A stretch of DNA of 64,000 nt from Gynurincola endophyticus. GTDB lineage: Bacteria; Bacteroidota; Bacteroidia; Chitinophagales; Chitinophagaceae. Positions 1-64,000 of this stretch are shown here, piece by piece (the stretch's first letter is position 1; every line of letters starts with the position of its first letter). The position numbers and the translations under genes were made by a program. Below the pieces are notes generated by a model. It ran no database searches. It was not told the DNA's origin and saw nothing but the letters and a program-made list of their open reading frames with translations. The DNA is taken from the NCBI RefSeq assembly GCF_003991195.1, contig NZ_RCWL01000001.1, forward strand, positions 558,001 to 622,000, read 5' to 3'.

Positions 1-69
1 ATTATCGTAGAGGGAATGACTCCCGAAGGTAAACTGGCACGTGTAGAAAAATTGGTAAATGCACAATAA
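1..69 (+). CDS. C-terminal end of an unidentified protein (partial)
   Basis: The window opens inside a reading frame that runs in frame from base 1 to a TAA at 67-69, leaving 22 codons ending in KLVNAQ. A strong Rho-independent terminator follows within 5 bases, which supports this being a true gene end. The fragment is too short to recognise a family. Confidence 0.6.
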   Translation: MIVEGMTPEGKLARVEKLVNAQ

Positions 70-73
70 AAAA

Positions 74-106
74 AGCGCCCCCAATCACATTTGGGGCGCT
101 TTTTAT
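74..106 (+). terminator. Rho-independent terminator
   Basis: AGCGCCCC (74-81) pairs with GGGGCGCT (93-100) over an 11-base loop and is followed by a T-rich tract. It closes the partial gene that ends at 69. Confidence 0.85.
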
Positions 107-139
107 TAGTGTAAATATTTTCAATAATGACTTTGTTTT

Positions 140-700
140 TTATAAGGCTAAAGAATCTTTGATGGTGGTGCTGTCTTCTATAAGAGGCTCTTCAATGACT
201 CTGATATTCCGGTGCTGTTGATCTTTGATATACATTTCAAATTTGTTGTACATCGGCATCATAGAACCGTTCATTAAAAGATAAGCTTTATTGCTTTTCT
301 TTAAAACAGCTTCAAGGTATTGAGTGTCGTCTGCCTCTGTGGTGATCTTAAAGTCAATCCGGTAACCGGTTCCGTTCTCGCTTTTTGTAAGCGGTACATC
401 ATAAAACCATTTATCCTGATAGGTTAAAACGATCGAATTCTGAACAGCTAAAGTGCATGACAGGCGTCCGGAAGCCGGTACTGCATATTCTTTAAACATT
501 TTGTAATTTCTGCCGTAAAAATTGCCTTCATTGTAATAAATGCTGTCGGTTAAATCACTAATATACACTTTGTAATCGCCATTAGTCGCCTGATCTATAT
601 TGATCTGATCAATTTTATTATTCGGAAATTCAAAAAGAATAAAAAACATGGCTGTGCCAGCTATTATTGTAAAAATCAGTATATACCAGTGTGTTTTCAT
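140..700 (-). CDS. Membrane-anchored hypothetical protein
   Basis: The protein has about 186 residues if started at the MKTHWYIL methionine (700); 14 more codons are open upstream, but they do not resemble a signal sequence and the hydrophobic segment follows the chosen start directly. Residues about 4-22 form one hydrophobic helix (signal anchor or uncleaved signal peptide), and the rest is polar and beta-rich with no motif that I recognise. It stands alone, transcribed toward the terminator at 74-106. Function unknown. Confidence 0.55.
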   Translation of the reverse strand: MKTHWYILIFTIIAGTAMFFILFEFPNNKIDQINIDQATNGDYKVYISDLTDSIYYNEGNFYGRNYKMFKEYAVPASGRLSCTLAVQNSIVLTYQDKWFYDVPLTKSENGTGYRIDFKITTEADDTQYLEAVLKKSNKAYLLMNGSMMPMYNKFEMYIKDQQHRNIRVIEEPLIEDSTTIKDSLAL

Positions 701-841
701 AATTATAATTTTGCACTTTGGCATTGCCAAAAATCTTGCCATCCGTAGAAAACTGCAATATATTAAAATAATCTAATTCATTATTAATACCTTAGCTAAT
801 GAGTCAGTTAAAAGTTATTGCAGACCAGATAAATCAGATTT

Positions 842-1939
842 ATGGAAATAGCCGCTATCATACAAGTTTTGGAAGCTTTTGCTCCACCCGTTTTGCAAGA
901 GGATTATGATAATGCAGGGTTAATTACCGGTCATCAGTCAATGGAATGTACCGGTGTTGTTTGTACGTTAGATTGTACCGAGGCTGTCGTAGATGAAGCT
1001 ATTGAAAGAGGTTTTAATCTTATAGTAGCGCATCACCCGATCATTTTTAAGGGGTTAAAACAGTTGAATGGGAAAAATTATGTGGAGCGTACAATCATAA
1101 AGGCTATCAGGAACGATATCGCTATTTATGCCATTCATACCAATCTTGATCATGTATGGGATGGTGTGAACGGAATGTTTGCCAGTAAGTTAGGAGCGGT
1201 TCCTGTTGAAATATTATCTGTAAAAAGCGGTACTTTGTCAAAAATGTATACCTATGTACCACATGACCATGTAGAAAAAGTACAGGCGGCTTTGTTTGCG
1301 GCAGGAGCAGGGGAGATCGGAAATTATAAGGAATGCTCATTTTCAACACATGGCGTCGGCACTTTTCAGCCGGTTCCTGGAGCAGCACCTTTTGTCGGAC
1401 AGGTTGGAACACGTCATCATGAGCCCGAAACCAAACTGGAAGTTATTTTTCCGGCCTATGCGGCCAACCCGATTATTCAGGCCTTAAAAGCATCCCACCC
1501 ATACGAAGAAGTTGCATATGAAATTATTGAAGTGCAAAATAATCATCCTCAAATAGGTGCTGGTTTAATTGCTGAGTTTTCAGAACCGATTGAAGCAGAA
1601 GAATTTATAAAGTCTGTGAAACAAATAATGAAAGTACCCTGTATCAAACATACAGGTATTCCGGCCAAAAAAATAAAACGGATTGCTCTTTGTGGCGGAG
1701 CTGGTAGTTTCTTGATTCATAAAGCATTACGAGCAAAAGTGGATGCATATATTACTGCAGATCTGAAGTATCACGAGTATTTTGATGCAGAAGATCAATT
1801 GTGGCTGATGGATATCGGGCATTTTGAAAGTGAGCAATATACTATAGATTTACTGTTTGAAATTTTGCACAAAAAATTTCCTACCTTTGCCGTCCTTAAA
1901 TCTGTAATTCCGACCAATCCGGTTCAGTATTATATTTAA
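842..1939 (+). CDS. Nif3-like dinuclear metal centre protein (YqfO/YbgI family)
   Basis: This is a 365-residue member of the NIF3/DUF34 family, often labelled GTP cyclohydrolase 1 type 2 homologue although its physiological substrate is unsettled. The N-terminal half has the family's metal-binding pattern: E-D-Y-D-N-A-G near residues 19-26, the AHHPI motif near 63-67 and an HTNLDH segment near 99-104. The C-terminal half ends with DIGHFESE, which supplies the remaining His/Glu ligands. The length (365 instead of about 250) and the central segment around 125-230 match the YqfO subtype, which carries a PII/CutA-like insertion. The next gene starts 45 bases downstream on the same strand, so the pair is probably one operon, an arrangement common in Bacteroidota. 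Confidence 0.93.
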   Translation: MEIAAIIQVLEAFAPPVLQEDYDNAGLITGHQSMECTGVVCTLDCTEAVVDEAIERGFNLIVAHHPIIFKGLKQLNGKNYVERTIIKAIRNDIAIYAIHTNLDHVWDGVNGMFASKLGAVPVEILSVKSGTLSKMYTYVPHDHVEKVQAALFAAGAGEIGNYKECSFSTHGVGTFQPVPGAAPFVGQVGTRHHEPETKLEVIFPAYAANPIIQALKASHPYEEVAYEIIEVQNNHPQIGAGLIAEFSEPIEAEEFIKSVKQIMKVPCIKHTGIPAKKIKRIALCGGAGSFLIHKALRAKVDAYITADLKYHEYFDAEDQLWLMDIGHFESEQYTIDLLFEILHKKFPTFAVLKSVIPTNPVQYYI

Positions 1940-1984
1940 GGTAAAAGTAAATAGACTATATAAAAAATAAACCATCACATTCAT

Positions 1985-2746
1985 ATGGCTATCCAAAAAG
2001 AATATTCTGTGGAAGAAAAATTATCTTCCCTTATTGCTCTCCAAAAAGTAGAATCTAAAATCGACGAAATCCAGATTCTAAAAGGGGAGTTGCCTATGGA
2101 AGTTAGTGATCTGGAAGATGAAATTCATGGTTTGAATTCACGTCAAACAAGAATTGAAGAAGAGATTAACGGAATTCAGGATTTCATCAATTCAAAAAAA
2201 GAGATCATTAAAGAAGCTGAAGCTTTAATCAAGAAATACGAAAAGCAAAGCGAGAATGTAAAAAACAGCCGTGAGTTTGAAGCTATCAATAAAGAAATTG
2301 AGATGCAACAGCTTGAAATGAAGTTAGCTGAAAAACATATCCGTGATGCAAATGAAGAAATTGCTGATAAAGTTGTGGTACTGGAAAAAGCAAAGAAAAA
2401 CTTATCTGTAAAAGACGCTATCCTGAATACTAAAAAAGGCGAATTAGAAAAAATCATTGCTTCTACAGAAAAAGAAGAAAATTATTATAATGGTTTATCT
2501 GCTGAAGCCCGCCAAAAAGTAGACGATCGCTTACTGGTTTCTTACGATCGCATCCGCGAAAATTACCGTAACGGTTTAGCCGTTGTTCCGGTAGAAAGAG
2601 ATGCTTGCGGTGGTTGTTACAATGCAATTCCTCCTCAACGTCAGTCTGAGATCCGTCAACGTAAAAAAATTATCGTTTGCGAAAACTGCGGACGTATTTT
2701 AGTAGACGAAGAAATCTTCGACAATTTCGAGTTAAAAGAAATTTAA
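1985..2746 (+). CDS. Coiled-coil zinc-ribbon protein (CT398-like, C4-type)
   Basis: The protein has 253 residues. Residues about 10-180 are a long, highly charged coiled coil rich in E and K. The C-terminal segment carries a four-cysteine zinc ribbon: CGGC near 209-212 and CENC near 232-235, separated by a basic stretch. This is the architecture of the CT398/HP0958-like family, whose members are proposed to act in nucleic-acid or chaperone-type roles; the exact function is not established in Bacteroidota. It follows the Nif3-like gene by 45 bases and ends just before a perfect terminator hairpin, so the two genes form one transcription unit. Confidence 0.88.
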   Translation: MAIQKEYSVEEKLSSLIALQKVESKIDEIQILKGELPMEVSDLEDEIHGLNSRQTRIEEEINGIQDFINSKKEIIKEAEALIKKYEKQSENVKNSREFEAINKEIEMQQLEMKLAEKHIRDANEEIADKVVVLEKAKKNLSVKDAILNTKKGELEKIIASTEKEENYYNGLSAEARQKVDDRLLVSYDRIRENYRNGLAVVPVERDACGGCYNAIPPQRQSEIRQRKKIIVCENCGRILVDEEIFDNFELKEI

Positions 2747-2765
2747 TATTGGTCAGACCGATAGT

Positions 2766-2798
2766 AAAATACCCCCCAATTAATTGGGGGGTATTTTT
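2766..2798 (+). terminator. Rho-independent terminator
   Basis: This is an almost perfect 16-bp palindrome centred at 2781/2782 (AATACCCCCCAATT against AATTGGGGGGTATT), ending in a run of T. It terminates the Nif3/zinc-ribbon operon. Confidence 0.85.
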
Positions 2799-2813
2799 GT
2801 TGACAAATCTTTC

Positions 2814-2859
2814 TCCCGGCTGAAATAACTTCAACTGGTATTGCCGGCTGAAGTTATTT
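2814..2859. repeat. Short inverted plus direct repeat between genes
   Basis: AATAACTTCA and its exact complement TGAAGTTATT are separated by about 17 bases, and CCGGCTGAA occurs twice in direct orientation around them. It could be a regulatory hairpin or a small repeat remnant. It has no terminator-like T tract. Confidence 0.4.
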
Positions 2860-2930
2860 ACCTTGATTCAGTCGTTTTGTTTACCTTTAGTGAGTACTTA
2901 CTTAACCCCGCCCTGGCAAATTATTTACCT

Positions 2931-4430
2931 ATGTTGAAACCTATATTCACAACGATAGTAGGGATATTTTTTTGCTGGCAAACAGCCTGGTCAAAAGATT
3001 ATGTTTTTGACTTTAATGAACAGTGTCAGGCTGCTTATAAGGCGATTCTGCAATTAAAGCTACAGGAAGGTATACGCCTGATTGAGCTGGAAAAAACACA
3101 GCATCCCGATAATCTTATTCCATATTATCTGGAGAATTATATTGATTTTTTTGTGCTCTTTTTCAATGAAGATCAGGCTCAGTATAAACAACGCTCCCCT
3201 CAACGTGAAAAAAGACTGGCATGGATGGATAAAGGTCCTTCGGGCAGTCCTTATTATCTTTTTACCAAAGCAGTCATTAACTTTCAATGGGCCACAATAC
3301 GTATAAAGTTTGGAGACAAGTGGGATGCCGGTTGGGAACTGCGCCGGTCATTTCTGCAGATTAAAGAATGCTTGAATAAGGCCCCTCACTTCGAGCCTGC
3401 AGAGTTGTACTACGGTTCAATGCTGGTGGCTTTATCTTCTATTCCCGATGGTTACAAATGGCTGGGAAACTTATTCGGACTCAAAGGAAACTTAAAAGAA
3501 GGTACCAGAAGGATGGATGCATTTGTAAAAAATAATCGTCCTTTGGCAAAATTGTATCGTGAGGAAGCCGTTTTTTATTATTGTTATCTTCAGTTTCATG
3601 TGCTGAATAAAAAAGATGCTGTACTACAATTTATTCAGCACCAGGAATTAGATATAGAAAGAAATCATTTGTTTAATTATTTAAGTGCAAATTTGTACCT
3701 GAATAATCAACAGGCAGAAAAAGCGGAAGCAGTATTAACCAAAAGACAGTTTTATGGTGGATATATGCAAAGCCCGGTATGGGACCTGGAAATGGGGTAT
3801 GCTTTGCTTTATCAGTTAAAACCAGAAGCTCCAAAATACCTGGAACGGTTTGAGAAAAATTTTAAAGGAAAATTTTATCTCAAAGACGTATTACTGAAAC
3901 TGAGTTGGTGGTATTATCTTCAGGGAAATACCAATAAAGCCGATTACTATTTAAAAGAAGTTTTAAAAAGAGGCAGTACAGACACAGAGGCAGATCAGCA
4001 GGCACAGCGTTATGCTCAGAGTGGAAAATATCCCTCCATAGATTTATTACAGGCCAGGTTACTGAGCGATGGCGGGCTACACCGGAAGGCATTAATTATA
4101 TTGCAGGGGAAAAGTGCCCAGGCATATGATAAAATAGAAGAACAACTGGAGTTCAATTATAGAATTGCCAGAATCTGTGACGAATTGAATATGACAGAGA
4201 AAGCATTACTATTTTATGAACTGGTAAGAAAACAGGGAACTAACCGGAAAGAGTATTTTGCTGCGCGCTCAGCATTACAAGTGGGAATGATCTATGAGGA
4301 TGAGAAAAAATGGGATAAAGCTAAACAAGCTTATCAGGCATGTTTAAATATGAAAAACCATGAGTACAAAAATGCTTTAGATCAAAGAGCTAAAGCAGGA
4401 TTGGAAAGAATTAAATTAACAGGACGATAA
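2931..4430 (+). CDS. Secreted TPR-repeat protein
   Basis: The protein has 499 residues if started at ATG 2931, where a signal peptide begins (MLKPIFTTIVGIFF, cleavage probably near AWSKD). The frame is open 30 codons further upstream, but those codons do not look like a signal sequence. The mature part is entirely helical with degenerate tetratricopeptide repeats, clearest in the last 150 residues (for example the pairs around YRIARICDELNMTEKALLFY and KWDKAKQAYQACL). It is likely a periplasmic or outer-membrane-associated scaffolding protein. The recN start lies 36 bases downstream. Specific role unknown. Confidence 0.75.
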   Translation: MLKPIFTTIVGIFFCWQTAWSKDYVFDFNEQCQAAYKAILQLKLQEGIRLIELEKTQHPDNLIPYYLENYIDFFVLFFNEDQAQYKQRSPQREKRLAWMDKGPSGSPYYLFTKAVINFQWATIRIKFGDKWDAGWELRRSFLQIKECLNKAPHFEPAELYYGSMLVALSSIPDGYKWLGNLFGLKGNLKEGTRRMDAFVKNNRPLAKLYREEAVFYYCYLQFHVLNKKDAVLQFIQHQELDIERNHLFNYLSANLYLNNQQAEKAEAVLTKRQFYGGYMQSPVWDLEMGYALLYQLKPEAPKYLERFEKNFKGKFYLKDVLLKLSWWYYLQGNTNKADYYLKEVLKRGSTDTEADQQAQRYAQSGKYPSIDLLQARLLSDGGLHRKALIILQGKSAQAYDKIEEQLEFNYRIARICDELNMTEKALLFYELVRKQGTNRKEYFAARSALQVGMIYEDEKKWDKAKQAYQACLNMKNHEYKNALDQRAKAGLERIKLTGR

Positions 4431-4466
4431 AGATATTCTTTAAATTAGCTTATTAGCGAATGGCAT

Positions 4467-6125
4467 ATGTTGAAGAAATTAATTATACAGAATTACGCGA
4501 TTATTGATGCTGTGGAAATCGATTTCTCAGAGCAGTTAAATATCATTACCGGTGAAACCGGTGCAGGAAAATCAATACTGATGGGCGCCTTATCATTAAT
4601 TTTAGGAGAACGTGCCGATACTGCTGCTTTACCGGATAAGTCGAAAAAATGTTTTATTGAAGGCTATTTCGAAGTAAATAATAAAAAATCGGTACTTAAC
4701 TTTTTGCAGACAAATGATCTGGATGTAGATGATGAACTGGTCATCAGGAGAGAAATTGCTACGAATGGCAAAAGCAGGGCTTTTGTGAATGATACGCCGG
4801 TAAATCTTGAACAACTGAGAAACCTTAGTAGCTTTCTGGTAGATCTGCACAGGCAGTTTGATACAATGTCACTGGGTGATGAACAGTTTCAACGTGAAGT
4901 AATAGACGCTTTAGCCAACCATCCTGCATTATTAACTGACCTTGGTAAGTCATTTAATGAATTTGTTCATGCTGGAAAAGCTTATCAGCAACTTAGTGAA
5001 GAAAAAGAAAACTTTATAAAAGAGTTCGATTATAATAAATTTTTATTTGAAGAGTTAGAACAGGCAAATTTTCAACCAAATGAATTGGAGGAAGCCGATC
5101 AACAGCTAAAAATTTTATCAAATGCCGAACAAATAAAAACCGGACTTTCGAAAGCTACTTATATTCTTCAGGAAGGTGAAACACCTATGGTACAGCAACT
5201 GAAAAGCCTGTATCAGCAACTGTTGGGGTATGGCAGTACTTTTCCACAGTTAGCAGAATTGCTCACAAGAATACAGGCTACTCAGATCGAATTAGCAGAT
5301 ATTGCAGCAGAGCTGGAACGGCTGAATGATCAGACACAATACGACGCTGCAGCTATTGAAAGATTGAATGATAGGGTTGCATTAGGATATAAACTACAGA
5401 AAAAACATGGAATAAACGATACTGCCGGATTGCTGGTGTTACAGCAAAATCTAAGCGAAAAACTTTCATTGGTACTGAATATCGATGATCAGTTACATCA
5501 ACTGGAAAAAACACTGCAGGTTAAAAAGGCAGAAACCCTCAATTTGGCACAAAAAGTATCTGCTAACAGAAAAAAACAAGTGCAGGGATTTGAACAATCA
5601 GTAAATAATCTGCTGACACAGGTGGGTATGCCGAATGCACGGCTAAAGGTTGAAATTGTAGCAGATGAAAAAAATATCAACCGCTTTGGGATAGACCAGA
5701 TAGAGTTCTTGTTTGATGCGAATAAAAGCGGACAGTTTAAACCGGTAGGAAAAGTTGCTTCCGGTGGAGAGTTAAGCCGGTTGATGCTCTGTATAAAATC
5801 ATTGGTGGCAGAAAAAGTTGATTTAGCTACTCTTATTTTTGATGAAATAGATACGGGTATTTCAGGAGAGGCTGCTAAACAGGTAGGTATTATATTGAAA
5901 GGATTATCAGCCAACAGGCAAATAATCTGTATTACCCATCAACCACAGATCGCAGGAAAGGCAAGTACGCATTTCTACGTGTACAAACAAGTGGTGAATG
6001 AAAAAGTAAAAACTAATATCAGTATTCTGACGTTAGAAGAAAGGATAGATGCCATCGCTAAAATGTTGGGTGGAGAACCTCCAACAGCAGCAGCCTATGA
6101 AAATGCCAGAGAAATGATTCGCTAA
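4467..6125 (+). CDS. recN: DNA repair protein RecN
   Basis: This 552-residue SMC-like ATPase acts in double-strand break repair. The Walker A motif GETGAGKS is at residues 29-36, after the typical RecN opening (IQNYAIIDAVEIDF). A long central coiled coil spans about 150-380. The ABC signature SGGELSR is near 432-438 and Walker B with LIFDEIDTGISG is near 455-466, followed by the CITHQPQIA switch region. The length is standard for the family and all motifs are intact. It lies 36 bases after the TPR gene and may be cotranscribed with it. Confidence 0.97.
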   Translation: MLKKLIIQNYAIIDAVEIDFSEQLNIITGETGAGKSILMGALSLILGERADTAALPDKSKKCFIEGYFEVNNKKSVLNFLQTNDLDVDDELVIRREIATNGKSRAFVNDTPVNLEQLRNLSSFLVDLHRQFDTMSLGDEQFQREVIDALANHPALLTDLGKSFNEFVHAGKAYQQLSEEKENFIKEFDYNKFLFEELEQANFQPNELEEADQQLKILSNAEQIKTGLSKATYILQEGETPMVQQLKSLYQQLLGYGSTFPQLAELLTRIQATQIELADIAAELERLNDQTQYDAAAIERLNDRVALGYKLQKKHGINDTAGLLVLQQNLSEKLSLVLNIDDQLHQLEKTLQVKKAETLNLAQKVSANRKKQVQGFEQSVNNLLTQVGMPNARLKVEIVADEKNINRFGIDQIEFLFDANKSGQFKPVGKVASGGELSRLMLCIKSLVAEKVDLATLIFDEIDTGISGEAAKQVGIILKGLSANRQIICITHQPQIAGKASTHFYVYKQVVNEKVKTNISILTLEERIDAIAKMLGGEPPTAAAYENAREMIR

Positions 6126-6325
6126 TAAATATGATGATGAAGCTAATCAGCTCTGGTCTGTATTTTAGAGGCGGTTTTTATCTTGCCTATTATATCAATC
6201 AGCGGGTTAACAAATACTTACGGTTCCGGCCTGATCGCTACAGGTGATACGGGCAATGAATAAAGTTACTATTGATAAACCCTTATTTTCTGTTATTGGT
6301 ATATTTGTTTTTCGCAATCTATCAA

Positions 6326-6355
6326 TTTGTATCTGAATAAATATTGCTAATTTTG
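6326..6355 (+). promoter_or_regulatory. Bacteroidota-type promoter of fabI
   Basis: A TTTG -33 element (6326-6329) and a perfect TAnnTTTG -7 element (TAATTTTG, 6348-6355) are separated by 18 bases. The predicted start near 6360 leaves a leader of about 20 bases before the fabI ATG. Confidence 0.6.
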
Positions 6356-6380
6356 GCAATTCGTATAAAAACTAATCAAT

Positions 6381-7193
6381 ATGTCGCATAATTTACTAAA
6401 AGGAAAAAAGGGGATTATTTTTGGTGCATTAGATGAAAAGTCGATTGCCTGGAAAACAGCATTACGCTGTCATGAAGAAGGTGCACAAATCGTTTTAACA
6501 AATGCTCCTGTTGCCATGCGTATGGGAGAAATCAATAAACTGGCTGAAACGGTAAATGCTCCGATTATTCCTGCTGATGTAACGAATATGGATGATCTGA
6601 AGAATCTTTTACAAGGAGCTATGGACCACTTCGGAGGTAAAATTGATTTTATTTTACACTCTGTAGCTATGGGAATGAACGTTCGTAAAGGAAAAGCATA
6701 TACTGAATTAGATTATGGTTTTAATCAAAAAACCAACGATATTTCTGCTGTATCCCTGCACAGGGTTTTACGTACAGCATGGGAAATGGATGCGATCAGT
6801 GACTGGGGCTCTGTAGTTGCATTAAGCTATATCGCTGCTCAGAGAGTATTTCCTGATTACAGTGAAATGGCTGATGCAAAAGCTTTATTGGAAAGTGTAG
6901 CACGTAGCTTCGGATATCATTATGCTACCCGTAATAAAGTACGTGTGAATACTGTCTCTCAATCACCGGTAAGAACAACTGCAGGAAGTGGTGTAAAAGG
7001 ATTTGACGGATTTATCAACTTTGCAGAAAAAATGAGCCCTTTAGGAAACGCTTCTGCTGATGATTGTGCGAATTATATCGTTTCATTATTCAGTGATTTA
7101 ACCAAAATGGTTACCATGCAGAATCTATTCCACGACGGAGGTTTCTCTTCAACCGGCGTAACCCATGCAGTAATGGAACAAATGGAAAAATAA
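6381..7193 (+). CDS. fabI: Enoyl-ACP reductase (NADH) FabI
   Basis: FabI reduces trans-2-enoyl-ACP in the last step of the fatty acid elongation cycle in the cytoplasm. This 270-residue short-chain dehydrogenase-like protein begins with the FabI-type Rossmann start (KGKKGIIFGALDEKSIAWK) and has the catalytic Tyr-x6-Lys pair at Y160 and K167 in DYSEMADAK. The substrate-binding lid region follows (SQSPVRTTAGSGV). The length is normal. It is monocistronic, with its own promoter about 30 bases upstream and a strong terminator 47 bases downstream. Confidence 0.96.
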   Translation: MSHNLLKGKKGIIFGALDEKSIAWKTALRCHEEGAQIVLTNAPVAMRMGEINKLAETVNAPIIPADVTNMDDLKNLLQGAMDHFGGKIDFILHSVAMGMNVRKGKAYTELDYGFNQKTNDISAVSLHRVLRTAWEMDAISDWGSVVALSYIAAQRVFPDYSEMADAKALLESVARSFGYHYATRNKVRVNTVSQSPVRTTAGSGVKGFDGFINFAEKMSPLGNASADDCANYIVSLFSDLTKMVTMQNLFHDGGFSSTGVTHAVMEQMEK

Positions 7194-7240
7194 TGTATGC
7201 GCCCGTTTTACTACGAACCGGCAATTACTGAAAATAAATA

Positions 7241-7268
7241 AGCCCCCAACATTCGTTGGGGGCTTTTT
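7241..7268 (+). terminator. Rho-independent terminator of fabI
   Basis: AGCCCCCAAC pairs perfectly with GTTGGGGGCT over a 4-base loop and is followed by T5. It also separates fabI from the minus-strand gene at 7285. Confidence 0.88.
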
Positions 7269-7284
7269 ATTCTGATAATTTTAA

Positions 7285-7506
7285 TTAGTATTCATCTTCG
7301 TTGAAGAAAAAGTCATCTTGACTAGGGTAGTCAGGCCAGATATCCTCAATGCCTTCATATATTTCGCCTTCGTCTTCTAACTCTTGTAAGTTTTCAACTA
7401 CTTCAATAGGGGCTCCACTACGGATGGCATAGTCGATCAATTCGTCCTTGGTGGCTGGCCACGGAGCGTCTTCAAGGTAAGATGCAAGTTCTAATGTCCA
7501 AAACAT
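7285..7506 (-). CDS. DUF2795 small acidic protein
   Basis: This 73-residue protein is strongly acidic. It begins MFWTLELASYLEDAPWPATKDEL and ends with a run of acidic and aromatic residues (FFFNEDEY). I recognise it as the DUF2795 protein conserved across Bacteroidota, usually of this length; its function is unknown. A canonical promoter lies about 90 bases upstream on the minus strand, so it is probably transcribed alone. Confidence 0.88.
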   Translation of the reverse strand: MFWTLELASYLEDAPWPATKDELIDYAIRSGAPIEVVENLQELEDEGEIYEGIEDIWPDYPSQDDFFFNEDEY

Positions 7507-7598
7507 GTTTGCCTGATTTAAATTTTGTTATCTAATTTAAGATAAGTCTGAATAGATTTACTCTCTTTACAAAGCCTTGGAAAACCCTGTATTTTTCG

Positions 7599-7629
7599 CA
7601 AAAGTAAATTTACTTACGAATTTTCCAAA
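7599..7629 (-). promoter_or_regulatory. Promoter of the DUF2795 gene
   Basis: Read on the minus strand, TTTG (complement of 7626-7629) is followed 19 bases later by TACTTTTG (complement of 7599-7606), both perfect matches to the Bacteroidota consensus. The predicted leader is about 85 bases. Confidence 0.65.
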
Positions 7630-7717
7630 TCTAGTTTTTGAGAACTGATGGAAAAATGAGAAAAAAATCTCAAAAACCATTGGTTTGTACTAATTTAACA
7701 CCAAAATATTTTTTCCG

Positions 7718-8374
7718 ATGATATTAGAAGCTAAAAATATTCACAAAAATTATGGCGACACAAAAGTGCTGAAAGGTGTTGATGTTCAGATACAAAAAGG
7801 TGAAATTGTGAGTATTGTTGGTCCCAGCGGTTCTGGAAAAAGTACTTTATTGCATATTTTAGGTACACTCGATCAGCCTCAGGAAGGAGCTGTATCGATT
7901 AATGGACAGCCCATTGATTTTTCAAATGATAAAGCACTGGCTCTTTTCAGAAATGAACACATCGGTTTCGTATTTCAGTTCCATCATCTGTTGCCGGAAT
8001 TTACGGCACTCGAAAATGTTTGTGTTCCGGCATGGATTGCTAATAAAAGCAGAAAAACTACGCAGGGGAGAGCTTTGATGCTATTAGAACGTTTAGGAGT
8101 AGCTCATCGGAAAGATAATAAACCCGGACAAATGTCGGGTGGGGAACAACAACGGGTGGCAGTTGCACGTGCGCTGATTAATCAACCTTCTATCGTTTTT
8201 GCTGATGAACCTTCCGGTAATCTGGACGTAGCCAATGCCGGGTCGTTACACCAGTTATTCTTCGAATTAAGAAATGAACTTCATCAAACCTTCCTGATCG
8301 TTACGCACAATGATGCCCTCGCTCAGATGAGTGATCGGGTATTGCGAATGAAAGACGGAGGATTTGATAATTAA
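7718..8374 (+). CDS. lolD: ABC transporter ATPase, LolD type
   Basis: This 218-residue ATPase of the LolD/MacB family energises release of lipoproteins from, or extrusion across, the inner membrane together with LolCE-type permeases. Walker A is at 35-42 (GPSGSGKS), the Q-loop lies in VFQFHHLLPEFTALENV, the signature MSGGEQQR is near 138-145, and Walker B with FADEPSGNLD follows. The small size and FQFHHLLPEF segment are typical of LolD. No permease gene is adjacent, so the partner must be encoded elsewhere. A second ATPase of the same superfamily lies convergently at 9001-9705. Confidence 0.85.
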   Translation: MILEAKNIHKNYGDTKVLKGVDVQIQKGEIVSIVGPSGSGKSTLLHILGTLDQPQEGAVSINGQPIDFSNDKALALFRNEHIGFVFQFHHLLPEFTALENVCVPAWIANKSRKTTQGRALMLLERLGVAHRKDNKPGQMSGGEQQRVAVARALINQPSIVFADEPSGNLDVANAGSLHQLFFELRNELHQTFLIVTHNDALAQMSDRVLRMKDGGFDN

Positions 8375-8426
8375 GAATTAATAGTTAATAGTTAGGTGAA
8401 TTCTGAATTCTTAACTCTTAATTCTT
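8373..8426. terminator. Bidirectional hairpin between convergent genes
   Basis: A 16-base arm (AAGAATTAATAGTTAA, 8373-8388) pairs with TTAACTCTTAATTCTT (8411-8426) with a single mismatch, filling almost the whole gap between two convergent genes. It is a probable two-way terminator, although its AT-rich stem is weaker than the others here. Confidence 0.5.
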
Positions 8427-8990
8427 TCACGTTCTGGGTTTCCACGGAATATCCTGTACGCCCAATACAAGGCCCATATGGCGGGCTAATACAAAAAGGT
8501 AATCACTCAGCCTGTTTAAATATTGTATAACGATAGGAGCGATTTCATGCGCTTCCATATGCAGCCGTACTACACATCTTTCTGCCCTTCTGCTCACACA
8601 GCGGGCAATATGAATGTGCGAAATGGTAGGATGCCCGCCGGGAAGAATAAAAAACTTCATGGGTTCCAGTTCTTCGTTCATCTGATCAATTGCTTCTTCC
8701 AGTAAGGTGATATCCTTCTCAAATAAATCGGGAATTTTAAGTTTTACTTCTTTTTCCGGATCGCAGGCTAATGCAGAACCGACTGTAAACAATCGATCCT
8801 GAATTTCCTGTAGCAGATTTGCTACTTTATATTGCTCATGAAGCAGGTCTTTCACTAACCCGATATAACTATTGAGTTCATCTACGGTTCCATAGGCTTC
8901 TATACGCAAATGAGATTTAGGAACTTTTGTTCCTCCAATCAATGAAGTGCTGCCTTTATCTCCTGTTTTCGTATAGATTTTTCCTGCCAT
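8427..8990 (-). CDS. Cob(I)yrinic acid a,c-diamide adenosyltransferase (PduO type)
   Basis: The protein has 187 residues. The PduO-family ATP-binding opening YTKTGDKGSTSLIGG lies at about 5-19, and the conserved RCVSRRAERCVV helix provides the cobalamin/ATP-site arginines. The enzyme adenosylates cob(I)alamin to make coenzyme B12, normally in the cytoplasm as a trimer. It is the last gene of a minus-strand set (gatC, ABC ATPase, this gene), starting 10 bases after the ATPase stop. No other cobalamin genes are nearby, so salvage of imported corrinoid is more likely than a local synthesis cluster. Confidence 0.92.
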   Translation of the reverse strand: MAGKIYTKTGDKGSTSLIGGTKVPKSHLRIEAYGTVDELNSYIGLVKDLLHEQYKVANLLQEIQDRLFTVGSALACDPEKEVKLKIPDLFEKDITLLEEAIDQMNEELEPMKFFILPGGHPTISHIHIARCVSRRAERCVVRLHMEAHEIAPIVIQYLNRLSDYLFVLARHMGLVLGVQDIPWKPRT

Positions 8991-9000
8991 AAGGAATGTT

Positions 9001-9705
9001 TTAGTGAACTAATGATTTTTTGGTGATGTCGCTTTCGATTACGCCATCTCTTAAACGAACGACGCGGTGAGCATAATTGGCAATATCTTCTTCGTGTGTT
9101 ACCAGTACAACTGTATTGCCCTGTTCCTGAATTTTGGTAAAAATCTCCATGATCTCTATAGAGGTTTTAGTATCGAGGTTACCGGTAGGCTCATCGGCTA
9201 ATATCAACGAAGGGTTGTTAACAAGTGCGCGGGCAATGGCAATACGCTGACATTGTCCACCCGACAACTCATTCGGCTTATGGTGATAGCGAGATCCTAA
9301 TCCTACCTTTTCAATTACTTCCATCGCCATTTCGGTACGTTGTTTAACGTTTATACCTGCATATACCAAAGGCAGTGCCACGTTCTCGAGCGCATTTAAG
9401 CGGGGCAGAAGGTTGAATTGCTGGAAAACGAAACCGATTTCCTGGCCTCTGATCCGTGCTAACTGATTGTCTTGCATTTTACTAACATCCTGTCCGTTTA
9501 AAATATACGTTCCGGAAGTAGGTGTATCGAGGCATCCGAGCATGTTCATCAGGGTTGATTTTCCGGAACCGGAAGGACCCATTAAAGCTACATATTCATT
9601 TTTCAAGATATCTAAGTCGATGCCTTTCAGTACTTCCAATACATTCTTACCCATAATGTATTGTTTACGGATGTTTCTTAGATGGATGATAGATTTGCTG
9701 TTCAT
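9001..9705 (-). CDS. ABC transporter ATPase (MacB/LolD superfamily)
   Basis: This is a 234-residue ATPase with Walker A GPSGSGKS at 43-50, Q-loop [18 protein letters not shown], signature LSGGQCQR and Walker [12 protein letters not shown]. This combination marks the MacB/LolD/FtsE superfamily that pairs with FtsX-like permeases for macrolide, lipoprotein or peptide export. No permease is encoded nearby. It sits between gatC (7 bases upstream) and the PduO-type gene (10 bases downstream) and is very likely cotranscribed with both. Confidence 0.9.
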
Positions 9706-9712
9706 GAAATGT

Positions 9713-10006
9713 TTATTTTTTACTGATCACTTTCGGTACTCTGAAATACGTGTTATTCGCGTCGGGTGCCGGTTTTAAGCCATCAGAGGTATTAATTGAT
9801 CCTTTAACTTCATCTGTTCGCCATTGATTAATAGCGTCGGTCATATGCATCAAAGGGGTTACACCGCTGGTATCCAGCTCATTTAATTTGTCGACGAAAC
9901 CGATCATTTGTTTCAAATCGCTCAAAATAATTTCTTTTTCAGCTTCATTAAAAGCTAATTTAGAAAGATTTGCCAAACGGTCAACTAATTGTTCATTAAT
10001 CTCCAT
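9713..10006 (-). CDS. gatC: Asp-tRNA(Asn)/Glu-tRNA(Gln) amidotransferase subunit C
   Basis: The 97-residue protein has the GatC pattern: an N-terminal helical part ([18 protein letters not shown]), then the linker containing VTPLMHMTD and the C-terminal motif with the LRxD equivalent (QWRTDEV) and a final YFRVPKVI segment. GatC is the small belt subunit of the GatCAB complex that amidates misacylated tRNAs. It is the first gene of the minus-strand operon. A TAnnTTTG match (TATTTTTG, complement of 10011-10018) lies immediately before the start codon, which would give a nearly leaderless transcript, but no -33 partner is visible. Confidence 0.93.
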
Positions 10007-10115
10007 AAAACAAAAATAACTCTTTCAATATAAAGTTTTAATAAGACTTTTTAAAACCCAAAAAAACCTTTTGATTTATCATTAACAATGAAGTATTCTT
10101 ATCTTCGCATCCGAT

Positions 10116-11117
10116 ATGGAAAAGAAGCAAATTGTAATGAGCGGCATCCGTCCTACGGGGTTCCTGCATTTAGGGAACTATTTCGGGGCTATGCGTAACT
10201 ATGTAAAAATGCAGGAGGAATATGAGTGTTATTTTATGGTGGCTGACCTGCATTCACTGACGACGCATCCGGATACCAAAACACTGGCAGAAAGTGTAAG
10301 AAGAGTATTGGCTGAAAATATTGCCTGCGGGTTAGATCCGGAAAAAGCTGCTCTTTATTGCCAGAGCCATGTGAAAGAAACTACTGAACTTTACTTGTAT
10401 CTTAATATGTTAGCGTATAAAGGAGAGTTGGAAAAAACACCTACTTTCAAAGATAAAGTACGCCAGCACCCCGATAATGTAAATGCAGGATTATTAACTT
10501 ATCCTGTTCTGATGGCTGCTGATATTTTATTGCACCGCGCAGCTTTGGTACCGGTGGGTAAAGACCAGGAGCAACATCTGGAAATTGCCAGAAATTATGC
10601 TCAGCGTTTTAACAAACGTTACGCCGAAGTTTTCCCCGAACCATATCCGTTCAATTTTGGTCATCAACTCGTAAAAGTTCCCAGTTTAGACGGAACCGGC
10701 AAAATGAGTAAAAGCGAAAATCAGAATGCGACCATTTACCTGGCTGATACTGATGAACTGATCAGGAAAAAAGTAATGAAAGCCAAAACTGATGGTGGAC
10801 CCACTGAACCTAACAGCGAAAAGCCTGATTATATTGAGAATATCTTCAATCTGATGAAACTGGTAAGCGAACCGTCTGTTATTCAGAAATACGAAGAAGA
10901 TTTTAATAATTGTACCATTCGTTATGGCGATATGAAAAAACAATTAGGTGAAGATATGGCGAAGTTTATAGCGCCGATTCGTGAAAAAGCCGAGGCAATT
11001 CAGAATGATCATATTTATTTAAAAAAGGTAATGGAAGCAGGAGCGGAAAAAGCCCGTATTTCGGCTGGTAAAACACTCGATGAAGTTAGAAAGGCGATGG
11101 GGCTGATTTATTATTAA
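10116..11117 (+). CDS. trpS: Tryptophanyl-tRNA synthetase
   Basis: This 333-residue class I aminoacyl-tRNA synthetase charges tRNA-Trp. The HIGH-type motif is HLGN at 18-21 in GIRPTGFLHLGNYFG, and the KMSKS loop is at about 196-200 after SLDGTGKMSKSE. The TrpRS-specific segments (DLHSLT, VPVGKDQEQHLE) are present. Length and motifs are normal for a bacterial TrpRS. It is followed 84 bases later by a deoxynucleoside kinase on the same strand. Confidence 0.97.
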   Translation: MEKKQIVMSGIRPTGFLHLGNYFGAMRNYVKMQEEYECYFMVADLHSLTTHPDTKTLAESVRRVLAENIACGLDPEKAALYCQSHVKETTELYLYLNMLAYKGELEKTPTFKDKVRQHPDNVNAGLLTYPVLMAADILLHRAALVPVGKDQEQHLEIARNYAQRFNKRYAEVFPEPYPFNFGHQLVKVPSLDGTGKMSKSENQNATIYLADTDELIRKKVMKAKTDGGPTEPNSEKPDYIENIFNLMKLVSEPSVIQKYEEDFNNCTIRYGDMKKQLGEDMAKFIAPIREKAEAIQNDHIYLKKVMEAGAEKARISAGKTLDEVRKAMGLIYY

Positions 11118-11201
11118 GCCGTTAACGCTAGGTAGGTTAAGAAAAAAAATATATCTTGACTTTCTTAAATATGAACCTTTAATTCTTTTGAAATTTCAGG
11201 A

Positions 11202-11837
11202 ATGTCTAAAGCTAAGAAACCCAAACATATTGCGATAGCAGGAAATATTGGTGCAGGAAAAACCACGCTTACTGAATTACTCAGTAAACATTATCGTTGG
11301 ATTCCTCAATTTGAAGATGTTGATCATAATCCATACTTAAACGACTTCTACGAGGATATGCCCCGCTGGAGTTTTAATTTACAGATCTACTTTTTAAACT
11401 CCCGTTTAAATCAATTACTGGATATCCGAAGAGGTACCGAAACTGTTATTCAGGATCGTACCATTTATGAAGATGCACATATCTTTGCTCCCAACCTGCA
11501 CGAAATGGGTTTGATGAGTAAAAGAGACTTCAGTAACTATTTTACTTTTTTTGAAACGCTGAAAACAATGGTGCAGCCTCCGGATCTTTTAATTTATCTG
11601 AAAGGATCGGTTCCTACATTGGTTGCTCAGATTCAAAAAAGAGGAAGAGAGTATGAAGAGAATATCAGGCTTGATTATTTAAAAAGACTGAACGATTATT
11701 ATAATAAATGGATAGACAGTTATAAAGAAGGCCCTTTATTAGTAATTGATATCGATAAAAATCATTTTCCCGAAAATTCAGAAGATCTGGGTGATATTAT
11801 CAGTAAGATCGATGCTGAGTTATACGGACTGTTTTAA
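11202..11837 (+). CDS. Deoxynucleoside kinase (dGK/dAK-like)
   Basis: This 211-residue kinase of the dNK family phosphorylates deoxynucleosides for nucleotide salvage. The P-loop GNIGAGKT is at 14-21, the catalytic/arginine segment is IQDRTIYEDAHIF near 86-98, and an arginine-rich lid follows (KRGREYEENIRLDYL). Substrate preference cannot be assigned from the sequence. It is the last recognisable housekeeping gene before the accessory region, and a palindrome cluster begins about 45 bases past its stop. Confidence 0.92.
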   Translation: MSKAKKPKHIAIAGNIGAGKTTLTELLSKHYRWIPQFEDVDHNPYLNDFYEDMPRWSFNLQIYFLNSRLNQLLDIRRGTETVIQDRTIYEDAHIFAPNLHEMGLMSKRDFSNYFTFFETLKTMVQPPDLLIYLKGSVPTLVAQIQKRGREYEENIRLDYLKRLNDYYNKWIDSYKEGPLLVIDIDKNHFPENSEDLGDIISKIDAELYGLF

Positions 11838-11886
11838 TTGTTTGTGGTTGGGGTGTGTCACCAACCATTTTTTTTATATATACATG

Positions 11887-11952
11887 CGACCCCTTTGGGG
11901 TCGTACGGGTTATATATGTCCGGGTTATAAATATGGCATCCCTCCGGGATGC
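11887..11952. repeat. Palindromes: CGACCCC type and GCATCCC type
   Basis: CGACCCC-TTT-GGGGTCG occupies 11887-11903, and GCATCCC-TCC-GGGATGC occupies 11936-11952. Both have 7-bp perfect stems around 3-base loops. The GCATCCC type recurs at 12412-12426. They look like REP-like interspersed elements. Confidence 0.7.
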
Positions 11953-12026
11953 AGAGCGGCTTAGTTCTATTTAACAAAAACGTTTTTTAAGGTGATTTTA
12001 TGAATAAAAAGATAATTTTCATTGGG

Positions 12027-12193
12027 TGTCCCCGTAGGGGACATATATCTCTTACTCGGCAATAACTACAGTGACCGACCCCAGCGGGGTCGAACCAACC
12101 CGCAGGGGTTTTGTAGTAGTATTCAACAAATGTAGTTTATCAGAAAACCTAGTGATTGCATGGTATATACATGCGACCCCTTCAGAGTCGTTC
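12027..12193. repeat. Duplicated palindrome block, copy 1
   Basis: The 167-bp block starts with TGTCCCC-GTA-GGGGACA (12027-12043). It contains CGACCCC-AGC-GGGGTCG (12076-12092), then AACCCGCAGGGGTT, and ends with an imperfect CGACCCC-TTCAG-AGTCG. It is repeated about 190 bases downstream with only a few substitutions and one single-base deletion. Confidence 0.85.
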
Positions 12194-12216
12194 TGGTTAT
12201 AACTAGTCATACACCT

Positions 12217-12382
12217 TGTCCCCGTAGGGGACATATATCTCTTACCCGGCAATAACTACCGTGACCGACCCCAGCGGGGTCGAACCAACCCGCAGGGGTT
12301 TTATAGTAGTATTCAACAAATGTAGTTTATCATAAACCTAGTGATTGCATGGTATATACATGCGACCCCTTCAGAGTCGTTC
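12217..12382. repeat. Duplicated palindrome block, copy 2
   Basis: This is a direct copy of 12027-12193. The differences I see are CTC to CCC near the start of the AT linker, ACA to ACC before the CGACCCC palindrome, TTTTG to TTTTA after AACCCGCAGGGG, and a CAGAAAACC to CATAAACC change. The identity of spacer as well as palindrome sequence indicates a recent tandem duplication. Confidence 0.85.
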
Positions 12383-12411
12383 CCGTATATAGTTTAGGGT
12401 TATAAATATGT

Positions 12412-12476
12412 CATCCCTCCGGGATGATGGGCTGTAAGCTTTCATCTGCAATACCTCTTTCATGGGTTGCAACCCG
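12412..12476. repeat. Palindromes: CATCCC type and GGGTTGCAACCC
   Basis: CATCCC-TCC-GGGATG occupies 12412-12426, a second copy of the type at 11936. The perfect 12-bp palindrome GGGTTGCAACCC lies at 12464-12475 within a longer imperfect TCATGGG...CCCGTGA. No T tract follows either one, so they are not typical terminators. Confidence 0.65.
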
Positions 12477-12723
12477 TGAGCATTTACGTGTGACATCCTT
12501 GTACCAACCTTCGTTAAAATAAAAGCTGGAATAATACTAACTCTATAACACGTATGTTGTATTGCCTGCTAACGCTGATATGTTATGGTACATGCGCAAT
12601 CGATAAAATATTATAATATTAAAGCAATTTGATTAAAATCAAATATTTGTTGGGGTTAGTAGAAAGGTGCTTGATAGCCTTGTATATTGAAGAGTTATTG
12701 CTTATGTTTAAGGATTAGCTATA

Positions 12724-13346
12724 ATGCTTCGGGTGACATTGGAGCATCAAACTGACCATAAAAATAAAGTTAAAATGAAAGATGTTAATGATTACTTTTT
12801 AACGAAAACTGTGCAAGTTGGTGCATTAAGAAAATGGATGAATGACAAAGATGAAAGTTCTAAAACGGAAATTATCAATCTTATTTTTCATCTATTTAAT
12901 AATAGATATATTAAACATTTGAAAGGGATTGACAGTGGATTCTTAAAATTGGCTGTTTCATGCCTTACTATAGAGATATTAGAATCATTCAAACAGGGAG
13001 TAAAAGATACTACAGGTAAAGGCCGAAAAATGTTCAAAAATTTTTTAAAAGTGAAGTGGAATTTTTTCCCGAATTCAAAGACATTGATTTTTATTCTGAC
13101 ATCCGTTGTTGAATTTTGCATCAAGCTGAAACAAAAAATGCGTGGAGAGTTATGCAAGATCATTCACCTTTGATAGACAAGGAAAACAGAACGATAAATT
13201 CAGTAAAGTTTGTGAGTTCGTTGGAAAATGCCTTAGGTAATTACATTAAAAAGCTAGAAACAAATGAGTTTGATTCAAAAATATGGAAATGTGCTTTGCT
13301 GAAATTAGATGACATTTATGAGAACTGCAAACCCAACGAGTTATAA
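12724..13346 (+). pseudogene. Decayed HEPN-type gene (frameshift plus in-frame TGA)
   Basis: Two abutting open frames on the same strand together read as one helical protein of about 205 residues. The first frame (start at 12724, or more likely ATG 12775) is meaningful as far as KMFKNFL. There a one-base deletion in an A/T homopolymer run (about 13036-13050) moves the sense into the -1 frame, which continues KSEVEFFPEFKDIDFYSDIRC and meets a TGA at 13110-13112. Sense resumes immediately as ILHQAETKNAW and runs to TAA at 13344. Restoring one residue for the TGA gives R-C-x-I-L-H, the R-x4-H motif of HEPN nucleases. The last codon overlaps the next start (TAATG), which supports the original gene boundary. 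HEPN proteins are commonly RNase toxins or effectors; function here is inferred. Confidence 0.65.
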
Positions 13347-14149
13347 TGAACAGAGTTAAGGATAATATACGATTCTACTTGCCTGCAATTAATGACATTG
13401 TTGGCGATACTGACTTTGGTTGGGGACGCGTTGAGAAATTATTCTCAGACGAATTAAAAAAGCGCACAGTAAAAGCTAACGGTGCAACTTTAATGATCGA
13501 GGCAACAATTTATGACATAATCATTGAAGTTAAAAAACAAAACTTGCAGGCAATGCGATTGTTAAGTTTTTTCCAGCGACTTTTGGAAGAACTATCCATT
13601 AATCTTACTTCGGAAGAAAAGAAAATTATTAAGAAGAATATTCGTGATTTGCTAACAAGTTTTGACCTAAAATTTTTGAATTATGTTGGTGAGCTAGCCG
13701 TAATTAATAATCTTATCAAATCAAAAAATTACCGACTTGAATATGTAGAAACGAAAATGGTTAGTGGAAAAAGTATTGATTATAGAATAAAAAAACTGGA
13801 GAACGGAAAATTATATTTAGTGGAAGTTTTAAATATTCATTTGAACAGTGATAAAGTTGAAAACGATGAGGAAAAAATTAAAACATTCTTGAATCATCGA
13901 CTTGCGCATAAGATTGAAAGTAAAAAGAGCGACAAGAACTTTTTCTTAATTCCTGTATTGTGGGGTGGTTGGCAAGATATAAAAATTTATAGTAATTACT
14001 TCAAGAAAAATAAAATGCACTTAGCGAATGTTCTTGAACCTGTTGCGTATGTTTCATTTACTGATCCTAAGGATAAGACATTTTACATTCATCGCTTTGG
14101 AAATGTTAGTAATTTATTTGATTCAGCATGTCTCATGGTGGAGGAATAG
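13346..14149 (+). CDS. Divergent PD-(D/E)XK-like protein, partner of the HEPN gene
   Basis: The 267-residue protein starts at the ATG that overlaps the preceding stop (TAATG), so it is translationally coupled. I do not recognise a named family. The middle has the layout of a restriction-endonuclease fold: helix with Glu (FLNYVGELAVINNLIKSKNY), strand, then SIDYRI with an Asp, then a strand LYLVEVLNIHL where E-V-K would be expected. The Lys position is Leu, so the catalytic set is altered or the fold assignment is wrong. The N-terminal 110 residues are helical. It has no signal peptide and is probably cytoplasmic. Its base composition appears more AT-rich than the flanking core genes, which fits acquisition. 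Confidence 0.55.
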   Translation: MNRVKDNIRFYLPAINDIVGDTDFGWGRVEKLFSDELKKRTVKANGATLMIEATIYDIIIEVKKQNLQAMRLLSFFQRLLEELSINLTSEEKKIIKKNIRDLLTSFDLKFLNYVGELAVINNLIKSKNYRLEYVETKMVSGKSIDYRIKKLENGKLYLVEVLNIHLNSDKVENDEEKIKTFLNHRLAHKIESKKSDKNFFLIPVLWGGWQDIKIYSNYFKKNKMHLANVLEPVAYVSFTDPKDKTFYIHRFGNVSNLFDSACLMVEE

Positions 14150-14408
14150 TACATCGGCTAATTCGGGTTTCTCATCAGACGGGTGACGTATAAACTTGGA
14201 GCTTTGTACTTCTATTTGAGTTCCGTACAGGTTGAGAGTTTTGTGCTCCGAAACTGTTATCAATCAATGTAAAATGACGAACCTGAACGCAAAAAATAAA
14301 GAGAAAAAATGACAACTCAACGCACAAAACAGCTCTTTTGCAAGCCACAACTTCTGCTTCCAGCAAAACTGTTTTCTTACCAACTGATAACTGCTAAAAA
14401 GACAAAAA
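14150..14408. other. Spacer before the GHKL/PRTase operon
   Basis: No gene is visible. Two complementary pairs can be found, GTTTTGTGC (14238-14246) with GCACAAAAC (14322-14330), and CAGGTT (14228-14233) with AACCTG (14280-14285), but they cross rather than nest. No TAnnTTTG promoter is evident. Confidence 0.4.
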
Positions 14409-15584
14409 ATGATTAAAGTAACAGGTAACATATCAATACCAAAAATCCAGAATTTGTATTCTGAACTTGCTGCTTCAAATGGAGCGGAGATTGATGTGCA
14501 TTTACCAAAGAAGATTGAAAAACTAGATTTTGGATTACTATTCTCCTACTTGCAGTTTTTAGCTACATGGGTAAGGAATAATCGTTCAGGGAAATTACAT
14601 CTTCCAGTCAATACTATAGCTGAAGCAATTGAATATTTAGATAGGAATGAGTTTGTTTATCCATCCATCGTATTGGCTTGGGAGAAGGAAATTGTAAATG
14701 CTAAAGGAGAAAAAATAAAAAGCGAATTAAAGAATTCGAGTAAGGAATATTTCAATCGAATGGATTTTTTTGACTTAAAAGGAACTTCCGTTCCTATTTA
14801 CTGCTTCGACCACGACAAATCAAACAGAGGACTTTCACGCCATCTTTACAAGAATTTCAGAGAGTTGGTTAATGAAACCACACTTGGCTTTAACCTTTTC
14901 AATGGGTTTAAAAAAGTTGGTGACTTCAACAAAGTAGCATTTAGAACTGGTGTAAAAAATCACTATGATGACTTTATAGCAATTATTCATGAGCTTTTTA
15001 CCAATACACACGAACATGCAAAAACCAATGAACTTGGCTACACTCTGTATCCAAATATTAGGGCAATGCAGTTAAAATTTCACAAGAAAACCATAAATAA
15101 ATTCATTGAACAGTTTCAGGATTATTCAGGATTAGTAGATTATTTTAATTCAGGTTTTACACCTAATAATCTCGGTGAACTATACCTTTTAGAAATTTCT
15201 ATTTTAGATAGTGGCCCTGGCTTTGTGAAGCGATATAAAAAGATAAGTGACTACAATTTGAATATATCCGAAGAAGTGGAAATTATCAAACAGTGTCTAT
15301 ACCGACATAACACATCTGCTGATGGACTTACAGGAGAAATTAAAGGGATAGGGCTTGATAGAGTTCTTCAAAAGCTTGATGGTAAGGGATTTGTGAGAAT
15401 AAAAACTGGACGTGCAGATGTTTTTCGTGACATGAAAAATAATCGCTACCACCATCATCATAATGCAAGCGAAATTCAGTTGAACGATTTTCAGAATAAC
15501 AGCACTAATAATTTTACTGTATATCCAGCTGCTGAAGGCTCTGTGCTTTCTATTTTTTATCCCTTAGAATTTAATCAGCCATGA
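14409..15584 (+). CDS. GHKL-fold ATPase, first gene of two-gene module
   Basis: The 391-residue soluble protein has a complete GHKL (HSP90/histidine kinase/MutL) ATP-binding fold in its C-terminal half. The N-box HELFTNTHEHA is at 194-204 (E195, N199), the G1 box LDSGPGF at 266-272, and a G2-type GEIKGIGL at 309-316. A His-rich run lies at 348-351. There is no phospho-acceptor histidine domain, receiver or membrane segment, so it is not an ordinary sensor kinase. Residues 1-75 (mixed beta/alpha, DVHLPKKIEKLDFG) may be a small STAS-like or other N-terminal domain. Its stop overlaps the next start by four bases (ATGA), so the two proteins are almost certainly made together. Proposed role: an ATP-driven switch or sensor for the partner. 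Confidence 0.7.
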   Translation: MIKVTGNISIPKIQNLYSELAASNGAEIDVHLPKKIEKLDFGLLFSYLQFLATWVRNNRSGKLHLPVNTIAEAIEYLDRNEFVYPSIVLAWEKEIVNAKGEKIKSELKNSSKEYFNRMDFFDLKGTSVPIYCFDHDKSNRGLSRHLYKNFRELVNETTLGFNLFNGFKKVGDFNKVAFRTGVKNHYDDFIAIIHELFTNTHEHAKTNELGYTLYPNIRAMQLKFHKKTINKFIEQFQDYSGLVDYFNSGFTPNNLGELYLLEISILDSGPGFVKRYKKISDYNLNISEEVEIIKQCLYRHNTSADGLTGEIKGIGLDRVLQKLDGKGFVRIKTGRADVFRDMKNNRYHHHHNASEIQLNDFQNNSTNNFTVYPAAEGSVLSIFYPLEFNQP

Positions 15585-17857
15585 GAAGCTATTTTATATA
15601 CCAATATGAGGACGTGATTTCTTCAAAGGTAAATCTGAAAGTGACTGTATTGTTCGTTCATCAAACAAAAATAGGTTCTCTGAATGCATTGGCTCAAGAA
15701 CTAAATAGCTTCTTTCAGGAACACAGTATTACCGATAAATTGGTTGTTCTTGTTCCAGAATACCTAGATGTTACTTCCTTGGAATTTTTCATATCAGGTA
15801 GAGACATAACATTTCAAAGGGTTCCGGGTAAATCGGCAGACTACTTTGACAAATGCTTAATGATTTATCAGTATGATGCTGAAGGCAATTTTACTTTGTT
15901 TCAAGGGGATAAGCCAGAAAACGAGTCAAAGTTTATCGCTCACCTGCTAAGATGCGGTTCAACTGTGATATTTAAAAACAATGGAGGTCTGGTTGAATCA
16001 ACTCCCGACCATCATTTTGTTTTCCCAAGTAATAAACACTGTTCGAAGTTTATCCGAACGGGAAATGTTCTGATAAATCAGTCAGAAATATTCTTCCTTG
16101 CTGTGCAACTTTTGAAGCATACAAAAGACAGAAATATCATTTACTGCGACACTTCATCAATAAATGTTTTGCCCTATTCAGTCTTTGAACTGAGAAGAAG
16201 ATTTAAACAGGATTTTGACTGTCCCGTTGTTTATAGCTTTGAATCGTATGATGTATTTGAAAAAAGTAAAGATAGTTTCCCTCCCGAGTCATTGATTTTA
16301 ATTTCATCATCAACATCGGGTAACATAATTGATAGAATATTAAAGGAAAAAAGAGCGGAAAAAGAACAGATACAGGTAATTTATTTTTTAGGTTCTAATG
16401 ATAAATTCTTAAATCATGGTGCTAATATAATTTGCAACTTGACTAAGGATAAGTACTTTCTACTTGGCGAAGAAGAATTTAAAACATATAATACTTCAGA
16501 TAATCCTGTTTGCACACTTTGTTTAAACCATTCTCGACCTATTAATATTCTGGGTGACGTATTTCTTACAGTTCAGCCAAAAATTGAAAGGCATCTTCTA
16601 ACAATAAAGCCTGAATATTTCGCAAAAAGTATTGGAATATTTGCAGAGCACTACAAAAGTGGATTGCCAAATGAAGGCGTTATAAAGGTCTATTACAAAG
16701 ACAATGTCCCTGATATTAACTATGAAGTATATTTTGACATTGTTTATCTGCTAAAAAATTTAACTAAGTTTAAAAGATTTAATGAAGCACTAAACAGGCA
16801 CATTGACAAATACATACCTGCAAATACAAAATATCTTTTGCATCTCCCAGACATTGGTTCGGAAGAACTAGCAAAACATATTCTTACTAAAATCCCATCA
16901 AGCATAAAACCCGAGTTAATTAAGCTTGATACAAATTTTACAAGTAAAATCAAAGAAGCATCTGGGACTGTTGTGATTGTTGCTTCCTGCATAACCACAG
17001 GTAAGAAACTATTACAAATAAGCCGTTTAATGCGAAAAATGGAGAAGTTGAATTTGGTTTACTTCGTTGGTATTTACAGACCTGTAAATGAAAAATTCTC
17101 AACTGACCTTATTAATGATTTAAAGAAAGGCAAAGATAAAAGCGATGAACGTCCATTTGTTGCAGTTGAAACAGTTTATTGTTCAATTCAGCAAACCGAA
17201 ACTTCTTGGGAACTTGAAAAAGTCTTTTTAGAGGAATTCATAGGTTCGATTGACGAAGACAAAGAGCCTGAGATTTATAATTATATAAACGCAAGACTTG
17301 CTATTCTTATTGACAACAAAAGACTTAGGGGATTTAGTGATGGTGTATTTTTAAAAACTGTTAAAGGTGAAGATTTAAAGTTACGAAAGAATTTTGCATT
17401 TTGGACATCGTTTGATTATAAAGAGAACGAAATAGCACAGTCTGAGGTTTATTTTACTATTTCGACAATCATTTCGAATCTTGAACAAAAGCAGATTAAT
17501 TTGCATCCATCACTTAAGCAGACAAACTATGTAAGAAATATGTTAAGTCCTCGAAACTTTCACCGATTTAATGACGGCATAATTCAAGCATCACTGCTAA
17601 GGAGTGGTAAAACAGAGTATTTCGCCTATGACCTCGACAGCGAACTGAGTTTACAAATGAAAGAATTTTTATTAAGCATCATTGATAAATACAACTCAGC
17701 TGACGGTGAAGCTTTAATAGAGTTTTTGCTTGCAATTGGCATCAAACGACTTAAAATGAGAAAGGAAGATTTGCAAGAAGTTTTGAACAAGGCAATTGGT
17801 TGTTCAGATACAATAATGTCAAGGTTTTCAAAATATATTCATCAAAAGACACTATAG
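15581..17857 (+). CDS. Large protein with two degenerate PRTase-like segments
   Basis: The 758-residue protein has no signal peptide or membrane segments. I see two phosphoribosyltransferase-like cores. In the first, HFVFPSNKHCSKFIRTGNVL (146-164) resembles the orotate-PRTase entry segment, followed by strand IIYCDTSS and a loop LILISSSTSGNIID (238-251) at the PRPP-motif position. In the second, YLLHLPDIGSEELA (418-431) is followed by VVIVASCITTGKKL (464-477). Both loops lack the acidic pair usual in active PRTases. Between them lies a C-x2-C...H patch (311-317), possibly metal-binding. The C-terminal 200 residues are helical and unassigned. It overlaps the GHKL gene by four bases. Likely an effector or ligand-binding partner; catalytic activity is uncertain. 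Confidence 0.6.
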   Translation: MRSYFIYQYEDVISSKVNLKVTVLFVHQTKIGSLNALAQELNSFFQEHSITDKLVVLVPEYLDVTSLEFFISGRDITFQRVPGKSADYFDKCLMIYQYDAEGNFTLFQGDKPENESKFIAHLLRCGSTVIFKNNGGLVESTPDHHFVFPSNKHCSKFIRTGNVLINQSEIFFLAVQLLKHTKDRNIIYCDTSSINVLPYSVFELRRRFKQDFDCPVVYSFESYDVFEKSKDSFPPESLILISSSTSGNIIDRILKEKRAEKEQIQVIYFLGSNDKFLNHGANIICNLTKDKYFLLGEEEFKTYNTSDNPVCTLCLNHSRPINILGDVFLTVQPKIERHLLTIKPEYFAKSIGIFAEHYKSGLPNEGVIKVYYKDNVPDINYEVYFDIVYLLKNLTKFKRFNEALNRHIDKYIPANTKYLLHLPDIGSEELAKHILTKIPSSIKPELIKLDTNFTSKIKEASGTVVIVASCITTGKKLLQISRLMRKMEKLNLVYFVGIYRPVNEKFSTDLINDLKKGKDKSDERPFVAVETVYCSIQQTETSWELEKVFLEEFIGSIDEDKEPEIYNYINARLAILIDNKRLRGFSDGVFLKTVKGEDLKLRKNFAFWTSFDYKENEIAQSEVYFTISTIISNLEQKQINLHPSLKQTNYVRNMLSPRNFHRFNDGIIQASLLRSGKTEYFAYDLDSELSLQMKEFLLSIIDKYNSADGEALIEFLLAIGIKRLKMRKEDLQEVLNKAIGCSDTIMSRFSKYIHQKTL

Positions 17858-17907
17858 TCCATGCAGCAGTCACACACATGCCGCATTCGCACAAGTCAAC
17901 GAACAAA

Positions 17908-18329
17908 CTAAAAGTGTGGTAAGTATGTCCCTGCCTGCACTTTTTTCACCCGCTCTAAAACCCGCGCTGTTGAAGGAACTGTTTTACACCAATAAGTCAG
18001 CACGCCGTCATACCCACCGCTTTCCTGCTTTTGTTCCGGTGTAAAAATAATGAGCTCAGTGGCAATTTTCTGATCATTCTCCTGCCATTGTCTGATGTTT
18101 GAAAAATAAGCTGACTTTGTTCCGGTGGTAGTACCGATATTACCGGTGAGAAAGAATATTTTTTACCGGAGAAATCAAAATTATGGGCTTTTTCAGCAAA
18201 ATAATGGTTCAGAAAAATAGACTCTGATTGGGTTAACAACGGGTTGTTGTCTTTACCGCATTGGTCGGCTGACTGTGCATACGAATAGGCTATGCACACA
18301 TTGAGTAAAAGGGTGAATAGGAGTTTCAT
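17908..18329 (-). pseudogene. Frameshifted gene for a small secreted protein
   Basis: The N-terminal half (from ATG at 18329) encodes a signal peptide (MKLLFTLLLNVCIAYSYAQ) and about 40 sensible residues ending near GKKYSF. After about position 18152 the sense moves to another frame that reads LTGNIGTTTGTKSAYF, then a long plausible tail containing FTPEQKQESGGYDGVLTYW, and stops at TAG (complement of 17908-17910). One missing base explains the shift. The intact product would be about 140 residues, secreted, of unknown family. It borders the accessory island on one side and pckA on the other. Confidence 0.65.
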
Positions 18330-18369
18330 GGCTGTTTGTTTGACTAATTAAATTTAAGCAATAAATAGC

Positions 18370-18400
18370 AAAAAAAACACCGACTGATGAGGTCGGTGTA
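18370..18400 (-). terminator. Rho-independent terminator of pckA
   Basis: On the minus strand, ACACCGAC and GTCGGTGT (complements of 18377-18384 and 18392-18399) form an 8-bp stem followed by a run of T. It lies 37 bases past the pckA stop. Confidence 0.85.
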
Positions 18401-18436
18401 ACAAACAAGCAAGCAACACTTTATGTGTTACGTATT

Positions 18437-20041
18437 TTATATTTTGGGTGCAGCCGCTAAGATATCGGCAGAAACACCACTTTCATACTTCTTAAAATTG
18501 GTCACAAACTGTGCTGCCAGATTTTTAGCCGCCTGGTCATAAGCATTTTTATCTGCCCATGTATTTCTTGGTGTTAAAATTTCAGTTGGTACGTTCGGAC
18601 ATTCTGTTGGTACCAATACACCAAAAATAGGATCTGCCACAAATTCGGCATTGTTTAGTTTACCTTCTAATGCTGCAGTAATCATCGCACGGGTGTAAGA
18701 TAATTTCATACGATTTCCAACACCGTAGCCACCACCGGTCCAGCCGGTATTGATTAACCACACATTAGCTTTGGTTTCGTTTAGTTTTTTACCTAACATT
18801 TCGGCATATTTACCGGGATGCAGTGGTAAAAACGGTGCTCCGAAACAAGCACTGAAAGTTGATTTCGGTTCAGTAACACCCGCTTCTGTACCAGCAACTT
18901 TTGCAGTGTATCCTGAAATAAACTGATACATCGCCTGCTCAGGGGTTAACTTCGAAATCGGCGGTAACACACCATAAGCGTCGCAGGTTAAGAAGAAAAT
19001 ATTCTTTGGTATTCCGCCCACAGAAGGCTCCAGCGCATTGCTGATAAAGTCTAACGGATAAGAAACACGTGTATTTTCAGTAATCTCTTTTGATGAAAAA
19101 TCGATCGTTTTTGTACCAGGAATAAAAGTAGTATTTTCTACCAGCGCTCCCGGACGGATCGCTCTGAATATTTCAGGTTCTTTTTCTTCGCTCAGGTCGA
19201 TGGTTTTTGCATAACAACCGCCTTCAAAATTGAAGATTCCGGTGTTTGTCCAGCCGTGTTCATCGTCTCCGATTAATTTACGGTTAGGGTCAGCACTCAG
19301 CGTTGTTTTACCGGTTCCTGATAATCCGAAGAATAAAGCGGTATCACCTTCTTTACCCATGTTTGCAGAGCAGTGCATGGATAATACGTTTTGCTCTTGT
19401 GGTAAGATGTAATTCAATACAGTGAAAATACCTTTTTTGGTTTCTCCTGTATAGCCTGTTCCGGCAATTAAAACTGTTTTATGCTTAAAGCTGATCACAG
19501 CAGCATTGCCCTGGCGTACGCCACACTCTTTAGGGTCTAACTGTAAACCCGGCGCAGAGAGGATGGTCCATTCTGCATTGAAGTTTTTCAGTTCTTCTGC
19601 TGTAGGACGAAGGAACATGTTGTAACTGAATAAGTTAATCCATGGTTTTTCGTTTACAATGCGAATGTTAATGCGATAAGCAGGATCTGCACATGCATAA
19701 GCATCTCTGATCCACAATTCATCCAATTCGTTCAGGTAATGCACGATTTTATCACGAATGATAAAAAAGTGTTTTTCGTCTAATGCAATGTTGAAGTCGT
19801 TCCAATGGACAGTATTCTCAGTTACTTCGTCTTTCACTGTAAATTTATCCTTTGGACTTCTTCCTGTGAACTCACCAGTTTTGATTACTAACGCCCCTGT
19901 GTCGTTGTATTCGCCTTCTTTCATGCGAACAGTGTCTTCCGCTAAATCTTTCGGGTCACGTTGGTAATGAACTTTGTTAGAAACCTTTAAACCTATTTCG
20001 TTTAATTTTTCAAATGGTGTAGCAATGGTAGTAACTGACAT
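18437..20041 (-). CDS. pckA: Phosphoenolpyruvate carboxykinase (ATP)
   Basis: The enzyme decarboxylates and phosphorylates oxaloacetate to phosphoenolpyruvate, the entry step of gluconeogenesis. The protein has 534 residues from MSVTTIATPF. The kinase-1a P-loop GLSGTGKT is at 239-246, the kinase-2 motif GDDEHGW at 258-264, and the oxaloacetate-binding TGRSPKDKF at about 59-67. The frame is open nine codons further upstream, but the predicted transcription start lies inside that extension, which favours the downstream ATG. It has its own promoter and terminator. Confidence 0.96.
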   Translation of the reverse strand: MSVTTIATPFEKLNEIGLKVSNKVHYQRDPKDLAEDTVRMKEGEYNDTGALVIKTGEFTGRSPKDKFTVKDEVTENTVHWNDFNIALDEKHFFIIRDKIVHYLNELDELWIRDAYACADPAYRINIRIVNEKPWINLFSYNMFLRPTAEELKNFNAEWTILSAPGLQLDPKECGVRQGNAAVISFKHKTVLIAGTGYTGETKKGIFTVLNYILPQEQNVLSMHCSANMGKEGDTALFFGLSGTGKTTLSADPNRKLIGDDEHGWTNTGIFNFEGGCYAKTIDLSEEKEPEIFRAIRPGALVENTTFIPGTKTIDFSSKEITENTRVSYPLDFISNALEPSVGGIPKNIFFLTCDAYGVLPPISKLTPEQAMYQFISGYTAKVAGTEAGVTEPKSTFSACFGAPFLPLHPGKYAEMLGKKLNETKANVWLINTGWTGGGYGVGNRMKLSYTRAMITAALEGKLNNAEFVADPIFGVLVPTECPNVPTEILTPRNTWADKNAYDQAAKNLAAQFVTNFKKYESGVSADILAAAPKI

Positions 20042-20065
20042 ACAAACTTCATTTAGTAATAAGAA

Positions 20066-20096
20066 CAAAAGTAGGAGTTAAAAATTTCAAAATCAA
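20066..20096 (-). promoter_or_regulatory. Promoter of pckA
   Basis: On the minus strand, TTG (complement of 20094-20096) and TACTTTTG (complement of 20066-20073, a perfect -7 match) are separated by 20 bases. The leader to the chosen ATG is about 20 bases. Confidence 0.65.
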
Positions 20097-20339
20097 TCTG
20101 ATAAGAAGGGCTGATTTTTTAAATCTTTTAAAAAAAGTTGTGTTTGTTTAAATATTATCTCGACTAACGCTTGTTTGCGTGGTTTAAAGAATATAGAAAG
20201 TTGAAAAACCGGATAGAATTTATAAAAATTAAAAAAAAGCCAAAATTTTTAAAGATCTCAAAAAGTAAAGTAGCTTGCCTGAATCTTATGTATTCAAGAT
20301 CAATTATTTAATTTTACAGGATTAAGGATAAAATATATT

Positions 20340-21617
20340 ATGAAATATTCACTTTTACCGGCGGCATTGTTTCAGGTGAATCGTAAGAGATTCGTAAGCG
20401 AAATGGAATCCAGAAGCCTGGCTATATTTAACAGCAATGATGAAATGCCCAGTAATGGGGATGCTTCTTACAAGTTTGAACAAAATAGTGATCTGTTCTG
20501 GCTAACGGGCATTGCACAGGAAGACACCATGTTGATTCTTCAGCCCCATCATCCGGATACGGCTTACAGAGAAGTGCTGGTTTTAGTGCGTCCGAACGAG
20601 TTAAAAGAAAAATGGGATGGTAAAAGACTCACTATCGAACAGGCGAAAGAAATTTCAGGAATTCATACAATTGTCTGGCTGGATACTCTTCCAGGGTTAT
20701 TACCTTCCTGGATTCATCATGCGGAAATCATTTATCTGAATTCCAATGAGAATGATAAAGCGGCGCTGACAGTACAAACCCGTGATTACCGTTATGCAAA
20801 ACAGCTGAAGGAAAAATACCCTTTGCATCAATATCGCAGAAGTGCAGGTATTTTGAAGAAATTACGGTCTATTAAAAATGCCCATGAAGTAGAGGTGGTA
20901 CAACAAGCCATTTCCATTACGCACGAAACATTCCTGGAGGTAATGAAAACCATGAAACCCGGAATTGGTGAGTGGGAAATAGAAGCCACCATCGTTTATA
21001 ATTTTCTCAAAAGAAGAGCGAGTGGTGAGGCCTATTCGAGTATAATTGCCAGCGGAGATAATGCCCGCATTTTACACTATATAAAGAATAATCAGGTTTG
21101 TGAAAACGGAGAGCTGGTTTTAATGGATTTTGGAGCCAGATATGGCGGATATTGTGCCGACCTTACGCGAACTATTCCTGTAAACGGTAAATTTACAGCA
21201 CGTCAGAAAGAAGTTTACAATGCTTGTCTGTATTTGCTGAATGCAGCCAAACAACTGTTGCAACCCGGAATTACATTAGATGAATATACCCGGAGAATGG
21301 GCGAGCTGGCCACGGAAATTTTTGTGAAAATCGGTTTATTAACCGCTGAACAGGCTAAGGATCCACAGGCTTACAGAAAATATTTATACCATGGAATTTC
21401 GCATCACCTGGGTATCGATGTACATGATCTGAACGACCGCTCTGCTGCCCTGGTACCGGGAATGCTATTGACAGTTGAACCGGGAATTTATATAGAAGAA
21501 GAAAAAATGGGTATACGCATTGAAAACAATATTCTTATTACGGCAGATGGCAATATCGACCTGATGCAGGAAATTCCGATTACCGTTGAAGAAATAGAAG
21601 CCTTTATGGCCCGGTAA
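20340..21617 (+). CDS. pepP: Xaa-Pro aminopeptidase (aminopeptidase P)
   Basis: This 425-residue M24-family metallopeptidase removes N-terminal residues preceding proline. The N-terminal creatinase-like domain (about 1-170) is followed by the pita-bread catalytic domain. Metal ligands are visible as Asp in VLMDFGARYGGYCADLTRT, His in GISHHLGIDVHD, Glu in LTVEPGIY and Glu in GIRIENN. It lacks a signal peptide, so it is cytoplasmic. It heads a same-strand run (pepP, pssA, rsmI) with small gaps. The 270 bases between it and the divergent pckA are AT-rich, with no clear forward promoter. Confidence 0.94.
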   Translation: MKYSLLPAALFQVNRKRFVSEMESRSLAIFNSNDEMPSNGDASYKFEQNSDLFWLTGIAQEDTMLILQPHHPDTAYREVLVLVRPNELKEKWDGKRLTIEQAKEISGIHTIVWLDTLPGLLPSWIHHAEIIYLNSNENDKAALTVQTRDYRYAKQLKEKYPLHQYRRSAGILKKLRSIKNAHEVEVVQQAISITHETFLEVMKTMKPGIGEWEIEATIVYNFLKRRASGEAYSSIIASGDNARILHYIKNNQVCENGELVLMDFGARYGGYCADLTRTIPVNGKFTARQKEVYNACLYLLNAAKQLLQPGITLDEYTRRMGELATEIFVKIGLLTAEQAKDPQAYRKYLYHGISHHLGIDVHDLNDRSAALVPGMLLTVEPGIYIEEEKMGIRIENNILITADGNIDLMQEIPITVEEIEAFMAR

Positions 21618-21664
21618 ACAATAAAACAATTGAATCTTAGTTAAGAAAACATAACTGAACTTAT

Positions 21665-22426
21665 ATGATTAAACAGATCCCTAACTTATTTACTCTGTTA
21701 AACCTGGTATTCGGCTGTTTAGCGATCATTTGTATACTGCAAACAGGTGAAACTTTCATGATTATGCAGGAAGGACAATGGATTGCCCAATTACCGGAGA
21801 AAATTTGGTGGGGTAGTATCTGTATTTTTATTGCTGCTGCCATTGACTTTCTGGATGGATTTGTAGCCCGGTTATTCAAAGCAACCAGCCCCTTAGGCGC
21901 CCAGCTTGATTCATTGGCAGATGTTGTTAGTTTCGGCGTAGCTCCGGGATTAATCATGTATCAGTTGCTGAGAATTAGTTTTATCGGCGAAGAATCGGGT
22001 TTGGATACTTACGTTTTATACCTGATGCCGGCGTTACTGATTCCTTGTGCAGGTGCTTATCGATTGGCTAGATTTAACATTGATCCTCAGCAGTCTGAAG
22101 GCTTCAAAGGTGTGCCGATTCCAGCTGTAGGGCTGATAGTGGCTTCTTTACCAATCATTCTGTTATATAACTATTTCGGACTAACTCCGCTGATTTTGAA
22201 TAAATGGGTTTTGTATAGCCTTATTGTATTACTGAGTTATCTGATGGTGAGTACTTTACCACTAATGGCATTAAAGTTTAAGAACTTTAGTTTTAAAGAC
22301 AATGCTGCTAAGTTTATTCTATTGGCAACAGGTATTGTAGCAGCAATTTTATTGAAATGGTTGGCCATTCCGGTGGTTTTTGTTTTATATATCGTCTTAT
22401 CTTTGAGTTTTAAAACTAAAAGATAA
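21665..22426 (+). CDS. pssA: CDP-diacylglycerol--serine O-phosphatidyltransferase
   Basis: This 253-residue integral membrane enzyme makes phosphatidylserine, the precursor of phosphatidylethanolamine. The CDP-alcohol phosphotransferase signature D-x2-D-G-x2-A-R-x8-G-x3-D-x3-D is complete in the segment from IDFLDGFVAR to QLDSLADVVSFG (about residues 60-88). Six or more hydrophobic helices surround it. It follows pepP by 47 bases. Confidence 0.94.
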   Translation: MIKQIPNLFTLLNLVFGCLAIICILQTGETFMIMQEGQWIAQLPEKIWWGSICIFIAAAIDFLDGFVARLFKATSPLGAQLDSLADVVSFGVAPGLIMYQLLRISFIGEESGLDTYVLYLMPALLIPCAGAYRLARFNIDPQQSEGFKGVPIPAVGLIVASLPIILLYNYFGLTPLILNKWVLYSLIVLLSYLMVSTLPLMALKFKNFSFKDNAAKFILLATGIVAAILLKWLAIPVVFVLYIVLSLSFKTKR

Positions 22427-22546
22427 TCACCTATACATAGGGTTGTATAGTGTTTCAGCTCAAACTGATCATTATAAACCGGATTGAATGGTAAATTGGA
22501 AAATGCAGTAACTGTGTTTAGCAGCTACTGTTCTATAATATTGTGC

Positions 22547-23218
22547 ATGTTATATCTAGTTCCCACACCCATCGGAAATTTGAAGGATATCACGCTGCGG
22601 GCAATTGAAGTACTGCAAACAGTAGATTTAATTCTTGCGGAGGATACCCGTACTACATCGAAATTGTTAAATCATTTATCGATTGTAAAACCATTATCGC
22701 CTTTTCATCAACATAATGAACATGCCATTGTAACCCATCTGGTTAATCAACTGCAGGAGGGTAAACAAATCGCGCTGGTATCTGATGCAGGTACTCCCGG
22801 TATCTCAGATCCCGGTTTTTTACTGGTACGTGCAGCAGTACAGGCAGGCGTAAAAGTGGAGTGTTTACCGGGTGCAACGGCTTTTGTTCCGGCATTGGTA
22901 AACAGTGCGCTTCCGGCCCACCGGTTTTGCTTTGAAGGGTTTCTGCCGCTTAAAAAGGGCAGACAAACACTTTTGAAGAAACTGGTAACGGAAGAGCGTA
23001 CTATTATCTTATATGAATCTCCCCACCGCCTCGTAAAAACATTAAAAGAATTTGTTACATATTTCGGTGCTGAACGAAAAGCATCTGTTTCCAGAGAATT
23101 AACAAAAATGTTTGAAGAAAACAAAAGAGGAACATTAGAAGAATTAGTGGCTCATTTTGAGGCGAAAGAAGTAAAAGGCGAAATCGTAATTGTATTAGAA
23201 GGGAGCACTGAAAAATGA
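22547..23218 (+). CDS. rsmI: 16S rRNA (cytidine(1402)-2'-O)-methyltransferase RsmI
   Basis: The protein has 223 residues from ATG 22547, which begins exactly with the conserved MLYLVPTPIGNLKDIT strand; an in-frame ATG 21 codons upstream adds a poorly conserved tail. The tetrapyrrole-methylase fold motifs are visible: LAEDTRTTSKLL, the VSDAGTPGISDPG loop, and the PGATAFVPALVNSALP segment. The enzyme 2'-O-methylates C1402 in the ribosomal decoding centre using SAM. Confidence 0.95.
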   Translation: MLYLVPTPIGNLKDITLRAIEVLQTVDLILAEDTRTTSKLLNHLSIVKPLSPFHQHNEHAIVTHLVNQLQEGKQIALVSDAGTPGISDPGFLLVRAAVQAGVKVECLPGATAFVPALVNSALPAHRFCFEGFLPLKKGRQTLLKKLVTEERTIILYESPHRLVKTLKEFVTYFGAERKASVSRELTKMFEENKRGTLEELVAHFEAKEVKGEIVIVLEGSTEK

Positions 23219-23283
23219 TTTTAAGTTTTTATTAAAGAATAACGGTGTACCTTTTGAACATCAAACTCTAAAAATTGGAATAG

Positions 23284-23730
23284 ATGAAAAATGTAATTTT
23301 TGCATTGTTGATAATAAGTAGTTTATTTATCGGAGGGGAAGCACAGGCACAACGTAAAATTCCGTCATCCGTAACAGAAGATTTAAAAGCTAAATTTCCC
23401 GATGCTACTGAAGTAGAATGGTCGTCTAAACTATCACATTTCTTAGCTGAATTTTATGTTGGAAAAGTACCTCATGAAGTTCGTTATACGAATAAAGGCG
23501 AATGGTCGAGCACAGATGAATTGATCGAGAAAGAAAATACACCTGCGGATGTATTGGAGTCGCTTTCAAAAAGTAAATTCAGTGATTGGGAAATATTGAA
23601 TATTTTTAAAAGAACTATTCCGAACGGAGAAACTCAATACCGGATTTTAATAAAGAAGAATAATTCATTGAAGCGTTTTCTGTTTTACGACCCGAATGGT
23701 AAATATATTAAAGAGCAAACCGTACTTTAG
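23284..23730 (+). CDS. Periplasmic PepSY-like small protein
   Basis: The 148-residue protein has a clear signal peptide (MKNVIFALLIISSLFIGGEAQAQ). The mature part starts KIPSSVTEDLKAKFPDATEVEWSS, a pattern typical of the PepSY-like/beta-lactamase-inhibitor-like proteins (DUF2874) abundant in Bacteroidota, with two related alpha-beta halves. The function of the family is unknown. It is followed at once by a strong terminator. Confidence 0.8.
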   Translation: MKNVIFALLIISSLFIGGEAQAQRKIPSSVTEDLKAKFPDATEVEWSSKLSHFLAEFYVGKVPHEVRYTNKGEWSSTDELIEKENTPADVLESLSKSKFSDWEILNIFKRTIPNGETQYRILIKKNNSLKRFLFYDPNGKYIKEQTVL

Positions 23731-23747
23731 TTTAAAAAAATTAAATA

Positions 23748-23785
23748 TAAGAGCTGTTCGTTTAAAAAACGGACAGCTCTTTTGT
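23748..23785 (+). terminator. Rho-independent terminator
   Basis: AAGAGCTGTTCGTTT pairs with AAACGGACAGCTCTT (one wobble) around a short loop, and T4G follows. It ends the PepSY-like gene. Confidence 0.85.
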
Positions 23786-23888
23786 TTTATACAACCTTCG
23801 CCGCTCGTGTAAAACAGTGATTTTATTTTACTTTTAATACAGTCTCTTTTTATTTAATTATGTAACTTTCCGGAGATAAACAAAAGCT

Positions 23889-25862
23889 ATGAGTAAATTT
23901 ATATGTACCGGGTTAATGGCATGCTTGCTTACTTTAACCAGTTTTGCACAGCCTGACAGATGGCAGCAAAAAGTAAAGTATACAATGGATATTCGTATGA
24001 ACGTAGAAACAAATCAGTTCAGCGGTACCCAAAAATTGGTGTATACAAACAATTCTCCCGACACTTTAAACCGGGTATTCTATCATTTGTACTGGAATGC
24101 ATTCCAACCCAACAGTATGATGGATACCAGAAGCCGTGAACTGGGTAAAACACAATTCACGAATGGTTCACGCGACTGGGATTCTCGTGTGACTGATAGA
24201 ATCTCTAAATTGAAGGAAGATGAAATCGGTTATCAAAAAATAAAATCACTGAAATTGAATGGTGTTGAACAAAAGTTTGTTTATCACGAAACAATTTTAG
24301 AAGTAATACTGGCAAAACCTATCTTGCCTAAAGCAACGGTAACATTTGACATGGTATTTGATGCACAGGTTCCTTTACAGGTGCGCAGAGCGGGAAGAGA
24401 TAACCCTTCTACAGGTGTTCATCTTTCAATGTCTCAATGGTATCCTAAAATGGTGGAGTATGACTATGACGGATGGCACCCGAACCCTTACATCGCCAGA
24501 GAATTTTATGGTGTATGGGGCGATTATGATGTGAAAATTACCATCGATAAAAACTATACCGTAGGCGGTACGGGTTATCTTCAGAATGGAGATGAAATCG
24601 GAAAAGGTTATGAAACAGCCGGCAAAAAAGTGGTAAATAATAAGCCACAGAATACCTGGCATTTCATAGCTCCCAATGTACATGATTTCATGTGGGCGGC
24701 AGATCCGCACTATAATCATTTAAGTGAGAAATTAAAGAGTGGTGTAACGATACATGTTTTATACGATCGCGATTTAGACCGTTTAAAAAATGTGTATGAG
24801 AAAATGTCTGAGCGTCAGAAAGCTAACTTTAAAACCTTCGATGACTACCTGGCTGATTATGATGCGCAATGGAAAAGAGTGTTGGAAGCAGGTGTAGTCG
24901 GCTTGCCTTTTGTTGAGAAAAACTTCGGTGCTTATCCGTATAAGCAATATTCATTTATTCATGGTGGTGATGGTGGTATGGAGTATCCTATGGCTACTTT
25001 ACTATCGGGGCCGAGTATTGGTACCGCCTTTCATGAATTAATGCACATGTGGTATCAGATGATGCTGGGTACGGATGAAGCGCAGTATAGCTGGATGGAT
25101 GAAGGCTTTACCAACTATGCCACTACACTGGTAAGCAGATATTATAATGATCAAACGCGAAAAGAAGTAACACAATCTGAAGTGTCTACCGGTCCGCGCC
25201 GTCAGGCAACACAGTCTCCTAATATGCATCAAAGTGCTTATAACAGTTATTTCTCTCTTGCTAAATCAGGATTGGAAGAGCCATTAACAACGCACGCTGA
25301 TCATTTTGAAACCAACTATGCTTATAGCCAGGCTTCATATGCGAAAGGAAATGTTTTCCTTGAACAGCTGGGATATATCGTAGGAGCGAAAACAAGAGAT
25401 GCTATCTTATTAGCGTATTATGATCAATGGAAATTTAAACATCCGAACGGAAAAGATTTCTTGCGTGTTGCTGAAAAAGTGAGTGGTATCGAATTAGACT
25501 GGTATTATGAATACTTTGTAAATACCACTAAAACCATTGATTATGGGGTAGAAGCTATTACAGAAGAAAATGGTCAAACCAAAATTGAGTTGAAAAGAAT
25601 CGGATTTATGCCAATGCCGATTGATCTTCAGGTAACATATGCTGACGGTTCTAAACAAAATGTATATATTCCGTTGTATCAGATGTTTGGTGCTAAAAAG
25701 CCAGAGACTGATATTCCAACAATCCAGGCGGAAGCTTGGAAATGGACTCATCCTACTTATACGGTTACATTACCAAACAATAAAAAAGTAGCCGAAGTGG
25801 AAATCGATCCTTCACAGCGGTTAGCTGATATCGATAGAAGCAATAATGTTAAAAAACAATAG
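23889..25862 (+). CDS. Secreted M1-family metallopeptidase
   Basis: The 657-residue protein has a signal peptide (MSKFICTGLMACLLTLTSFAQ). The gluzincin zinc site is complete: H382-E-L-M-H386 and E405 in WMDEGFTNY, 18 residues after the second His. The exopeptidase-type motif GGMEYP lies about 30 residues before it. The N-terminal region is the beta-sandwich domain of M1 aminopeptidases. It likely trims peptides in the periplasm. It is monocistronic and followed by a terminator. Confidence 0.93.
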   Translation: MSKFICTGLMACLLTLTSFAQPDRWQQKVKYTMDIRMNVETNQFSGTQKLVYTNNSPDTLNRVFYHLYWNAFQPNSMMDTRSRELGKTQFTNGSRDWDSRVTDRISKLKEDEIGYQKIKSLKLNGVEQKFVYHETILEVILAKPILPKATVTFDMVFDAQVPLQVRRAGRDNPSTGVHLSMSQWYPKMVEYDYDGWHPNPYIAREFYGVWGDYDVKITIDKNYTVGGTGYLQNGDEIGKGYETAGKKVVNNKPQNTWHFIAPNVHDFMWAADPHYNHLSEKLKSGVTIHVLYDRDLDRLKNVYEKMSERQKANFKTFDDYLADYDAQWKRVLEAGVVGLPFVEKNFGAYPYKQYSFIHGGDGGMEYPMATLLSGPSIGTAFHELMHMWYQMMLGTDEAQYSWMDEGFTNYATTLVSRYYNDQTRKEVTQSEVSTGPRRQATQSPNMHQSAYNSYFSLAKSGLEEPLTTHADHFETNYAYSQASYAKGNVFLEQLGYIVGAKTRDAILLAYYDQWKFKHPNGKDFLRVAEKVSGIELDWYYEYFVNTTKTIDYGVEAITEENGQTKIELKRIGFMPMPIDLQVTYADGSKQNVYIPLYQMFGAKKPETDIPTIQAEAWKWTHPTYTVTLPNNKKVAEVEIDPSQRLADIDRSNNVKKQ

Positions 25863-25882
25863 AGGCAAAATAAAAGAATGTA

Positions 25883-25915
25883 AAAGCAGTGGTAATCAAT
25901 TACCACTGCTTTTTT
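25883..25915 (+). terminator. Rho-independent terminator of the M1 peptidase gene
   Basis: AAAGCAGTGGTAAT pairs with ATTACCACTGCTTT over a 2-base turn, followed by a T tract. The perfect stem makes this a very strong signal. Confidence 0.9.
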
Positions 25916-25963
25916 ATTATCCGTGAAACAGATTATCCGGAAGTAGCGGAATGTTAGAGGCAT

Positions 25964-26000
25964 AAAAAAAAATCCCTCAATACAGGTATTGAAGGATTTT
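25964..26000 (-). terminator. Terminator of the response-regulator operon
   Basis: Read on the minus strand, the hairpin formed by AAATCC...CAATAC and GTATTG...GGATTT ends in a long T run (the complement of the A9 tract near 25963). It lies about 140 bases past the regulator stop; the interval between holds nothing else that I can name. Confidence 0.6.
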
Positions 26001-26141
26001 CATTGAATAAATTTACTAGACAAATAAGGACAAGGTATAATGGTGAATGAGTTTGATCATACAACCCGCTCGAAAATAGACATTCATTCTGTTAAAGACA
26101 ATACCACTTTCAGGGAATTGTTTCAGTTATACAGATAAAAA

Positions 26142-26798
26142 TCATGCCATATCCCTGCCGTAATATTTATTAATAGCCTCTACCTTGTTATTCACATGTA
26201 ATTTTTCATATATATGATACACGTGTTTACGCACGGTTTCGGGAGAAATAAACAATTGCCCGGCAATTTCTTTATACAATAAGCCCTTTGCTAATAACTC
26301 TAAGATCTCTTTTTCACGGGTAGAGAGTACTTTGAGGGCTTCTGAGTCTTTATTTCCTATGGTTTCAACCTGGCGCTGTTGAAAAGCAGCTACCACTTTT
26401 CGCGCAATCTGGCTACTCATTGGTGCACCGCCTTCATACAATTCTTTTATGGCCTCTAATAGTTTGTGAGGTGCGGTTTTCTTGAGGATATAACCGCTGG
26501 CACCTGCCGACAATGCTTCGAAAATTTTTTCGTCGTCTTCATATACGGTACACATCATGAAGAGGATATTCGGATGGGTTGCTTTCAGCTGTTTCACGCA
26601 TTCTATACCATTGAATCCTTCACCCAGATTGATATCCATCAATACTACGTGAGGTTCCAAAGGAGGGATGCCTGCAATAGCATCTTCCGCACAGCTAAAC
26701 GACCCTTGTAAATAATAATTTTCAGACATTAGAATGATTTGTTCCAATGCGGTTCTAATATCTTTATTATCATCTACAATACAAATTTTTATACCCAT
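26142..26798 (-). CDS. LuxR/NarL-family response regulator
   Basis: The 218-residue protein has a receiver domain (phospho-acceptor D55 in VVLMDINLGEG; acidic pair D9-D10 near the N terminus) and a C-terminal LuxR-type helix-turn-helix (LSTREKEILELLAKGLLYKEIAGQLF, then SPETVRKHVYHIYEKL). It is a cytoplasmic DNA-binding regulator. No histidine kinase gene is adjacent. It lies 54 bases downstream of rsmG on the same strand, so it may be expressed from the GT2-rsmG operon. Confidence 0.93.
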   Translation of the reverse strand: MGIKICIVDDNKDIRTALEQIILMSENYYLQGSFSCAEDAIAGIPPLEPHVVLMDINLGEGFNGIECVKQLKATHPNILFMMCTVYEDDEKIFEALSAGASGYILKKTAPHKLLEAIKELYEGGAPMSSQIARKVVAAFQQRQVETIGNKDSEALKVLSTREKEILELLAKGLLYKEIAGQLFISPETVRKHVYHIYEKLHVNNKVEAINKYYGRDMA

Positions 26799-26852
26799 GC
26801 TACAAAGGTCAGATTTTAGTTTGTTATGAAAATACTACTTTGTGGGCATATT

Positions 26853-27503
26853 CTATTGCTGTGGAACGTAGACTATATACTTTTCGGCAAAAAAATCCTC
26901 TTCAAAAATCTGCTGAATCTCCATAACTGAAGGTTTTACCATTGATTCGGCAATTTCTGTGGTTAAATCGCCCCCTTTGAGGCAAATCAGGCCTGGTTTG
27001 TAGGATAAACCTTCTTTTTGTTTTCTAAGTAAGGGTTTTGACCATTTCCACAATTCACCTAACGGTGCTACTGCACGTGAAACTACATAGTCAAACTTCC
27101 TGTTTTTGATTTCTTCTATTCTGGTGTGTGCTGCAGTGAGGTTTTGTAAGCCGATTCCTTCAGCTACTGCTTTTACAACCGTTATTTTTTTACCGATACT
27201 GTCTACACAGTGAAATTGTATATTCGGGAAAAAAATAGCCAGCGGAATACCGGGAAATCCGCCCCCCGTGCCTAAGTCTACCACTTCACTGCCATCGCTT
27301 AACTCAAAGGCAGCAGCAATACTTAAAGAATGTAAAACATGCTTCAGGTATAGGCTTTCCATATCTTTTCTGGAAATCACATTTATTTTTGCATTCCACT
27401 CTTCATACAGTGCAGCCAGCTGTTCAAGTTGTGCTATTTGTGTAGGAGTGAAATCAGCAAAATATTTAAGTATTACATCCAGGTTTTTCTTTGTTTCTTC
27501 CAT
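26853..27503 (-). CDS. rsmG: 16S rRNA (guanine(527)-N7)-methyltransferase RsmG
   Basis: The protein has 216 residues from the ATG at 27503; the frame stays open for 53 more codons upstream, but those residues are antisense-like sequence within the neighbouring GT2 gene and lack homology features. The SAM site is VVDLGTGGGFPGIPLAIFFP, preceded by the family helix NVISRKDMESLYLKHVLHSL. It methylates G527 in the 530 loop of 16S rRNA. Its 5' end overlaps the upstream glycosyltransferase gene by 31 bases, so translation is probably coupled. Confidence 0.94.
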   Translation of the reverse strand: MEETKKNLDVILKYFADFTPTQIAQLEQLAALYEEWNAKINVISRKDMESLYLKHVLHSLSIAAAFELSDGSEVVDLGTGGGFPGIPLAIFFPNIQFHCVDSIGKKITVVKAVAEGIGLQNLTAAHTRIEEIKNRKFDYVVSRAVAPLGELWKWSKPLLRKQKEGLSYKPGLICLKGGDLTTEIAESMVKPSVMEIQQIFEEDFFAEKYIVYVPQQ

Positions 27504-28618
27504 AATGTAGGCGCAAAAATCAAATAATAAAAGAACATCCAGATATCCAGTAACCACCACCAGGCGAACAAATCGTATTCTTTCAAACGTTTCATCGCTC
27601 TGTAATAAATAATTCCCTGTATGATCAGTCTTATACCAAATATTCCCAATGCAATTCTCCAATCTACAAAAATGGCACTCAGTACCAGTAATGGATAAAA
27701 AAGAAAATGACTAAAAGAATAGGTATTTAGTAAAAACTTATGCTTGGGTTTGTAGTATTTAGCTGTACTGTTATGTCTCATTTTCTGACGCATCCAGTCG
27801 CCGAATTTCTTTTTCGGCTCAGATAGGGTAAAGGTATCTTCATCCAGAATGATTCTGGTATTTTCAGGAGTGGCTACTTTATTGATGAAAAGATCGTCAT
27901 CACCACTTAATACGTGATTGATTGACGAAAAACCTTTATTCTTCAAAAAGAGGTCTTTCTTGTAGGATAGGTTTCTGCCAACGCCCATATAGGGCATTCC
28001 TGCCAACGCATAGCTGAAATACTGTACTGCTATATGGAATGCTTCAAAACGGATCAGTTTGTTGAGCAGCCCTTTCTTTTTGAAATAGCCTCCGTATCCT
28101 AATACGATTTCAATTTTATCATCATATGCTGCCTGCATTTTTTCAATCCAATGCTCTGATGCCGGTACACAATCGGCATCTGTCAGTAATACGATACCGT
28201 ACTTCGCTTCTTTAATACCGATAGACAACGGATATTTTTTGCCGGGAATACCTACGGCTTCCTGGCTGAGATTGACGATATGCAGCTGCTTAAATTGTTT
28301 GTGAAATTCATCCAGCAGGTATTTGGTTTCATCCTGACTGTTGTGGTTTACAACAATTACTTCATGTGTGGAACGGTACTGCTGTACGAGCAATCCGGGA
28401 AGATTGCGCGTCAGATTACCAGCCTCATCCCTTGCACAGATAATTACACTTACAGGATGCTGTTGCATTTTGTTTCTGGCTTCTTCTTTATGAAAAGCCA
28501 TTTTTCTGAATAAGAGTAAATAATACAAAATCTGTATTAATGCAACGATGCAGAATAGAAAAAAAACAATCTGCCAAATAAGATGGGGAATATCCCAATT
28601 GCTAAACGCTGTATTCAT
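27473..28618 (-). CDS. Membrane glycosyltransferase, family 2
   Basis: The protein has about 381 residues from ATG 28618 (a start 15 codons upstream is possible). An N-terminal membrane helix (about 10-38) precedes the GT-A domain: VSVIICARDEAGNL, the nucleotide-sugar site LLTDADCVPASEHW, and GDDDLFINKVA. Two or three further membrane helices follow at the C terminus. It would transfer a sugar at the cytoplasmic face of the inner membrane; donor and acceptor are unknown. The downstream rsmG overlaps it by 31 bases. Confidence 0.9.
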   Translation of the reverse strand: MNTAFSNWDIPHLIWQIVFFLFCIVALIQILYYLLLFRKMAFHKEEARNKMQQHPVSVIICARDEAGNLTRNLPGLLVQQYRSTHEVIVVNHNSQDETKYLLDEFHKQFKQLHIVNLSQEAVGIPGKKYPLSIGIKEAKYGIVLLTDADCVPASEHWIEKMQAAYDDKIEIVLGYGGYFKKKGLLNKLIRFEAFHIAVQYFSYALAGMPYMGVGRNLSYKKDLFLKNKGFSSINHVLSGDDDLFINKVATPENTRIILDEDTFTLSEPKKKFGDWMRQKMRHNSTAKYYKPKHKFLLNTYSFSHFLFYPLLVLSAIFVDWRIALGIFGIRLIIQGIIYYRAMKRLKEYDLFAWWWLLDIWMFFYYLIFAPTLWKKQRKTWM

Positions 28619-28734
28619 ATTATTATAAAAAACGACTGGGTCGTTTGCGGCACGAAAATACAATCCCGTTTTCGTATTCGTAAAAAAATCAATTCACATT
28701 CGTGAAAACCTGCGCTAAACGGAGGTTTTCAGCG

Positions 28735-28742
28735 TATCTTTG
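28735..28742 (+). promoter_or_regulatory. -7 promoter element of tgt
   Basis: TATCTTTG is a perfect TAnnTTTG match 18 bases before the chosen tgt ATG, giving a leader of about 15 bases. No convincing -33 TTTG is present at the expected distance. Confidence 0.45.
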
Positions 28743-28760
28743 CGCCCTAATTTTGCGAGT

Positions 28761-29900
28761 ATGGCTCAGTTAAAGTTTGAATTGGCGTATCAGGATACTG
28801 CTTCATCAGCACGTGCGGGAACTATTACTACGGATCACGGAACGATTCAAACCCCTATATTCATGCCTGTCGGCACGGCCGGCACGGTGAAAGGCGTTAC
28901 CCAACAGCAATTGAAGAACGATGTTCAGGCGCAGATTATTTTAGGAAATACTTATCATCTTTATTTGCGCCCGGGGCTGGATGTTTTGTCAACTGCCGGC
29001 GGCTTGCACCGCTTTAACGGCTGGGATCGTCCGATTTTAACGGATAGTGGTGGTTATCAGGTGTTTTCGTTAGCCGGAACCCGTAAAATCACTGAAGAAG
29101 GGGTCGTATTCAGGTCACATATTGATGGTTCAAAACACTTATTTACCCCTGAAAAGGTAATGGATATTCAAAGAATTATCGGTGCGGATATCATTATGGC
29201 TTTTGATGAGTGTGCTCCTTACCCGAGTGATTATAACTATGCCAGAAAATCGATGGAAATGACCCATCGCTGGCTGGATCGTTGTATTAAACATTTTGAT
29301 AATACACCCGATCGGTATGGATATACGCAAAATTTATTTCCTATCGTTCAGGGAAATATGTATGAAGATTTACGCAAAATTTCTGCTGAATATATCGCGT
29401 CAAAAGAGGCACCGGGTAATGCAATCGGTGGTCTGAGTGTAGGTGAGCCGGAGCCCGAAATGTATCACTTCACACAATTGTGCTGTGAAATTTTACCTGT
29501 ACAAAAACCGCGTTATCTGATGGGGGTGGGTACTCCGTGGAATATCCTGGAATGTATCGCACTGGGTATTGATATGTTTGACTGTGTAATGCCAACCCGC
29601 AACGGTCGTAATGCAATGCTTTTTACCACTAAAGGAGTTGTAAATATCGATAATAAAAAATGGGAATTCGATCAAAGCCCGATTGACGACGGAATTGATT
29701 GCGAAATTTCGCAGTTTTATTCTAAATCTTACCTGAGGCATTTGATGAAATCAAAAGAATTGTTAGGTTTGACCATCGCTTCCGTTCATAATCTGGCATT
29801 TTACCTGTGGTTAGTAAAAGAAGCGAGAAAACATATTCTGGCAGGAGATTTCCTGTCATGGAAAAATGAGCTGGTGCCAAGGCTGAAGCAAAAATGTTAG
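28761..29900 (+). CDS. tgt: tRNA-guanine(34) transglycosylase
   Basis: The 379-residue protein starts at ATG 28761 (MAQLKFELAYQDTASSARAGTI). An in-frame TTG seven codons upstream overlaps the -7 promoter box and is unlikely to be used. TGT exchanges guanine 34 for preQ1 in tRNAs with GUN anticodons. The nucleophile/general-base region is visible in LTDSGGYQVFSL, FDECAPYP and the FDCVMPTRNGRNA loop. The family's zinc-site cysteines are not evident in the C-terminal segment except C314, so that site looks reduced; alignment would settle it. Confidence 0.95.
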   Translation: MAQLKFELAYQDTASSARAGTITTDHGTIQTPIFMPVGTAGTVKGVTQQQLKNDVQAQIILGNTYHLYLRPGLDVLSTAGGLHRFNGWDRPILTDSGGYQVFSLAGTRKITEEGVVFRSHIDGSKHLFTPEKVMDIQRIIGADIIMAFDECAPYPSDYNYARKSMEMTHRWLDRCIKHFDNTPDRYGYTQNLFPIVQGNMYEDLRKISAEYIASKEAPGNAIGGLSVGEPEPEMYHFTQLCCEILPVQKPRYLMGVGTPWNILECIALGIDMFDCVMPTRNGRNAMLFTTKGVVNIDNKKWEFDQSPIDDGIDCEISQFYSKSYLRHLMKSKELLGLTIASVHNLAFYLWLVKEARKHILAGDFLSWKNELVPRLKQKC

Positions 29901-30012
29901 GCCCTTCTTAAAAGATACAAAAAAAACCTGAAATTGTCAAGTGAACTTGTATCCCACTGAATCTAAATCACATAAGAGCGTTAAAATTATATATAGATCA
30001 ATGGATCTGACT

Positions 30013-30020
30013 TACATTTG
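30013..30020 (+). promoter_or_regulatory. -7-like element just before the permease gene
   Basis: TACATTTG is a perfect TAnnTTTG match ending 6 bases before the ATG at 30027. If it is used, the transcript would be essentially leaderless. No clear -33 element is present. Confidence 0.3.
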
Positions 30021-30026
30021 TTAACT

Positions 30027-31127
30027 ATGCGAATCATCGATAAGTTTATCATCAAACAGTTTGTTTCTACCGCCATTTTTATGGTGTTAGGAATTTCTGT
30101 TATTTCTGTTGTGATCGATACCAGTGAACGTATGGATGATTTTGTGAAATCGGGTTTGTCTTTCTGGGAAATTGTAAGTACTTATTATCTCGGATTTGTG
30201 CCCTTTATCATTTCGATGATTTTTCCGTTGATGGTCTTTATCGCGGTGATCTTCTTCACTTCTAAAATGGCTGCAAGGTCAGAAATAGTAGCCATGCTGG
30301 CGGGAGGTGTACAATTTAGACGGGTATTGCTGCCTTACATGATCGGAGCTTTTTTGTTGAGCGGTACTTTTTGGGTAGCTACCCATTTCTGGATTCCTAA
30401 AGCGAATATTTTAAGAACAGATTTTAAGTCGGCTTATATTGATAGTAAAAGTTCCTATGAACAGTCTGAATTCTCCAAACGTCCGAAATACTTTTATATA
30501 GCACTTGATACGAATCTATATGCAGGAATTGTATACTATGATTCGGTTTCTAAATCTGCTGCCGGTGGGGTATTCTTAAATCGATTAGAAAACAGGGAAA
30601 TTGTTTATAACCTGCGTTCAAATGGTTTTAAATGGGATACGCTGACGAACGACTGGAAACTGACACAGGTAGTAGAACGGTATTTTGATAATGAGAAAGA
30701 ACTCGTGATCGAAACGCCGGAAATGAATATCGACTTAAACATCACTCCCAACGATATCCGTTATGATAAGTATCTCAAGGATAAAATGACTACTCCTGAG
30801 TTGATAGCCTATATTGATGAACAGGAAAGACGTGGTGCGGAAGGATTGAACGAATTTAAAGTAGAACGTTATCGTAGAGACGCAACCCCTGCATCTGTTT
30901 TTATTCTAACCGTAATAGGGATGAGTGTGGCTTCGCGTAAAACCAGAGGGGGTAGTGGGCTGAACATGGCTATTGGTATTGTATTAGCTGCGGTATTCGT
31001 AGTAATGGATAAATTTTCGCTGACTTTCAGTACTAAAGGAAACCTTCCTCCAATGCTTTCGGCATGGACCCCTAATATTATCTTTTCGTTAGTTGCCTTC
31101 TGGTTATACAAGCGTGCACCCAAGTAA
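30027..31127 (+). CDS. LptF/LptG-family permease (YjgP/YjgQ)
   Basis: The 366-residue inner-membrane protein has helices near 10-35, 55-80 and 95-120, a large periplasmic beta-jellyroll-type middle (about 125-265), and three C-terminal helices from about 285. This is the LptF/LptG layout; these permeases drive lipopolysaccharide extraction together with LptB. I cannot tell F from G. The true start is ATG 30027 (MRIIDKFIIKQF, the conserved opening). The next gene (citrate synthase) has its own promoter. Confidence 0.88.
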   Translation: MRIIDKFIIKQFVSTAIFMVLGISVISVVIDTSERMDDFVKSGLSFWEIVSTYYLGFVPFIISMIFPLMVFIAVIFFTSKMAARSEIVAMLAGGVQFRRVLLPYMIGAFLLSGTFWVATHFWIPKANILRTDFKSAYIDSKSSYEQSEFSKRPKYFYIALDTNLYAGIVYYDSVSKSAAGGVFLNRLENREIVYNLRSNGFKWDTLTNDWKLTQVVERYFDNEKELVIETPEMNIDLNITPNDIRYDKYLKDKMTTPELIAYIDEQERRGAEGLNEFKVERYRRDATPASVFILTVIGMSVASRKTRGGSGLNMAIGIVLAAVFVVMDKFSLTFSTKGNLPPMLSAWTPNIIFSLVAFWLYKRAPK

Positions 31128-31187
31128 AATGTGATAAAAAACCGAACATTTAATGGCAAAATATTGTTAGATTAAGCGGGTTTTAAT

Positions 31188-31218
31188 TTTGTTTTAGGCG
31201 AGTTATTTTTTAACTTTA
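31188..31218 (+). promoter_or_regulatory. Promoter of citrate synthase
   Basis: TTTG (31188-31191) and TAACTTTA (31211-31218; last base deviates from the consensus G) are 19 bases apart. The predicted leader is about 45 bases. Confidence 0.5.
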
Positions 31219-31267
31219 GCCATTCACAAATTGCTTGCTTTAAGCATCACTAATAATATTCGTTATC

Positions 31268-32593
31268 ATGGGAGTACTAAAAGATAGGTTCAAAGCGAAG
31301 GCCGATGAAGCCGCCGTAGAGATCAAAGATATTTTAAAAGAGCACGGTAATAAGGTTATAGGAGAGGTACAGTTATCACAGGTTTACCAGGGGATGAGAG
31401 GCATTACCGGCTTAGTTTCTGAAACTTCACTTTTAGATGCTCAGGAAGGTATACGATTCAGAGGTTATTCAATTCCGGAATTACAGGAAAAATTACCAAA
31501 AGCTCCCGGTGGTAGCGAACCATTACCGGAAGGATTATTTTACCTGATGTTAATCGGTGAATTACCTACCGAACAGGATGTTACAGATATTACTTCATTA
31601 TGGCAACGCCGTTCACACGTTCCCGGACACGTTTTTGATGTAATTGATGCGTTTCCGATTTCAGCTCACCCAATGACTATGTTTGTAGCGGGTGTAATGG
31701 CCTTACAAACCGAAAGTAATTTCGCACAACGATACAGCGAAGGAATTAACAAGAAAGATTACTGGGATCCGATTTTTGACGACTCAATGGATCTGATAGC
31801 ACGTTTACCTCGCATCGCAGCTTATATCTACAGAAGAAAATATAAAAATAATAAACATATCCAGCCGAACGGTTTGTTAGACTGGTCTGGTAACCTTGCA
31901 CATATGTTAGGTTATTCAAGCGAAAGCTTTAAAGAGCTGATGCGTTTGTATATGACTATTCACGCTGACCATGAAGGAGGAAATGTTTCTGCACATACTA
32001 CCCATCTGGTAGGTTCGGCATTAAGCGATCCGTTTTTGTCGTTTGCTGCGGGTATGAATGGTTTGGCCGGTCCTTTACACGGATTAGCAAACCAGGAAGT
32101 GGTGAAATGGATTTTTGAAATGCAGGAAAACTTGCAAACACAAACTCCTTCAAAAGAACAGATCGAACAATACGTTAAAGATACACTGGCGTCAGGGAAA
32201 GTCGTTCCGGGATACGGACATGCTGTTTTACGTAAAACAGATCCACGCTTTACCGCACAAATGGAGTTCGGTAAGAAACACATGCCGGAAGACCCGTTAG
32301 TGCAAACTGTTTGGAACGTTTATGAAACTGTTCCGCCAATTCTGCAGGGTTTAGGTAAGGTGAAGAATCCATGGCCTAATGTAGATGCCCATAGCGGTGC
32401 ATTATTGGTACACTACGGTTTTGTTGAATATGAATTCTATACCGTGTTATTCGGGGTTAGCCGTGCATTAGGTGTATTAACCAACCTCATCTGGTCAAGA
32501 GCAATGGCGATGCCGATTGAAAGACCAAAATCTGTAACCACTGAACTGGTAAAAGGCTGGTTAAAAGGTGAAGAGCAGATTTGGGGTGAATAA
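31268..32593 (+). CDS. gltA: Citrate synthase
   Basis: The 441-residue enzyme condenses acetyl-CoA and oxaloacetate in the TCA cycle. The catalytic residues are placed in HADHEGGN/GPLHGLANQ, GYGHAVLRKTDPRF and NVDAHSGA (His, His and Asp). The long N-terminal helix region, the PERPKSV-like tail and the overall length resemble the eukaryote-like (type I) citrate synthases rather than the NADH-sensitive Gram-negative type. It is monocistronic with its own promoter and terminator. Confidence 0.96.
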   Translation: MGVLKDRFKAKADEAAVEIKDILKEHGNKVIGEVQLSQVYQGMRGITGLVSETSLLDAQEGIRFRGYSIPELQEKLPKAPGGSEPLPEGLFYLMLIGELPTEQDVTDITSLWQRRSHVPGHVFDVIDAFPISAHPMTMFVAGVMALQTESNFAQRYSEGINKKDYWDPIFDDSMDLIARLPRIAAYIYRRKYKNNKHIQPNGLLDWSGNLAHMLGYSSESFKELMRLYMTIHADHEGGNVSAHTTHLVGSALSDPFLSFAAGMNGLAGPLHGLANQEVVKWIFEMQENLQTQTPSKEQIEQYVKDTLASGKVVPGYGHAVLRKTDPRFTAQMEFGKKHMPEDPLVQTVWNVYETVPPILQGLGKVKNPWPNVDAHSGALLVHYGFVEYEFYTVLFGVSRALGVLTNLIWSRAMAMPIERPKSVTTELVKGWLKGEEQIWGE

Positions 32594-32620
32594 TCAGGTA
32601 AATGCTAATATATTATATAG

Positions 32621-32649
32621 AAGGTCTCGCGAAAGCGGGACCTTTTTTT
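32621..32649 (+). terminator. Rho-independent terminator of gltA
   Basis: AAGGTCTCGC pairs with GCGGGACCTT (one G-U wobble) over a GAAA tetraloop, followed by T7. Confidence 0.9.
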
Positions 32650-32678
32650 GTATTAAAATGTTAAAGAGGGGTATCTTT

Positions 32679-32710
32679 TTTGGATATTCAGTGTTTAGAC
32701 ATTAATTTTA
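32679..32710 (+). promoter_or_regulatory. Promoter of the YceI-like gene
   Basis: TTTG (32679-32682) and TAATTTTA (32703-32710, one mismatch) are 20 bases apart. The predicted leader is about 17 bases. Confidence 0.5.
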
Positions 32711-32730
32711 CATGACTAAAATGAAAACAT

Positions 32731-33258
32731 ATGGCAACCTGGAATATAGATCCGAATCACTCGGAAGTAACCTTTAAAGTAAAACACCTGGTAATTTCAA
32801 CTGTAACCGGTCAGTTTAAAAGTTTCAACGGTACTGTTGAAGCAGCAAGCGATGATTTTTCTGATGCTAAAATTGAATTTGCAATTGATTTAGACAGTAT
32901 TGATACCAGAAACGAACAACGTGATGGGCATTTAAAGAGTGCAGACTTTTTTGATGTAGCAAATCATCCACAGATGACTTTTAAATCTACAAGTGTTGAA
33001 AAAGTATCCGGATCAGACTATAAATTAACCGGCGACTTAACGATCAAAGGAACTACCAAATCAATAACTTTAGATGTAGAGTTCGGTGGTTTGCAGAACG
33101 ATTTTTATGGCAATACTGTGGCGGGTTTTGAGTTGAGTGGTAAAATTAATCGTCAGGAGTTTGGTTTAACCTGGAGCGCTGTAACTGAAACCGGTGGTAT
33201 TGTGGTAAGTGATGATGTGAAAATTTCAGCAAATATTGAGCTGCACAAACAAGCTTAA
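32731..33258 (+). CDS. YceI-like lipocalin-fold protein
   Basis: The 175-residue protein matches the YceI family from its first residues (WNIDPNHSEVTFKVKHLVISTVTGQFKSF), with the middle SADFFDVANHPQMTF motif and LTIKGTTKSITLDVEF. YceI proteins are beta-barrels that bind isoprenoid or fatty-acyl chains. Unlike the periplasmic E. coli member, this one has no signal peptide and is probably cytoplasmic. It is monocistronic. Confidence 0.93.
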   Translation: MATWNIDPNHSEVTFKVKHLVISTVTGQFKSFNGTVEAASDDFSDAKIEFAIDLDSIDTRNEQRDGHLKSADFFDVANHPQMTFKSTSVEKVSGSDYKLTGDLTIKGTTKSITLDVEFGGLQNDFYGNTVAGFELSGKINRQEFGLTWSAVTETGGIVVSDDVKISANIELHKQA

Positions 33259-33277
33259 TGGCTGTGATGAATATAGT

Positions 33278-33308
33278 AAAACCGCTTCAGTAATGAGGCG
33301 GTTTTTTT
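33278..33308 (+). terminator. Rho-independent terminator
   Basis: AAAACCGC pairs with GCGGTTTT around a loop containing TTCAGTAATGAG, with a T7 tail. It ends the YceI-like gene. The following 250 bases up to the tRNA promoter hold nothing that I recognise. Confidence 0.8.
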
Positions 33309-33561
33309 GTGTAGTGATCTTTTTACCATTCAGGAATTAAAGTCATAATGGTAATGGGAAACATGAAGGAAATGGAGGAATGAAGGTAAAGCAGCGCGGA
33401 AGACAGCACTTCATTCGCTTTTCAACTTCATTCTCTGCATGTTTTAATTGCAATTAACAGATAGAATGATGCAAAGCGCAGCAGCAGGTTCTTTTAATTC
33501 CCTTTTGGTAAAAAAAATTCGCTACTATAAAAGAAATTTACAAAAATAAAAATCAATCCTC

Positions 33562-33569
33562 TATATTTG
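33562..33569 (+). promoter_or_regulatory. -7 promoter element of tRNA-Ala
   Basis: TATATTTG is a perfect TAnnTTTG match 12 bases before the tRNA 5' end; the -33 region is only AT-rich. Confidence 0.5.
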
Positions 33570-33581
33570 CATTCGCTTCAA

Positions 33582-33655
<74 letters not shown>

Positions 33656-33665
33656 CTTATTTTTT

Positions 33666-33706
33666 AAGCTTTGTAACGCAGTAATCTGTATTACAAAGCT
33701 TTTTTG
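33666..33706 (+). terminator. Terminator of tRNA-Ala
   Basis: AAGCTTTGTAA pairs perfectly with TTACAAAGCTT, followed by T5. It lies 10 bases past the tRNA. Confidence 0.85.
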
Positions 33707-33984
33707 TTTTTAAAACTATTCCAGTACAATACCCCAAGACCGATCAAGATCAGATTGGCCTATAAAAGCTATACTTAGAGCATTTGTTAAAGAAATATTG
33801 AATATATTTAATGTAGGTATTATTGATGAAGGTAAAATTTAGTTCAACGCTGCGGCTGTTGGATACCGGGATGATGATTGCTTTAATCGTATGATAGATT
33901 ACTTTGCCCTAAGCCTATGTTCCAATTCTCTCAAATCATGACTTTACCAGCTTTTACTCACAATCTTAAACCAAATTATCGTTC
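33707..33984. other. Spacer upstream of the tricorn-like gene
   Basis: About 280 AT-rich bases without a credible gene. A TACTTTG string near 33900 is one base short of the -7 consensus, and no clear promoter can be assigned. Confidence 0.4.
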
Positions 33985-36900
33985 ATGAAAAAGCTATCAG
34001 TATTCGTTTTTCTGTTAACGTTATTTCAAAACATACAGGCACAGTCTGAAGCACGTCTCCTGCGTTTTCCTGCAGTCAGTGCTGATCAGATCGCCTTCAC
34101 TTATGCAGGTGACCTATATATAGTTCCAATCACTGGTGGCGTCGCCCGTCGAATTACCAGTCATCCGGGTTATGAAATGTTCGCACGTTTTTCACACGAC
34201 GGAAAATCGATTGCCTTTACTGCTCAGTACGATGGCAATACGGAAGTGTTTGTTATTCCATCTACCGGTGGAGAGCCCAAACGTATCACATATACACCTA
34301 CGCTTAACCGTGATGATGTTGCCGACCGGATGGGGCCTAATAATATTGTGATGGGATGGACACCTGACGACAAACACGTTATCTACCGTTCACGAGGTAC
34401 TTCTTTTAATGCCTTCAAAGGAAAACTTTATCTTGCCCCACTCAATGGTGACCTTAGCCAGGAACTGCCTTTTTCAGTTGGATCATGGGCTTCTTATAAT
34501 AAAGATGGCTCAAAACTGGCCATGAATCGTGTATTCCGTGAGTTTCGTACCTGGAAGAACTATACAGGTGGAATGGCCGATGATATATGGGTAGTGGATA
34601 TGAAAACAGGTAATACGGAAAATATTACCAACAATGCTGCGCAGGATATTTATCCAATGTATTACGGAGACAAAATTTACTTTGTAAGCGAACGCGATAA
34701 AACTGCTAATATATTTGTATACGATACAAAAACAAAACAAACGCAAAAGGTAACTACGTTTAAAGACTTTGATGTGAAGTTTCCTTCACTCGGTAATAAT
34801 GCAATCGTATTTGAAAACGGCGGTTATATTTACATGCTTGATCTTGCCAATCATCAAACAAAAAAAGTGAGTATTACTATTGCTGAAGATCTCGCTTCCG
34901 GCCGTTCTAAGCAGGTTAACGCTGCTGATTTTATCTACAGTGCCGATCTTTCTCCTGATGGTAAACGTGCCGTATTCAGCGCACGTGGCGATGTATTCAC
35001 TGTTCCGGCCAGCTCAGGTGTAACACGTAATCTTACACAGTCGGGCAATGCGCATGACCGCAATGTTGCCTGGAGCCCGGATGGAAAATGGATCAGCTAC
35101 ATATCTGATAGAACCGGTGAAGATGAGTTGTATATCCAGCAACAGGACGGACTTCAGCCTGCCAGACAATTAACAAAAGGCGGCGGTTCCTATAAGTTCA
35201 GTGCTATCTGGAGTGCTGATAGTAAGTTTTTATTGTTTGCAGACAGAGCACAGAATCTTTATCTCATTGATGTAATTTCAGGAAAACAAACACTGGTAGA
35301 TCATTCAGATAATGGTACACATTACAATTATACCTTTGCTCCTGATAGTAAGTGGATCGCTTATACCGCTGCAGGAAAAGCCCGCGAATATCCGGTTATT
35401 AAACTCTATAATGCGGCTACACAAAAAACACTCACTGTTACAGACACCTGGTACAGGAGTAGTAATCCTCAATTCAGTCCGGATGGCAAGTATTTGTATT
35501 TCGTTTCTCAGCGTGACTTTAATCCAATCTACAGTAACACCGAATGGAATCACGCCTATACAGATCAGACACGTCCTTATTTCGTTCGGCTGAGTACTGC
35601 CACTATATCGCCGCTTGCAGATAAAAACGATGAAGTATTTATAAAAACAGCTGTTGATACAGCCACGAAAAAAACTGGTGTAACAGATAAGTCTCCGGTA
35701 GCTCCCGCTGCACCAATCGGTATAGTGATGAAGGTAGATGAAGAAGGATTGACAGACCGTATCGAAAGCCTTCCCGTATCACCGGGATCCTATGGTGGAT
35801 TAATTGCCGTTGAAGATGGTCTATACTATTCCACTTTCAGACAGGATGCACGTGGTTTCAGATTTTTCAGTCTAACTGATCAGAAAGAAACAGAGATCGG
35901 TAGTTTTGGTAGTTATACCGTAACTACTGATGCAAAGAAGATATTGTTTCGCTCAGGAAATGATTATTATATTGAAACGCTTGGTAAATCAAAAATAACA
36001 CCTGCAAATAAGGTTGATTTAACAGGTTTGAAGATGACCATTGATCCGAAAGCTGAATGGAAACAAATTTATAATGAAAGCTGGCGTCAGATGCGCGATT
36101 ATTTTTATGATCCGAATATGCATGGTGTTAACTGGAAAGCTATGCATGATAAATATGCACCGCTACTTCCTTATATAAATCATAGAGATGATCTGACTTA
36201 TCTTATCGGAGAACTGATCAGTGAGCTCAATGTAGGTCATGCATATGTGAATAGCGGTGACAGACCTTCTGTAAACCGTGTTAAACTCGGATTGCTAGGT
36301 GCAAGATTTAGTCGCGATAAAAGCGGTTACTACCGTATAGACAGTATCCTTTCAGGGCAAAGCTGGAATAAATCATTAGTGTCTCCATTACGCGTTGCAG
36401 ATGGTAGCATAAAAACCGGTAGTTACATTATCTCCATTAACGGTACATCTGTAAAAGCGGTTAGTAATATGTATGAATTGCTGGTGGGTAAAGCGGGTCA
36501 GCTGGTAGAGATTGAAGTAAACAATTCTCCATCTGCAACAGGTGCGAAGAAATTGCTTGTAAAGCCAATTGCAGACGAATCATCGCTTTATTACCATGAG
36601 TGGGTACAACAGAACATTGCCAAAGTAAATGCAGCCAGTAATGGTAAGATTGGTTATGTACATATTCCTGATATGGGGGTTGAGGGATTAAATCAATTCG
36701 CCCGTTATTTTTATCCGCAATTAGATAAAGAAGCACTCATTATTGATGACCGTGGTAACGGAGGAGGTAATGTTTCTCCTATGATTATAGAACGTTTATT
36801 ACGTCAGCCGGGATTAGGAATGATGCAACGCAATACAAAAACGGCCTCTATTAAACCAGATGCGCACGTGGGGCCAAAAGTTTGTCTGATTGATCAGTAC

Positions 36901-37254
36901 TCAGCTTCTGACGGTGATCTGTTTCCATGGCAGTTCAAACATTATGGCATTGGTCCGTTAATAGGCCAGCGTACATGGGGTGGAGTAGTCGGTATCAGCG
37001 GTACATTACCTTTCATTGATGGTGGCGACATGCGTAAACCTGAGTTTGCACACTTTGCACCGGATGGTTCATCGTTTATCATTGAAGGGGTAGGAGTTAG
37101 CCCTGATATAGAAATAATTAATGATCCTTATAATGAATATAAAGGGATTGATACACAATTGGCAGAAGGTATTAAAGTGTTGTTAGATAAATTAGCAAAA
37201 GGAGAGAAAACAGGTGTTCCAAAAATTCCTGCATTTCCTGATAAGTCGAAATAA
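33985..37254 (+). CDS. Secreted tricorn-like protease (S41, beta-propeller)
   Basis: The 1089-residue protein has a signal peptide (MKKLSVFVFLLTLFQNIQAQ). Residues about 25-680 contain many WD40/TolB-type propeller blades (repeated SPDGK, SxDGK and W-x-PDGK motifs), a core-helical segment follows, a PDZ-like domain lies near 765-850 (GLLGARF to VEIEVNN), and the C-terminal S41 protease domain completes it. Catalytic candidates are H752 in LNVGHAYVN and S975 in YSASDGDLF, matching the His and Ser positions of archaeal tricorn. It probably degrades peptides in the periplasm after propeller gating. It is monocistronic with a strong hairpin downstream. Confidence 0.92.
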   Translation: MKKLSVFVFLLTLFQNIQAQSEARLLRFPAVSADQIAFTYAGDLYIVPITGGVARRITSHPGYEMFARFSHDGKSIAFTAQYDGNTEVFVIPSTGGEPKRITYTPTLNRDDVADRMGPNNIVMGWTPDDKHVIYRSRGTSFNAFKGKLYLAPLNGDLSQELPFSVGSWASYNKDGSKLAMNRVFREFRTWKNYTGGMADDIWVVDMKTGNTENITNNAAQDIYPMYYGDKIYFVSERDKTANIFVYDTKTKQTQKVTTFKDFDVKFPSLGNNAIVFENGGYIYMLDLANHQTKKVSITIAEDLASGRSKQVNAADFIYSADLSPDGKRAVFSARGDVFTVPASSGVTRNLTQSGNAHDRNVAWSPDGKWISYISDRTGEDELYIQQQDGLQPARQLTKGGGSYKFSAIWSADSKFLLFADRAQNLYLIDVISGKQTLVDHSDNGTHYNYTFAPDSKWIAYTAAGKAREYPVIKLYNAATQKTLTVTDTWYRSSNPQFSPDGKYLYFVSQRDFNPIYSNTEWNHAYTDQTRPYFVRLSTATISPLADKNDEVFIKTAVDTATKKTGVTDKSPVAPAAPIGIVMKVDEEGLTDRIESLPVSPGSYGGLIAVEDGLYYSTFRQDARGFRFFSLTDQKETEIGSFGSYTVTTDAKKILFRSGNDYYIETLGKSKITPANKVDLTGLKMTIDPKAEWKQIYNESWRQMRDYFYDPNMHGVNWKAMHDKYAPLLPYINHRDDLTYLIGELISELNVGHAYVNSGDRPSVNRVKLGLLGARFSRDKSGYYRIDSILSGQSWNKSLVSPLRVADGSIKTGSYIISINGTSVKAVSNMYELLVGKAGQLVEIEVNNSPSATGAKKLLVKPIADESSLYYHEWVQQNIAKVNAASNGKIGYVHIPDMGVEGLNQFARYFYPQLDKEALIIDDRGNGGGNVSPMIIERLLRQPGLGMMQRNTKTASIKPDAHVGPKVCLIDQYSASDGDLFPWQFKHYGIGPLIGQRTWGGVVGISGTLPFIDGGDMRKPEFAHFAPDGSSFIIEGVGVSPDIEIINDPYNEYKGIDTQLAEGIKVLLDKLAKGEKTGVPKIPAFPDKSK

Positions 37255-37288
37255 ATATAATAACAGAACTATTGTTTGAGCCTTTTAT

Positions 37289-37330
37289 AAAAGCTTTGCA
37301 TCGCAATTATATTGTGATGCAAAGCTTTTG
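37289..37330. terminator. Bidirectional terminator
   Basis: AAAAGCTTTGCATCGCAAT pairs with ATTGTGATGCAAAGCTTTT (one wobble) around a 3-base loop. It separates the tricorn-like gene from the convergent regulator gene and has T tracts for both directions. Confidence 0.85.
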
Positions 37331-37360
37331 TATTATATAACTGAATAAAGCTTTTATGAA

Positions 37361-38368
37361 TTACAAAGAATTTCTCAGAATAACTTTTGTAGGATTTCGT
37401 TTAACAATTGTTTTATTTTCTGTAATGATCTGCGCCACTGTTTTACCCATTGCTTCAAAATCAGTTGAAATGACGGTAATACCATCTTCAAGAATTTCTT
37501 TGACATCAGTGTCATTATAGGAAATTAAACCAATGTCTTTTCCCAACTTCAGTTTCTTTTTTCTTGCGAGCTTAATCAACATCACATCATCCGTATCATA
37601 CCTGCTGAAGGTTATATAGGCATTTCCTTTTTTAAAAGTATTTTCATCGATTTCGGGCTGAATCATGTAAGGAAATGACAGCTCGTTACAATAATGTAAA
37701 AAACCGTCAATTACGAGTTTGGCATGAGTGGCTTCAGGATGTGCTACCAGTATTAGTTTTTTGTATTTGTTTAATTCGTTTTTCAGCTTGTGAAGGCTGT
37801 GATAGATATCGTGGCCATAATCCTGATAAACACAACTGTAATTGCCTGTGAGGCCCGGCTGGTTCAGGTCAATAATAATTCGTTTTTTTTCAGGAATCAT
37901 GTTCAGCACCGGTGCAACATCTTCTTTAAAAAAAGTGGCAATCACATAGTGAGTATAATTGCCAAGGTTTTCCCGTATCAGTTTTTCGAATACCTGATAG
38001 TTATGATGGTGAAAATAAATGTCGATATCCGCATTGCCTGCGATTTGGTTAAAAAGATTTCTGTAAAACTGCTCCCTTAAAATATTCATTTTATCCAAAA
38101 GGAGGAATATGCGAAAAGAATGTTCAATATGTTTTTTTCTTACGAAATATCCTTTTCTGTAAACAGATTCGATAATTCCTTTCTCAACGAGTTCGTTCAG
38201 GCCTTTAAGTAAAGTCTCCTTACTCATCTTTAGTTGCTCCTGTAGCTTTTTCAGAGAAGGAAGCTGATCACCAATCTGAAGATGATCATCATTGATAAGT
38301 CCGGTAATATAATCGGCCAGATGCTGATATTTTGTTTTTCCAATCGGCAGATTTCCAGAATCAGGCAT
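37361..38368 (-). CDS. GntR/LacI-hybrid transcriptional regulator of the PUL
   Basis: The 335-residue protein has a GntR-type winged helix (about 12-78: KYQHLADYITGLI, IGDQLPSLKKLQEQLKMSKETLLKGLNEL, GYFVRKK), followed by a periplasmic-binding-protein-like sensor domain as in LacI regulators (IRKKHIEHSFRIFLLL, VIATFFKEDV, IGLISYNDTDVKEIL, GITVISTDFEAMG). Such hybrids control sugar-utilisation loci in Bacteroidota. It is divergent from susC, and both promoters in the shared 200-bp region carry ACCAG-containing sites, so it probably represses both the locus and itself until an oligosaccharide or monosaccharide is bound. Confidence 0.88.
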   Translation of the reverse strand: MPDSGNLPIGKTKYQHLADYITGLINDDHLQIGDQLPSLKKLQEQLKMSKETLLKGLNELVEKGIIESVYRKGYFVRKKHIEHSFRIFLLLDKMNILREQFYRNLFNQIAGNADIDIYFHHHNYQVFEKLIRENLGNYTHYVIATFFKEDVAPVLNMIPEKKRIIIDLNQPGLTGNYSCVYQDYGHDIYHSLHKLKNELNKYKKLILVAHPEATHAKLVIDGFLHYCNELSFPYMIQPEIDENTFKKGNAYITFSRYDTDDVMLIKLARKKKLKLGKDIGLISYNDTDVKEILEDGITVISTDFEAMGKTVAQIITENKTIVKRNPTKVILRNSL

Positions 38369-38404
38369 GGTCGTTTTTTTAACTGTATTGATTATTTATA
38401 ACAG

Positions 38405-38435
38405 CAAATGTAGAATAAGTATCATACAAACCAAA
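38405..38435 (-). promoter_or_regulatory. Promoter of the regulator gene
   Basis: On the minus strand, TTTG (complement of 38432-38435) and TACATTTG (complement of 38405-38412, perfect -7) are 19 bases apart. The predicted leader is about 33 bases. An ACCA-n-ACCAGT site overlaps the -33 element. Confidence 0.65.
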
Positions 38436-38443
38436 CCAGTACT
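38429..38443. promoter_or_regulatory. Operator-like site overlapping the regulator promoter
   Basis: The sequence AACCAAACCAGTACT contains ACCA and ACCAGT in direct orientation and covers the -33 box of the minus-strand promoter. It resembles the ACCAG repeat at 38531-38545. Confidence 0.45.
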
Positions 38444-38488
38444 AAAGAAAACATTATTAATGTATTGATAATTAATGAATTAAATTTT

Positions 38489-38520
38489 TTTGCTTGTTTT
38501 AAGTATTAGTATTAAGTTTG
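38489..38520 (+). promoter_or_regulatory. Promoter of susC and the PUL operon
   Basis: TTTG (38489-38492, at the end of a T7 run) and TAAGTTTG (38513-38520, perfect -7) are 20 bases apart. The predicted start near 38524 gives a leader of about 47 bases containing the putative operator. Confidence 0.7.
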
Positions 38521-38530
38521 TGTCTTACAT

Positions 38531-38545
38531 ACCAGTCCAGACCAG
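38531..38545. promoter_or_regulatory. Operator-like direct repeat downstream of the susC start
   Basis: ACCAG-TCCAG-ACCAG gives two ACCAG half-sites with a 10-base period, one helical turn, about 8 bases past the predicted transcription start. A bound repressor here would block elongation or open-complex escape. Confidence 0.55.
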
Positions 38546-38570
38546 ATTGTCTTAAATACAACGATTGCAT

Positions 38571-41500
38571 ATGAGATTTTACATAACCCTGGCTTTTTCC
38601 TTACTTCTCGGGATAAAAGCAAATTCGCAGACTATTAAGAATATTGCGGGTACTGTTACAGATACTAAAGGTGATCCATTACCCAAAGCTTCTGTTATTA
38701 CTGCACAGAGCAAAAAAACAGCATTGACCAACGATAAAGGCTATTTCCATATAGTAGGTGTAGTTGTTGGTGAAAATATTACTATCTCTTCTATTGGATA
38801 TTCTCCTAAAACAATAACCGTTGGAACGGAATCAAATGTAAAAATCGAGCTGGAGGCTCAGAGTCAGACATTGAATGACGTTGTAGTAATCGGTTATGGC
38901 CAGGTAAATCGAAAAGATCTTACAGGATCAGTTGGTTCTGTAAACATAAAAGATTTACAAAAAGCACCTGTGGTATCATTCGAAGATGCGCTGGCCGGCA
39001 GAGTTGCAGGAGTACAGGTGTCTACGGGTGATGGACAACCCGGAAGCGTAAGTAATATCGTTATACGTGGAGGTAATTCTATTACTCAGTCTAATTCTCC
39101 TCTTTATGTAATTGATGGCTTTCCGCTTGAAAATCCTGATAACAATACTATTAATCCTGATGATATTGAATCTATTGAAATTCTTAAGGACGCTTCCTCT
39201 ACAGCTATATATGGTGCCAGAGGTGCAAATGGGGTTGTCATTATCACTACCAAGCAGGGAAAGTCAGGCCCGCCGGTAATTACCTATAATAATTGGCTCG
39301 GCGTACAGCAGCCTGTTAAGCAAATTCCGGTCATGAGCGCTTATGAGTTTGTAAAATACCAGACTCAGATTTTACCTCCCTCTTCAACACAGATCTATTT
39401 TACAGATAACAGAACACTTGACTATTATAAAGATGCCAAAGCTATCAACTGGCAGGATCAGGTACTGCAGGACGCTTTCATGCATAATCATTCTGTATCA
39501 GTCAGAGGAGGTACTACTGCTACAAAATACTCTTTAAGTGGTTCTTACCTTGACCAGAACGGAATCGTTATAAATGGCGGTTTTAAAAGATATCAAGGCC
39601 GTTTACAGCTTGATCAGACGATTACTCCGAAACTTCGTGCAGGAATTAATATTAATTATACACACGCGATTAAAGAAGGGCAAATTGCCAATCTTACAAG
39701 CGATGATTTAAATAGTAGTTCTGCTGGAAATGCGTCTTCTTATCTGATGTTTGGGGCGTGGGGATACCGGCCGGTAAGCGGAAGCGGCAACTTTGAAGAC
39801 TTTCTGAATGATCCTTTTGATGAAGATGTTACTTCTAGTGTTGATCTTAGGGTTAACCCTGTTGTAAACGCACGAAATCAGTATAATTTCGCTTATACAA
39901 AATCTTTACTGGTGAATGCTTTTCTGGAATATACACTGGTGAAGAATTTAAAGTTCAGGGTAAGAGGTGGTATGACTGATATCGGATTAGTTTTTGAAAA
40001 GTTCAATAATTCTAATACGGCAGCAGGTAATCCGCTGACAGTTTATGGTGCTACTTTCGGCGTTAATGGAGCTATTAATAATATCAGTAACAGAAGTTAC
40101 CTGAACGAAAATATACTCACCTATAATAAGGTATTCAATAAAATTCACCGCATTGACGCCATGGCGGGATTTACCATGCAGCGTACTTCTGCTGAATCTA
40201 ATGGATATACATCTATATTGTTACCTAATGAATCACTGGGCGTTAAAGGCCTTGATCAGGGCATTGTGCTTAATAAAAATTTTACCGGCACTTATTCTAC
40301 ACTGGTGTCATACCTTGGACGTGTTAACTATACGCTGAAGTCGAGATATCTTTTTACGCTTTCTTTCAGAAGTGATGGTTCTTCAAAATTCCATCCTGAT
40401 AACAGATGGGGTTATTTCCCTTCAGGAGCTTTTGCCTGGAACTTCGCTGAAGAAAACTTTATGAGTGAGATAGGATTTCTTTCTTCCGGGAAGCTTAGAA
40501 TTTCTTACGGTGTTACCGGAAATAACCGCGTATCGGATTTTGCCTATCGCAGTGTGCTGGAGCAGGAAGTGGGGGCCAATAGTACCAATACCCGAAGCGG
40601 ATATTATTTTAACGGAGAATATATCCGTGGAACCGTGCCTACCGTAGTGGGAAATGAAAAGCTGAAATGGGAAAGAACAGGAAATCTGGATATAGGGCTT
40701 GATCTGGAGTTTTTTAACGGACGACTTAATTTTACCACAGACTATTATCATAAAAGAACAGAAGACCTTCTGTTGAACGCATCACTACCGACCTCTACAG
40801 GTTATCTTACAGCATTTAAAAATATCGGTGTTGTAGTCAATAAGGGAATCGAATTCTCATTGAATACAATCAATATAGAAGCTAAAAATTTTACCTGGAG
40901 CTCCAGTTTTAATATAGCATTTAATAATAACAGAATCGTTTCATTAAATGGTGATGAGGCTAGTTTGACCACACGTGTAACCAGCTGGAATGCTCAGTTT
41001 AATAATTCAATGCCTTACATTGCTTTACCGGGTCAGAATGTTGCTCAGTTTTATGGATTTGTTTTTGACGGGCTGTACCAGACTTCAGACTTTGATCAGT
41101 CGGCCGATGGCAAATATGTACTGAAGCCTACTGTTCCCAATAATGGTAATGACAGGTCAACCATACAACCGGGCCACATCAGGTATAAAGACCTGAATGG
41201 TGATGGAATCGTAGATGCAAATGATCAGACTGTTATTGGTAATCCGAATCCATTACACATTGGTGGCTTTGTTAATAATTTCAGGTATAAAAATTTTGAT
41301 CTTAATATTTTCTTCCAATGGTCTTATGGTAATGATGTCTTGAATGCGAACAGAATAGTTTTTGAAGGTTCAGAAGCAAGGCCCAATTTAAATATGTTTA
41401 AGACTTATGAAAACAGATGGTCTCCTGAAAATCAATCGAGCTTACTTCCTGTAGCTGGTGGATACGGCCCGAATGTATATTCTGACAGAACTATTGAAGA

Positions 41501-41744
41501 TGGTTCTTTCCTGAGATTGAAAACTGTTTCACTCGGTTATAATCTTTCATCTTCCGTTGCCAAAAAAATGGGTATTCAGGCTGTAAGGGTGCATGCTTCT
41601 GCACAAAACCTGATTACCTGGACAAAATATACAGGTCTTGACCCGGAAGTATCAGTGCGCCACACTGCTTTAACTCCAGGGTTCGACTGGAGCCCGTACC
41701 CGAGAGCAAGAACCATTACACTGGGATTAAATGTTACATTCTAA
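38571..41744 (+). CDS. susC: SusC/RagA-family TonB-dependent outer-membrane receptor
   Basis: The 1057-residue protein starts at ATG 38571 with a signal peptide (MRFYITLAFSLLLGIKANSQ). A CarboxypepD-reg-like beta domain (IAGTVTDTKGDPLPKASV) is followed by the plug, including FEDALAGRVAGVQVSTGDGQPG, YVIDGFPLE and the SusC signature IESIEILKDASSTAIYGARGANGVVIITTK. The barrel ends in the usual aromatic C terminus (LGLNVTF). It imports oligosaccharides with its SusD partner, whose gene starts 19 bases downstream. Confidence 0.96.
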   Translation: MRFYITLAFSLLLGIKANSQTIKNIAGTVTDTKGDPLPKASVITAQSKKTALTNDKGYFHIVGVVVGENITISSIGYSPKTITVGTESNVKIELEAQSQTLNDVVVIGYGQVNRKDLTGSVGSVNIKDLQKAPVVSFEDALAGRVAGVQVSTGDGQPGSVSNIVIRGGNSITQSNSPLYVIDGFPLENPDNNTINPDDIESIEILKDASSTAIYGARGANGVVIITTKQGKSGPPVITYNNWLGVQQPVKQIPVMSAYEFVKYQTQILPPSSTQIYFTDNRTLDYYKDAKAINWQDQVLQDAFMHNHSVSVRGGTTATKYSLSGSYLDQNGIVINGGFKRYQGRLQLDQTITPKLRAGININYTHAIKEGQIANLTSDDLNSSSAGNASSYLMFGAWGYRPVSGSGNFEDFLNDPFDEDVTSSVDLRVNPVVNARNQYNFAYTKSLLVNAFLEYTLVKNLKFRVRGGMTDIGLVFEKFNNSNTAAGNPLTVYGATFGVNGAINNISNRSYLNENILTYNKVFNKIHRIDAMAGFTMQRTSAESNGYTSILLPNESLGVKGLDQGIVLNKNFTGTYSTLVSYLGRVNYTLKSRYLFTLSFRSDGSSKFHPDNRWGYFPSGAFAWNFAEENFMSEIGFLSSGKLRISYGVTGNNRVSDFAYRSVLEQEVGANSTNTRSGYYFNGEYIRGTVPTVVGNEKLKWERTGNLDIGLDLEFFNGRLNFTTDYYHKRTEDLLLNASLPTSTGYLTAFKNIGVVVNKGIEFSLNTINIEAKNFTWSSSFNIAFNNNRIVSLNGDEASLTTRVTSWNAQFNNSMPYIALPGQNVAQFYGFVFDGLYQTSDFDQSADGKYVLKPTVPNNGNDRSTIQPGHIRYKDLNGDGIVDANDQTVIGNPNPLHIGGFVNNFRYKNFDLNIFFQWSYGNDVLNANRIVFEGSEARPNLNMFKTYENRWSPENQSSLLPVAGGYGPNVYSDRTIEDGSFLRLKTVSLGYNLSSSVAKKMGIQAVRVHASAQNLITWTKYTGLDPEVSVRHTALTPGFDWSPYPRARTITLGLNVTF

Positions 41745-41763
41745 CGAAAAGCTTATTACTGTT

Positions 41764-43326
41764 ATGAAAATTAATTTTCTTACCATATTACTATTAACAG
41801 GATTGGTATCTTGTAATAGATTATTAGATACAACACCGTTGGATTTTGTATCGCCCGATGAGTATTATAAATCAGAGAAAGAACTTGAATCTGCACTTGC
41901 GGGTGTATATGACCGTTTGGGAGATACAAGATTATATGCACAGGCAATGACAAGTTATCTGGTTTTTAGTGATGAGTTCTTTATGAAAGGACGAACGTCG
42001 GGTGTGCTCGCAAATATTATTGATGCCTCTACACTCGAACTCAACAGGCATTGGGAAACACTATACACCGGTATAGAACGTGCAAATATGTTGCTCGAAA
42101 ATATGGAGAGTTCTGTTTCTGTCAGAAAAGAAAAAAGAGATGAAGTCAAAGGACAGGCTTTGTTTTTGAGAGCATATTATTACTTCTTACTGGTTGATGA
42201 ATTTGGTTCCGTACCCTTAAAACTTACTTATACAAGATCCCCGGAAGAAACACCGTTGCCCGGAAGCCCCGTTGCTGTAATATATGAGCAGATTGTAAAA
42301 GATATGAAAGAAGCTGCCGGGCTCGTTAAAACCATTTCAGAATATGGATATAATACCAGAATTACACAGACTACAGTCTACGGGATGTTAGCACGTGTAT
42401 ATCTGACTATGGCCGGGTTTCCACTTTATGATGTATCGAAATATGAAGAAGCAAGAAATTATGCAGAACTGGTGAAAGAGTCCGGAGAGCATAGCCTTAA
42501 TCCTGATTTTAAACAGATTTTTATCAATCACTCAAAAGAGATTTTTGATATCCGTGAAAGTATGTGGGAGGTAGAGTTTAAAGGAGCTAACCAGGGCGAA
42601 ATTCAGGAAGGCGGAATGATAGGAACCTATAATGGAATTGTATGTTCAAATATAGATACAGGATGGGCTTATGATTATGTTCATACCACTGCAAAATTGT
42701 ATAATGCTTATGATGCCAGTGATCTCAGAAGAGACTGGACTATTGCTCCTTTCAGATTTGTTACAAGCGGACAAACAGTTGTAAGAACCCCATGGAATGC
42801 TACACAGATTCATGAAAGAAATCCAGGAAAATGGAGAAGAGAGTATGAAACTTTTGTACCGAGAAATCAATATTATAACGGTACAAACTGGCCGCTGTTG
42901 AGATATTCAGACGTATTGCTGATGTTTGCTGAAGCAGAAAATTATGTCAATGGAGGACCTACACAGCAAGCTTATGAAGCTTTAAATGAAGTAAGAAGGC
43001 GTGCTTACGGAAAAGACATACATATTCAGGATGATGATGTGGACGCACCGGCAGGAATGGGACAGGTGGATTTTCTTGAATTTGTTAAAAATGAAAGATT
43101 CAGAGAATTAGCTTTTGAAGGAATACGAAAACATGATCTGATCCGATGGGGTATGTATGTTTCTGCTATGCAGGGTTTACTCACAGAATATTCAACTATG
43201 ACTGCTGATTTAAGAGGACCGGCTATCATTCAGGCGCAACGTATCACCGATAGGGCAGTACTGTTTCCTATCCCTAACAGTGAAATGGCTACAAATCCAA
43301 ATATGAAACAAAATCCGGGCTGGTAG
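41764..43326 (+). CDS. susD: SusD/RagB-family glycan-binding lipoprotein
   Basis: The 520-residue protein starts at ATG 41764; the frame extends 11 codons upstream into the susC end, but the lipoprotein signal begins at MKINFLTILLLTGLVSC (lipid Cys at 17). The TPR-like helical SusD fold is indicated by SxxELESALAGVYDRLGD, RAYYYFLLVDEFGSVPL and the C-terminal NERFRELAFEGIRKHDLIRWG motif. It caps the SusC barrel at the cell surface and determines glycan specificity. Confidence 0.96.
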   Translation: MKINFLTILLLTGLVSCNRLLDTTPLDFVSPDEYYKSEKELESALAGVYDRLGDTRLYAQAMTSYLVFSDEFFMKGRTSGVLANIIDASTLELNRHWETLYTGIERANMLLENMESSVSVRKEKRDEVKGQALFLRAYYYFLLVDEFGSVPLKLTYTRSPEETPLPGSPVAVIYEQIVKDMKEAAGLVKTISEYGYNTRITQTTVYGMLARVYLTMAGFPLYDVSKYEEARNYAELVKESGEHSLNPDFKQIFINHSKEIFDIRESMWEVEFKGANQGEIQEGGMIGTYNGIVCSNIDTGWAYDYVHTTAKLYNAYDASDLRRDWTIAPFRFVTSGQTVVRTPWNATQIHERNPGKWRREYETFVPRNQYYNGTNWPLLRYSDVLLMFAEAENYVNGGPTQQAYEALNEVRRRAYGKDIHIQDDDVDAPAGMGQVDFLEFVKNERFRELAFEGIRKHDLIRWGMYVSAMQGLLTEYSTMTADLRGPAIIQAQRITDRAVLFPIPNSEMATNPNMKQNPGW

Positions 43327-43387
43327 TTCCCGGAAATACTACTAATAATATTCTAACGAAATTGATATCATTAAAAGATATATCATA

Positions 43388-44275
43388 ATGATAAAAATAA
43401 TTGCTCCATTTCTGCTGTTGATTTTATTCTCCTGTCAGAAAAGATATGAACTTTCTTCCATAGAAGATTTTAATGTTCATACAGATGCTAATAGTTATTC
43501 AGTTGGGGATACCGTAAGATTTTTTTTCGACGGTAATCCTGATAATATTGTATTCTGGTCAGGCGAAGACGGGCATGTTTACGACTACCGGTCACGTACT
43601 GCTGTTGAAGGAAATTCAATCGTACTCAATTTTAAAACTTTTTCTCAATTCGGAGAACCCGATGTGGAAAGCCTAAAGCTGCTCATCTCTACCGACTTTG
43701 CAGGTATTTATGATTCAGCACATGTAGCAGATGCTACATGGACAGACATTACTGACAGGGCAATTCTTTCAACCGGACAGGATCAGACCTCCTCAGGAGA
43801 TATAAACCTGAATGATTTTGCTTCGCTCAATAAAGATATGGTACTGGCTTTCCGTTACAAAACAGAAGTGATTAAACCCGCTACCACCCAAAACAGATGG
43901 GTTATACGAACTTTTGATTTGAAAAGCATCAACGCACAGGCTGCGGAAAGTATATTAGCGTCTATGTCAACTGCCGGATGGAAAGCCTTTAGTTTTCTGG
44001 AACCCGCTACCGCATGGTCAATTACTCCGCAACAGCTGATATCAGCAAGAAGTTTTACCAGTCTTGACGATGATTGGGTGATTACTAAATCATTTAACCC
44101 CAATGCTGTTGCTCCTGATAAAGGACAATCCGTTAAAAATATCTCTCAGAAGGTAGATGCTTTTACAAATGTGTTTAGTAAGCCTGGTACTTACAAAGTT
44201 GTTTTTGTAGCAACCAATGCGAATGTAAAAAAACAACAATCTATTGTTAGAGAAATCATAATCAATATACAGTAA
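43388..44275 (+). CDS. DUF5017 surface lipoprotein
   Basis: The 295-residue protein has a lipobox at C16 (LLILFSCQK). The mature part begins with a PKD/Ig-like segment (SYSVGDTVRFFFDGNPDNIVFWSGEDGHVYDYRSRT), followed by a beta-rich domain with AFRYKTEV. I recognise the layout of DUF5017 proteins encoded after susD in plant-glycan loci; they are probably auxiliary surface glycan-binding proteins. The gap to susD is 61 bases. Confidence 0.75.
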   Translation: MIKIIAPFLLLILFSCQKRYELSSIEDFNVHTDANSYSVGDTVRFFFDGNPDNIVFWSGEDGHVYDYRSRTAVEGNSIVLNFKTFSQFGEPDVESLKLLISTDFAGIYDSAHVADATWTDITDRAILSTGQDQTSSGDINLNDFASLNKDMVLAFRYKTEVIKPATTQNRWVIRTFDLKSINAQAAESILASMSTAGWKAFSFLEPATAWSITPQQLISARSFTSLDDDWVITKSFNPNAVAPDKGQSVKNISQKVDAFTNVFSKPGTYKVVFVATNANVKKQQSIVREIIINIQ

Positions 44276-44297
44276 TCGAATTAAGTATTCTTTAGTT

Positions 44298-46916
44298 ATG
44301 GCAGGTACTCAATCTCTATATAAGTCATTGTTAATCGTTCAGTTTTTGCTGATTACATCCTGCTCACTGCTTGCGCAGAATAATAGTGAGGTAGCAATCA
44401 GCGATAAAAAACTATCGGTAAAATGGCACATGACAAAGGATGGGTATAAGATTTCATCCATAGATCTTTATGGGAAAAGTATGCCAGCTTTGGAGCTTGA
44501 TACAGATGGAGAATACACTGTTTTGTATTCTGCCAGCAAACCCGATACTGCTGCGCAGCCTTTAAAAGATGGAAAGGGAAATTCCATTATTTTCCCGGAA
44601 CCCGAGTATCGTTATGTTGTTGGTAAATGGAGAGAAAGTACAGATTCGGTATCATTAAATACAGCAGGTACTGCCTATCACTTCTATCCTGAAAGATATG
44701 AGAAAAGAGGAGACAGTATACTCTTTATTAAGGAGAATAGTGAATTTTATATACGTTCTTCATGGAAGATAGATAATAATAGTGATATTCGTGTGAGTGT
44801 AACTGTTAAATCTTTTAAAGAAGGATATATTTCAGTTGCAACCCCTTCTCTTATTAAAGAAAAGCAAAGTGATTTTCAGTGGGCTGTTGTGCCCGGCGTA
44901 TGGCAGGGTAAAGCTGTTAATCCTGATTTTGTGAATGCTTTTGCTTATGGTCAGGGTATCCCTGCTATTCCTGTTCTCGCTAAGGAAAGAACAGCAGCTG
45001 CACTTACATCTATCTTAACTAATAAAAATGGAATCTCACTTGCCGTAACCGCTGAACCCGGTACGGGAAGAGATCCATGGGCCGACAATAAGGTTTCACA
45101 GGGTGAATGGTTACTAGGGCTTTCTTCTATGAATAGAAAAGGGGAGCTGACACCAACGCTTTATCATCCTGTATTGGGCGGAAAAAAATCTTATTTGAAA
45201 GCAGGGGATAGTCTCGTGTTTAATTTCAGATATACTATTCAAAACGATCACTGGTATAGCGTTTATAAACATGTTGTAAATAATATATACAAATTCCCTG
45301 ACTTTTTAAGGCTTAAAAAAACGAAGGAATCTTTGTCTGCAAGACTTCTAAGATTATATAATTATGTTATCAATGATAGTACATCAAGATGGAGAAACTT
45401 TGAATACAAAGATTTACTGATAGGAGCACAGGAATATCTTGGTGGCGTACATGATTCTGAAAAAGATGCGATTAAAAATGCCGATTATGGGGCAATGTGG
45501 ATGCTTTCGAATCTAACTGATGATTCTATTCTCATGAGCAGCAGACTGCCACAAGCTTTAGATTTTAAATATGCCCAGCAGAATACTTCAGACAGCTTTC
45601 TAAGAGGAGCTGCTGCCGGGCAATATTATCTTCATAAGTCTAAAAGATTTACAGAAGAATGGGGTCCCTATACAGAGCCAATAGCAACCACCTATTACAT
45701 GCTGCTGGATATTGGTAATATTTTATTATTTGAACCCAATCACCCGCAGCTGAAAAATGAACTTATTCTGGCCGCCGACTGGTTATTGAATAAAATTAAG
45801 TCAGATGGAAGTTGGGAGATTGCCTACGACAATACAACTTATCAACCGTTGTTTACTGACCAGCTGGATTACCGGCCAACTTTTTATGGTTTACTTGTAG
45901 CGTACCGGCTTACAGGAGATAAAAAATATCTTGACGGAGCAGTGAAAGGAGCGGGATGGTTTATCGATAACGCTGTGTCGAATGCTTACTTTTTAGGAGT
46001 TTGTGGCGATACAAGATTTGCCCCGGATTTTGCTACCGGACAAAGCGTACAGGCACTGCTGGATTTATATGATTGTACAAAAAATGAAAAGTATAAGAAA
46101 GCAGCATTAACAGTTGCTCAGATTTATACCACTTCAGTTTACACCCATCCTATTCCTTCAGAAAAAAAGAAAATGGTTGAAAGCAGGGTTGTATATGACT
46201 GGGAGATTAGTCAGGTAGGGCTCAGTTTTGAACACGGAGGCATTATAGGATCTGCGAATAGTCACGGGCCTATTTTATTAGCAAGCCATGCAGGTATGTT
46301 TGTACGCCTGTTTCAGATAACAAACGATTCGCTGTTTCTTAATATGGCACGTGCTGCCGCATGGGCCAGAGATGCATTTGTAGACCCGGCAACCGGAGTC
46401 GCTTCTTATTATTGGAATGCTATGAATAAAGGAGCGGGCCCGTTTCCACATCATGCATGGTGGCAGATCGGATGGATCACTGATTACCTGATAGCAGAAA
46501 CTTATCTGCGTTCTGCAGGTAAGATCGATTTTCCTGCGGGGTTTATAACTCCTAAAGTAGGTCCACATAAAACTTATGGATTCACTGAAGGTAAACTCTA
46601 CGGAAAGAAGGTAAAAATAAAAATGATACCGGATCTTATTCATCTTTCAGATGAATCTGTTGATTATATAACAGCTATAGACGCTACTGAAAATACTACC
46701 TATTTTATTTTACTGAATAATAGTGTGAATACACTTGAAACTACATTTAATATTAATCCTGATCAGTTAAAAAGGATTCTCAACTCTTCTTCAAAAAAAC
46801 TAAAAACGTCTTATCTGAACGAATCTGGGAAAGAAAAGTCATTGGGTGCTCTTTATGAATCGAAAATTGTACTGCCGCCTTCAGGTATGCTCACCATTAA
46901 GGTAAAGGCCGGCTGA
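44298..46916 (+). CDS. Secreted alpha-toroid enzyme A, family unassigned
   Basis: The 872-residue exported protein begins with a hydrophobic signal (LLIVQFLLITSCSLLAQ; lipoprotein or ordinary cleavage both possible). Residues about 30-340 are beta-rich. From about 345 to 770 the helices follow the repeating pattern of an (alpha/alpha)6 toroid (YYMLLDIGN, WLLNKIKSDGSWEIAYD, YGLLVAYRLTGDKKYLDGAVKGAGW, HAGMFVRLFQITNDSLF). A small C-terminal beta domain ends the chain. An HH pair at 718-719 (PFPHHAWWQIGW) aligns with YHH in paralogue B and with the single His of YNH in paralogue C. It probably cleaves a polysaccharide as a glycosidase or lyase. I cannot assign a CAZy family. Confidence 0.6.
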   Translation: MAGTQSLYKSLLIVQFLLITSCSLLAQNNSEVAISDKKLSVKWHMTKDGYKISSIDLYGKSMPALELDTDGEYTVLYSASKPDTAAQPLKDGKGNSIIFPEPEYRYVVGKWRESTDSVSLNTAGTAYHFYPERYEKRGDSILFIKENSEFYIRSSWKIDNNSDIRVSVTVKSFKEGYISVATPSLIKEKQSDFQWAVVPGVWQGKAVNPDFVNAFAYGQGIPAIPVLAKERTAAALTSILTNKNGISLAVTAEPGTGRDPWADNKVSQGEWLLGLSSMNRKGELTPTLYHPVLGGKKSYLKAGDSLVFNFRYTIQNDHWYSVYKHVVNNIYKFPDFLRLKKTKESLSARLLRLYNYVINDSTSRWRNFEYKDLLIGAQEYLGGVHDSEKDAIKNADYGAMWMLSNLTDDSILMSSRLPQALDFKYAQQNTSDSFLRGAAAGQYYLHKSKRFTEEWGPYTEPIATTYYMLLDIGNILLFEPNHPQLKNELILAADWLLNKIKSDGSWEIAYDNTTYQPLFTDQLDYRPTFYGLLVAYRLTGDKKYLDGAVKGAGWFIDNAVSNAYFLGVCGDTRFAPDFATGQSVQALLDLYDCTKNEKYKKAALTVAQIYTTSVYTHPIPSEKKKMVESRVVYDWEISQVGLSFEHGGIIGSANSHGPILLASHAGMFVRLFQITNDSLFLNMARAAAWARDAFVDPATGVASYYWNAMNKGAGPFPHHAWWQIGWITDYLIAETYLRSAGKIDFPAGFITPKVGPHKTYGFTEGKLYGKKVKIKMIPDLIHLSDESVDYITAIDATENTTYFILLNNSVNTLETTFNINPDQLKRILNSSSKKLKTSYLNESGKEKSLGALYESKIVLPPSGMLTIKVKAG

Positions 46917-46941
46917 TTATTAACGAAAAAATAAATGCTCT

Positions 46942-48375
46942 ATGAAACGAACCTTTTACTCCGGGTTATTAAACCGGTTGGTAATTTTTTTTACCGCTAT
47001 TATTTTGTTTGTTGCCTGTAACAAACCATTTGCAGATATGCAGGCTGATGACTTGCTGAACTTAAAAAATAGTTTTGCAGCAGCTGATGAGCCTGTAATA
47101 AATTTACCTGATTCTCCGGTTTCCGTAAGCCAGAAATATCAGGTGTTCATCAATGATATTCCAGTGAGGGTTTCAAAAGAAATCTGTTACGATTATATAG
47201 CTAATGGCGGAACCAGAGTAACACATTCTTCTTTATTTACTTATCAACCGGGCGCACAGATAAAAATTATAACAGATAGTTCTTTTTCTTCTTATACACT
47301 TTCTCCTCAAAGACTGGGAATATCTACTTCTCAGGTGGGAAATGAAATTACATTTACATTGCCGTCAGAGTATTACAATTTTGCAATCACATTTCCTGAT
47401 CGTGAACCATTGTTTCTCTTCTCCGCACCGGATCTGACTTCCTATAAAACCGGCGCAGTCGTTTTCGATAGTGGTGTTCATACTCCGGCAAATGGTGAAT
47501 TTCATTTACAATCGAATACTACTTATTACCTTGAAGAAGGTGCCGTGTTGAATGGAAAGGTGATTATATCGAATAAAACGAATGTCAAAATATTCGGAAG
47601 AGGGATGATTGATGACCGGCTTAATCCGGTGGTAGGTCACTTCCTGAAAATATACAACAGTAGTAATGTTGAAATTAAAGGAATTGGTATCAGACATGGA
47701 GCACTGGGATGGCAAACTGATTTTGTTAACTCTTCAAATATTCAGGTTGATTATATTAATCTGATGAGTTTTGGTCAGAATAACGACGGACTTGATATAG
47801 GAACAGGGTGTAAGAATATAAGTTTTAAAAATTGTTTCGTTGGTTCAGGCGATGATGCTTTCGGATGGCATGCAACAAATGCGATTGCTTATGGGCAAAA
47901 CCCTCTCGATAGTTCCTACGCAGAAAACTGCCTGGTATGGCAAACGGCAGGCTGCGGAATAAGAATTGGTTCTTCGCTGGAAGCTACAGAAGTGAAAAAT
48001 CTTCAGTTTAAGAATATTGATATAGCTAAAACCAGTAAAGGAATTTATCCTGTAGCAATACCACATTCAGATTGGGCAGATGTTCATAATCTGGTTTTTG
48101 AAAATATATACGATGAAGAGCCTTCAAATACAAAATTTGTACTAGCCTATATTAAGCAAACACATAACTCTAATCCTGTTTATCAACCAGGCTTCATCTC
48201 TAATATTCAGTTTATAAACTGCAACAGTTTTGCTACAAAAGCAGAGTTTGAAGGATATGATCCGATACATAAAATATCAGATATAACTTTTATTAACTGT
48301 ACGGTGGCAGGAAGGCCTATGCTTCAGTCAGATGTTGTAGCCAATGCATTTACAGAAAATATTATTGTACAATAA
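46942..48375 (+). CDS. GH28-like right-handed beta-helix lipoprotein
   Basis: The 477-residue lipoprotein (lipid Cys at 26 in ILFVACNK) has an N-terminal beta-sandwich (about 45-160), then a parallel beta-helix with regular rungs (INCT, KNCF and NVEIKGIGIRHGA repeats). The GH28 polygalacturonase landmarks are NNDGLDIG (about 280), SGDDAFGWH (about 301) and CGIRIGSS (about 337), corresponding to NTD, DD and RIK. The catalytic GHG His is not evident in the usual place, so substrate or mechanism may differ (GH49 is an alternative). It probably acts at the cell surface on a polyuronide-type backbone. Confidence 0.7.
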   Translation: MKRTFYSGLLNRLVIFFTAIILFVACNKPFADMQADDLLNLKNSFAAADEPVINLPDSPVSVSQKYQVFINDIPVRVSKEICYDYIANGGTRVTHSSLFTYQPGAQIKIITDSSFSSYTLSPQRLGISTSQVGNEITFTLPSEYYNFAITFPDREPLFLFSAPDLTSYKTGAVVFDSGVHTPANGEFHLQSNTTYYLEEGAVLNGKVIISNKTNVKIFGRGMIDDRLNPVVGHFLKIYNSSNVEIKGIGIRHGALGWQTDFVNSSNIQVDYINLMSFGQNNDGLDIGTGCKNISFKNCFVGSGDDAFGWHATNAIAYGQNPLDSSYAENCLVWQTAGCGIRIGSSLEATEVKNLQFKNIDIAKTSKGIYPVAIPHSDWADVHNLVFENIYDEEPSNTKFVLAYIKQTHNSNPVYQPGFISNIQFINCNSFATKAEFEGYDPIHKISDITFINCTVAGRPMLQSDVVANAFTENIIVQ

Positions 48376-48385
48376 GTTGTTTTAT

Positions 48386-51300
48386 ATGAACCATTCTCCG
48401 GAAAATAGAAATTATTCTTGTAAAAGATCAGGTAAGATTTCAAGCCTGTTGTTTCTTGTTGCTTTTGTATTCATCAGTTATGATGGGTTTTCGCAACAGG
48501 ATAAATATCTTATTGAAGCAGAAAAGTTTCAATTCAAAGGAGAATGGTTTGAAGAAAAAGACAGGAACAGCCTCGGAGGAACTTTATTAAGAGCTACCGG
48601 TGGAAAAAAGGATGAATCTACCGATGCTTTTACTTCTGTGAAAATATGGGAGGCCGGAACTTACGCCGTTTGGATGCGTACTCCAGACTACGAAGATCGA
48701 CCTTCTACCCGACAAATGCAATTGTCAGTGAACGGTGTATTGTGTGAACGAGCGGGAAAGCACGGCAAACCAGGGTTCTATTGGGAAAAAGTAGCTGAAA
48801 TTCCTTTAGAAAAAAAAGAGGTATTACTTCGTTTACATAATTTCAATTTCGGAAGATGTGACGCTATCCTTTTGTTGAAAGACAATAAAATAAATCCGAA
48901 TGATCTTGCTTTGATAGAAATAGGTAAATGGAGAAAAAATCCTGCTGTCTTATCAGTAATGTCTGAGAATAATCTTAATAGCAGTATTTACCTGCCTGTT
49001 ACAACGAATGCAAAAACAATAGCTTCACTTGAAAAAGGGCAGATACGTTTAAAATTCTTACAATTAACTGACAGGCAAAACGCAATTGTTTCGCGTACTG
49101 AAATTAAGTCAGGAAACGAATGGGTGTCGTTGCCGGGTGAACAGGAAGATCATAAAGTGTTTCTTTTAAATACATCTCTCAGTAAAGTCAATTATCAGAA
49201 ATTCTACCCTGCATGGAATAATTCTGGAGGTAACAGTTATTTTGAATTTGATGAAAAGAAATATACTGTTACCACTGATGGTGCTGATCTTAATCCTTTT
49301 CTTGCAGGTAATTTCAGTGAAGCGATACCTTACAATGTACAGCAGCTCGATAATGAAACTATTCAGGTCCAATACATAACACGTAATAAATCTCTCATTA
49401 CCGGTTTCTGGAGCCTGGCAGATAATGGAACTCATCTGAAACTCCGTTTAGTATGTCAGACAGCTGAAGCCGGGTATTACAGTATCGGTGTTGCTGCTTT
49501 TCATCCTTTTATGGAACATCAGGTAAGTAATGTATTGATGCCACCAATGTTTCAGTATAAGAGGATTCCTGAAAACCCGCAAATGCTGGTATCGGCTATC
49601 ATGCCGCAACCTTTAAGTATTGTGGAAACAAATGTAAATGACAAAAAATGGTCATTGTTTGTAACGGCTGACACTGCAACTTTTAGCCAGGATTGGGGAA
49701 GTTCAAAATATTCTCCAATAGGATTTTCTATGAAGAATGAAAATAATCTGGTACAACCGGTTGCCTTTGCTCCGGTATTAGGAATGGCAGATTCAAAATA
49801 TGACGCCGGTGAACTAATTGACCGGGAATTTATAATAGGTATTGTTAATGACTCCTGGACCAGAGCGTTGTCGTACATCTCCGATTCTGTATATCAGGTA
49901 AAAGATTATCGCAGGCAGAAGGAAGAATCGCTGACGGAAACAATTTTTAATATATCTGATCTGATTGATAATGAAGAATCCGGTGGGTGGGATTCCCGTC
50001 TGAAAGGTTTTTATGATATAGAAGGTAACCCTGAAACTGCACCTACTGTTGTGAATGCAACACCACTGGCAAATATAGCATTGCCATTACTTGCCGGAAG
50101 TGAATCGCAATATCTTAGCAGAGCGCTTCCAACCATTGAATATACTTTGTCAAGAAGCGGTTACAGATGGGCGATTGATGTGGTGCCAACCGGTTATAAT
50201 AACTCCAGGAAAACATTGGAATTAAATCCACTCCGCTCACAGTTTACCACATCGTATTATGAGGGGCTTAACCGTTTGTTAAATAACTTGAATCCCTGGT
50301 TAAAAGAAATTGCGCTTCCCGGTGATAGCCTTCGTAAAGCGGCAGGATACTCTACAGCTTTTATACCATGGGTACAGGCCGCCGCCGCTTATCGATTAAC
50401 AGGAAACAATAAATGGCTGAAATTGGCCGAGGAAGGCGCTGGTAAATATATAGATGCACAGATTTATAATAATTCTACAGTTCCGTTAAGTCATACACCT
50501 TTTTATAATGCGTCTTTTTACGCACCCTGGTGGCATCTGACAGATTTATATGAGATCACTAAAAATAATAAATACCTGAAAGCTGCGGAATACGCAAGTC
50601 ATTTCACTATATCGGGTATACGATCATTTCCTTATGTAAAAGACGAACAGCAGTTAATTCATCCGGGTAATAACTTTGAAGGAAATACACATATCTGGTG
50701 GAAAGGCGATAAACCTTACCGATTGGGTTTTCCGCGTAAAAACGGAGATGCTCCGGAGAAGAATATACCTGCATGGGAAGTGTCACCTGTTGGTTTGGGA
50801 TTTGAACAACCGTCAACATATTTCCTGACAGATGCATCGAAAAATGTTCGTCCTGTTTTTATGAGTAGCTGGGCCCCGCATTTACTCAGATTGTATCAAC
50901 ACTCCGGAAATAAAATTTTTGAAATATACGCGCGTAATGCGGTCATCGGCCGATTTTCAAATTATCCGGGTTATTATGCAACAGGATTTACGGATATAAC
51001 ACTGAAAAAAGATTTCCCTTATAAAGGTCCTGATGTTAGTTCTGTTTATTATCATCATATTCCGCCACACCTGGCTTTTACGCTTGACTTTCTGATTACT
51101 GAAGCTATTCAGCGTTCCGGTGGAAATATTGAATTCCCTTATAGTATTCAGGAAGGTTTTGTATGGTTCGCCAACCGGATTTATGGTGGCGGGTATGGGA
51201 AAGTTTTTGGAGATGAGCATGTTAAACTATGGATGAAAAAAGGATTGGTTACTTCTGCTAACCCTTCAGTGAATTATGTAACAGCAGTTTCTGAAAATAA

Positions 51301-51823
51301 CTTCTGGATATTATTATCCGGAGAATCAGAAACGGATGAAGATGTAGAAATACACTGGTCTGCTGAAACCGGAGCCACTTCAGATGGTACAGCTGTTATT
51401 TTTGATGCGAATAATAATAAAACTACTATTAAAATTGTTGGTGGTAAATCTACCCTGAAAATACCTGCAAAAGGTTTTCGTGCAGTTCGTATACCGCTTA
51501 AAAATAAAAACAACTTTACTGCAGCTTCACCTCTGAAAAAAGGAATGTATGTTTTTGATATGGGGGCTCCATGGGGAAAAGTGTTTGTATTCAGAATCCG
51601 TTCTCCGTTTGGATGGGATTCAATCTATGGTTTTGCCGAAACTGCTCCCATCGAAGGCGCTGAAGTAAAGATCACTTTTAATGGTAAAGCTGAAAAGATT
51701 ACAGCTTATCCGTTTGAATGGAGTTTCTATAAAATTAAAACAGACGAAAAAGTAGAATTGAAACTGGAATTAAAACAGGGAAGCAAAATACAGACAAAAA
51801 ATATTTCGATATCAGGAGACTAA
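48386..51823 (+). CDS. Secreted alpha-toroid enzyme B with N-terminal CBM-like domain
   Basis: The 1145-residue protein runs from ATG 48386 (14 codons upstream are also open but overlap the preceding gene). A hydrophobic signal spans about 20-37. Residues about 40-165 look like a carbohydrate-binding beta-sandwich (DKYLIEAEKFQFKGEW, WEAGTYAVWMRTP, GRCDAILL). A beta-rich domain follows to about 510, then an (alpha/alpha) toroid to about 930 (LYEITKNNKYLKAAEYAS, HLLRLYQHSGNKIFEIYARNA), and C-terminal beta domains. The H890-H891 pair in SSVYYHHIPPHLAF lines up with enzyme A, and the whole toroid resembles enzyme C. Catalytic family unassigned. Confidence 0.6.
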   Translation: MNHSPENRNYSCKRSGKISSLLFLVAFVFISYDGFSQQDKYLIEAEKFQFKGEWFEEKDRNSLGGTLLRATGGKKDESTDAFTSVKIWEAGTYAVWMRTPDYEDRPSTRQMQLSVNGVLCERAGKHGKPGFYWEKVAEIPLEKKEVLLRLHNFNFGRCDAILLLKDNKINPNDLALIEIGKWRKNPAVLSVMSENNLNSSIYLPVTTNAKTIASLEKGQIRLKFLQLTDRQNAIVSRTEIKSGNEWVSLPGEQEDHKVFLLNTSLSKVNYQKFYPAWNNSGGNSYFEFDEKKYTVTTDGADLNPFLAGNFSEAIPYNVQQLDNETIQVQYITRNKSLITGFWSLADNGTHLKLRLVCQTAEAGYYSIGVAAFHPFMEHQVSNVLMPPMFQYKRIPENPQMLVSAIMPQPLSIVETNVNDKKWSLFVTADTATFSQDWGSSKYSPIGFSMKNENNLVQPVAFAPVLGMADSKYDAGELIDREFIIGIVNDSWTRALSYISDSVYQVKDYRRQKEESLTETIFNISDLIDNEESGGWDSRLKGFYDIEGNPETAPTVVNATPLANIALPLLAGSESQYLSRALPTIEYTLSRSGYRWAIDVVPTGYNNSRKTLELNPLRSQFTTSYYEGLNRLLNNLNPWLKEIALPGDSLRKAAGYSTAFIPWVQAAAAYRLTGNNKWLKLAEEGAGKYIDAQIYNNSTVPLSHTPFYNASFYAPWWHLTDLYEITKNNKYLKAAEYASHFTISGIRSFPYVKDEQQLIHPGNNFEGNTHIWWKGDKPYRLGFPRKNGDAPEKNIPAWEVSPVGLGFEQPSTYFLTDASKNVRPVFMSSWAPHLLRLYQHSGNKIFEIYARNAVIGRFSNYPGYYATGFTDITLKKDFPYKGPDVSSVYYHHIPPHLAFTLDFLITEAIQRSGGNIEFPYSIQEGFVWFANRIYGGGYGKVFGDEHVKLWMKKGLVTSANPSVNYVTAVSENNFWILLSGESETDEDVEIHWSAETGATSDGTAVIFDANNNKTTIKIVGGKSTLKIPAKGFRAVRIPLKNKNNFTAASPLKKGMYVFDMGAPWGKVFVFRIRSPFGWDSIYGFAETAPIEGAEVKITFNGKAEKITAYPFEWSFYKIKTDEKVELKLELKQGSKIQTKNISISGD

Positions 51824-51835
51824 AATTCAAGCATT

Positions 51836-53254
51836 ATGTGGTATAGAGTAATTATAAAAACTTTATCGTTCTGTTGTGGCCTTAGTGCTTCTGCCTTGGC
51901 ACAGTCTGCAGGTGATAATGATAAAATAGCTGCTTCGCAGGGTGGAGCAACACCACTGATTTTCGATCTGAAGAAAAAGGATATTACTGCGATAAAACCT
52001 GGTGATTTCAATGATGATCGTGAAACAACAGTAAGAAATGGTATGCCCAACTTTTTTGATAAGGTGAAAAAGAAGCAACCAGTTACTGTTGCTTTTATTG
52101 GTGGAAGTATTACTCAGGGTGAAAAATGTTACCGCTTACAAACAGCAAAATATATACAGGATAAATACCCTGATGTGAAATTCAGCTGGGTAAATGCGGG
52201 TGTATCTGGCACAGGAACCGACCTTGGAGCATTTCGTTTACAGGAACAGGTACTGCAATATAAACCGGATCTGATATTTATTGAGTTTGCGGTAAACAGG
52301 GCTTATGCTGAAGGAATGGAAGGAATTATCAGACAGATAATAAAGGCAGATGCATCAACGGATATCTGTCTCATTTATACGATTCTTAACGGACAAACGA
52401 AAATTTATCAGGAAAACAAAATTCCGGAAAATATACTTCGACTGGAAAAACTGGCTGAACACTACCGGCTACCTTCAGTTCATCTTGGGATGGAGGCTGC
52501 TGCAATGGAAAAAGAAGGAAAACTGATATGGAAAGGAGATAAAGAACAAAAAGGGAAAATATTATTTTCAACGGATGGTATACATCCGATTGAAGCAGGT
52601 GGTAACTTGTATGCGGCTGCTATCGCAAGGGCACTTAATAAAAATTCTTCTCAGGAAACTATTCCCACTTGTCACAATTTAAGCGCTCCGCTATTAACAG
52701 ATAAGTGGGAAAATGTAAAAATGATCCGCCCTGATGAACTGGCTGCGTTTGATGAAAACTGGAAACTAATTGATACTAAAAGTAAAGGTTTTTTACAGCG
52801 ATTTTCTAACTGGTTCGATCAGGTGGCATTTGCTGAAATACCAGGCGCATCATTTTCTTTCAGTTTTGAAGGCGATATGTTTGGTTTCTTCGATATTGGT
52901 GGCCCTGAGGTTGGCCAGCTTGAATTTATCGTTGATGGAAAGCCCGTTCACCTGAAAAAGATGAATACCCCGGAAATTACCTATTACATTAATGGCAATA
53001 ACAACGAAGAATCTACTCTTAACAGGTTTAATATTTATTGCAATAACCGGTATCGTGGCCAACATGACCTCATTGAACTGGAATATGGAAAACATGAAGT
53101 AACTGTTAAGATCTCTGATAAAAAATCGGATAAAGAAACTATACTTACTCCTGTTAATGCAAAAGATATCAATGCTAATCCCGAAAAGTATGACAGAACT
53201 GTTGTTTATATAGGTAAAATACTAATCAGAGGTAACGTTTTAAAAAGAAGCTAA
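51836..53254 (+). CDS. SGNH/GDSL esterase with C-terminal beta domain
   Basis: The 472-residue secreted protein has a signal peptide ending near ALAQSAG. The SGNH blocks are present: catalytic Ser in AFIGGSITQGE, Gly in NAGVSGTG, Asn in EFAVNRA, and the Asp-x-x-His pair in STDGIHPIEAGG. The C-terminal 180 residues form a beta-sandwich (FSFEGDMFGFFDIGGPEVGQLEF), as in acetyl-xylan or rhamnogalacturonan acetylesterases. It probably removes acetyl groups. Its stop overlaps the next start (TAATG). Confidence 0.85.
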   Translation: MWYRVIIKTLSFCCGLSASALAQSAGDNDKIAASQGGATPLIFDLKKKDITAIKPGDFNDDRETTVRNGMPNFFDKVKKKQPVTVAFIGGSITQGEKCYRLQTAKYIQDKYPDVKFSWVNAGVSGTGTDLGAFRLQEQVLQYKPDLIFIEFAVNRAYAEGMEGIIRQIIKADASTDICLIYTILNGQTKIYQENKIPENILRLEKLAEHYRLPSVHLGMEAAAMEKEGKLIWKGDKEQKGKILFSTDGIHPIEAGGNLYAAAIARALNKNSSQETIPTCHNLSAPLLTDKWENVKMIRPDELAAFDENWKLIDTKSKGFLQRFSNWFDQVAFAEIPGASFSFSFEGDMFGFFDIGGPEVGQLEFIVDGKPVHLKKMNTPEITYYINGNNNEESTLNRFNIYCNNRYRGQHDLIELEYGKHEVTVKISDKKSDKETILTPVNAKDINANPEKYDRTVVYIGKILIRGNVLKRS

Positions 53255-53928
53255 TGAACTACTTCAAAATAAATATCATTTTTATTACGATGTTATTACT
53301 GCTCATTGCTAAGAATAATGTCGCTCAAAATCTGACCCAACAGCAGAAATGGGAACAGAAGCTGGAGAAATATCGGAAACAGGATTCCATCAAACCTCCG
53401 CATTCCGGAAATATTTTATTCCTCGGTAGCTCTACCATTGAAAACTGGAAAGCATTAGAGCATGATTTCGCTGAAAAAAAAGCTATTAACAGAGGGGTGT
53501 CCGGTACAAAAATGATTGATCTTTTCAATTATAAAGAGCGTCTGATTGATCCATATAACCCGGCGAAAATATTTATTTATGAAGGTGATAATGATATTGC
53601 TCTGGGTTGGTCAGCTGATAGTATAACTAAAGTGTTCAAGGAATTATTCTACTATATAAGATCAAAAAAACCTGATGCCACGATCTATGTGATTTCTATT
53701 AAGCCTTCGCCGGCAAGAGAAAAACATATAGTTAAATTGCTTAAAACAAATGAATTGCTGGAGCAATTCATATCAGAACAAAAAAACGCGGGATACATAG
53801 ATGTATACAACCCTATGCTGGTAAGTGGAAAACTGGTTCCTGCTTATTACCGCCCCGACAATTTGCATCTTACCGAAGAAGGTTACGAGGTATGGAAACA
53901 GGTAATAGGTGCATATATCAATCAATAA
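53254..53928 (+). CDS. Small SGNH/GDSL esterase
   Basis: The 224-residue secreted protein has a signal peptide (MNYFKINIIFITMLLLLIAKNNVAQ). The SGNH blocks are FLGSSTIENW (Ser), NRGVSGT (Gly), IYEGDNDIALG (Asn) and RPDNLHLTEEGYEVW (Asp, His). It is the platelet-activating-factor-acetylhydrolase-like type, shorter and different from the upstream esterase, so it probably removes an ester at another position. It is translationally coupled to that gene (TAATG). Confidence 0.87.
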   Translation: MNYFKINIIFITMLLLLIAKNNVAQNLTQQQKWEQKLEKYRKQDSIKPPHSGNILFLGSSTIENWKALEHDFAEKKAINRGVSGTKMIDLFNYKERLIDPYNPAKIFIYEGDNDIALGWSADSITKVFKELFYYIRSKKPDATIYVISIKPSPAREKHIVKLLKTNELLEQFISEQKNAGYIDVYNPMLVSGKLVPAYYRPDNLHLTEEGYEVWKQVIGAYINQ

Positions 53929-53945
53929 CCCCCTAAACATTATTC

Positions 53946-56444
53946 ATGATAAAGAAATTATTTTTCGTTTTTGTATTTGCTTTACCGGCTGTTACCTGTT
54001 TTTCTCAGGTATATAAGGATAAAAATGTTGATGGGGAAACGCGTGCGCGTGATCTGTTGTCTAAAATGACATTGGAAGAAAAAATTGATTACATCGCAGG
54101 GTATAATCAATTTTATATCCGTGGCATAGAGCGTTTGGGATTACCTGAAATCAAACTTACTGATGGCCCGGTAGGCACACACAAAGATGGTAAAGCGGTA
54201 GCTTATCCTGCAAGTGTGTTATCTGCTGCTACCTGGGATACCAGTCTTGTTTATGAACTGGGTAAACAATTAGGACGAGATTCAAGAGCAAGAAGTGTAC
54301 ATGTGCTGCTGGCTCCCGGCGTAAATATTATCAGAAGCCCTTTGGGTGGAAGAAATTTTGAATACTTTACCGAAGACCCTTTCCTGAATTCCAGAATTAC
54401 AGTAGCCTACGTAAAAGGTTTGCAGGATCAGAAGGTGGTGGCAACGGTAAAACACTACGCTGCCAATAATCAGGAGTGGGACAGAAATAATGTGAGCAGT
54501 GATATTGACGAAAGAACCCTTCACGAAATTTATCTTCCTGCCTATAAAGCTGCAATACAAGAAGCCGGGGCCGGATCGGTGATGAATAGTTATAATCCGA
54601 TTAACGGTGAACATGCTACTCAGAACAATTATTTGAACAATGTAGTGCTGAAACAGCAATGGAAATTTGATGGTTTCCTGATGAGCGATTGGTCTTCAAC
54701 ATATGATGCCGTTGCAGCAGCTAATGGCGGACTAGATCTTGAAATGCCTACTCCTAAACACATGAACCGAAAAAACCTGATACCTGCTATTGAGTCAGGA
54801 TTAGTGAAAGAATCGGTGATAGATGATAAAGTTCTCAGAATACTGCGAATCATTTTCAGATTCGGATTTTTTGATAATCCACAATACGATAGTTCAGTTC
54901 CGCTCGATAATCCTCAGGGAGCAAAAGCAGCGTTGGAACTGGCGCGTGCCGGTATCGTACTGTTGAAAAATGAGAAAAATCTGTTACCATTAGATCAGAC
55001 GAAAATTAAATCCATCGCTGTAATCGGGCCGAATGCGAATAATTATATTTCAGGAGGAGGTAGTTCGTATACATTCCCTTTTAGTTCAGTGTCTGTTTTG
55101 CAGGGAATTAAAGATCATAGCAGCAATGTTCAGGTAAATTATGCTCCCGGAGTTCCGACACTGAATGAAACTGTTTTTAACGCTGTTTTTTATACGGAAA
55201 AAGGGAGTAATGTAAAAGGGTTGAAAGCATCTTATTTTCCCAATACCCAGTTGAGAGGTAATCCTGAAATAGAAAAGATTGACAGTATTGTTTATATAGG
55301 AAACGGTTGGCATATAGCTGCAGAGAATAAAGGTATTCCCTATGATCACTGTTCTATGCGATGGACAGGTGTGATCCGTCCTGAGAAAACAACAAATTAC
55401 CGGTTTATTGTAAAAGGTTTCGATGGTTTCCGTCTCAAAGTTGATACAGCTATGGTCATTAATGAGTGGCGTAATCAGGGAATTACTACCCGTGAAGTGG
55501 TACTTCCTCTGAAAGCCGGAGTAGAATATCCGGTAACATTGGAGTACTTCGCAGGAGCACATCCTGTTGATATTGCTTTCGGATGGAGAGAAGATAAGTT
55601 ATTATTTGATGAAGCGATCAATATTGCTAAAAACGCGGATGTGGCTATCGTGAATATCGGCTTCAATGAAAGTAGTGAAAGAGAAAGTAACGACAGGCCT
55701 TTTGAACTGCCCGAATATCAGGATAGCCTCATACAATGCATCGTAAAAGCAAATCCCAACACTATTGTACTGTTAAACGCAGGAGGAAATGTTGATATGA
55801 CTCCATGGTTGAATCAGATACCTGCTTTGATGCATATCTGGTATTCAGGGCAGGAAGGCGGAACTGCTGTGGCGGATCTGATTTTCGGAAAAGTAACGCC
55901 GTCCGGTAAGTTACCAGTTTCCTTTGAAAGAAAATGGGAAGATAATCCCGCTTATCCCTACTACTATGATTCTGCAGGTAGCAAACGTGTAGCGTACAAA
56001 GAAGGCTTGTTCATGGGCTACAGATATTATGATACGAGTAGCGTTAAACCTCAGTTCCCATTTGGGTTCGGACTTTCCTATACAACATTCAGCTATAGTA
56101 AATTAAAAGTGAAAAATATCGGCACTGCCGGAAAGCCACTTTATGAAATGCGTTTTACAATAAAAAATACAGGTAACTATGATGCTCATGAAGTGGCTCA
56201 GTTATATGTAAAGCCTTTGAATGCTCAAGTGGTAAGACCTGTTAAAGAGCTTAAAAAGTTCGCCAAAGTATTTATTCAAAAAGGTCAACAGAAGGAAGTT
56301 GTATTCACGCTTGATGCTGATGCCTTTAAATATTACAAAATCGAGTTAAAGGATTTTGATTTTGATGCCGGAGCGTATGAAATTCTTATCGGCACTTCTT
56401 CTCAGGATATCCGGTTGAAGAAAAATATTAAAGTAAAAAAATAG
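53946..56444 (+). CDS. GH3 glycoside hydrolase with PA14 insertion
   Basis: The 832-residue protein has a signal peptide (MIKKLFFVFVFALPAVTCFSQ). The (beta/alpha)8 domain (about 30-310) contains KLTDGPVG, VATVKHYAANNQEWDRN and the nucleophile D248 in FLMSDWSSTYD. In the second domain, a PA14-type insertion (about 420-555, LKASYFPN... to ...DIAFGWRE) interrupts the alpha/beta sandwich, and a FnIII-like domain ends the chain. It is probably an exo-beta-glucosidase or xylosidase that acts on released oligosaccharides in the periplasm; sugar specificity is not readable. Confidence 0.92.
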   Translation: MIKKLFFVFVFALPAVTCFSQVYKDKNVDGETRARDLLSKMTLEEKIDYIAGYNQFYIRGIERLGLPEIKLTDGPVGTHKDGKAVAYPASVLSAATWDTSLVYELGKQLGRDSRARSVHVLLAPGVNIIRSPLGGRNFEYFTEDPFLNSRITVAYVKGLQDQKVVATVKHYAANNQEWDRNNVSSDIDERTLHEIYLPAYKAAIQEAGAGSVMNSYNPINGEHATQNNYLNNVVLKQQWKFDGFLMSDWSSTYDAVAAANGGLDLEMPTPKHMNRKNLIPAIESGLVKESVIDDKVLRILRIIFRFGFFDNPQYDSSVPLDNPQGAKAALELARAGIVLLKNEKNLLPLDQTKIKSIAVIGPNANNYISGGGSSYTFPFSSVSVLQGIKDHSSNVQVNYAPGVPTLNETVFNAVFYTEKGSNVKGLKASYFPNTQLRGNPEIEKIDSIVYIGNGWHIAAENKGIPYDHCSMRWTGVIRPEKTTNYRFIVKGFDGFRLKVDTAMVINEWRNQGITTREVVLPLKAGVEYPVTLEYFAGAHPVDIAFGWREDKLLFDEAINIAKNADVAIVNIGFNESSERESNDRPFELPEYQDSLIQCIVKANPNTIVLLNAGGNVDMTPWLNQIPALMHIWYSGQEGGTAVADLIFGKVTPSGKLPVSFERKWEDNPAYPYYYDSAGSKRVAYKEGLFMGYRYYDTSSVKPQFPFGFGLSYTTFSYSKLKVKNIGTAGKPLYEMRFTIKNTGNYDAHEVAQLYVKPLNAQVVRPVKELKKFAKVFIQKGQQKEVVFTLDADAFKYYKIELKDFDFDAGAYEILIGTSSQDIRLKKNIKVKK

Positions 56445-56450
56445 CTTTAT

Positions 56451-59273
56451 ATGAGGTTGATTACTTTATTGATATTGATATTGTCATACGCTGACATGTA
56501 CTCACAGGTTAAATTGTCTGATGATCGTAAGAACATTCAGATTAACCGTAATGGAAAATCTTACACATTTTCTCTTGAGTTTTTGATATTGTATAATAGT
56601 GAAAATCCTCATATTGCATTGAAACCTTCCGGCTTAAAAAAGGTGTCTTACAATATACCTACCTGGAAAGTCAAAGATTCATTACTGGCAGACTATGAAC
56701 AGGCTGATGTGAAGGCTTCTGTTGCAGGGGATGGCTTTGATGATAAAATATTGCGCAGTAAAGTTGAATTAAGAACTGTAAGTATTTATAATTCAGGAAG
56801 CCAGACTTTCATCACTCCTGAAACTGTGAATGTTGCTGAGGATAGTGTGGAAGTTTTATATTCCGGAAATGACGGTTTTACCTTTAAAGCGGTGATATCT
56901 TTTAAAACTGATTACTATCCTCGTATCACTTTTTACCTCAATACACTTGTAAAGGGATATTATAGTATTGGTTATATAGGTGCTCCTGCTATTGCTGTTG
57001 ATGAGTTTGAAGAGAGCTGGCAACCTTTGATCTGGACCGAAAAAAGAATTCCTGAAAAACCATATCTCACACCATCTTACATGGCAACATTACCTGCCAC
57101 TTTAGTAAATGATGGATACAATACAATTGGTGTATTGGCAGCTCCGGAACATCTGCCATTTCAACCCCTGCCGCTAATGGATAATAGCCAGTTTGGTGTA
57201 TTACTGTTAAATCCGTCTGGAAAACTTCAACCGCAGATTTTTGCACCCATGATGGGAGGATACAACTCTTTCATGGATAAAGGAGAACAGTTCGTTTTTT
57301 CATATAACATGATTGTTGAACCGGAGAGTTTAACCGGAACTTATGAAAAAATTGCAAAGAATATATTCGGTTTTAGTAACTACCGTAAAAATTCAATTGC
57401 ATCAATGAATACTGTTTTGGATAATATAGTTAATTATTCAAAAACTTCTTACGCATGGTTTGTTGACAGTCTGAAAGGGTTTGCTTATTCGACCGATGTT
57501 CCAGGAGCTGTTAAAAATGTATCAAGTTTAAATCCTTTAGAGCTGGCTATTGTACGTGACGATCAGGAAATGTTTGAAAAAAGAGCTTATCCTTTAATGG
57601 AATTTATGTTGTCAAGAGAAAAGTTTTTATTTAGTCTTGATAGTAATCAGAAAATACAATCCCCTTCAAGAAAGCTCAGAGGGCCGATTGCTCCTTTATC
57701 AGAGTTAGCTGCCCTGTATAATATTTTTGGTAAACAGAATGCCTTTTACAAAGAACTGGCACAGAAAGAATTTAAAAATACCAGAGTAAGAAATCTGGAT
57801 GATAATGAAAAAGGTTATAACTGGATCAATGCAATGTTTTTATACAGAATGACGAATGATACCAATTATCTTTCATTGAGTAAGAAGCTGGCAGATAAAT
57901 ACCTCGAAACACGTGTTTTAAAGCGCGCTCAGAAGTTTGGAGATGATCCATTGTATGGATCCCATTTCTTTTGGCCAACCTTTACCAATCATTGGGCTGA
58001 ATTACTTGAACTTTATGAAATAACCGGCGAAACCCAATATCTCGATGCTGCCCGGGATGGAGCACGTCATTATGCATTGTTTACATGGATGGTTCCTGCT
58101 ATACCAGACAGTATGGTTACTGTCAATAAAGACGGCAAAGCGCCAATGTACTGGTATCTAAAACAAAAAGGCCATGAACAAATGTATTATCCCGAAGAAA
58201 AAGTACCGGCATGGAGACTCTCTGAAATCGGTTTAACGGCTGAGTCTTCCGGAACATCTACCGGACACCGAGGTATTTTTATGGCAAATTTTTCTCCCTG
58301 GATGTTAAGAGTAGGCTTTTACGCGAAGGATAGTTTTCTTATTCATCTGGCTAAAGCAGCACTGGTTGGACGGTATACTACTTTTCCTGGTTATCACATC
58401 AATACAGAACGTACCACCGCCTATGAAAAGGAAGATTTTCCTTTAAGAGAACATACCAGGCAAAGTGTGAATTCATTTCACTATAACCATATTCTTCCTA
58501 TGGCGTCTATGTTGCTGGATTATATAGTTTCGGATGTTTTTGTAAAAAGTAACGGCAGTATCAGTTTTCCAAATGAATATATTGAAGGATATGCCTATTT
58601 GCAGAACAAGTTTTACGGAGCATCAAAAGGAAGTTTTTACGGAAGAGAAAATGTACAATTATGGATGCCCGAAAGATTGCTTTCAATTGATAACATAGAG
58701 TTGAATTATTTGTCAGCAAGGTCATCAGATACTTTATATATAGCCCTTTCAAATCAATCGACAGAAAAAGTAATGTCTTCAGTAAAAATTAATACCGAAT
58801 GGGTAAAGGCAGGTGAAAATACCCATGTTAAATTATTAAATGCTGCCGGCAAGGCTAAATGGCAAGGTAACGGCGTTATTTCTGTAGAAGTTCCTGCAAA
58901 CGGGTTAACGGCTATTGCTATTTCGCCTGTTAAAATACTGTCGCCTTTTCAACAAAAAATTTTATCAGTAAAACAAGATACAAGTAAAGATTTTACTGAG
59001 ATAAAAGAAGGCAATACGAAAGCATTCCTCTTTAAGCTGGGCGAATTGGGAAGGAGATTGTTTGTATATCTGGAAGACGACGATAATCAATGGCGTGAAG
59101 TAAAGTTATGCTATAAATATCAAAATGGTGAAGAAAAATCAATAGTGAAAAAGGAATATCCATTCGAGTTTACAGTGGATATAAACAATCATCTCCTGGT
59201 TAGTTTTTCATTAGAACTAAAAGATAAAGAAGGAAAAAAAGTGCAAACCAACACATATTTTTTGGGACAATAA
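56451..59273 (+). CDS. Secreted alpha-toroid enzyme C, paralogue of enzyme B
   Basis: The 940-residue protein has a signal peptide (MRLITLLILILSYADMYSQ). A beta-rich N-terminal part extends to about 330 and an (alpha/alpha) toroid to about 710 (LAALYNIFGKQNAFYKEL, WINAMFLYRMTNDTNYLSLSKKLADKYL, HWAELLELYEITGETQYLDAARDGARHY), with C-terminal beta domains. FSPWMLRVGFYAKDSFL, YNHILPM around H680 and NYLSARSSDTLYIAL correspond closely to segments of enzymes A and B. It lacks the CBM-like N-terminal domain of B. It starts 6 bases after the GH3 stop. Probable glycan-cleaving enzyme of an unrecognised family. Confidence 0.6.
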   Translation: MRLITLLILILSYADMYSQVKLSDDRKNIQINRNGKSYTFSLEFLILYNSENPHIALKPSGLKKVSYNIPTWKVKDSLLADYEQADVKASVAGDGFDDKILRSKVELRTVSIYNSGSQTFITPETVNVAEDSVEVLYSGNDGFTFKAVISFKTDYYPRITFYLNTLVKGYYSIGYIGAPAIAVDEFEESWQPLIWTEKRIPEKPYLTPSYMATLPATLVNDGYNTIGVLAAPEHLPFQPLPLMDNSQFGVLLLNPSGKLQPQIFAPMMGGYNSFMDKGEQFVFSYNMIVEPESLTGTYEKIAKNIFGFSNYRKNSIASMNTVLDNIVNYSKTSYAWFVDSLKGFAYSTDVPGAVKNVSSLNPLELAIVRDDQEMFEKRAYPLMEFMLSREKFLFSLDSNQKIQSPSRKLRGPIAPLSELAALYNIFGKQNAFYKELAQKEFKNTRVRNLDDNEKGYNWINAMFLYRMTNDTNYLSLSKKLADKYLETRVLKRAQKFGDDPLYGSHFFWPTFTNHWAELLELYEITGETQYLDAARDGARHYALFTWMVPAIPDSMVTVNKDGKAPMYWYLKQKGHEQMYYPEEKVPAWRLSEIGLTAESSGTSTGHRGIFMANFSPWMLRVGFYAKDSFLIHLAKAALVGRYTTFPGYHINTERTTAYEKEDFPLREHTRQSVNSFHYNHILPMASMLLDYIVSDVFVKSNGSISFPNEYIEGYAYLQNKFYGASKGSFYGRENVQLWMPERLLSIDNIELNYLSARSSDTLYIALSNQSTEKVMSSVKINTEWVKAGENTHVKLLNAAGKAKWQGNGVISVEVPANGLTAIAISPVKILSPFQQKILSVKQDTSKDFTEIKEGNTKAFLFKLGELGRRLFVYLEDDDNQWREVKLCYKYQNGEEKSIVKKEYPFEFTVDINNHLLVSFSLELKDKEGKKVQTNTYFLGQ

Positions 59274-59300
59274 AAAGAATATTAATAAAAAGTAATCATA

Positions 59301-61580
59301 ATGATAATTAGTGGGCATGTTGCTGAAAGAAGCTTAAAAAAAGAACATCTGCAATCTGATTTAGTAATAGTCGGAGGCGGAATGTCTGGTGTGTGTACGG
59401 CAATTACTGCTGCGAGGCAGGGTATTCAGGTAATACTTGTACAGGATCGTCCTGTTTTAGGAGGTAATGCTTCCAGCGAAGTCAGACTCTGGATATTAGG
59501 TGCTACCGCACATATGGGAAATAATAACCGGTGGAGCAGAGAAGGTGGCGTAATAGATGAAATACTCGTAGAAAATACTTATCGTAATCCGGAAGGTAAT
59601 CCTGTTATACTGGATATGATTTTACTGGAGAAAGTTTCAGCTGAAAAGAATATTACTTTATTATTAAATACGGCTGTGTATGAAGTAACTAAGAAAGTTG
59701 AAGATACTATTGAATATGTTACTGCATTCTGTAGTCAGAATTCTATTCAGTATCAACTGGAGGCTCCATTGTATTGCGATGCTTCCGGTGATGGCATTGT
59801 AGGTTTTCTTTCCGGTGCTGCGTTTAGAATGGGAGCGGAAGACAAAGAAGAGTTCGGAGAGCTAATGGCTCCTGATGCAGGTTATGGAGAGCTATTAGGA
59901 CATTCGTTATATTTCTATACTAAAGATACAGGTAAACCTGTTCGTTTTACACCACCTGCTTTTGCACTGGATGTTACGAAGGAAGTTCCACGCTTTAAAA
60001 GCTTTAATGCGAAGGAGCATGGTTGTAAATTGTGGTGGGTTGAATATGGAGGAAGATTAGATACTGTACATGATACGGAAAAAATTAAATGGGAATTATG
60101 GAAAGTCATTTATGGTGTATGGGATTATATTAAAAATTCAGGAAAATTTCCGGAAGCAGATACGCTGACACTTGAATGGGTGGGAACAATTCCGGGAAAA
60201 AGAGAAAGCAGAAGATTCGAAGGTGACTATATGTTAACGCAGGCTGACATTATAGAACAGCGTTTGCATGAAGATGCCGTTGCATTCGGTGGATGGGCAA
60301 TCGACCTGCATCCCGCAGATGGTGTTTTCAGTGAACGACAACCCTGTAACCAATGGCATAGTACCGGACTTTTCCAGATTCCCTATCGTAGTTTATACAG
60401 CAGAAATATAAAAAATCTATTTCTCACCGGACGAATTATCAGTGTTTCGCATGTAGCATTCGGAGCAACACGTGTGATGGCCACAAGTGCTTACGTTGGA
60501 CAGTCAGTAGCTATGGCAGCGGTTGTTTGTCGTAAGTACAATCTAATGCCGGCTGCTTTACTTAAAAATGCGCACATGAGGGAGCTTCAGATTGAGTTGG
60601 TGAAAACAGGGCATTATATACCTGGTATTGGTTTGAAGGATGAAAAAGATTTATCTGCGAAAGCAGCCGTAAAAGCTTCTTCTTCTCTGGAATTTAAGGG
60701 CTTTAGTCGTAAAGACCTTATATGGAAAAATCTGTCTATATCAGCCGCGCAGATTGTACCGTTTCATAAAGGAAAAATACCGGTAATTAATACGTTAATA
60801 AAAACAGGTGATCAAACAACGCTCATTGCGGAGCTTCGTGCCAGCCATAAAAAAGGAAATTTTACTCCTGAACAGATTCTTTCATCTAAAGCTATCAGAC
60901 TCACTCCTGGTGAACACGAACTGAATATAGATTTTGATATTTCGCTTGAAGAAGACCAATACCTTTTTGTTACCTTCCTTAAAAATGAGACTGTTGAATT
61001 GGCTTATTCAAGGCAAATGGTATCAGGGCTTGTATCTGTATTTAATGGAGTGAATAAAGCAGTTTCTAATAACGGTAAGCAGGTAGCCCCAGAAAACTCA
61101 GGGGTGGAAACTTTTGAATTCTGGTGCCCGCAAAGAAGACCTGAAGGGCATAATATCGCCATCAGTTTTTCAGAACCTGTTTGTTTCTTTAATGCAGACA
61201 ACATACAGAATGGATTTGATCGTCCGGATGTATTACCAAATGTATGGGTAGCAGATCCTGATGATCAGCAACCTGCACTGTCCATCAGTTGGAAAGAAGA
61301 ACAACTGGTACAGCAAATTCAGCTTTCGTTTGATACGGATTTTAATCATCCGATGGAATCGGTATTGATGACACATCCCGAAGCAGTAATGCCTTTTTGC
61401 ATACGTTCATTCAGCATACTCGATGAACAGGATAATGTACTATACCAGTTGAAGGATAACTATCAGACAAGATGTGAAATCAGCTTATCAGCTCCTGTTA
61501 AAACAAAATCAATTAAAATTCGGGTAGACCATCCTTCAGTAAATGTTCCTGCCGCAATTTTCTCAGTAAGAATTTATTAA
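59301..61580 (+). CDS. FAD-dependent oxidoreductase
   Basis: The 759-residue protein lacks a signal peptide and should be cytoplasmic. The N-terminal dinucleotide-binding motif is VIVGGGMSGVCTAITAAR (G25 to G30 loop), followed by VLGGNASSEVRLW, typical of the FAD_oxidored (PF12831) group found in plant-glycan loci. The FAD domain extends to about 415 (NLFLTGRIISVSHVAFGATRVMAT). The C-terminal 300 residues are beta-rich and may be an accessory binding domain. It probably oxidises an imported sugar or sugar acid. It lies between enzyme C and the symporter gene with short gaps. Confidence 0.82.
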   Translation: MIISGHVAERSLKKEHLQSDLVIVGGGMSGVCTAITAARQGIQVILVQDRPVLGGNASSEVRLWILGATAHMGNNNRWSREGGVIDEILVENTYRNPEGNPVILDMILLEKVSAEKNITLLLNTAVYEVTKKVEDTIEYVTAFCSQNSIQYQLEAPLYCDASGDGIVGFLSGAAFRMGAEDKEEFGELMAPDAGYGELLGHSLYFYTKDTGKPVRFTPPAFALDVTKEVPRFKSFNAKEHGCKLWWVEYGGRLDTVHDTEKIKWELWKVIYGVWDYIKNSGKFPEADTLTLEWVGTIPGKRESRRFEGDYMLTQADIIEQRLHEDAVAFGGWAIDLHPADGVFSERQPCNQWHSTGLFQIPYRSLYSRNIKNLFLTGRIISVSHVAFGATRVMATSAYVGQSVAMAAVVCRKYNLMPAALLKNAHMRELQIELVKTGHYIPGIGLKDEKDLSAKAAVKASSSLEFKGFSRKDLIWKNLSISAAQIVPFHKGKIPVINTLIKTGDQTTLIAELRASHKKGNFTPEQILSSKAIRLTPGEHELNIDFDISLEEDQYLFVTFLKNETVELAYSRQMVSGLVSVFNGVNKAVSNNGKQVAPENSGVETFEFWCPQRRPEGHNIAISFSEPVCFFNADNIQNGFDRPDVLPNVWVADPDDQQPALSISWKEEQLVQQIQLSFDTDFNHPMESVLMTHPEAVMPFCIRSFSILDEQDNVLYQLKDNYQTRCEISLSAPVKTKSIKIRVDHPSVNVPAAIFSVRIY

Positions 61581-61592
61581 ATTTATTCTATT

Positions 61593-63260
61593 ATGACAGA
61601 TACTATTGTAGTTTTTGTTTTTTCTGTTTTCATTTTGCTGGTGGGGATTAGTTTTTCAAAAACAGGAAGAAACCTCAAGTCTTTTTTTGCAGGAGGTGAG
61701 GCCGTACCATGGTTTATTGGCGGACTTTCACTGTTCATGAGTTTCTTTTCTGCAGGTACTTTTGTGGCCTGGGGAGCCATTGCTTATCAGCATGGATGGG
61801 TATCTGTTACTATACAATGGACAATGTGTATAGGAGCGCTGATTACTGCCCTGTACCTGGCTCCTAAATGGAAAGCTACCGGTAATCTAACTGCTGCTGA
61901 ATTTATAAAAGCACGATTGGGAAGCAGTGTTCAGAAAAGTTATATCTACATATTCACAATAGTATCTTTATTTATAAAAGGATCTGTTTTATATTCTGTT
62001 TCAAAGCTGGTTTCTGCATCACTCGATTACCCTTTAATGCCGGTTACTATTATTTTAGGAATACTCATGATTTCCTATACTGCTGTTGGAGGACTCTGGG
62101 CTGTGATGGTAACAGATATTCTTCAGTTTGTAGTGCTTACCGCTGCGGTGCTTATTATCTTACCGCTTGTATTTGGAGAAGTGGGAGGAATACAAGGTTT
62201 TGTAGAAAAAGTTCCGGATGGTTTTTTTAATCTCGTCAATGGTGAATATACATGGGGATTTATTCTTGCTTTCGCAATTTATCATATTTTTTATATAGGC
62301 GGTAACTGGACATTTGTACAACGTTATACCAGTGTAGATACTTCCAAAAGTGCTTCTAAAGTTGCCTACTTGTTTGCCGGGTTATACATATTGAGCCCTA
62401 TTTTATGGATGTTGCCACCAATGGTATATAAAGTGATGAATCCGGATCTTGCTGGAATTGATGCTGAAAATGCATATATAATGGTTTGTAAACAGGTACT
62501 TCCGGCAGGGCTTCTCGGACTTATGCTGACTGGTATGTACTTTTCAACTTCAGCCTCCGCCAATACGGCCTTGAATGTTGTTTCAGCTGTCTTTACGAAT
62601 GATATTTATAAAGGTTCTGTAAATCCCGGGGCAAGCGATAAAAAACTCATGTTTGTTGCGCGTGCGTCCTCCTGGTTTTTTGGCATTTTTATGATTCTGA
62701 TTGCGCTGGGAGTTCCTTACATCGGTGGCGTTGTAGAATTTACACTGAGTGTAGGAGCTATTACAGGCGGTCCATTGTTATTACCCCCGATATGGGCGCT
62801 GTTTTCAAAACGCCTTACAGGAAAAGCTACAATATATATAACGTTGGTTTCATTATCAGTTAATATTTTGTTCAAAATGATAATTCCATTTATCAATGGA
62901 TATAAATTATCACGTGCCAATGAAATGCTGATAGGTGTATTATTACCTGCCATTCTTTTAGTGATTTATGAAATTTTCTTTAATAAAAATGTAAAAGAAT
63001 CTTCTGACTATAAACAATACCTGATTTATAAAGCAGCTAAAAAAGATGCCGCAAGCAATATTGATGAAGAAGAAATGGCGCAAATAAAAAGACAAAATAT
63101 ATTCGGCCTTAAGATGATTGCGTTTTCTTTATTTTTTATGTCGATATTATTATTGGTGTTGGCATTTATTACAACAAAAGCAACTGGCATGGTTGTAGGA
63201 ATAGCAGTTACTATTATGATCGGGTCTGTAATTCCGTGGAAAGCGTCACGTAAGAAATAA
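61593..63260 (+). CDS. Sodium:solute symporter (SSS family)
   Basis: The 555-residue inner-membrane protein has about 13-14 hydrophobic helices and the SSS-type landmarks: FAGGEAVPWFIGGLSLFMSFFSAGTFV near the N terminus, SYTAVGGLWAVMVTDILQFVVL, and GNWTFVQRYTSV. It probably imports the monosaccharide or uronate released by the locus. It starts 12 bases after the oxidoreductase stop and is followed by a terminator, so it is the last gene of the PUL operon. Confidence 0.92.
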   Translation: MTDTIVVFVFSVFILLVGISFSKTGRNLKSFFAGGEAVPWFIGGLSLFMSFFSAGTFVAWGAIAYQHGWVSVTIQWTMCIGALITALYLAPKWKATGNLTAAEFIKARLGSSVQKSYIYIFTIVSLFIKGSVLYSVSKLVSASLDYPLMPVTIILGILMISYTAVGGLWAVMVTDILQFVVLTAAVLIILPLVFGEVGGIQGFVEKVPDGFFNLVNGEYTWGFILAFAIYHIFYIGGNWTFVQRYTSVDTSKSASKVAYLFAGLYILSPILWMLPPMVYKVMNPDLAGIDAENAYIMVCKQVLPAGLLGLMLTGMYFSTSASANTALNVVSAVFTNDIYKGSVNPGASDKKLMFVARASSWFFGIFMILIALGVPYIGGVVEFTLSVGAITGGPLLLPPIWALFSKRLTGKATIYITLVSLSVNILFKMIIPFINGYKLSRANEMLIGVLLPAILLVIYEIFFNKNVKESSDYKQYLIYKAAKKDAASNIDEEEMAQIKRQNIFGLKMIAFSLFFMSILLLVLAFITTKATGMVVGIAVTIMIGSVIPWKASRKK

Positions 63261-63280
63261 TTTTCAATTTAATTCATTCT

Positions 63281-63316
63281 AAAAGCTGTATCTGTAAAAC
63301 AGATATGGCTTTTTTA
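63281..63316 (+). terminator. Terminator of the PUL operon
   Basis: AAAAGC..TATCTGT pairs with ACAGATA..GCTTTT (two internal mismatches) over AAA, then a T tract. It lies 20 bases past the symporter stop. Confidence 0.75.
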
Positions 63317-63460
63317 TTTTTTTAAAACTAATTATTGCTGATCATTACATTGTCTGCTGAATTTTCTCATAAGAATTTAATTCGATGGTGCATATGTTTA
63401 AACTTTGCAATAGTTGTTTTCTGTAATAAATGACCTACATATTGTAAGGGTTTATTCTTT

Positions 63461-63490
63461 TTTGTTGAACGAGTGTTCTATTTATCTTTA
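63461..63490 (+). promoter_or_regulatory. Possible promoter of the second SusC-like gene
   Basis: TTTG (63461-63464) and TATCTTTA (63483-63490, one mismatch) are 18 bases apart. The leader would be about 130 bases. The rest of the 310-base interval before the gene shows nothing else clear. Confidence 0.35.
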
Positions 63491-63626
63491 ATAATTATAC
63501 CCATAAGTTAACTGTTAATTCTGATTGTTAACATAAAAGTGTTTTTTCCATAACAGAGACATAACTGTGCATTTTATCTTTTTTGAAGCAAGATATCGAA
63601 CCTTTGCGGTCAAAATTATCTCTGCT

Positions 63627-64000
63627 ATGATTCAACCTAAAAAATTTACTCCTTTACCGGTATTATTACTGCTATGTATTATAATACCATTTCTTTCTTT
63701 TTCACAAGTCAGTTCGAATACCCCGATCAGCGGAAGAGTGATAGATGAAAACACTCAGCCGATGAATGGCGTTACTGTTGTTCTGACGAATGCAGGTAGT
63801 GGAAATACTCAGACTGTACAAACCGATATGAATGGTTTTTATAGCTTTAGCAATGTTTCACAAAATACTCCTTATAATATTACATTCTCTTATGTGGGGT
63901 ATGACGATTATGTTATCAGATCTCAACAGTATAAAGGCCAGTCACTTGTTGTAAACGTAAACATGACTGTTGCTGCAGCTTCTGTACAGGAAGAGGTGGT
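63627..64000 (+). CDS. Second SusC/RagA-type TonB-dependent receptor (partial, N terminus)
   Basis: From ATG 63627 the frame is open to the window edge (124 codons). It encodes a signal peptide (MIQPKKFTPLPVLLLLCIII, cleavage near SFSQ), then a CarboxypepD-reg-like domain: ISGRVIDENTQPMNGVTVVL, TDMNGFYSFSNV, SYVGYDDYV. This is the standard opening of SusC-family receptors; the last residues (SVQEEVV) match the usual position just before the plug (..EVVVVGYG). The plug and barrel lie outside the window. Confidence 0.85.
   Translation, partial: MIQPKKFTPLPVLLLLCIIIPFLSFSQVSSNTPISGRVIDENTQPMNGVTVVLTNAGSGNTQTVQTDMNGFYSFSNVSQNTPYNITFSYVGYDDYVIRSQQYKGQSLVVNVNMTVAAASVQEEV

Follow-up and report, generated by a model that had tools for sequence, protein, structure and literature searches.

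Three large open reading frames, encoding proteins A, B and C, lie in one PUL of Gynurincola endophyticus, and the locus raises the question of what these proteins are and which step of glycan breakdown they might carry out. In the window, the whole stretch of 64,000 nucleotides of G. endophyticus DNA that was analysed, the PUL extends over positions 37361-63260, and all its genes are encoded on the plus strand except that of the GntR-type regulator, which lies on the minus strand; from the SusC-like receptor to the SSS symporter the genes follow each other in the order of Table 1. The ORF list contains A, B and C at the places given in the original prediction. B was counted from the ATG at 48386 (1145 aa), the longest frame beginning at 48344 and yielding 1159 aa. 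For the GH28-like protein, the nearest NCBIfam model is that of alpha-D-galacturonidase BT4155, with 29.5 bits against a cut-off of 800. The locus points to a little-known bacterial breakdown of an acidic, possibly plant-derived, glycan. A second SusC/SusD-like unit starts at 63567, at the edge of the window.

Table 1. Genes of the locus and selected domains and residues of A, B and C (window positions)
Feature	Position	Strand	Basis
GntR-type regulator, head of locus	37361..38368	-	hmmscan
SusC-like TonB-dependent receptor, 1059 aa	38565..41744	+	ORF; named by sequence and position
SusD-like lipoprotein, 531 aa	41731..43326	+	ORF; named by sequence and position
DUF5017 protein	43388..44275	+	hmmscan, 1.7e-58
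Protein A, 872 aa	44298..46916	+	ORF, AlphaFold model, homologs
A Glu645, constant in 163/163, fifth long loop	46230..46232	+	alignment, model
A Arg670, constant in 163/163, helix 10	46305..46307	+	alignment, model
A His719, constant in 163/163, start of helix 12 (last toroid helix)	46452..46454	+	alignment, model
A Asp729, constant in 163/163, inside helix 12	46482..46484	+	alignment, model
GH28-like protein	46942..48375	+	hmmscan Pfam/NCBIfam
Protein B, 1145 aa; core as in A and C, with additional N-terminal domain and C-terminal extension	48386..51823	+	ORF, alignment
B N-terminal domain, about 170 aa after signal	48386..48956	+	sequence comparison
B His891, equivalent of A His719	51056..51058	+	alignment
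SGNH/GDSL esterase 1	51836..53254	+	hmmscan
SGNH/GDSL esterase 2	53254..53928	+	hmmscan
GH3 enzyme with PA14 insert	53946..56444	+	hmmscan Pfam/NCBIfam
Protein C, 940 aa; architecture as A, longer C-terminal beta part	56451..59273	+	ORF, BLASTP, AlphaFold model
C His680, equivalent of A His719	58488..58490	+	alignment
PF12831 FAD-dependent oxidoreductase, 759 aa, without export segment	59301..61580	+	hmmscan
SSS (sodium:solute) symporter, 555 aa	61593..63260	+	family scan

Relationship of A, B and C to each other and to known families

Local similarities among the three proteins had been noticed in the original prediction, which took B and C for the closest pair. In BLASTP comparisons the likeness is global and covers most of their length, and B and C gave the best score (217 bits, 25% over 830 columns, E 3e-62) when compared with A and B (123 bits, E 2e-32) or A and C (106 bits, E 2e-27). 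A profile of 11 A-clade rows aligned to a profile of 7 C and 2 D rows with a probability of 100 and an E-value of 1.1e-40 over 666 columns, and the pairwise and profile E-values together indicate homology far beyond chance. Searching the organism's own genome with C at E 0.01 recovered only C, B and A, a profile of A, B and C recovered the same three proteins only, at 1e-10, and the plasmid search with C gave no match. A tree of 31 sequences, obtained by a quick method with SH-aLRT values and rooted at the midpoint, contains clades A, B and C and a fourth clade, D, adjoining C. The clades of A, B and C are old and distinct, each with its own conserved residues, which fits their description as related but distinct copies; a difference in specificity appears probable. 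Nearly all homologs begin with a hydrophobic segment (A 76/77, B 42/43, C 12/12). A, B and C are three anciently diverged members of one family with export-like N-termini, presumably enzymes. The sequence ITSC in protein A of the window resembles a lipoprotein signal, but only 3 of the 77 A homologs have kept it, and this reading was rejected.

The claim that these proteins belong to no recognised family is supported by hmmscan, in which no Pfam or NCBIfam model passed its cut-off for A, B or C. A matched GH88 (PF07470) over 91 residues with 23.4 bits against a cut-off of 26.6, and in a six-frame count this stretch together with its neighbours reached a borderline 26.8 bits over 85 of the 352 model positions; PF07470 was not listed for B or C in hmmscan. 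A also approached the C5-epimerase model (20.4 bits, cut-off 23.3), and the GH127 model (PF07944), the only Pfam match for B and C, missed its cut-off of 24.9 in all three proteins (A 16.5, B 16.8, C 18.1 bits). NCBIfam at E 1 yielded a single, meaningless match to A, with B and C left unmatched. In the PDB, single sequences of A, B and C gave nothing at E 1, and searches with profiles of 76 and 51 sequences detected GH76 and other toroid proteins, with best E-values of 4e-5 and 5e-6; as these profile matches span at most about 110 positions, they reflect a common helix pair. Membership in GH127 or GH76 was rejected, and membership in GH88 appears unlikely, the likeness being confined to this local helix pair. 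AGE-type 2-epimerases, GH76, GH88 and GH127 have the same toroid, but their sequence likeness to A, B and C stays within about 110 positions and below the Pfam cut-offs in hmmscan. GH127 enzymes possess conserved catalytic/zinc cysteines, and no cysteine occupies a position constant in at least 95% of 163 sequences of the toroid family.

Lyase families were compared in the same way. No PL27 chain was found in the PDB at E 10 with the profiles of 76 and 51 sequences, and PL27 is kept as an architectural likeness only, not as a family to which A, B and C belong by sequence. The PcRGLX domain of PL26 was not listed for A, B or C in hmmscan at E 1. When compared by hhalign with two PL26-like proteins, probabilities of 0.1 and 0.5 per cent were obtained, and PL26 membership was rejected on account of these values under 1%; the PL26-like comparison protein L138 matches the PL26 structure 5xq3 with E 7.5e-231. 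Up to E 10, the profile searches of the PDB listed no GH154 chain (BcGDH, BT_3677, 8OI4). The family of the three copies is real and well supported, and is one without a match in the libraries searched (Pfam, NCBIfam, PDB). A whole unassigned family can thereby be named, with a model and residues good enough for the choice of mutants.

Predicted fold and conserved residues

AlphaFold models were built for A from an alignment of 76 sequences (pLDDT 91.6, pTM 0.92) and for C from 51 sequences (pLDDT 83.3, pTM 0.89, several loops being weak). According to DSSP, the model of A consists of an N-terminal beta domain, an (alpha/alpha)6 toroid at about 346-738 and a C-terminal beta domain, the toroid containing 12 helices joined by six long and five short loops, and the model of C has the same domain order. 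Structural comparison with VIA-align gave Z-scores of up to 24.7 for A and of 12.9 for the toroid rows of C. The anticipated architecture of a toroid between beta parts is therefore present in both modelled proteins, A and C; for B it is supported by alignment, and B probably holds the same toroid core.

Of the 163 sequences used to analyse residue conservation, 89 belong to A, 52 to B, 20 to C and 2 to D. Six polar or aromatic residues are constant in all of them, namely Trp111, Trp365, Glu645, Arg670, His719 and Asp729 (A numbering). The HH or NH motif foreseen at the last toroid helix was found at its start (H718-H719 in A, H890-H891 in B and N679-H680 in C; the helix comprises 719-738 in A and 678-699 in C by DSSP on the models), and mapping of this histidine pair showed that its second member is constant in 163 of 163 sequences. 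The proposed SPW/SSW..LLRL stretch holds as SPW in C and SSW in B but not in A, where SHA aligns with the B motif; the stretch carries the constant arginine (670/835/620 in A/B/C) in all 163 sequences. Near the end of the proteins, the (N/D)Yx(T/S)A strand occurs as predicted at 789-793 in A, 963-967 in B and 752-756 in C, and its tyrosine is kept in 28 of 31 sequences. Residues constant in at least 98% of the A clade are distributed over the long loops (70 of 196), helices (56 of 185), short loops (0 of 12), N-terminal beta part (34 of 289) and C-terminal beta part (13 of 128), a pattern expected for an active site on the long-loop face.

In Foldseek, PL27 BACCELL_00875 ranked first and second for A (E 1.8e-11 and 7.3e-11, 833 and 841 columns), the whole-chain match having a TM of only 0.31 and an rmsd of 14 A. 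This L-rhamnose-alpha-1,4-D-glucuronate lyase (PDB 5no8/5nok) is a Bacteroides enzyme for an acidic glycan and, as described in PMC8377490, consists of a beta domain followed by an (alpha/alpha)6 barrel. Both of these parts are also present in A and C, whereas A, B and C carry an added C-terminal beta domain and the profiles of 76 and 51 sequences show no detectable sequence likeness to PL27. In VIA-align, the toroid of A was matched best by cellobiose 2-epimerases (Z 24.7, 331 residues, 3.7 A), with GH76 (22.6), unsaturated glucuronyl hydrolase (20.8) and PL27 (20.7) below them. The VIA-align list for C was led by matches of its N-terminal domain to galactosaminidases (Z 15.6) and included PL27 (Z 13.5, 460 residues, 7.5 A), the sole one below 10 A rmsd among the listed matches with more than 400 aligned residues. 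The exo-rhamnogalacturonan lyase of PL26 (PcRGLX, PDB 5xq3) has beta domains and a toroid, as A and C do, and was also in the list for C (Z 13.6), but at an rmsd of 26.6 A. PL27 was absent from the best 50 Foldseek matches for C. The structural comparisons make the fold class clear, but they do not decide among the possible reactions.

Foldseek rows 3-13 for A were dextran dextrinase, GH65, 1,2-alpha-L-fucosidase and cellobiose phosphorylase, enzymes of GH15/GH65/GH94/GH95 type in which a beta-sandwich, a toroid and a C-terminal beta domain follow each other in the order seen in A, and the Foldseek matches listed for C include 1,2-alpha-L-fucosidase and GH65. It is accordingly quite plausible, at somewhat less than even odds, that A, B and C constitute a new glycoside hydrolase family of exo-glycosidases with this beta-toroid-beta arrangement, in which Glu645 would act as general acid and the base would vary by clade or be water-assisted by His719. 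The local Pfam likeness to the GH88 and GH127 toroids and the profile likeness to GH76 are in line with such hydrolases; identity to the GH15/GH65/GH94/GH95-type enzymes is about 10%, and neither a profile match to them nor any other sequence family match was obtained. In a classical glycosidase both carboxylates would be expected to be constant. Only Glu645 and Asp729 are constant acids in the 163 sequences and the latter lies inside a helix, leaving one constant acid in the active-site loops, which argues mildly against an ordinary two-carboxylate hydrolase.

The best toroid Z-scores of A, those with epimerases and isomerases, are in favour of a further explanation, by which A, B and C would not cut bonds but would be uronate dehydratases or C5-epimerases, taking the C5 proton of a terminal uronate and then losing water or re-adding the proton, like former GH154 members. 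According to PMC12269599, the GH154/uronate dehydratases (BcGDH, BT_3677) are uronate-directed Bacteroides proteins formerly taken as hydrolases, a GH154 protein and BT_3677 form a 4,5-double bond by dehydration, and GH154 genes often lie beside GH88/GH105. These reports keep dehydration alive as a third choice, but for A, B and C it seems quite unlikely: no sequence match to GH154 was listed in the PDB profile searches, and the usual GH154 neighbour, GH88/GH105, is missing from the toroid loci surveyed in the 14 genomes described below. The 50 VIA-align matches listed for A and for C contain no GH154 chain, although a family missing from such a list may still be related in structure.

Distribution and genomic partners of the toroids

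Toroids were present in 14 of 147 sampled genomes of the family of G. endophyticus, eight of which have A, B and C, one A and B, three A only and two D only. Their presence is nested, and A looks like the core to which B and C are add-ons. A phylum-wide sample gave matches in 10 of 395 genomes, with toroids in only four of these; the remaining six match B's N-terminal domain only, a domain with a weak golvesin-like match (E 0.053) that is common to PF12831 flavoproteins bearing signal-like N-termini. When 84,980 species genomes were scanned with two patterns, 296 A-clade relatives were detected, and the best 80 of these form the set of named loci. Seventy-nine of the 80 bear what we take to be Bacteroidota taxon names, the remaining one being 'bacterium A37T11', and the toroid family is the core of a recurrent Bacteroidota PUL type.

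The original prediction was silent on a partnership of the toroids with flavoprotein and symporter. A relative of the window flavoprotein (E < 1e-100) occurs in all 14 toroid genomes, against 4 of the remaining 133 (Fisher 2e-16, or 3e-13 by genus, genomes being treated as independent despite kinship), and in each of the 14 its coordinates put no more than 4.5 kb between it and a toroid. In genome G002, where A+B and C are in two loci, each locus has a flavoprotein, and the flavoprotein adjoins C even without A and B beside it (L044, the C locus of G002). An SSS gene is in the locus of 12 of the 14 toroid genomes; for the A+B loci of G002 and G101 the sequence retrieved reaches only into, or barely past, the flavoprotein gene, and no SSS gene was seen in L044. 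Around the best 80 of the 296 A relatives, a flavoprotein was found in at least 49 loci, SSS in at least 60 (at least 61 with fused copies), B in at least 44 and C in at least 16, all lower bounds because no flank extends more than 10 kb from A.

Gene fusions also connect A with its neighbours: in L043 and L113 one reading frame encodes both A and SSS, in L131 both A and GH97, and in L106 both A and a CelD_N-domain protein. A sequencing error could mimic a fusion, but with four cases and three partners this is unlikely for all of them. The fusion to SSS is the most telling, as it suggests this symporter as the carrier of A's product, and the fusion to GH97 counts in favour of the exo-glycosidase explanation given above.

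In contrast to the toroids, none of 38 relatives of the window flavoprotein has a hydrophobic N-terminus, which makes periplasmic cutting, import and a cytosolic redox step the likely order of events. The same observation weighs against a redox-coupled cutting by two proteins, in which the PF12831 flavoenzyme would oxidise a sugar hydroxyl and the toroid would eliminate the activated glycoside, since the two proteins would be kept apart; moreover, the window locus contains no exported flavoprotein. The steady partnership with PF12831, the occurrence of B's N-terminal domain on flavoproteins with signal-like N-termini, and locus L155, which holds such a flavoprotein together with an ApbE flavin transferase and A, would all suit this oxidise-eliminate scheme, which we nevertheless regard as very improbable. 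Among PDB chains, the flavoprotein resembles 43 residues of flavocytochrome c3 in its FAD-binding stretch alone, so that no reaction can be inferred from PDB relatives, and the entries listed in literature searches on PF12831 and on flavoproteins in PULs state no glycan role for this family.

Proposed reaction sequence and possible substrate

We tentatively and by a narrow margin prefer, with a probability of roughly 0.4, to regard A, B and C as periplasmic exo-eliminases of PL27-like architecture rather than as hydrolases. This preference is based on the first rank of PL27 in the whole-chain Foldseek search for A, on the constant His, Arg and Glu and on the acidic context; the lack of sequence likeness to lyases and the better toroid scores of epimerases and GH76 speak against it. 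GH88/GH105 is the usual partner of a lyase. The toroid loci of the 14 surveyed genomes yielded no GH88/GH105 gene, the PF07470 matches listed there being A itself, and this absence counts against elimination, separates these loci from PL27 and favours hydrolysis.

As eliminases, A, B and C would be periplasmic exo-enzymes, each removing different residues from a single glycan that is acidic, bears uronates and is acylated. The active site would be on the side of the toroid that carries the six long loops, its constant core being Glu645, Arg670 and His719, and elimination would take place next to a uronate, where Arg may hold the carboxylate, His may take the C5 proton and Glu or water may protonate the leaving group; PL27, the structurally solved enzyme at the top of the Foldseek ranking for A, works by this kind of reaction. 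The SSS symporter would then import the acidic sugar released, on which the PF12831 flavoenzyme would act in the cytosol. A might yield the product that symporter and flavoenzyme handle, and B and C might strip further substituents, aided by esterases, GH97, GH3 and GH28.

It is conceivable, if rather unlikely, that toroids, SSS symporter and PF12831 flavoenzyme form one undescribed catabolic module. In this scheme the toroid would release an altered or unsaturated sugar acid by elimination, the symporter, fused to A in two genomes, would bring it into the cell, and the flavin enzyme would prepare it for central metabolism in the role usually played by GH88/GH105 together with an NAD(P)-dependent reductase; B and C would fit the module to more decorated glycans. 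One operon supplies three natural variants of the toroid, tied to the PF12831 flavoenzyme family; once A is solved, this PUL type would be explained, and an unrecorded route of sugar-acid catabolism could come to light.

As to the substrate, 44 of the best 80 of the 296 loci are from Chitinophaga (17), Pedobacter (16) and Sphingobacterium (11), genera common in soil and on plants, and plant acidic glycans are for this reason a first guess; gut Bacteroides are also among the hosts (L063, L064). The hints at an acidic sugar from the GH28 match and from a transporter match are both weak. Helper genes vary among the toroid loci and comprise esterases, GH28, GH3, GH97, GH2, SASA esterase, sulfatase, GH92, GH31 and GH42; among these, GH28, the esterases, GH2 and, in some loci, sulfatases make up the acidic-glycan context. 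The four flavoprotein loci that are free of toroids (L134-L137, L137 being a contig of 5.2 kb) contain GH95, GH29, GH2, SASA and one SSS. Two of the four toroid-less loci encode an MFS carrier that scores best with the galactonate transporter model, though under that model's cut-off, and one of these two loci also encodes a DHDPS-type aldolase. Taken together, helper genes and toroid-less loci are modest hints of a sugar acid as the shared product.

B N-terminal domain and flavoproteins

The N-terminal domain of toroid protein B is also carried by proteins of about 600-680 aa elsewhere, and a profile search placed it at 8 places in 7 genomes (E 7e-28 to 6e-21). Half of these places, all 4 that were checked, hold PF12831-type flavoproteins (Pfam 2, BLAST 4), which displayed signal-like N-termini when judged by eye. 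The domain is possibly a glycan-binding domain, a link between toroid and flavoenzyme. In the fetched locus L155, consecutive genes encode a signal-bearing PF12831 flavoprotein, an ApbE flavin transferase (1.6e-78), a CelD_N-domain protein and toroid A, and this gene row hints at extracytosolic flavin chemistry in that locus.

Coordinates of features in the window and in fetched stretches (L numbers) of other genomes
Feature	Stretch	Coordinates
In-frame fusion with toroid A	L043	13502-17794
In-frame fusion with toroid A	L113	8261-12532
In-frame fusion with toroid A	L131	8141-12526
In-frame fusion with toroid A	L106	10001-14515
CelD_N-domain protein	L047	15610-17709
CelD_N-domain protein	L155	10144-12081
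CelD_N-domain protein	L106
CelD_N-domain protein	L120
362-aa protein	L036	7973-9061
794-aa protein	L050	11968-14352
B N-terminal domain	window	48386-48956
B N-terminal domain	L145
B N-terminal domain	L153
B N-terminal domain protein	L155	7230-9032
B N-terminal domain protein	L157	8812-10593
B N-terminal domain protein	L158	8731-10554
B N-terminal domain protein	L159	7365-9290
Flavin gene row	L155	7230-14721
Putative second SusC/SusD-like unit	window	63567-64000
Putative second SusC/SusD-like unit and phosphatase-like proteins	L140	1567-9307

Partners and neighbors of toroid A

Toroid A is joined in frame to an SSS symporter (twice, L043 and L113), to GH97 (once, L131) and to a CelD_N-domain protein (once, L106). 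A protein of about 650-700 aa, with CelD_N at its N-terminus as sole match, recurs in toroid loci (7 of the 80 loci with the best of 296 A relatives, >150 bits) and perhaps represents their second new enzyme family. Two further proteins within toroid loci, of 362 and 794 aa, gave no Pfam match at E 1.

Because sulfatase-like genes, identified by sequence starts, adjoin A in L079 (borne out by Pfam), L107, L117 and L126, some of the loci without B and C, sulfated glycans are suggested there.

Window edge

Another SusC/SusD-like unit appears to begin at the window edge, followed by two proteins, one metallophosphatase-like and one alkaline-phosphatase-like, all named by sequence reading alone.
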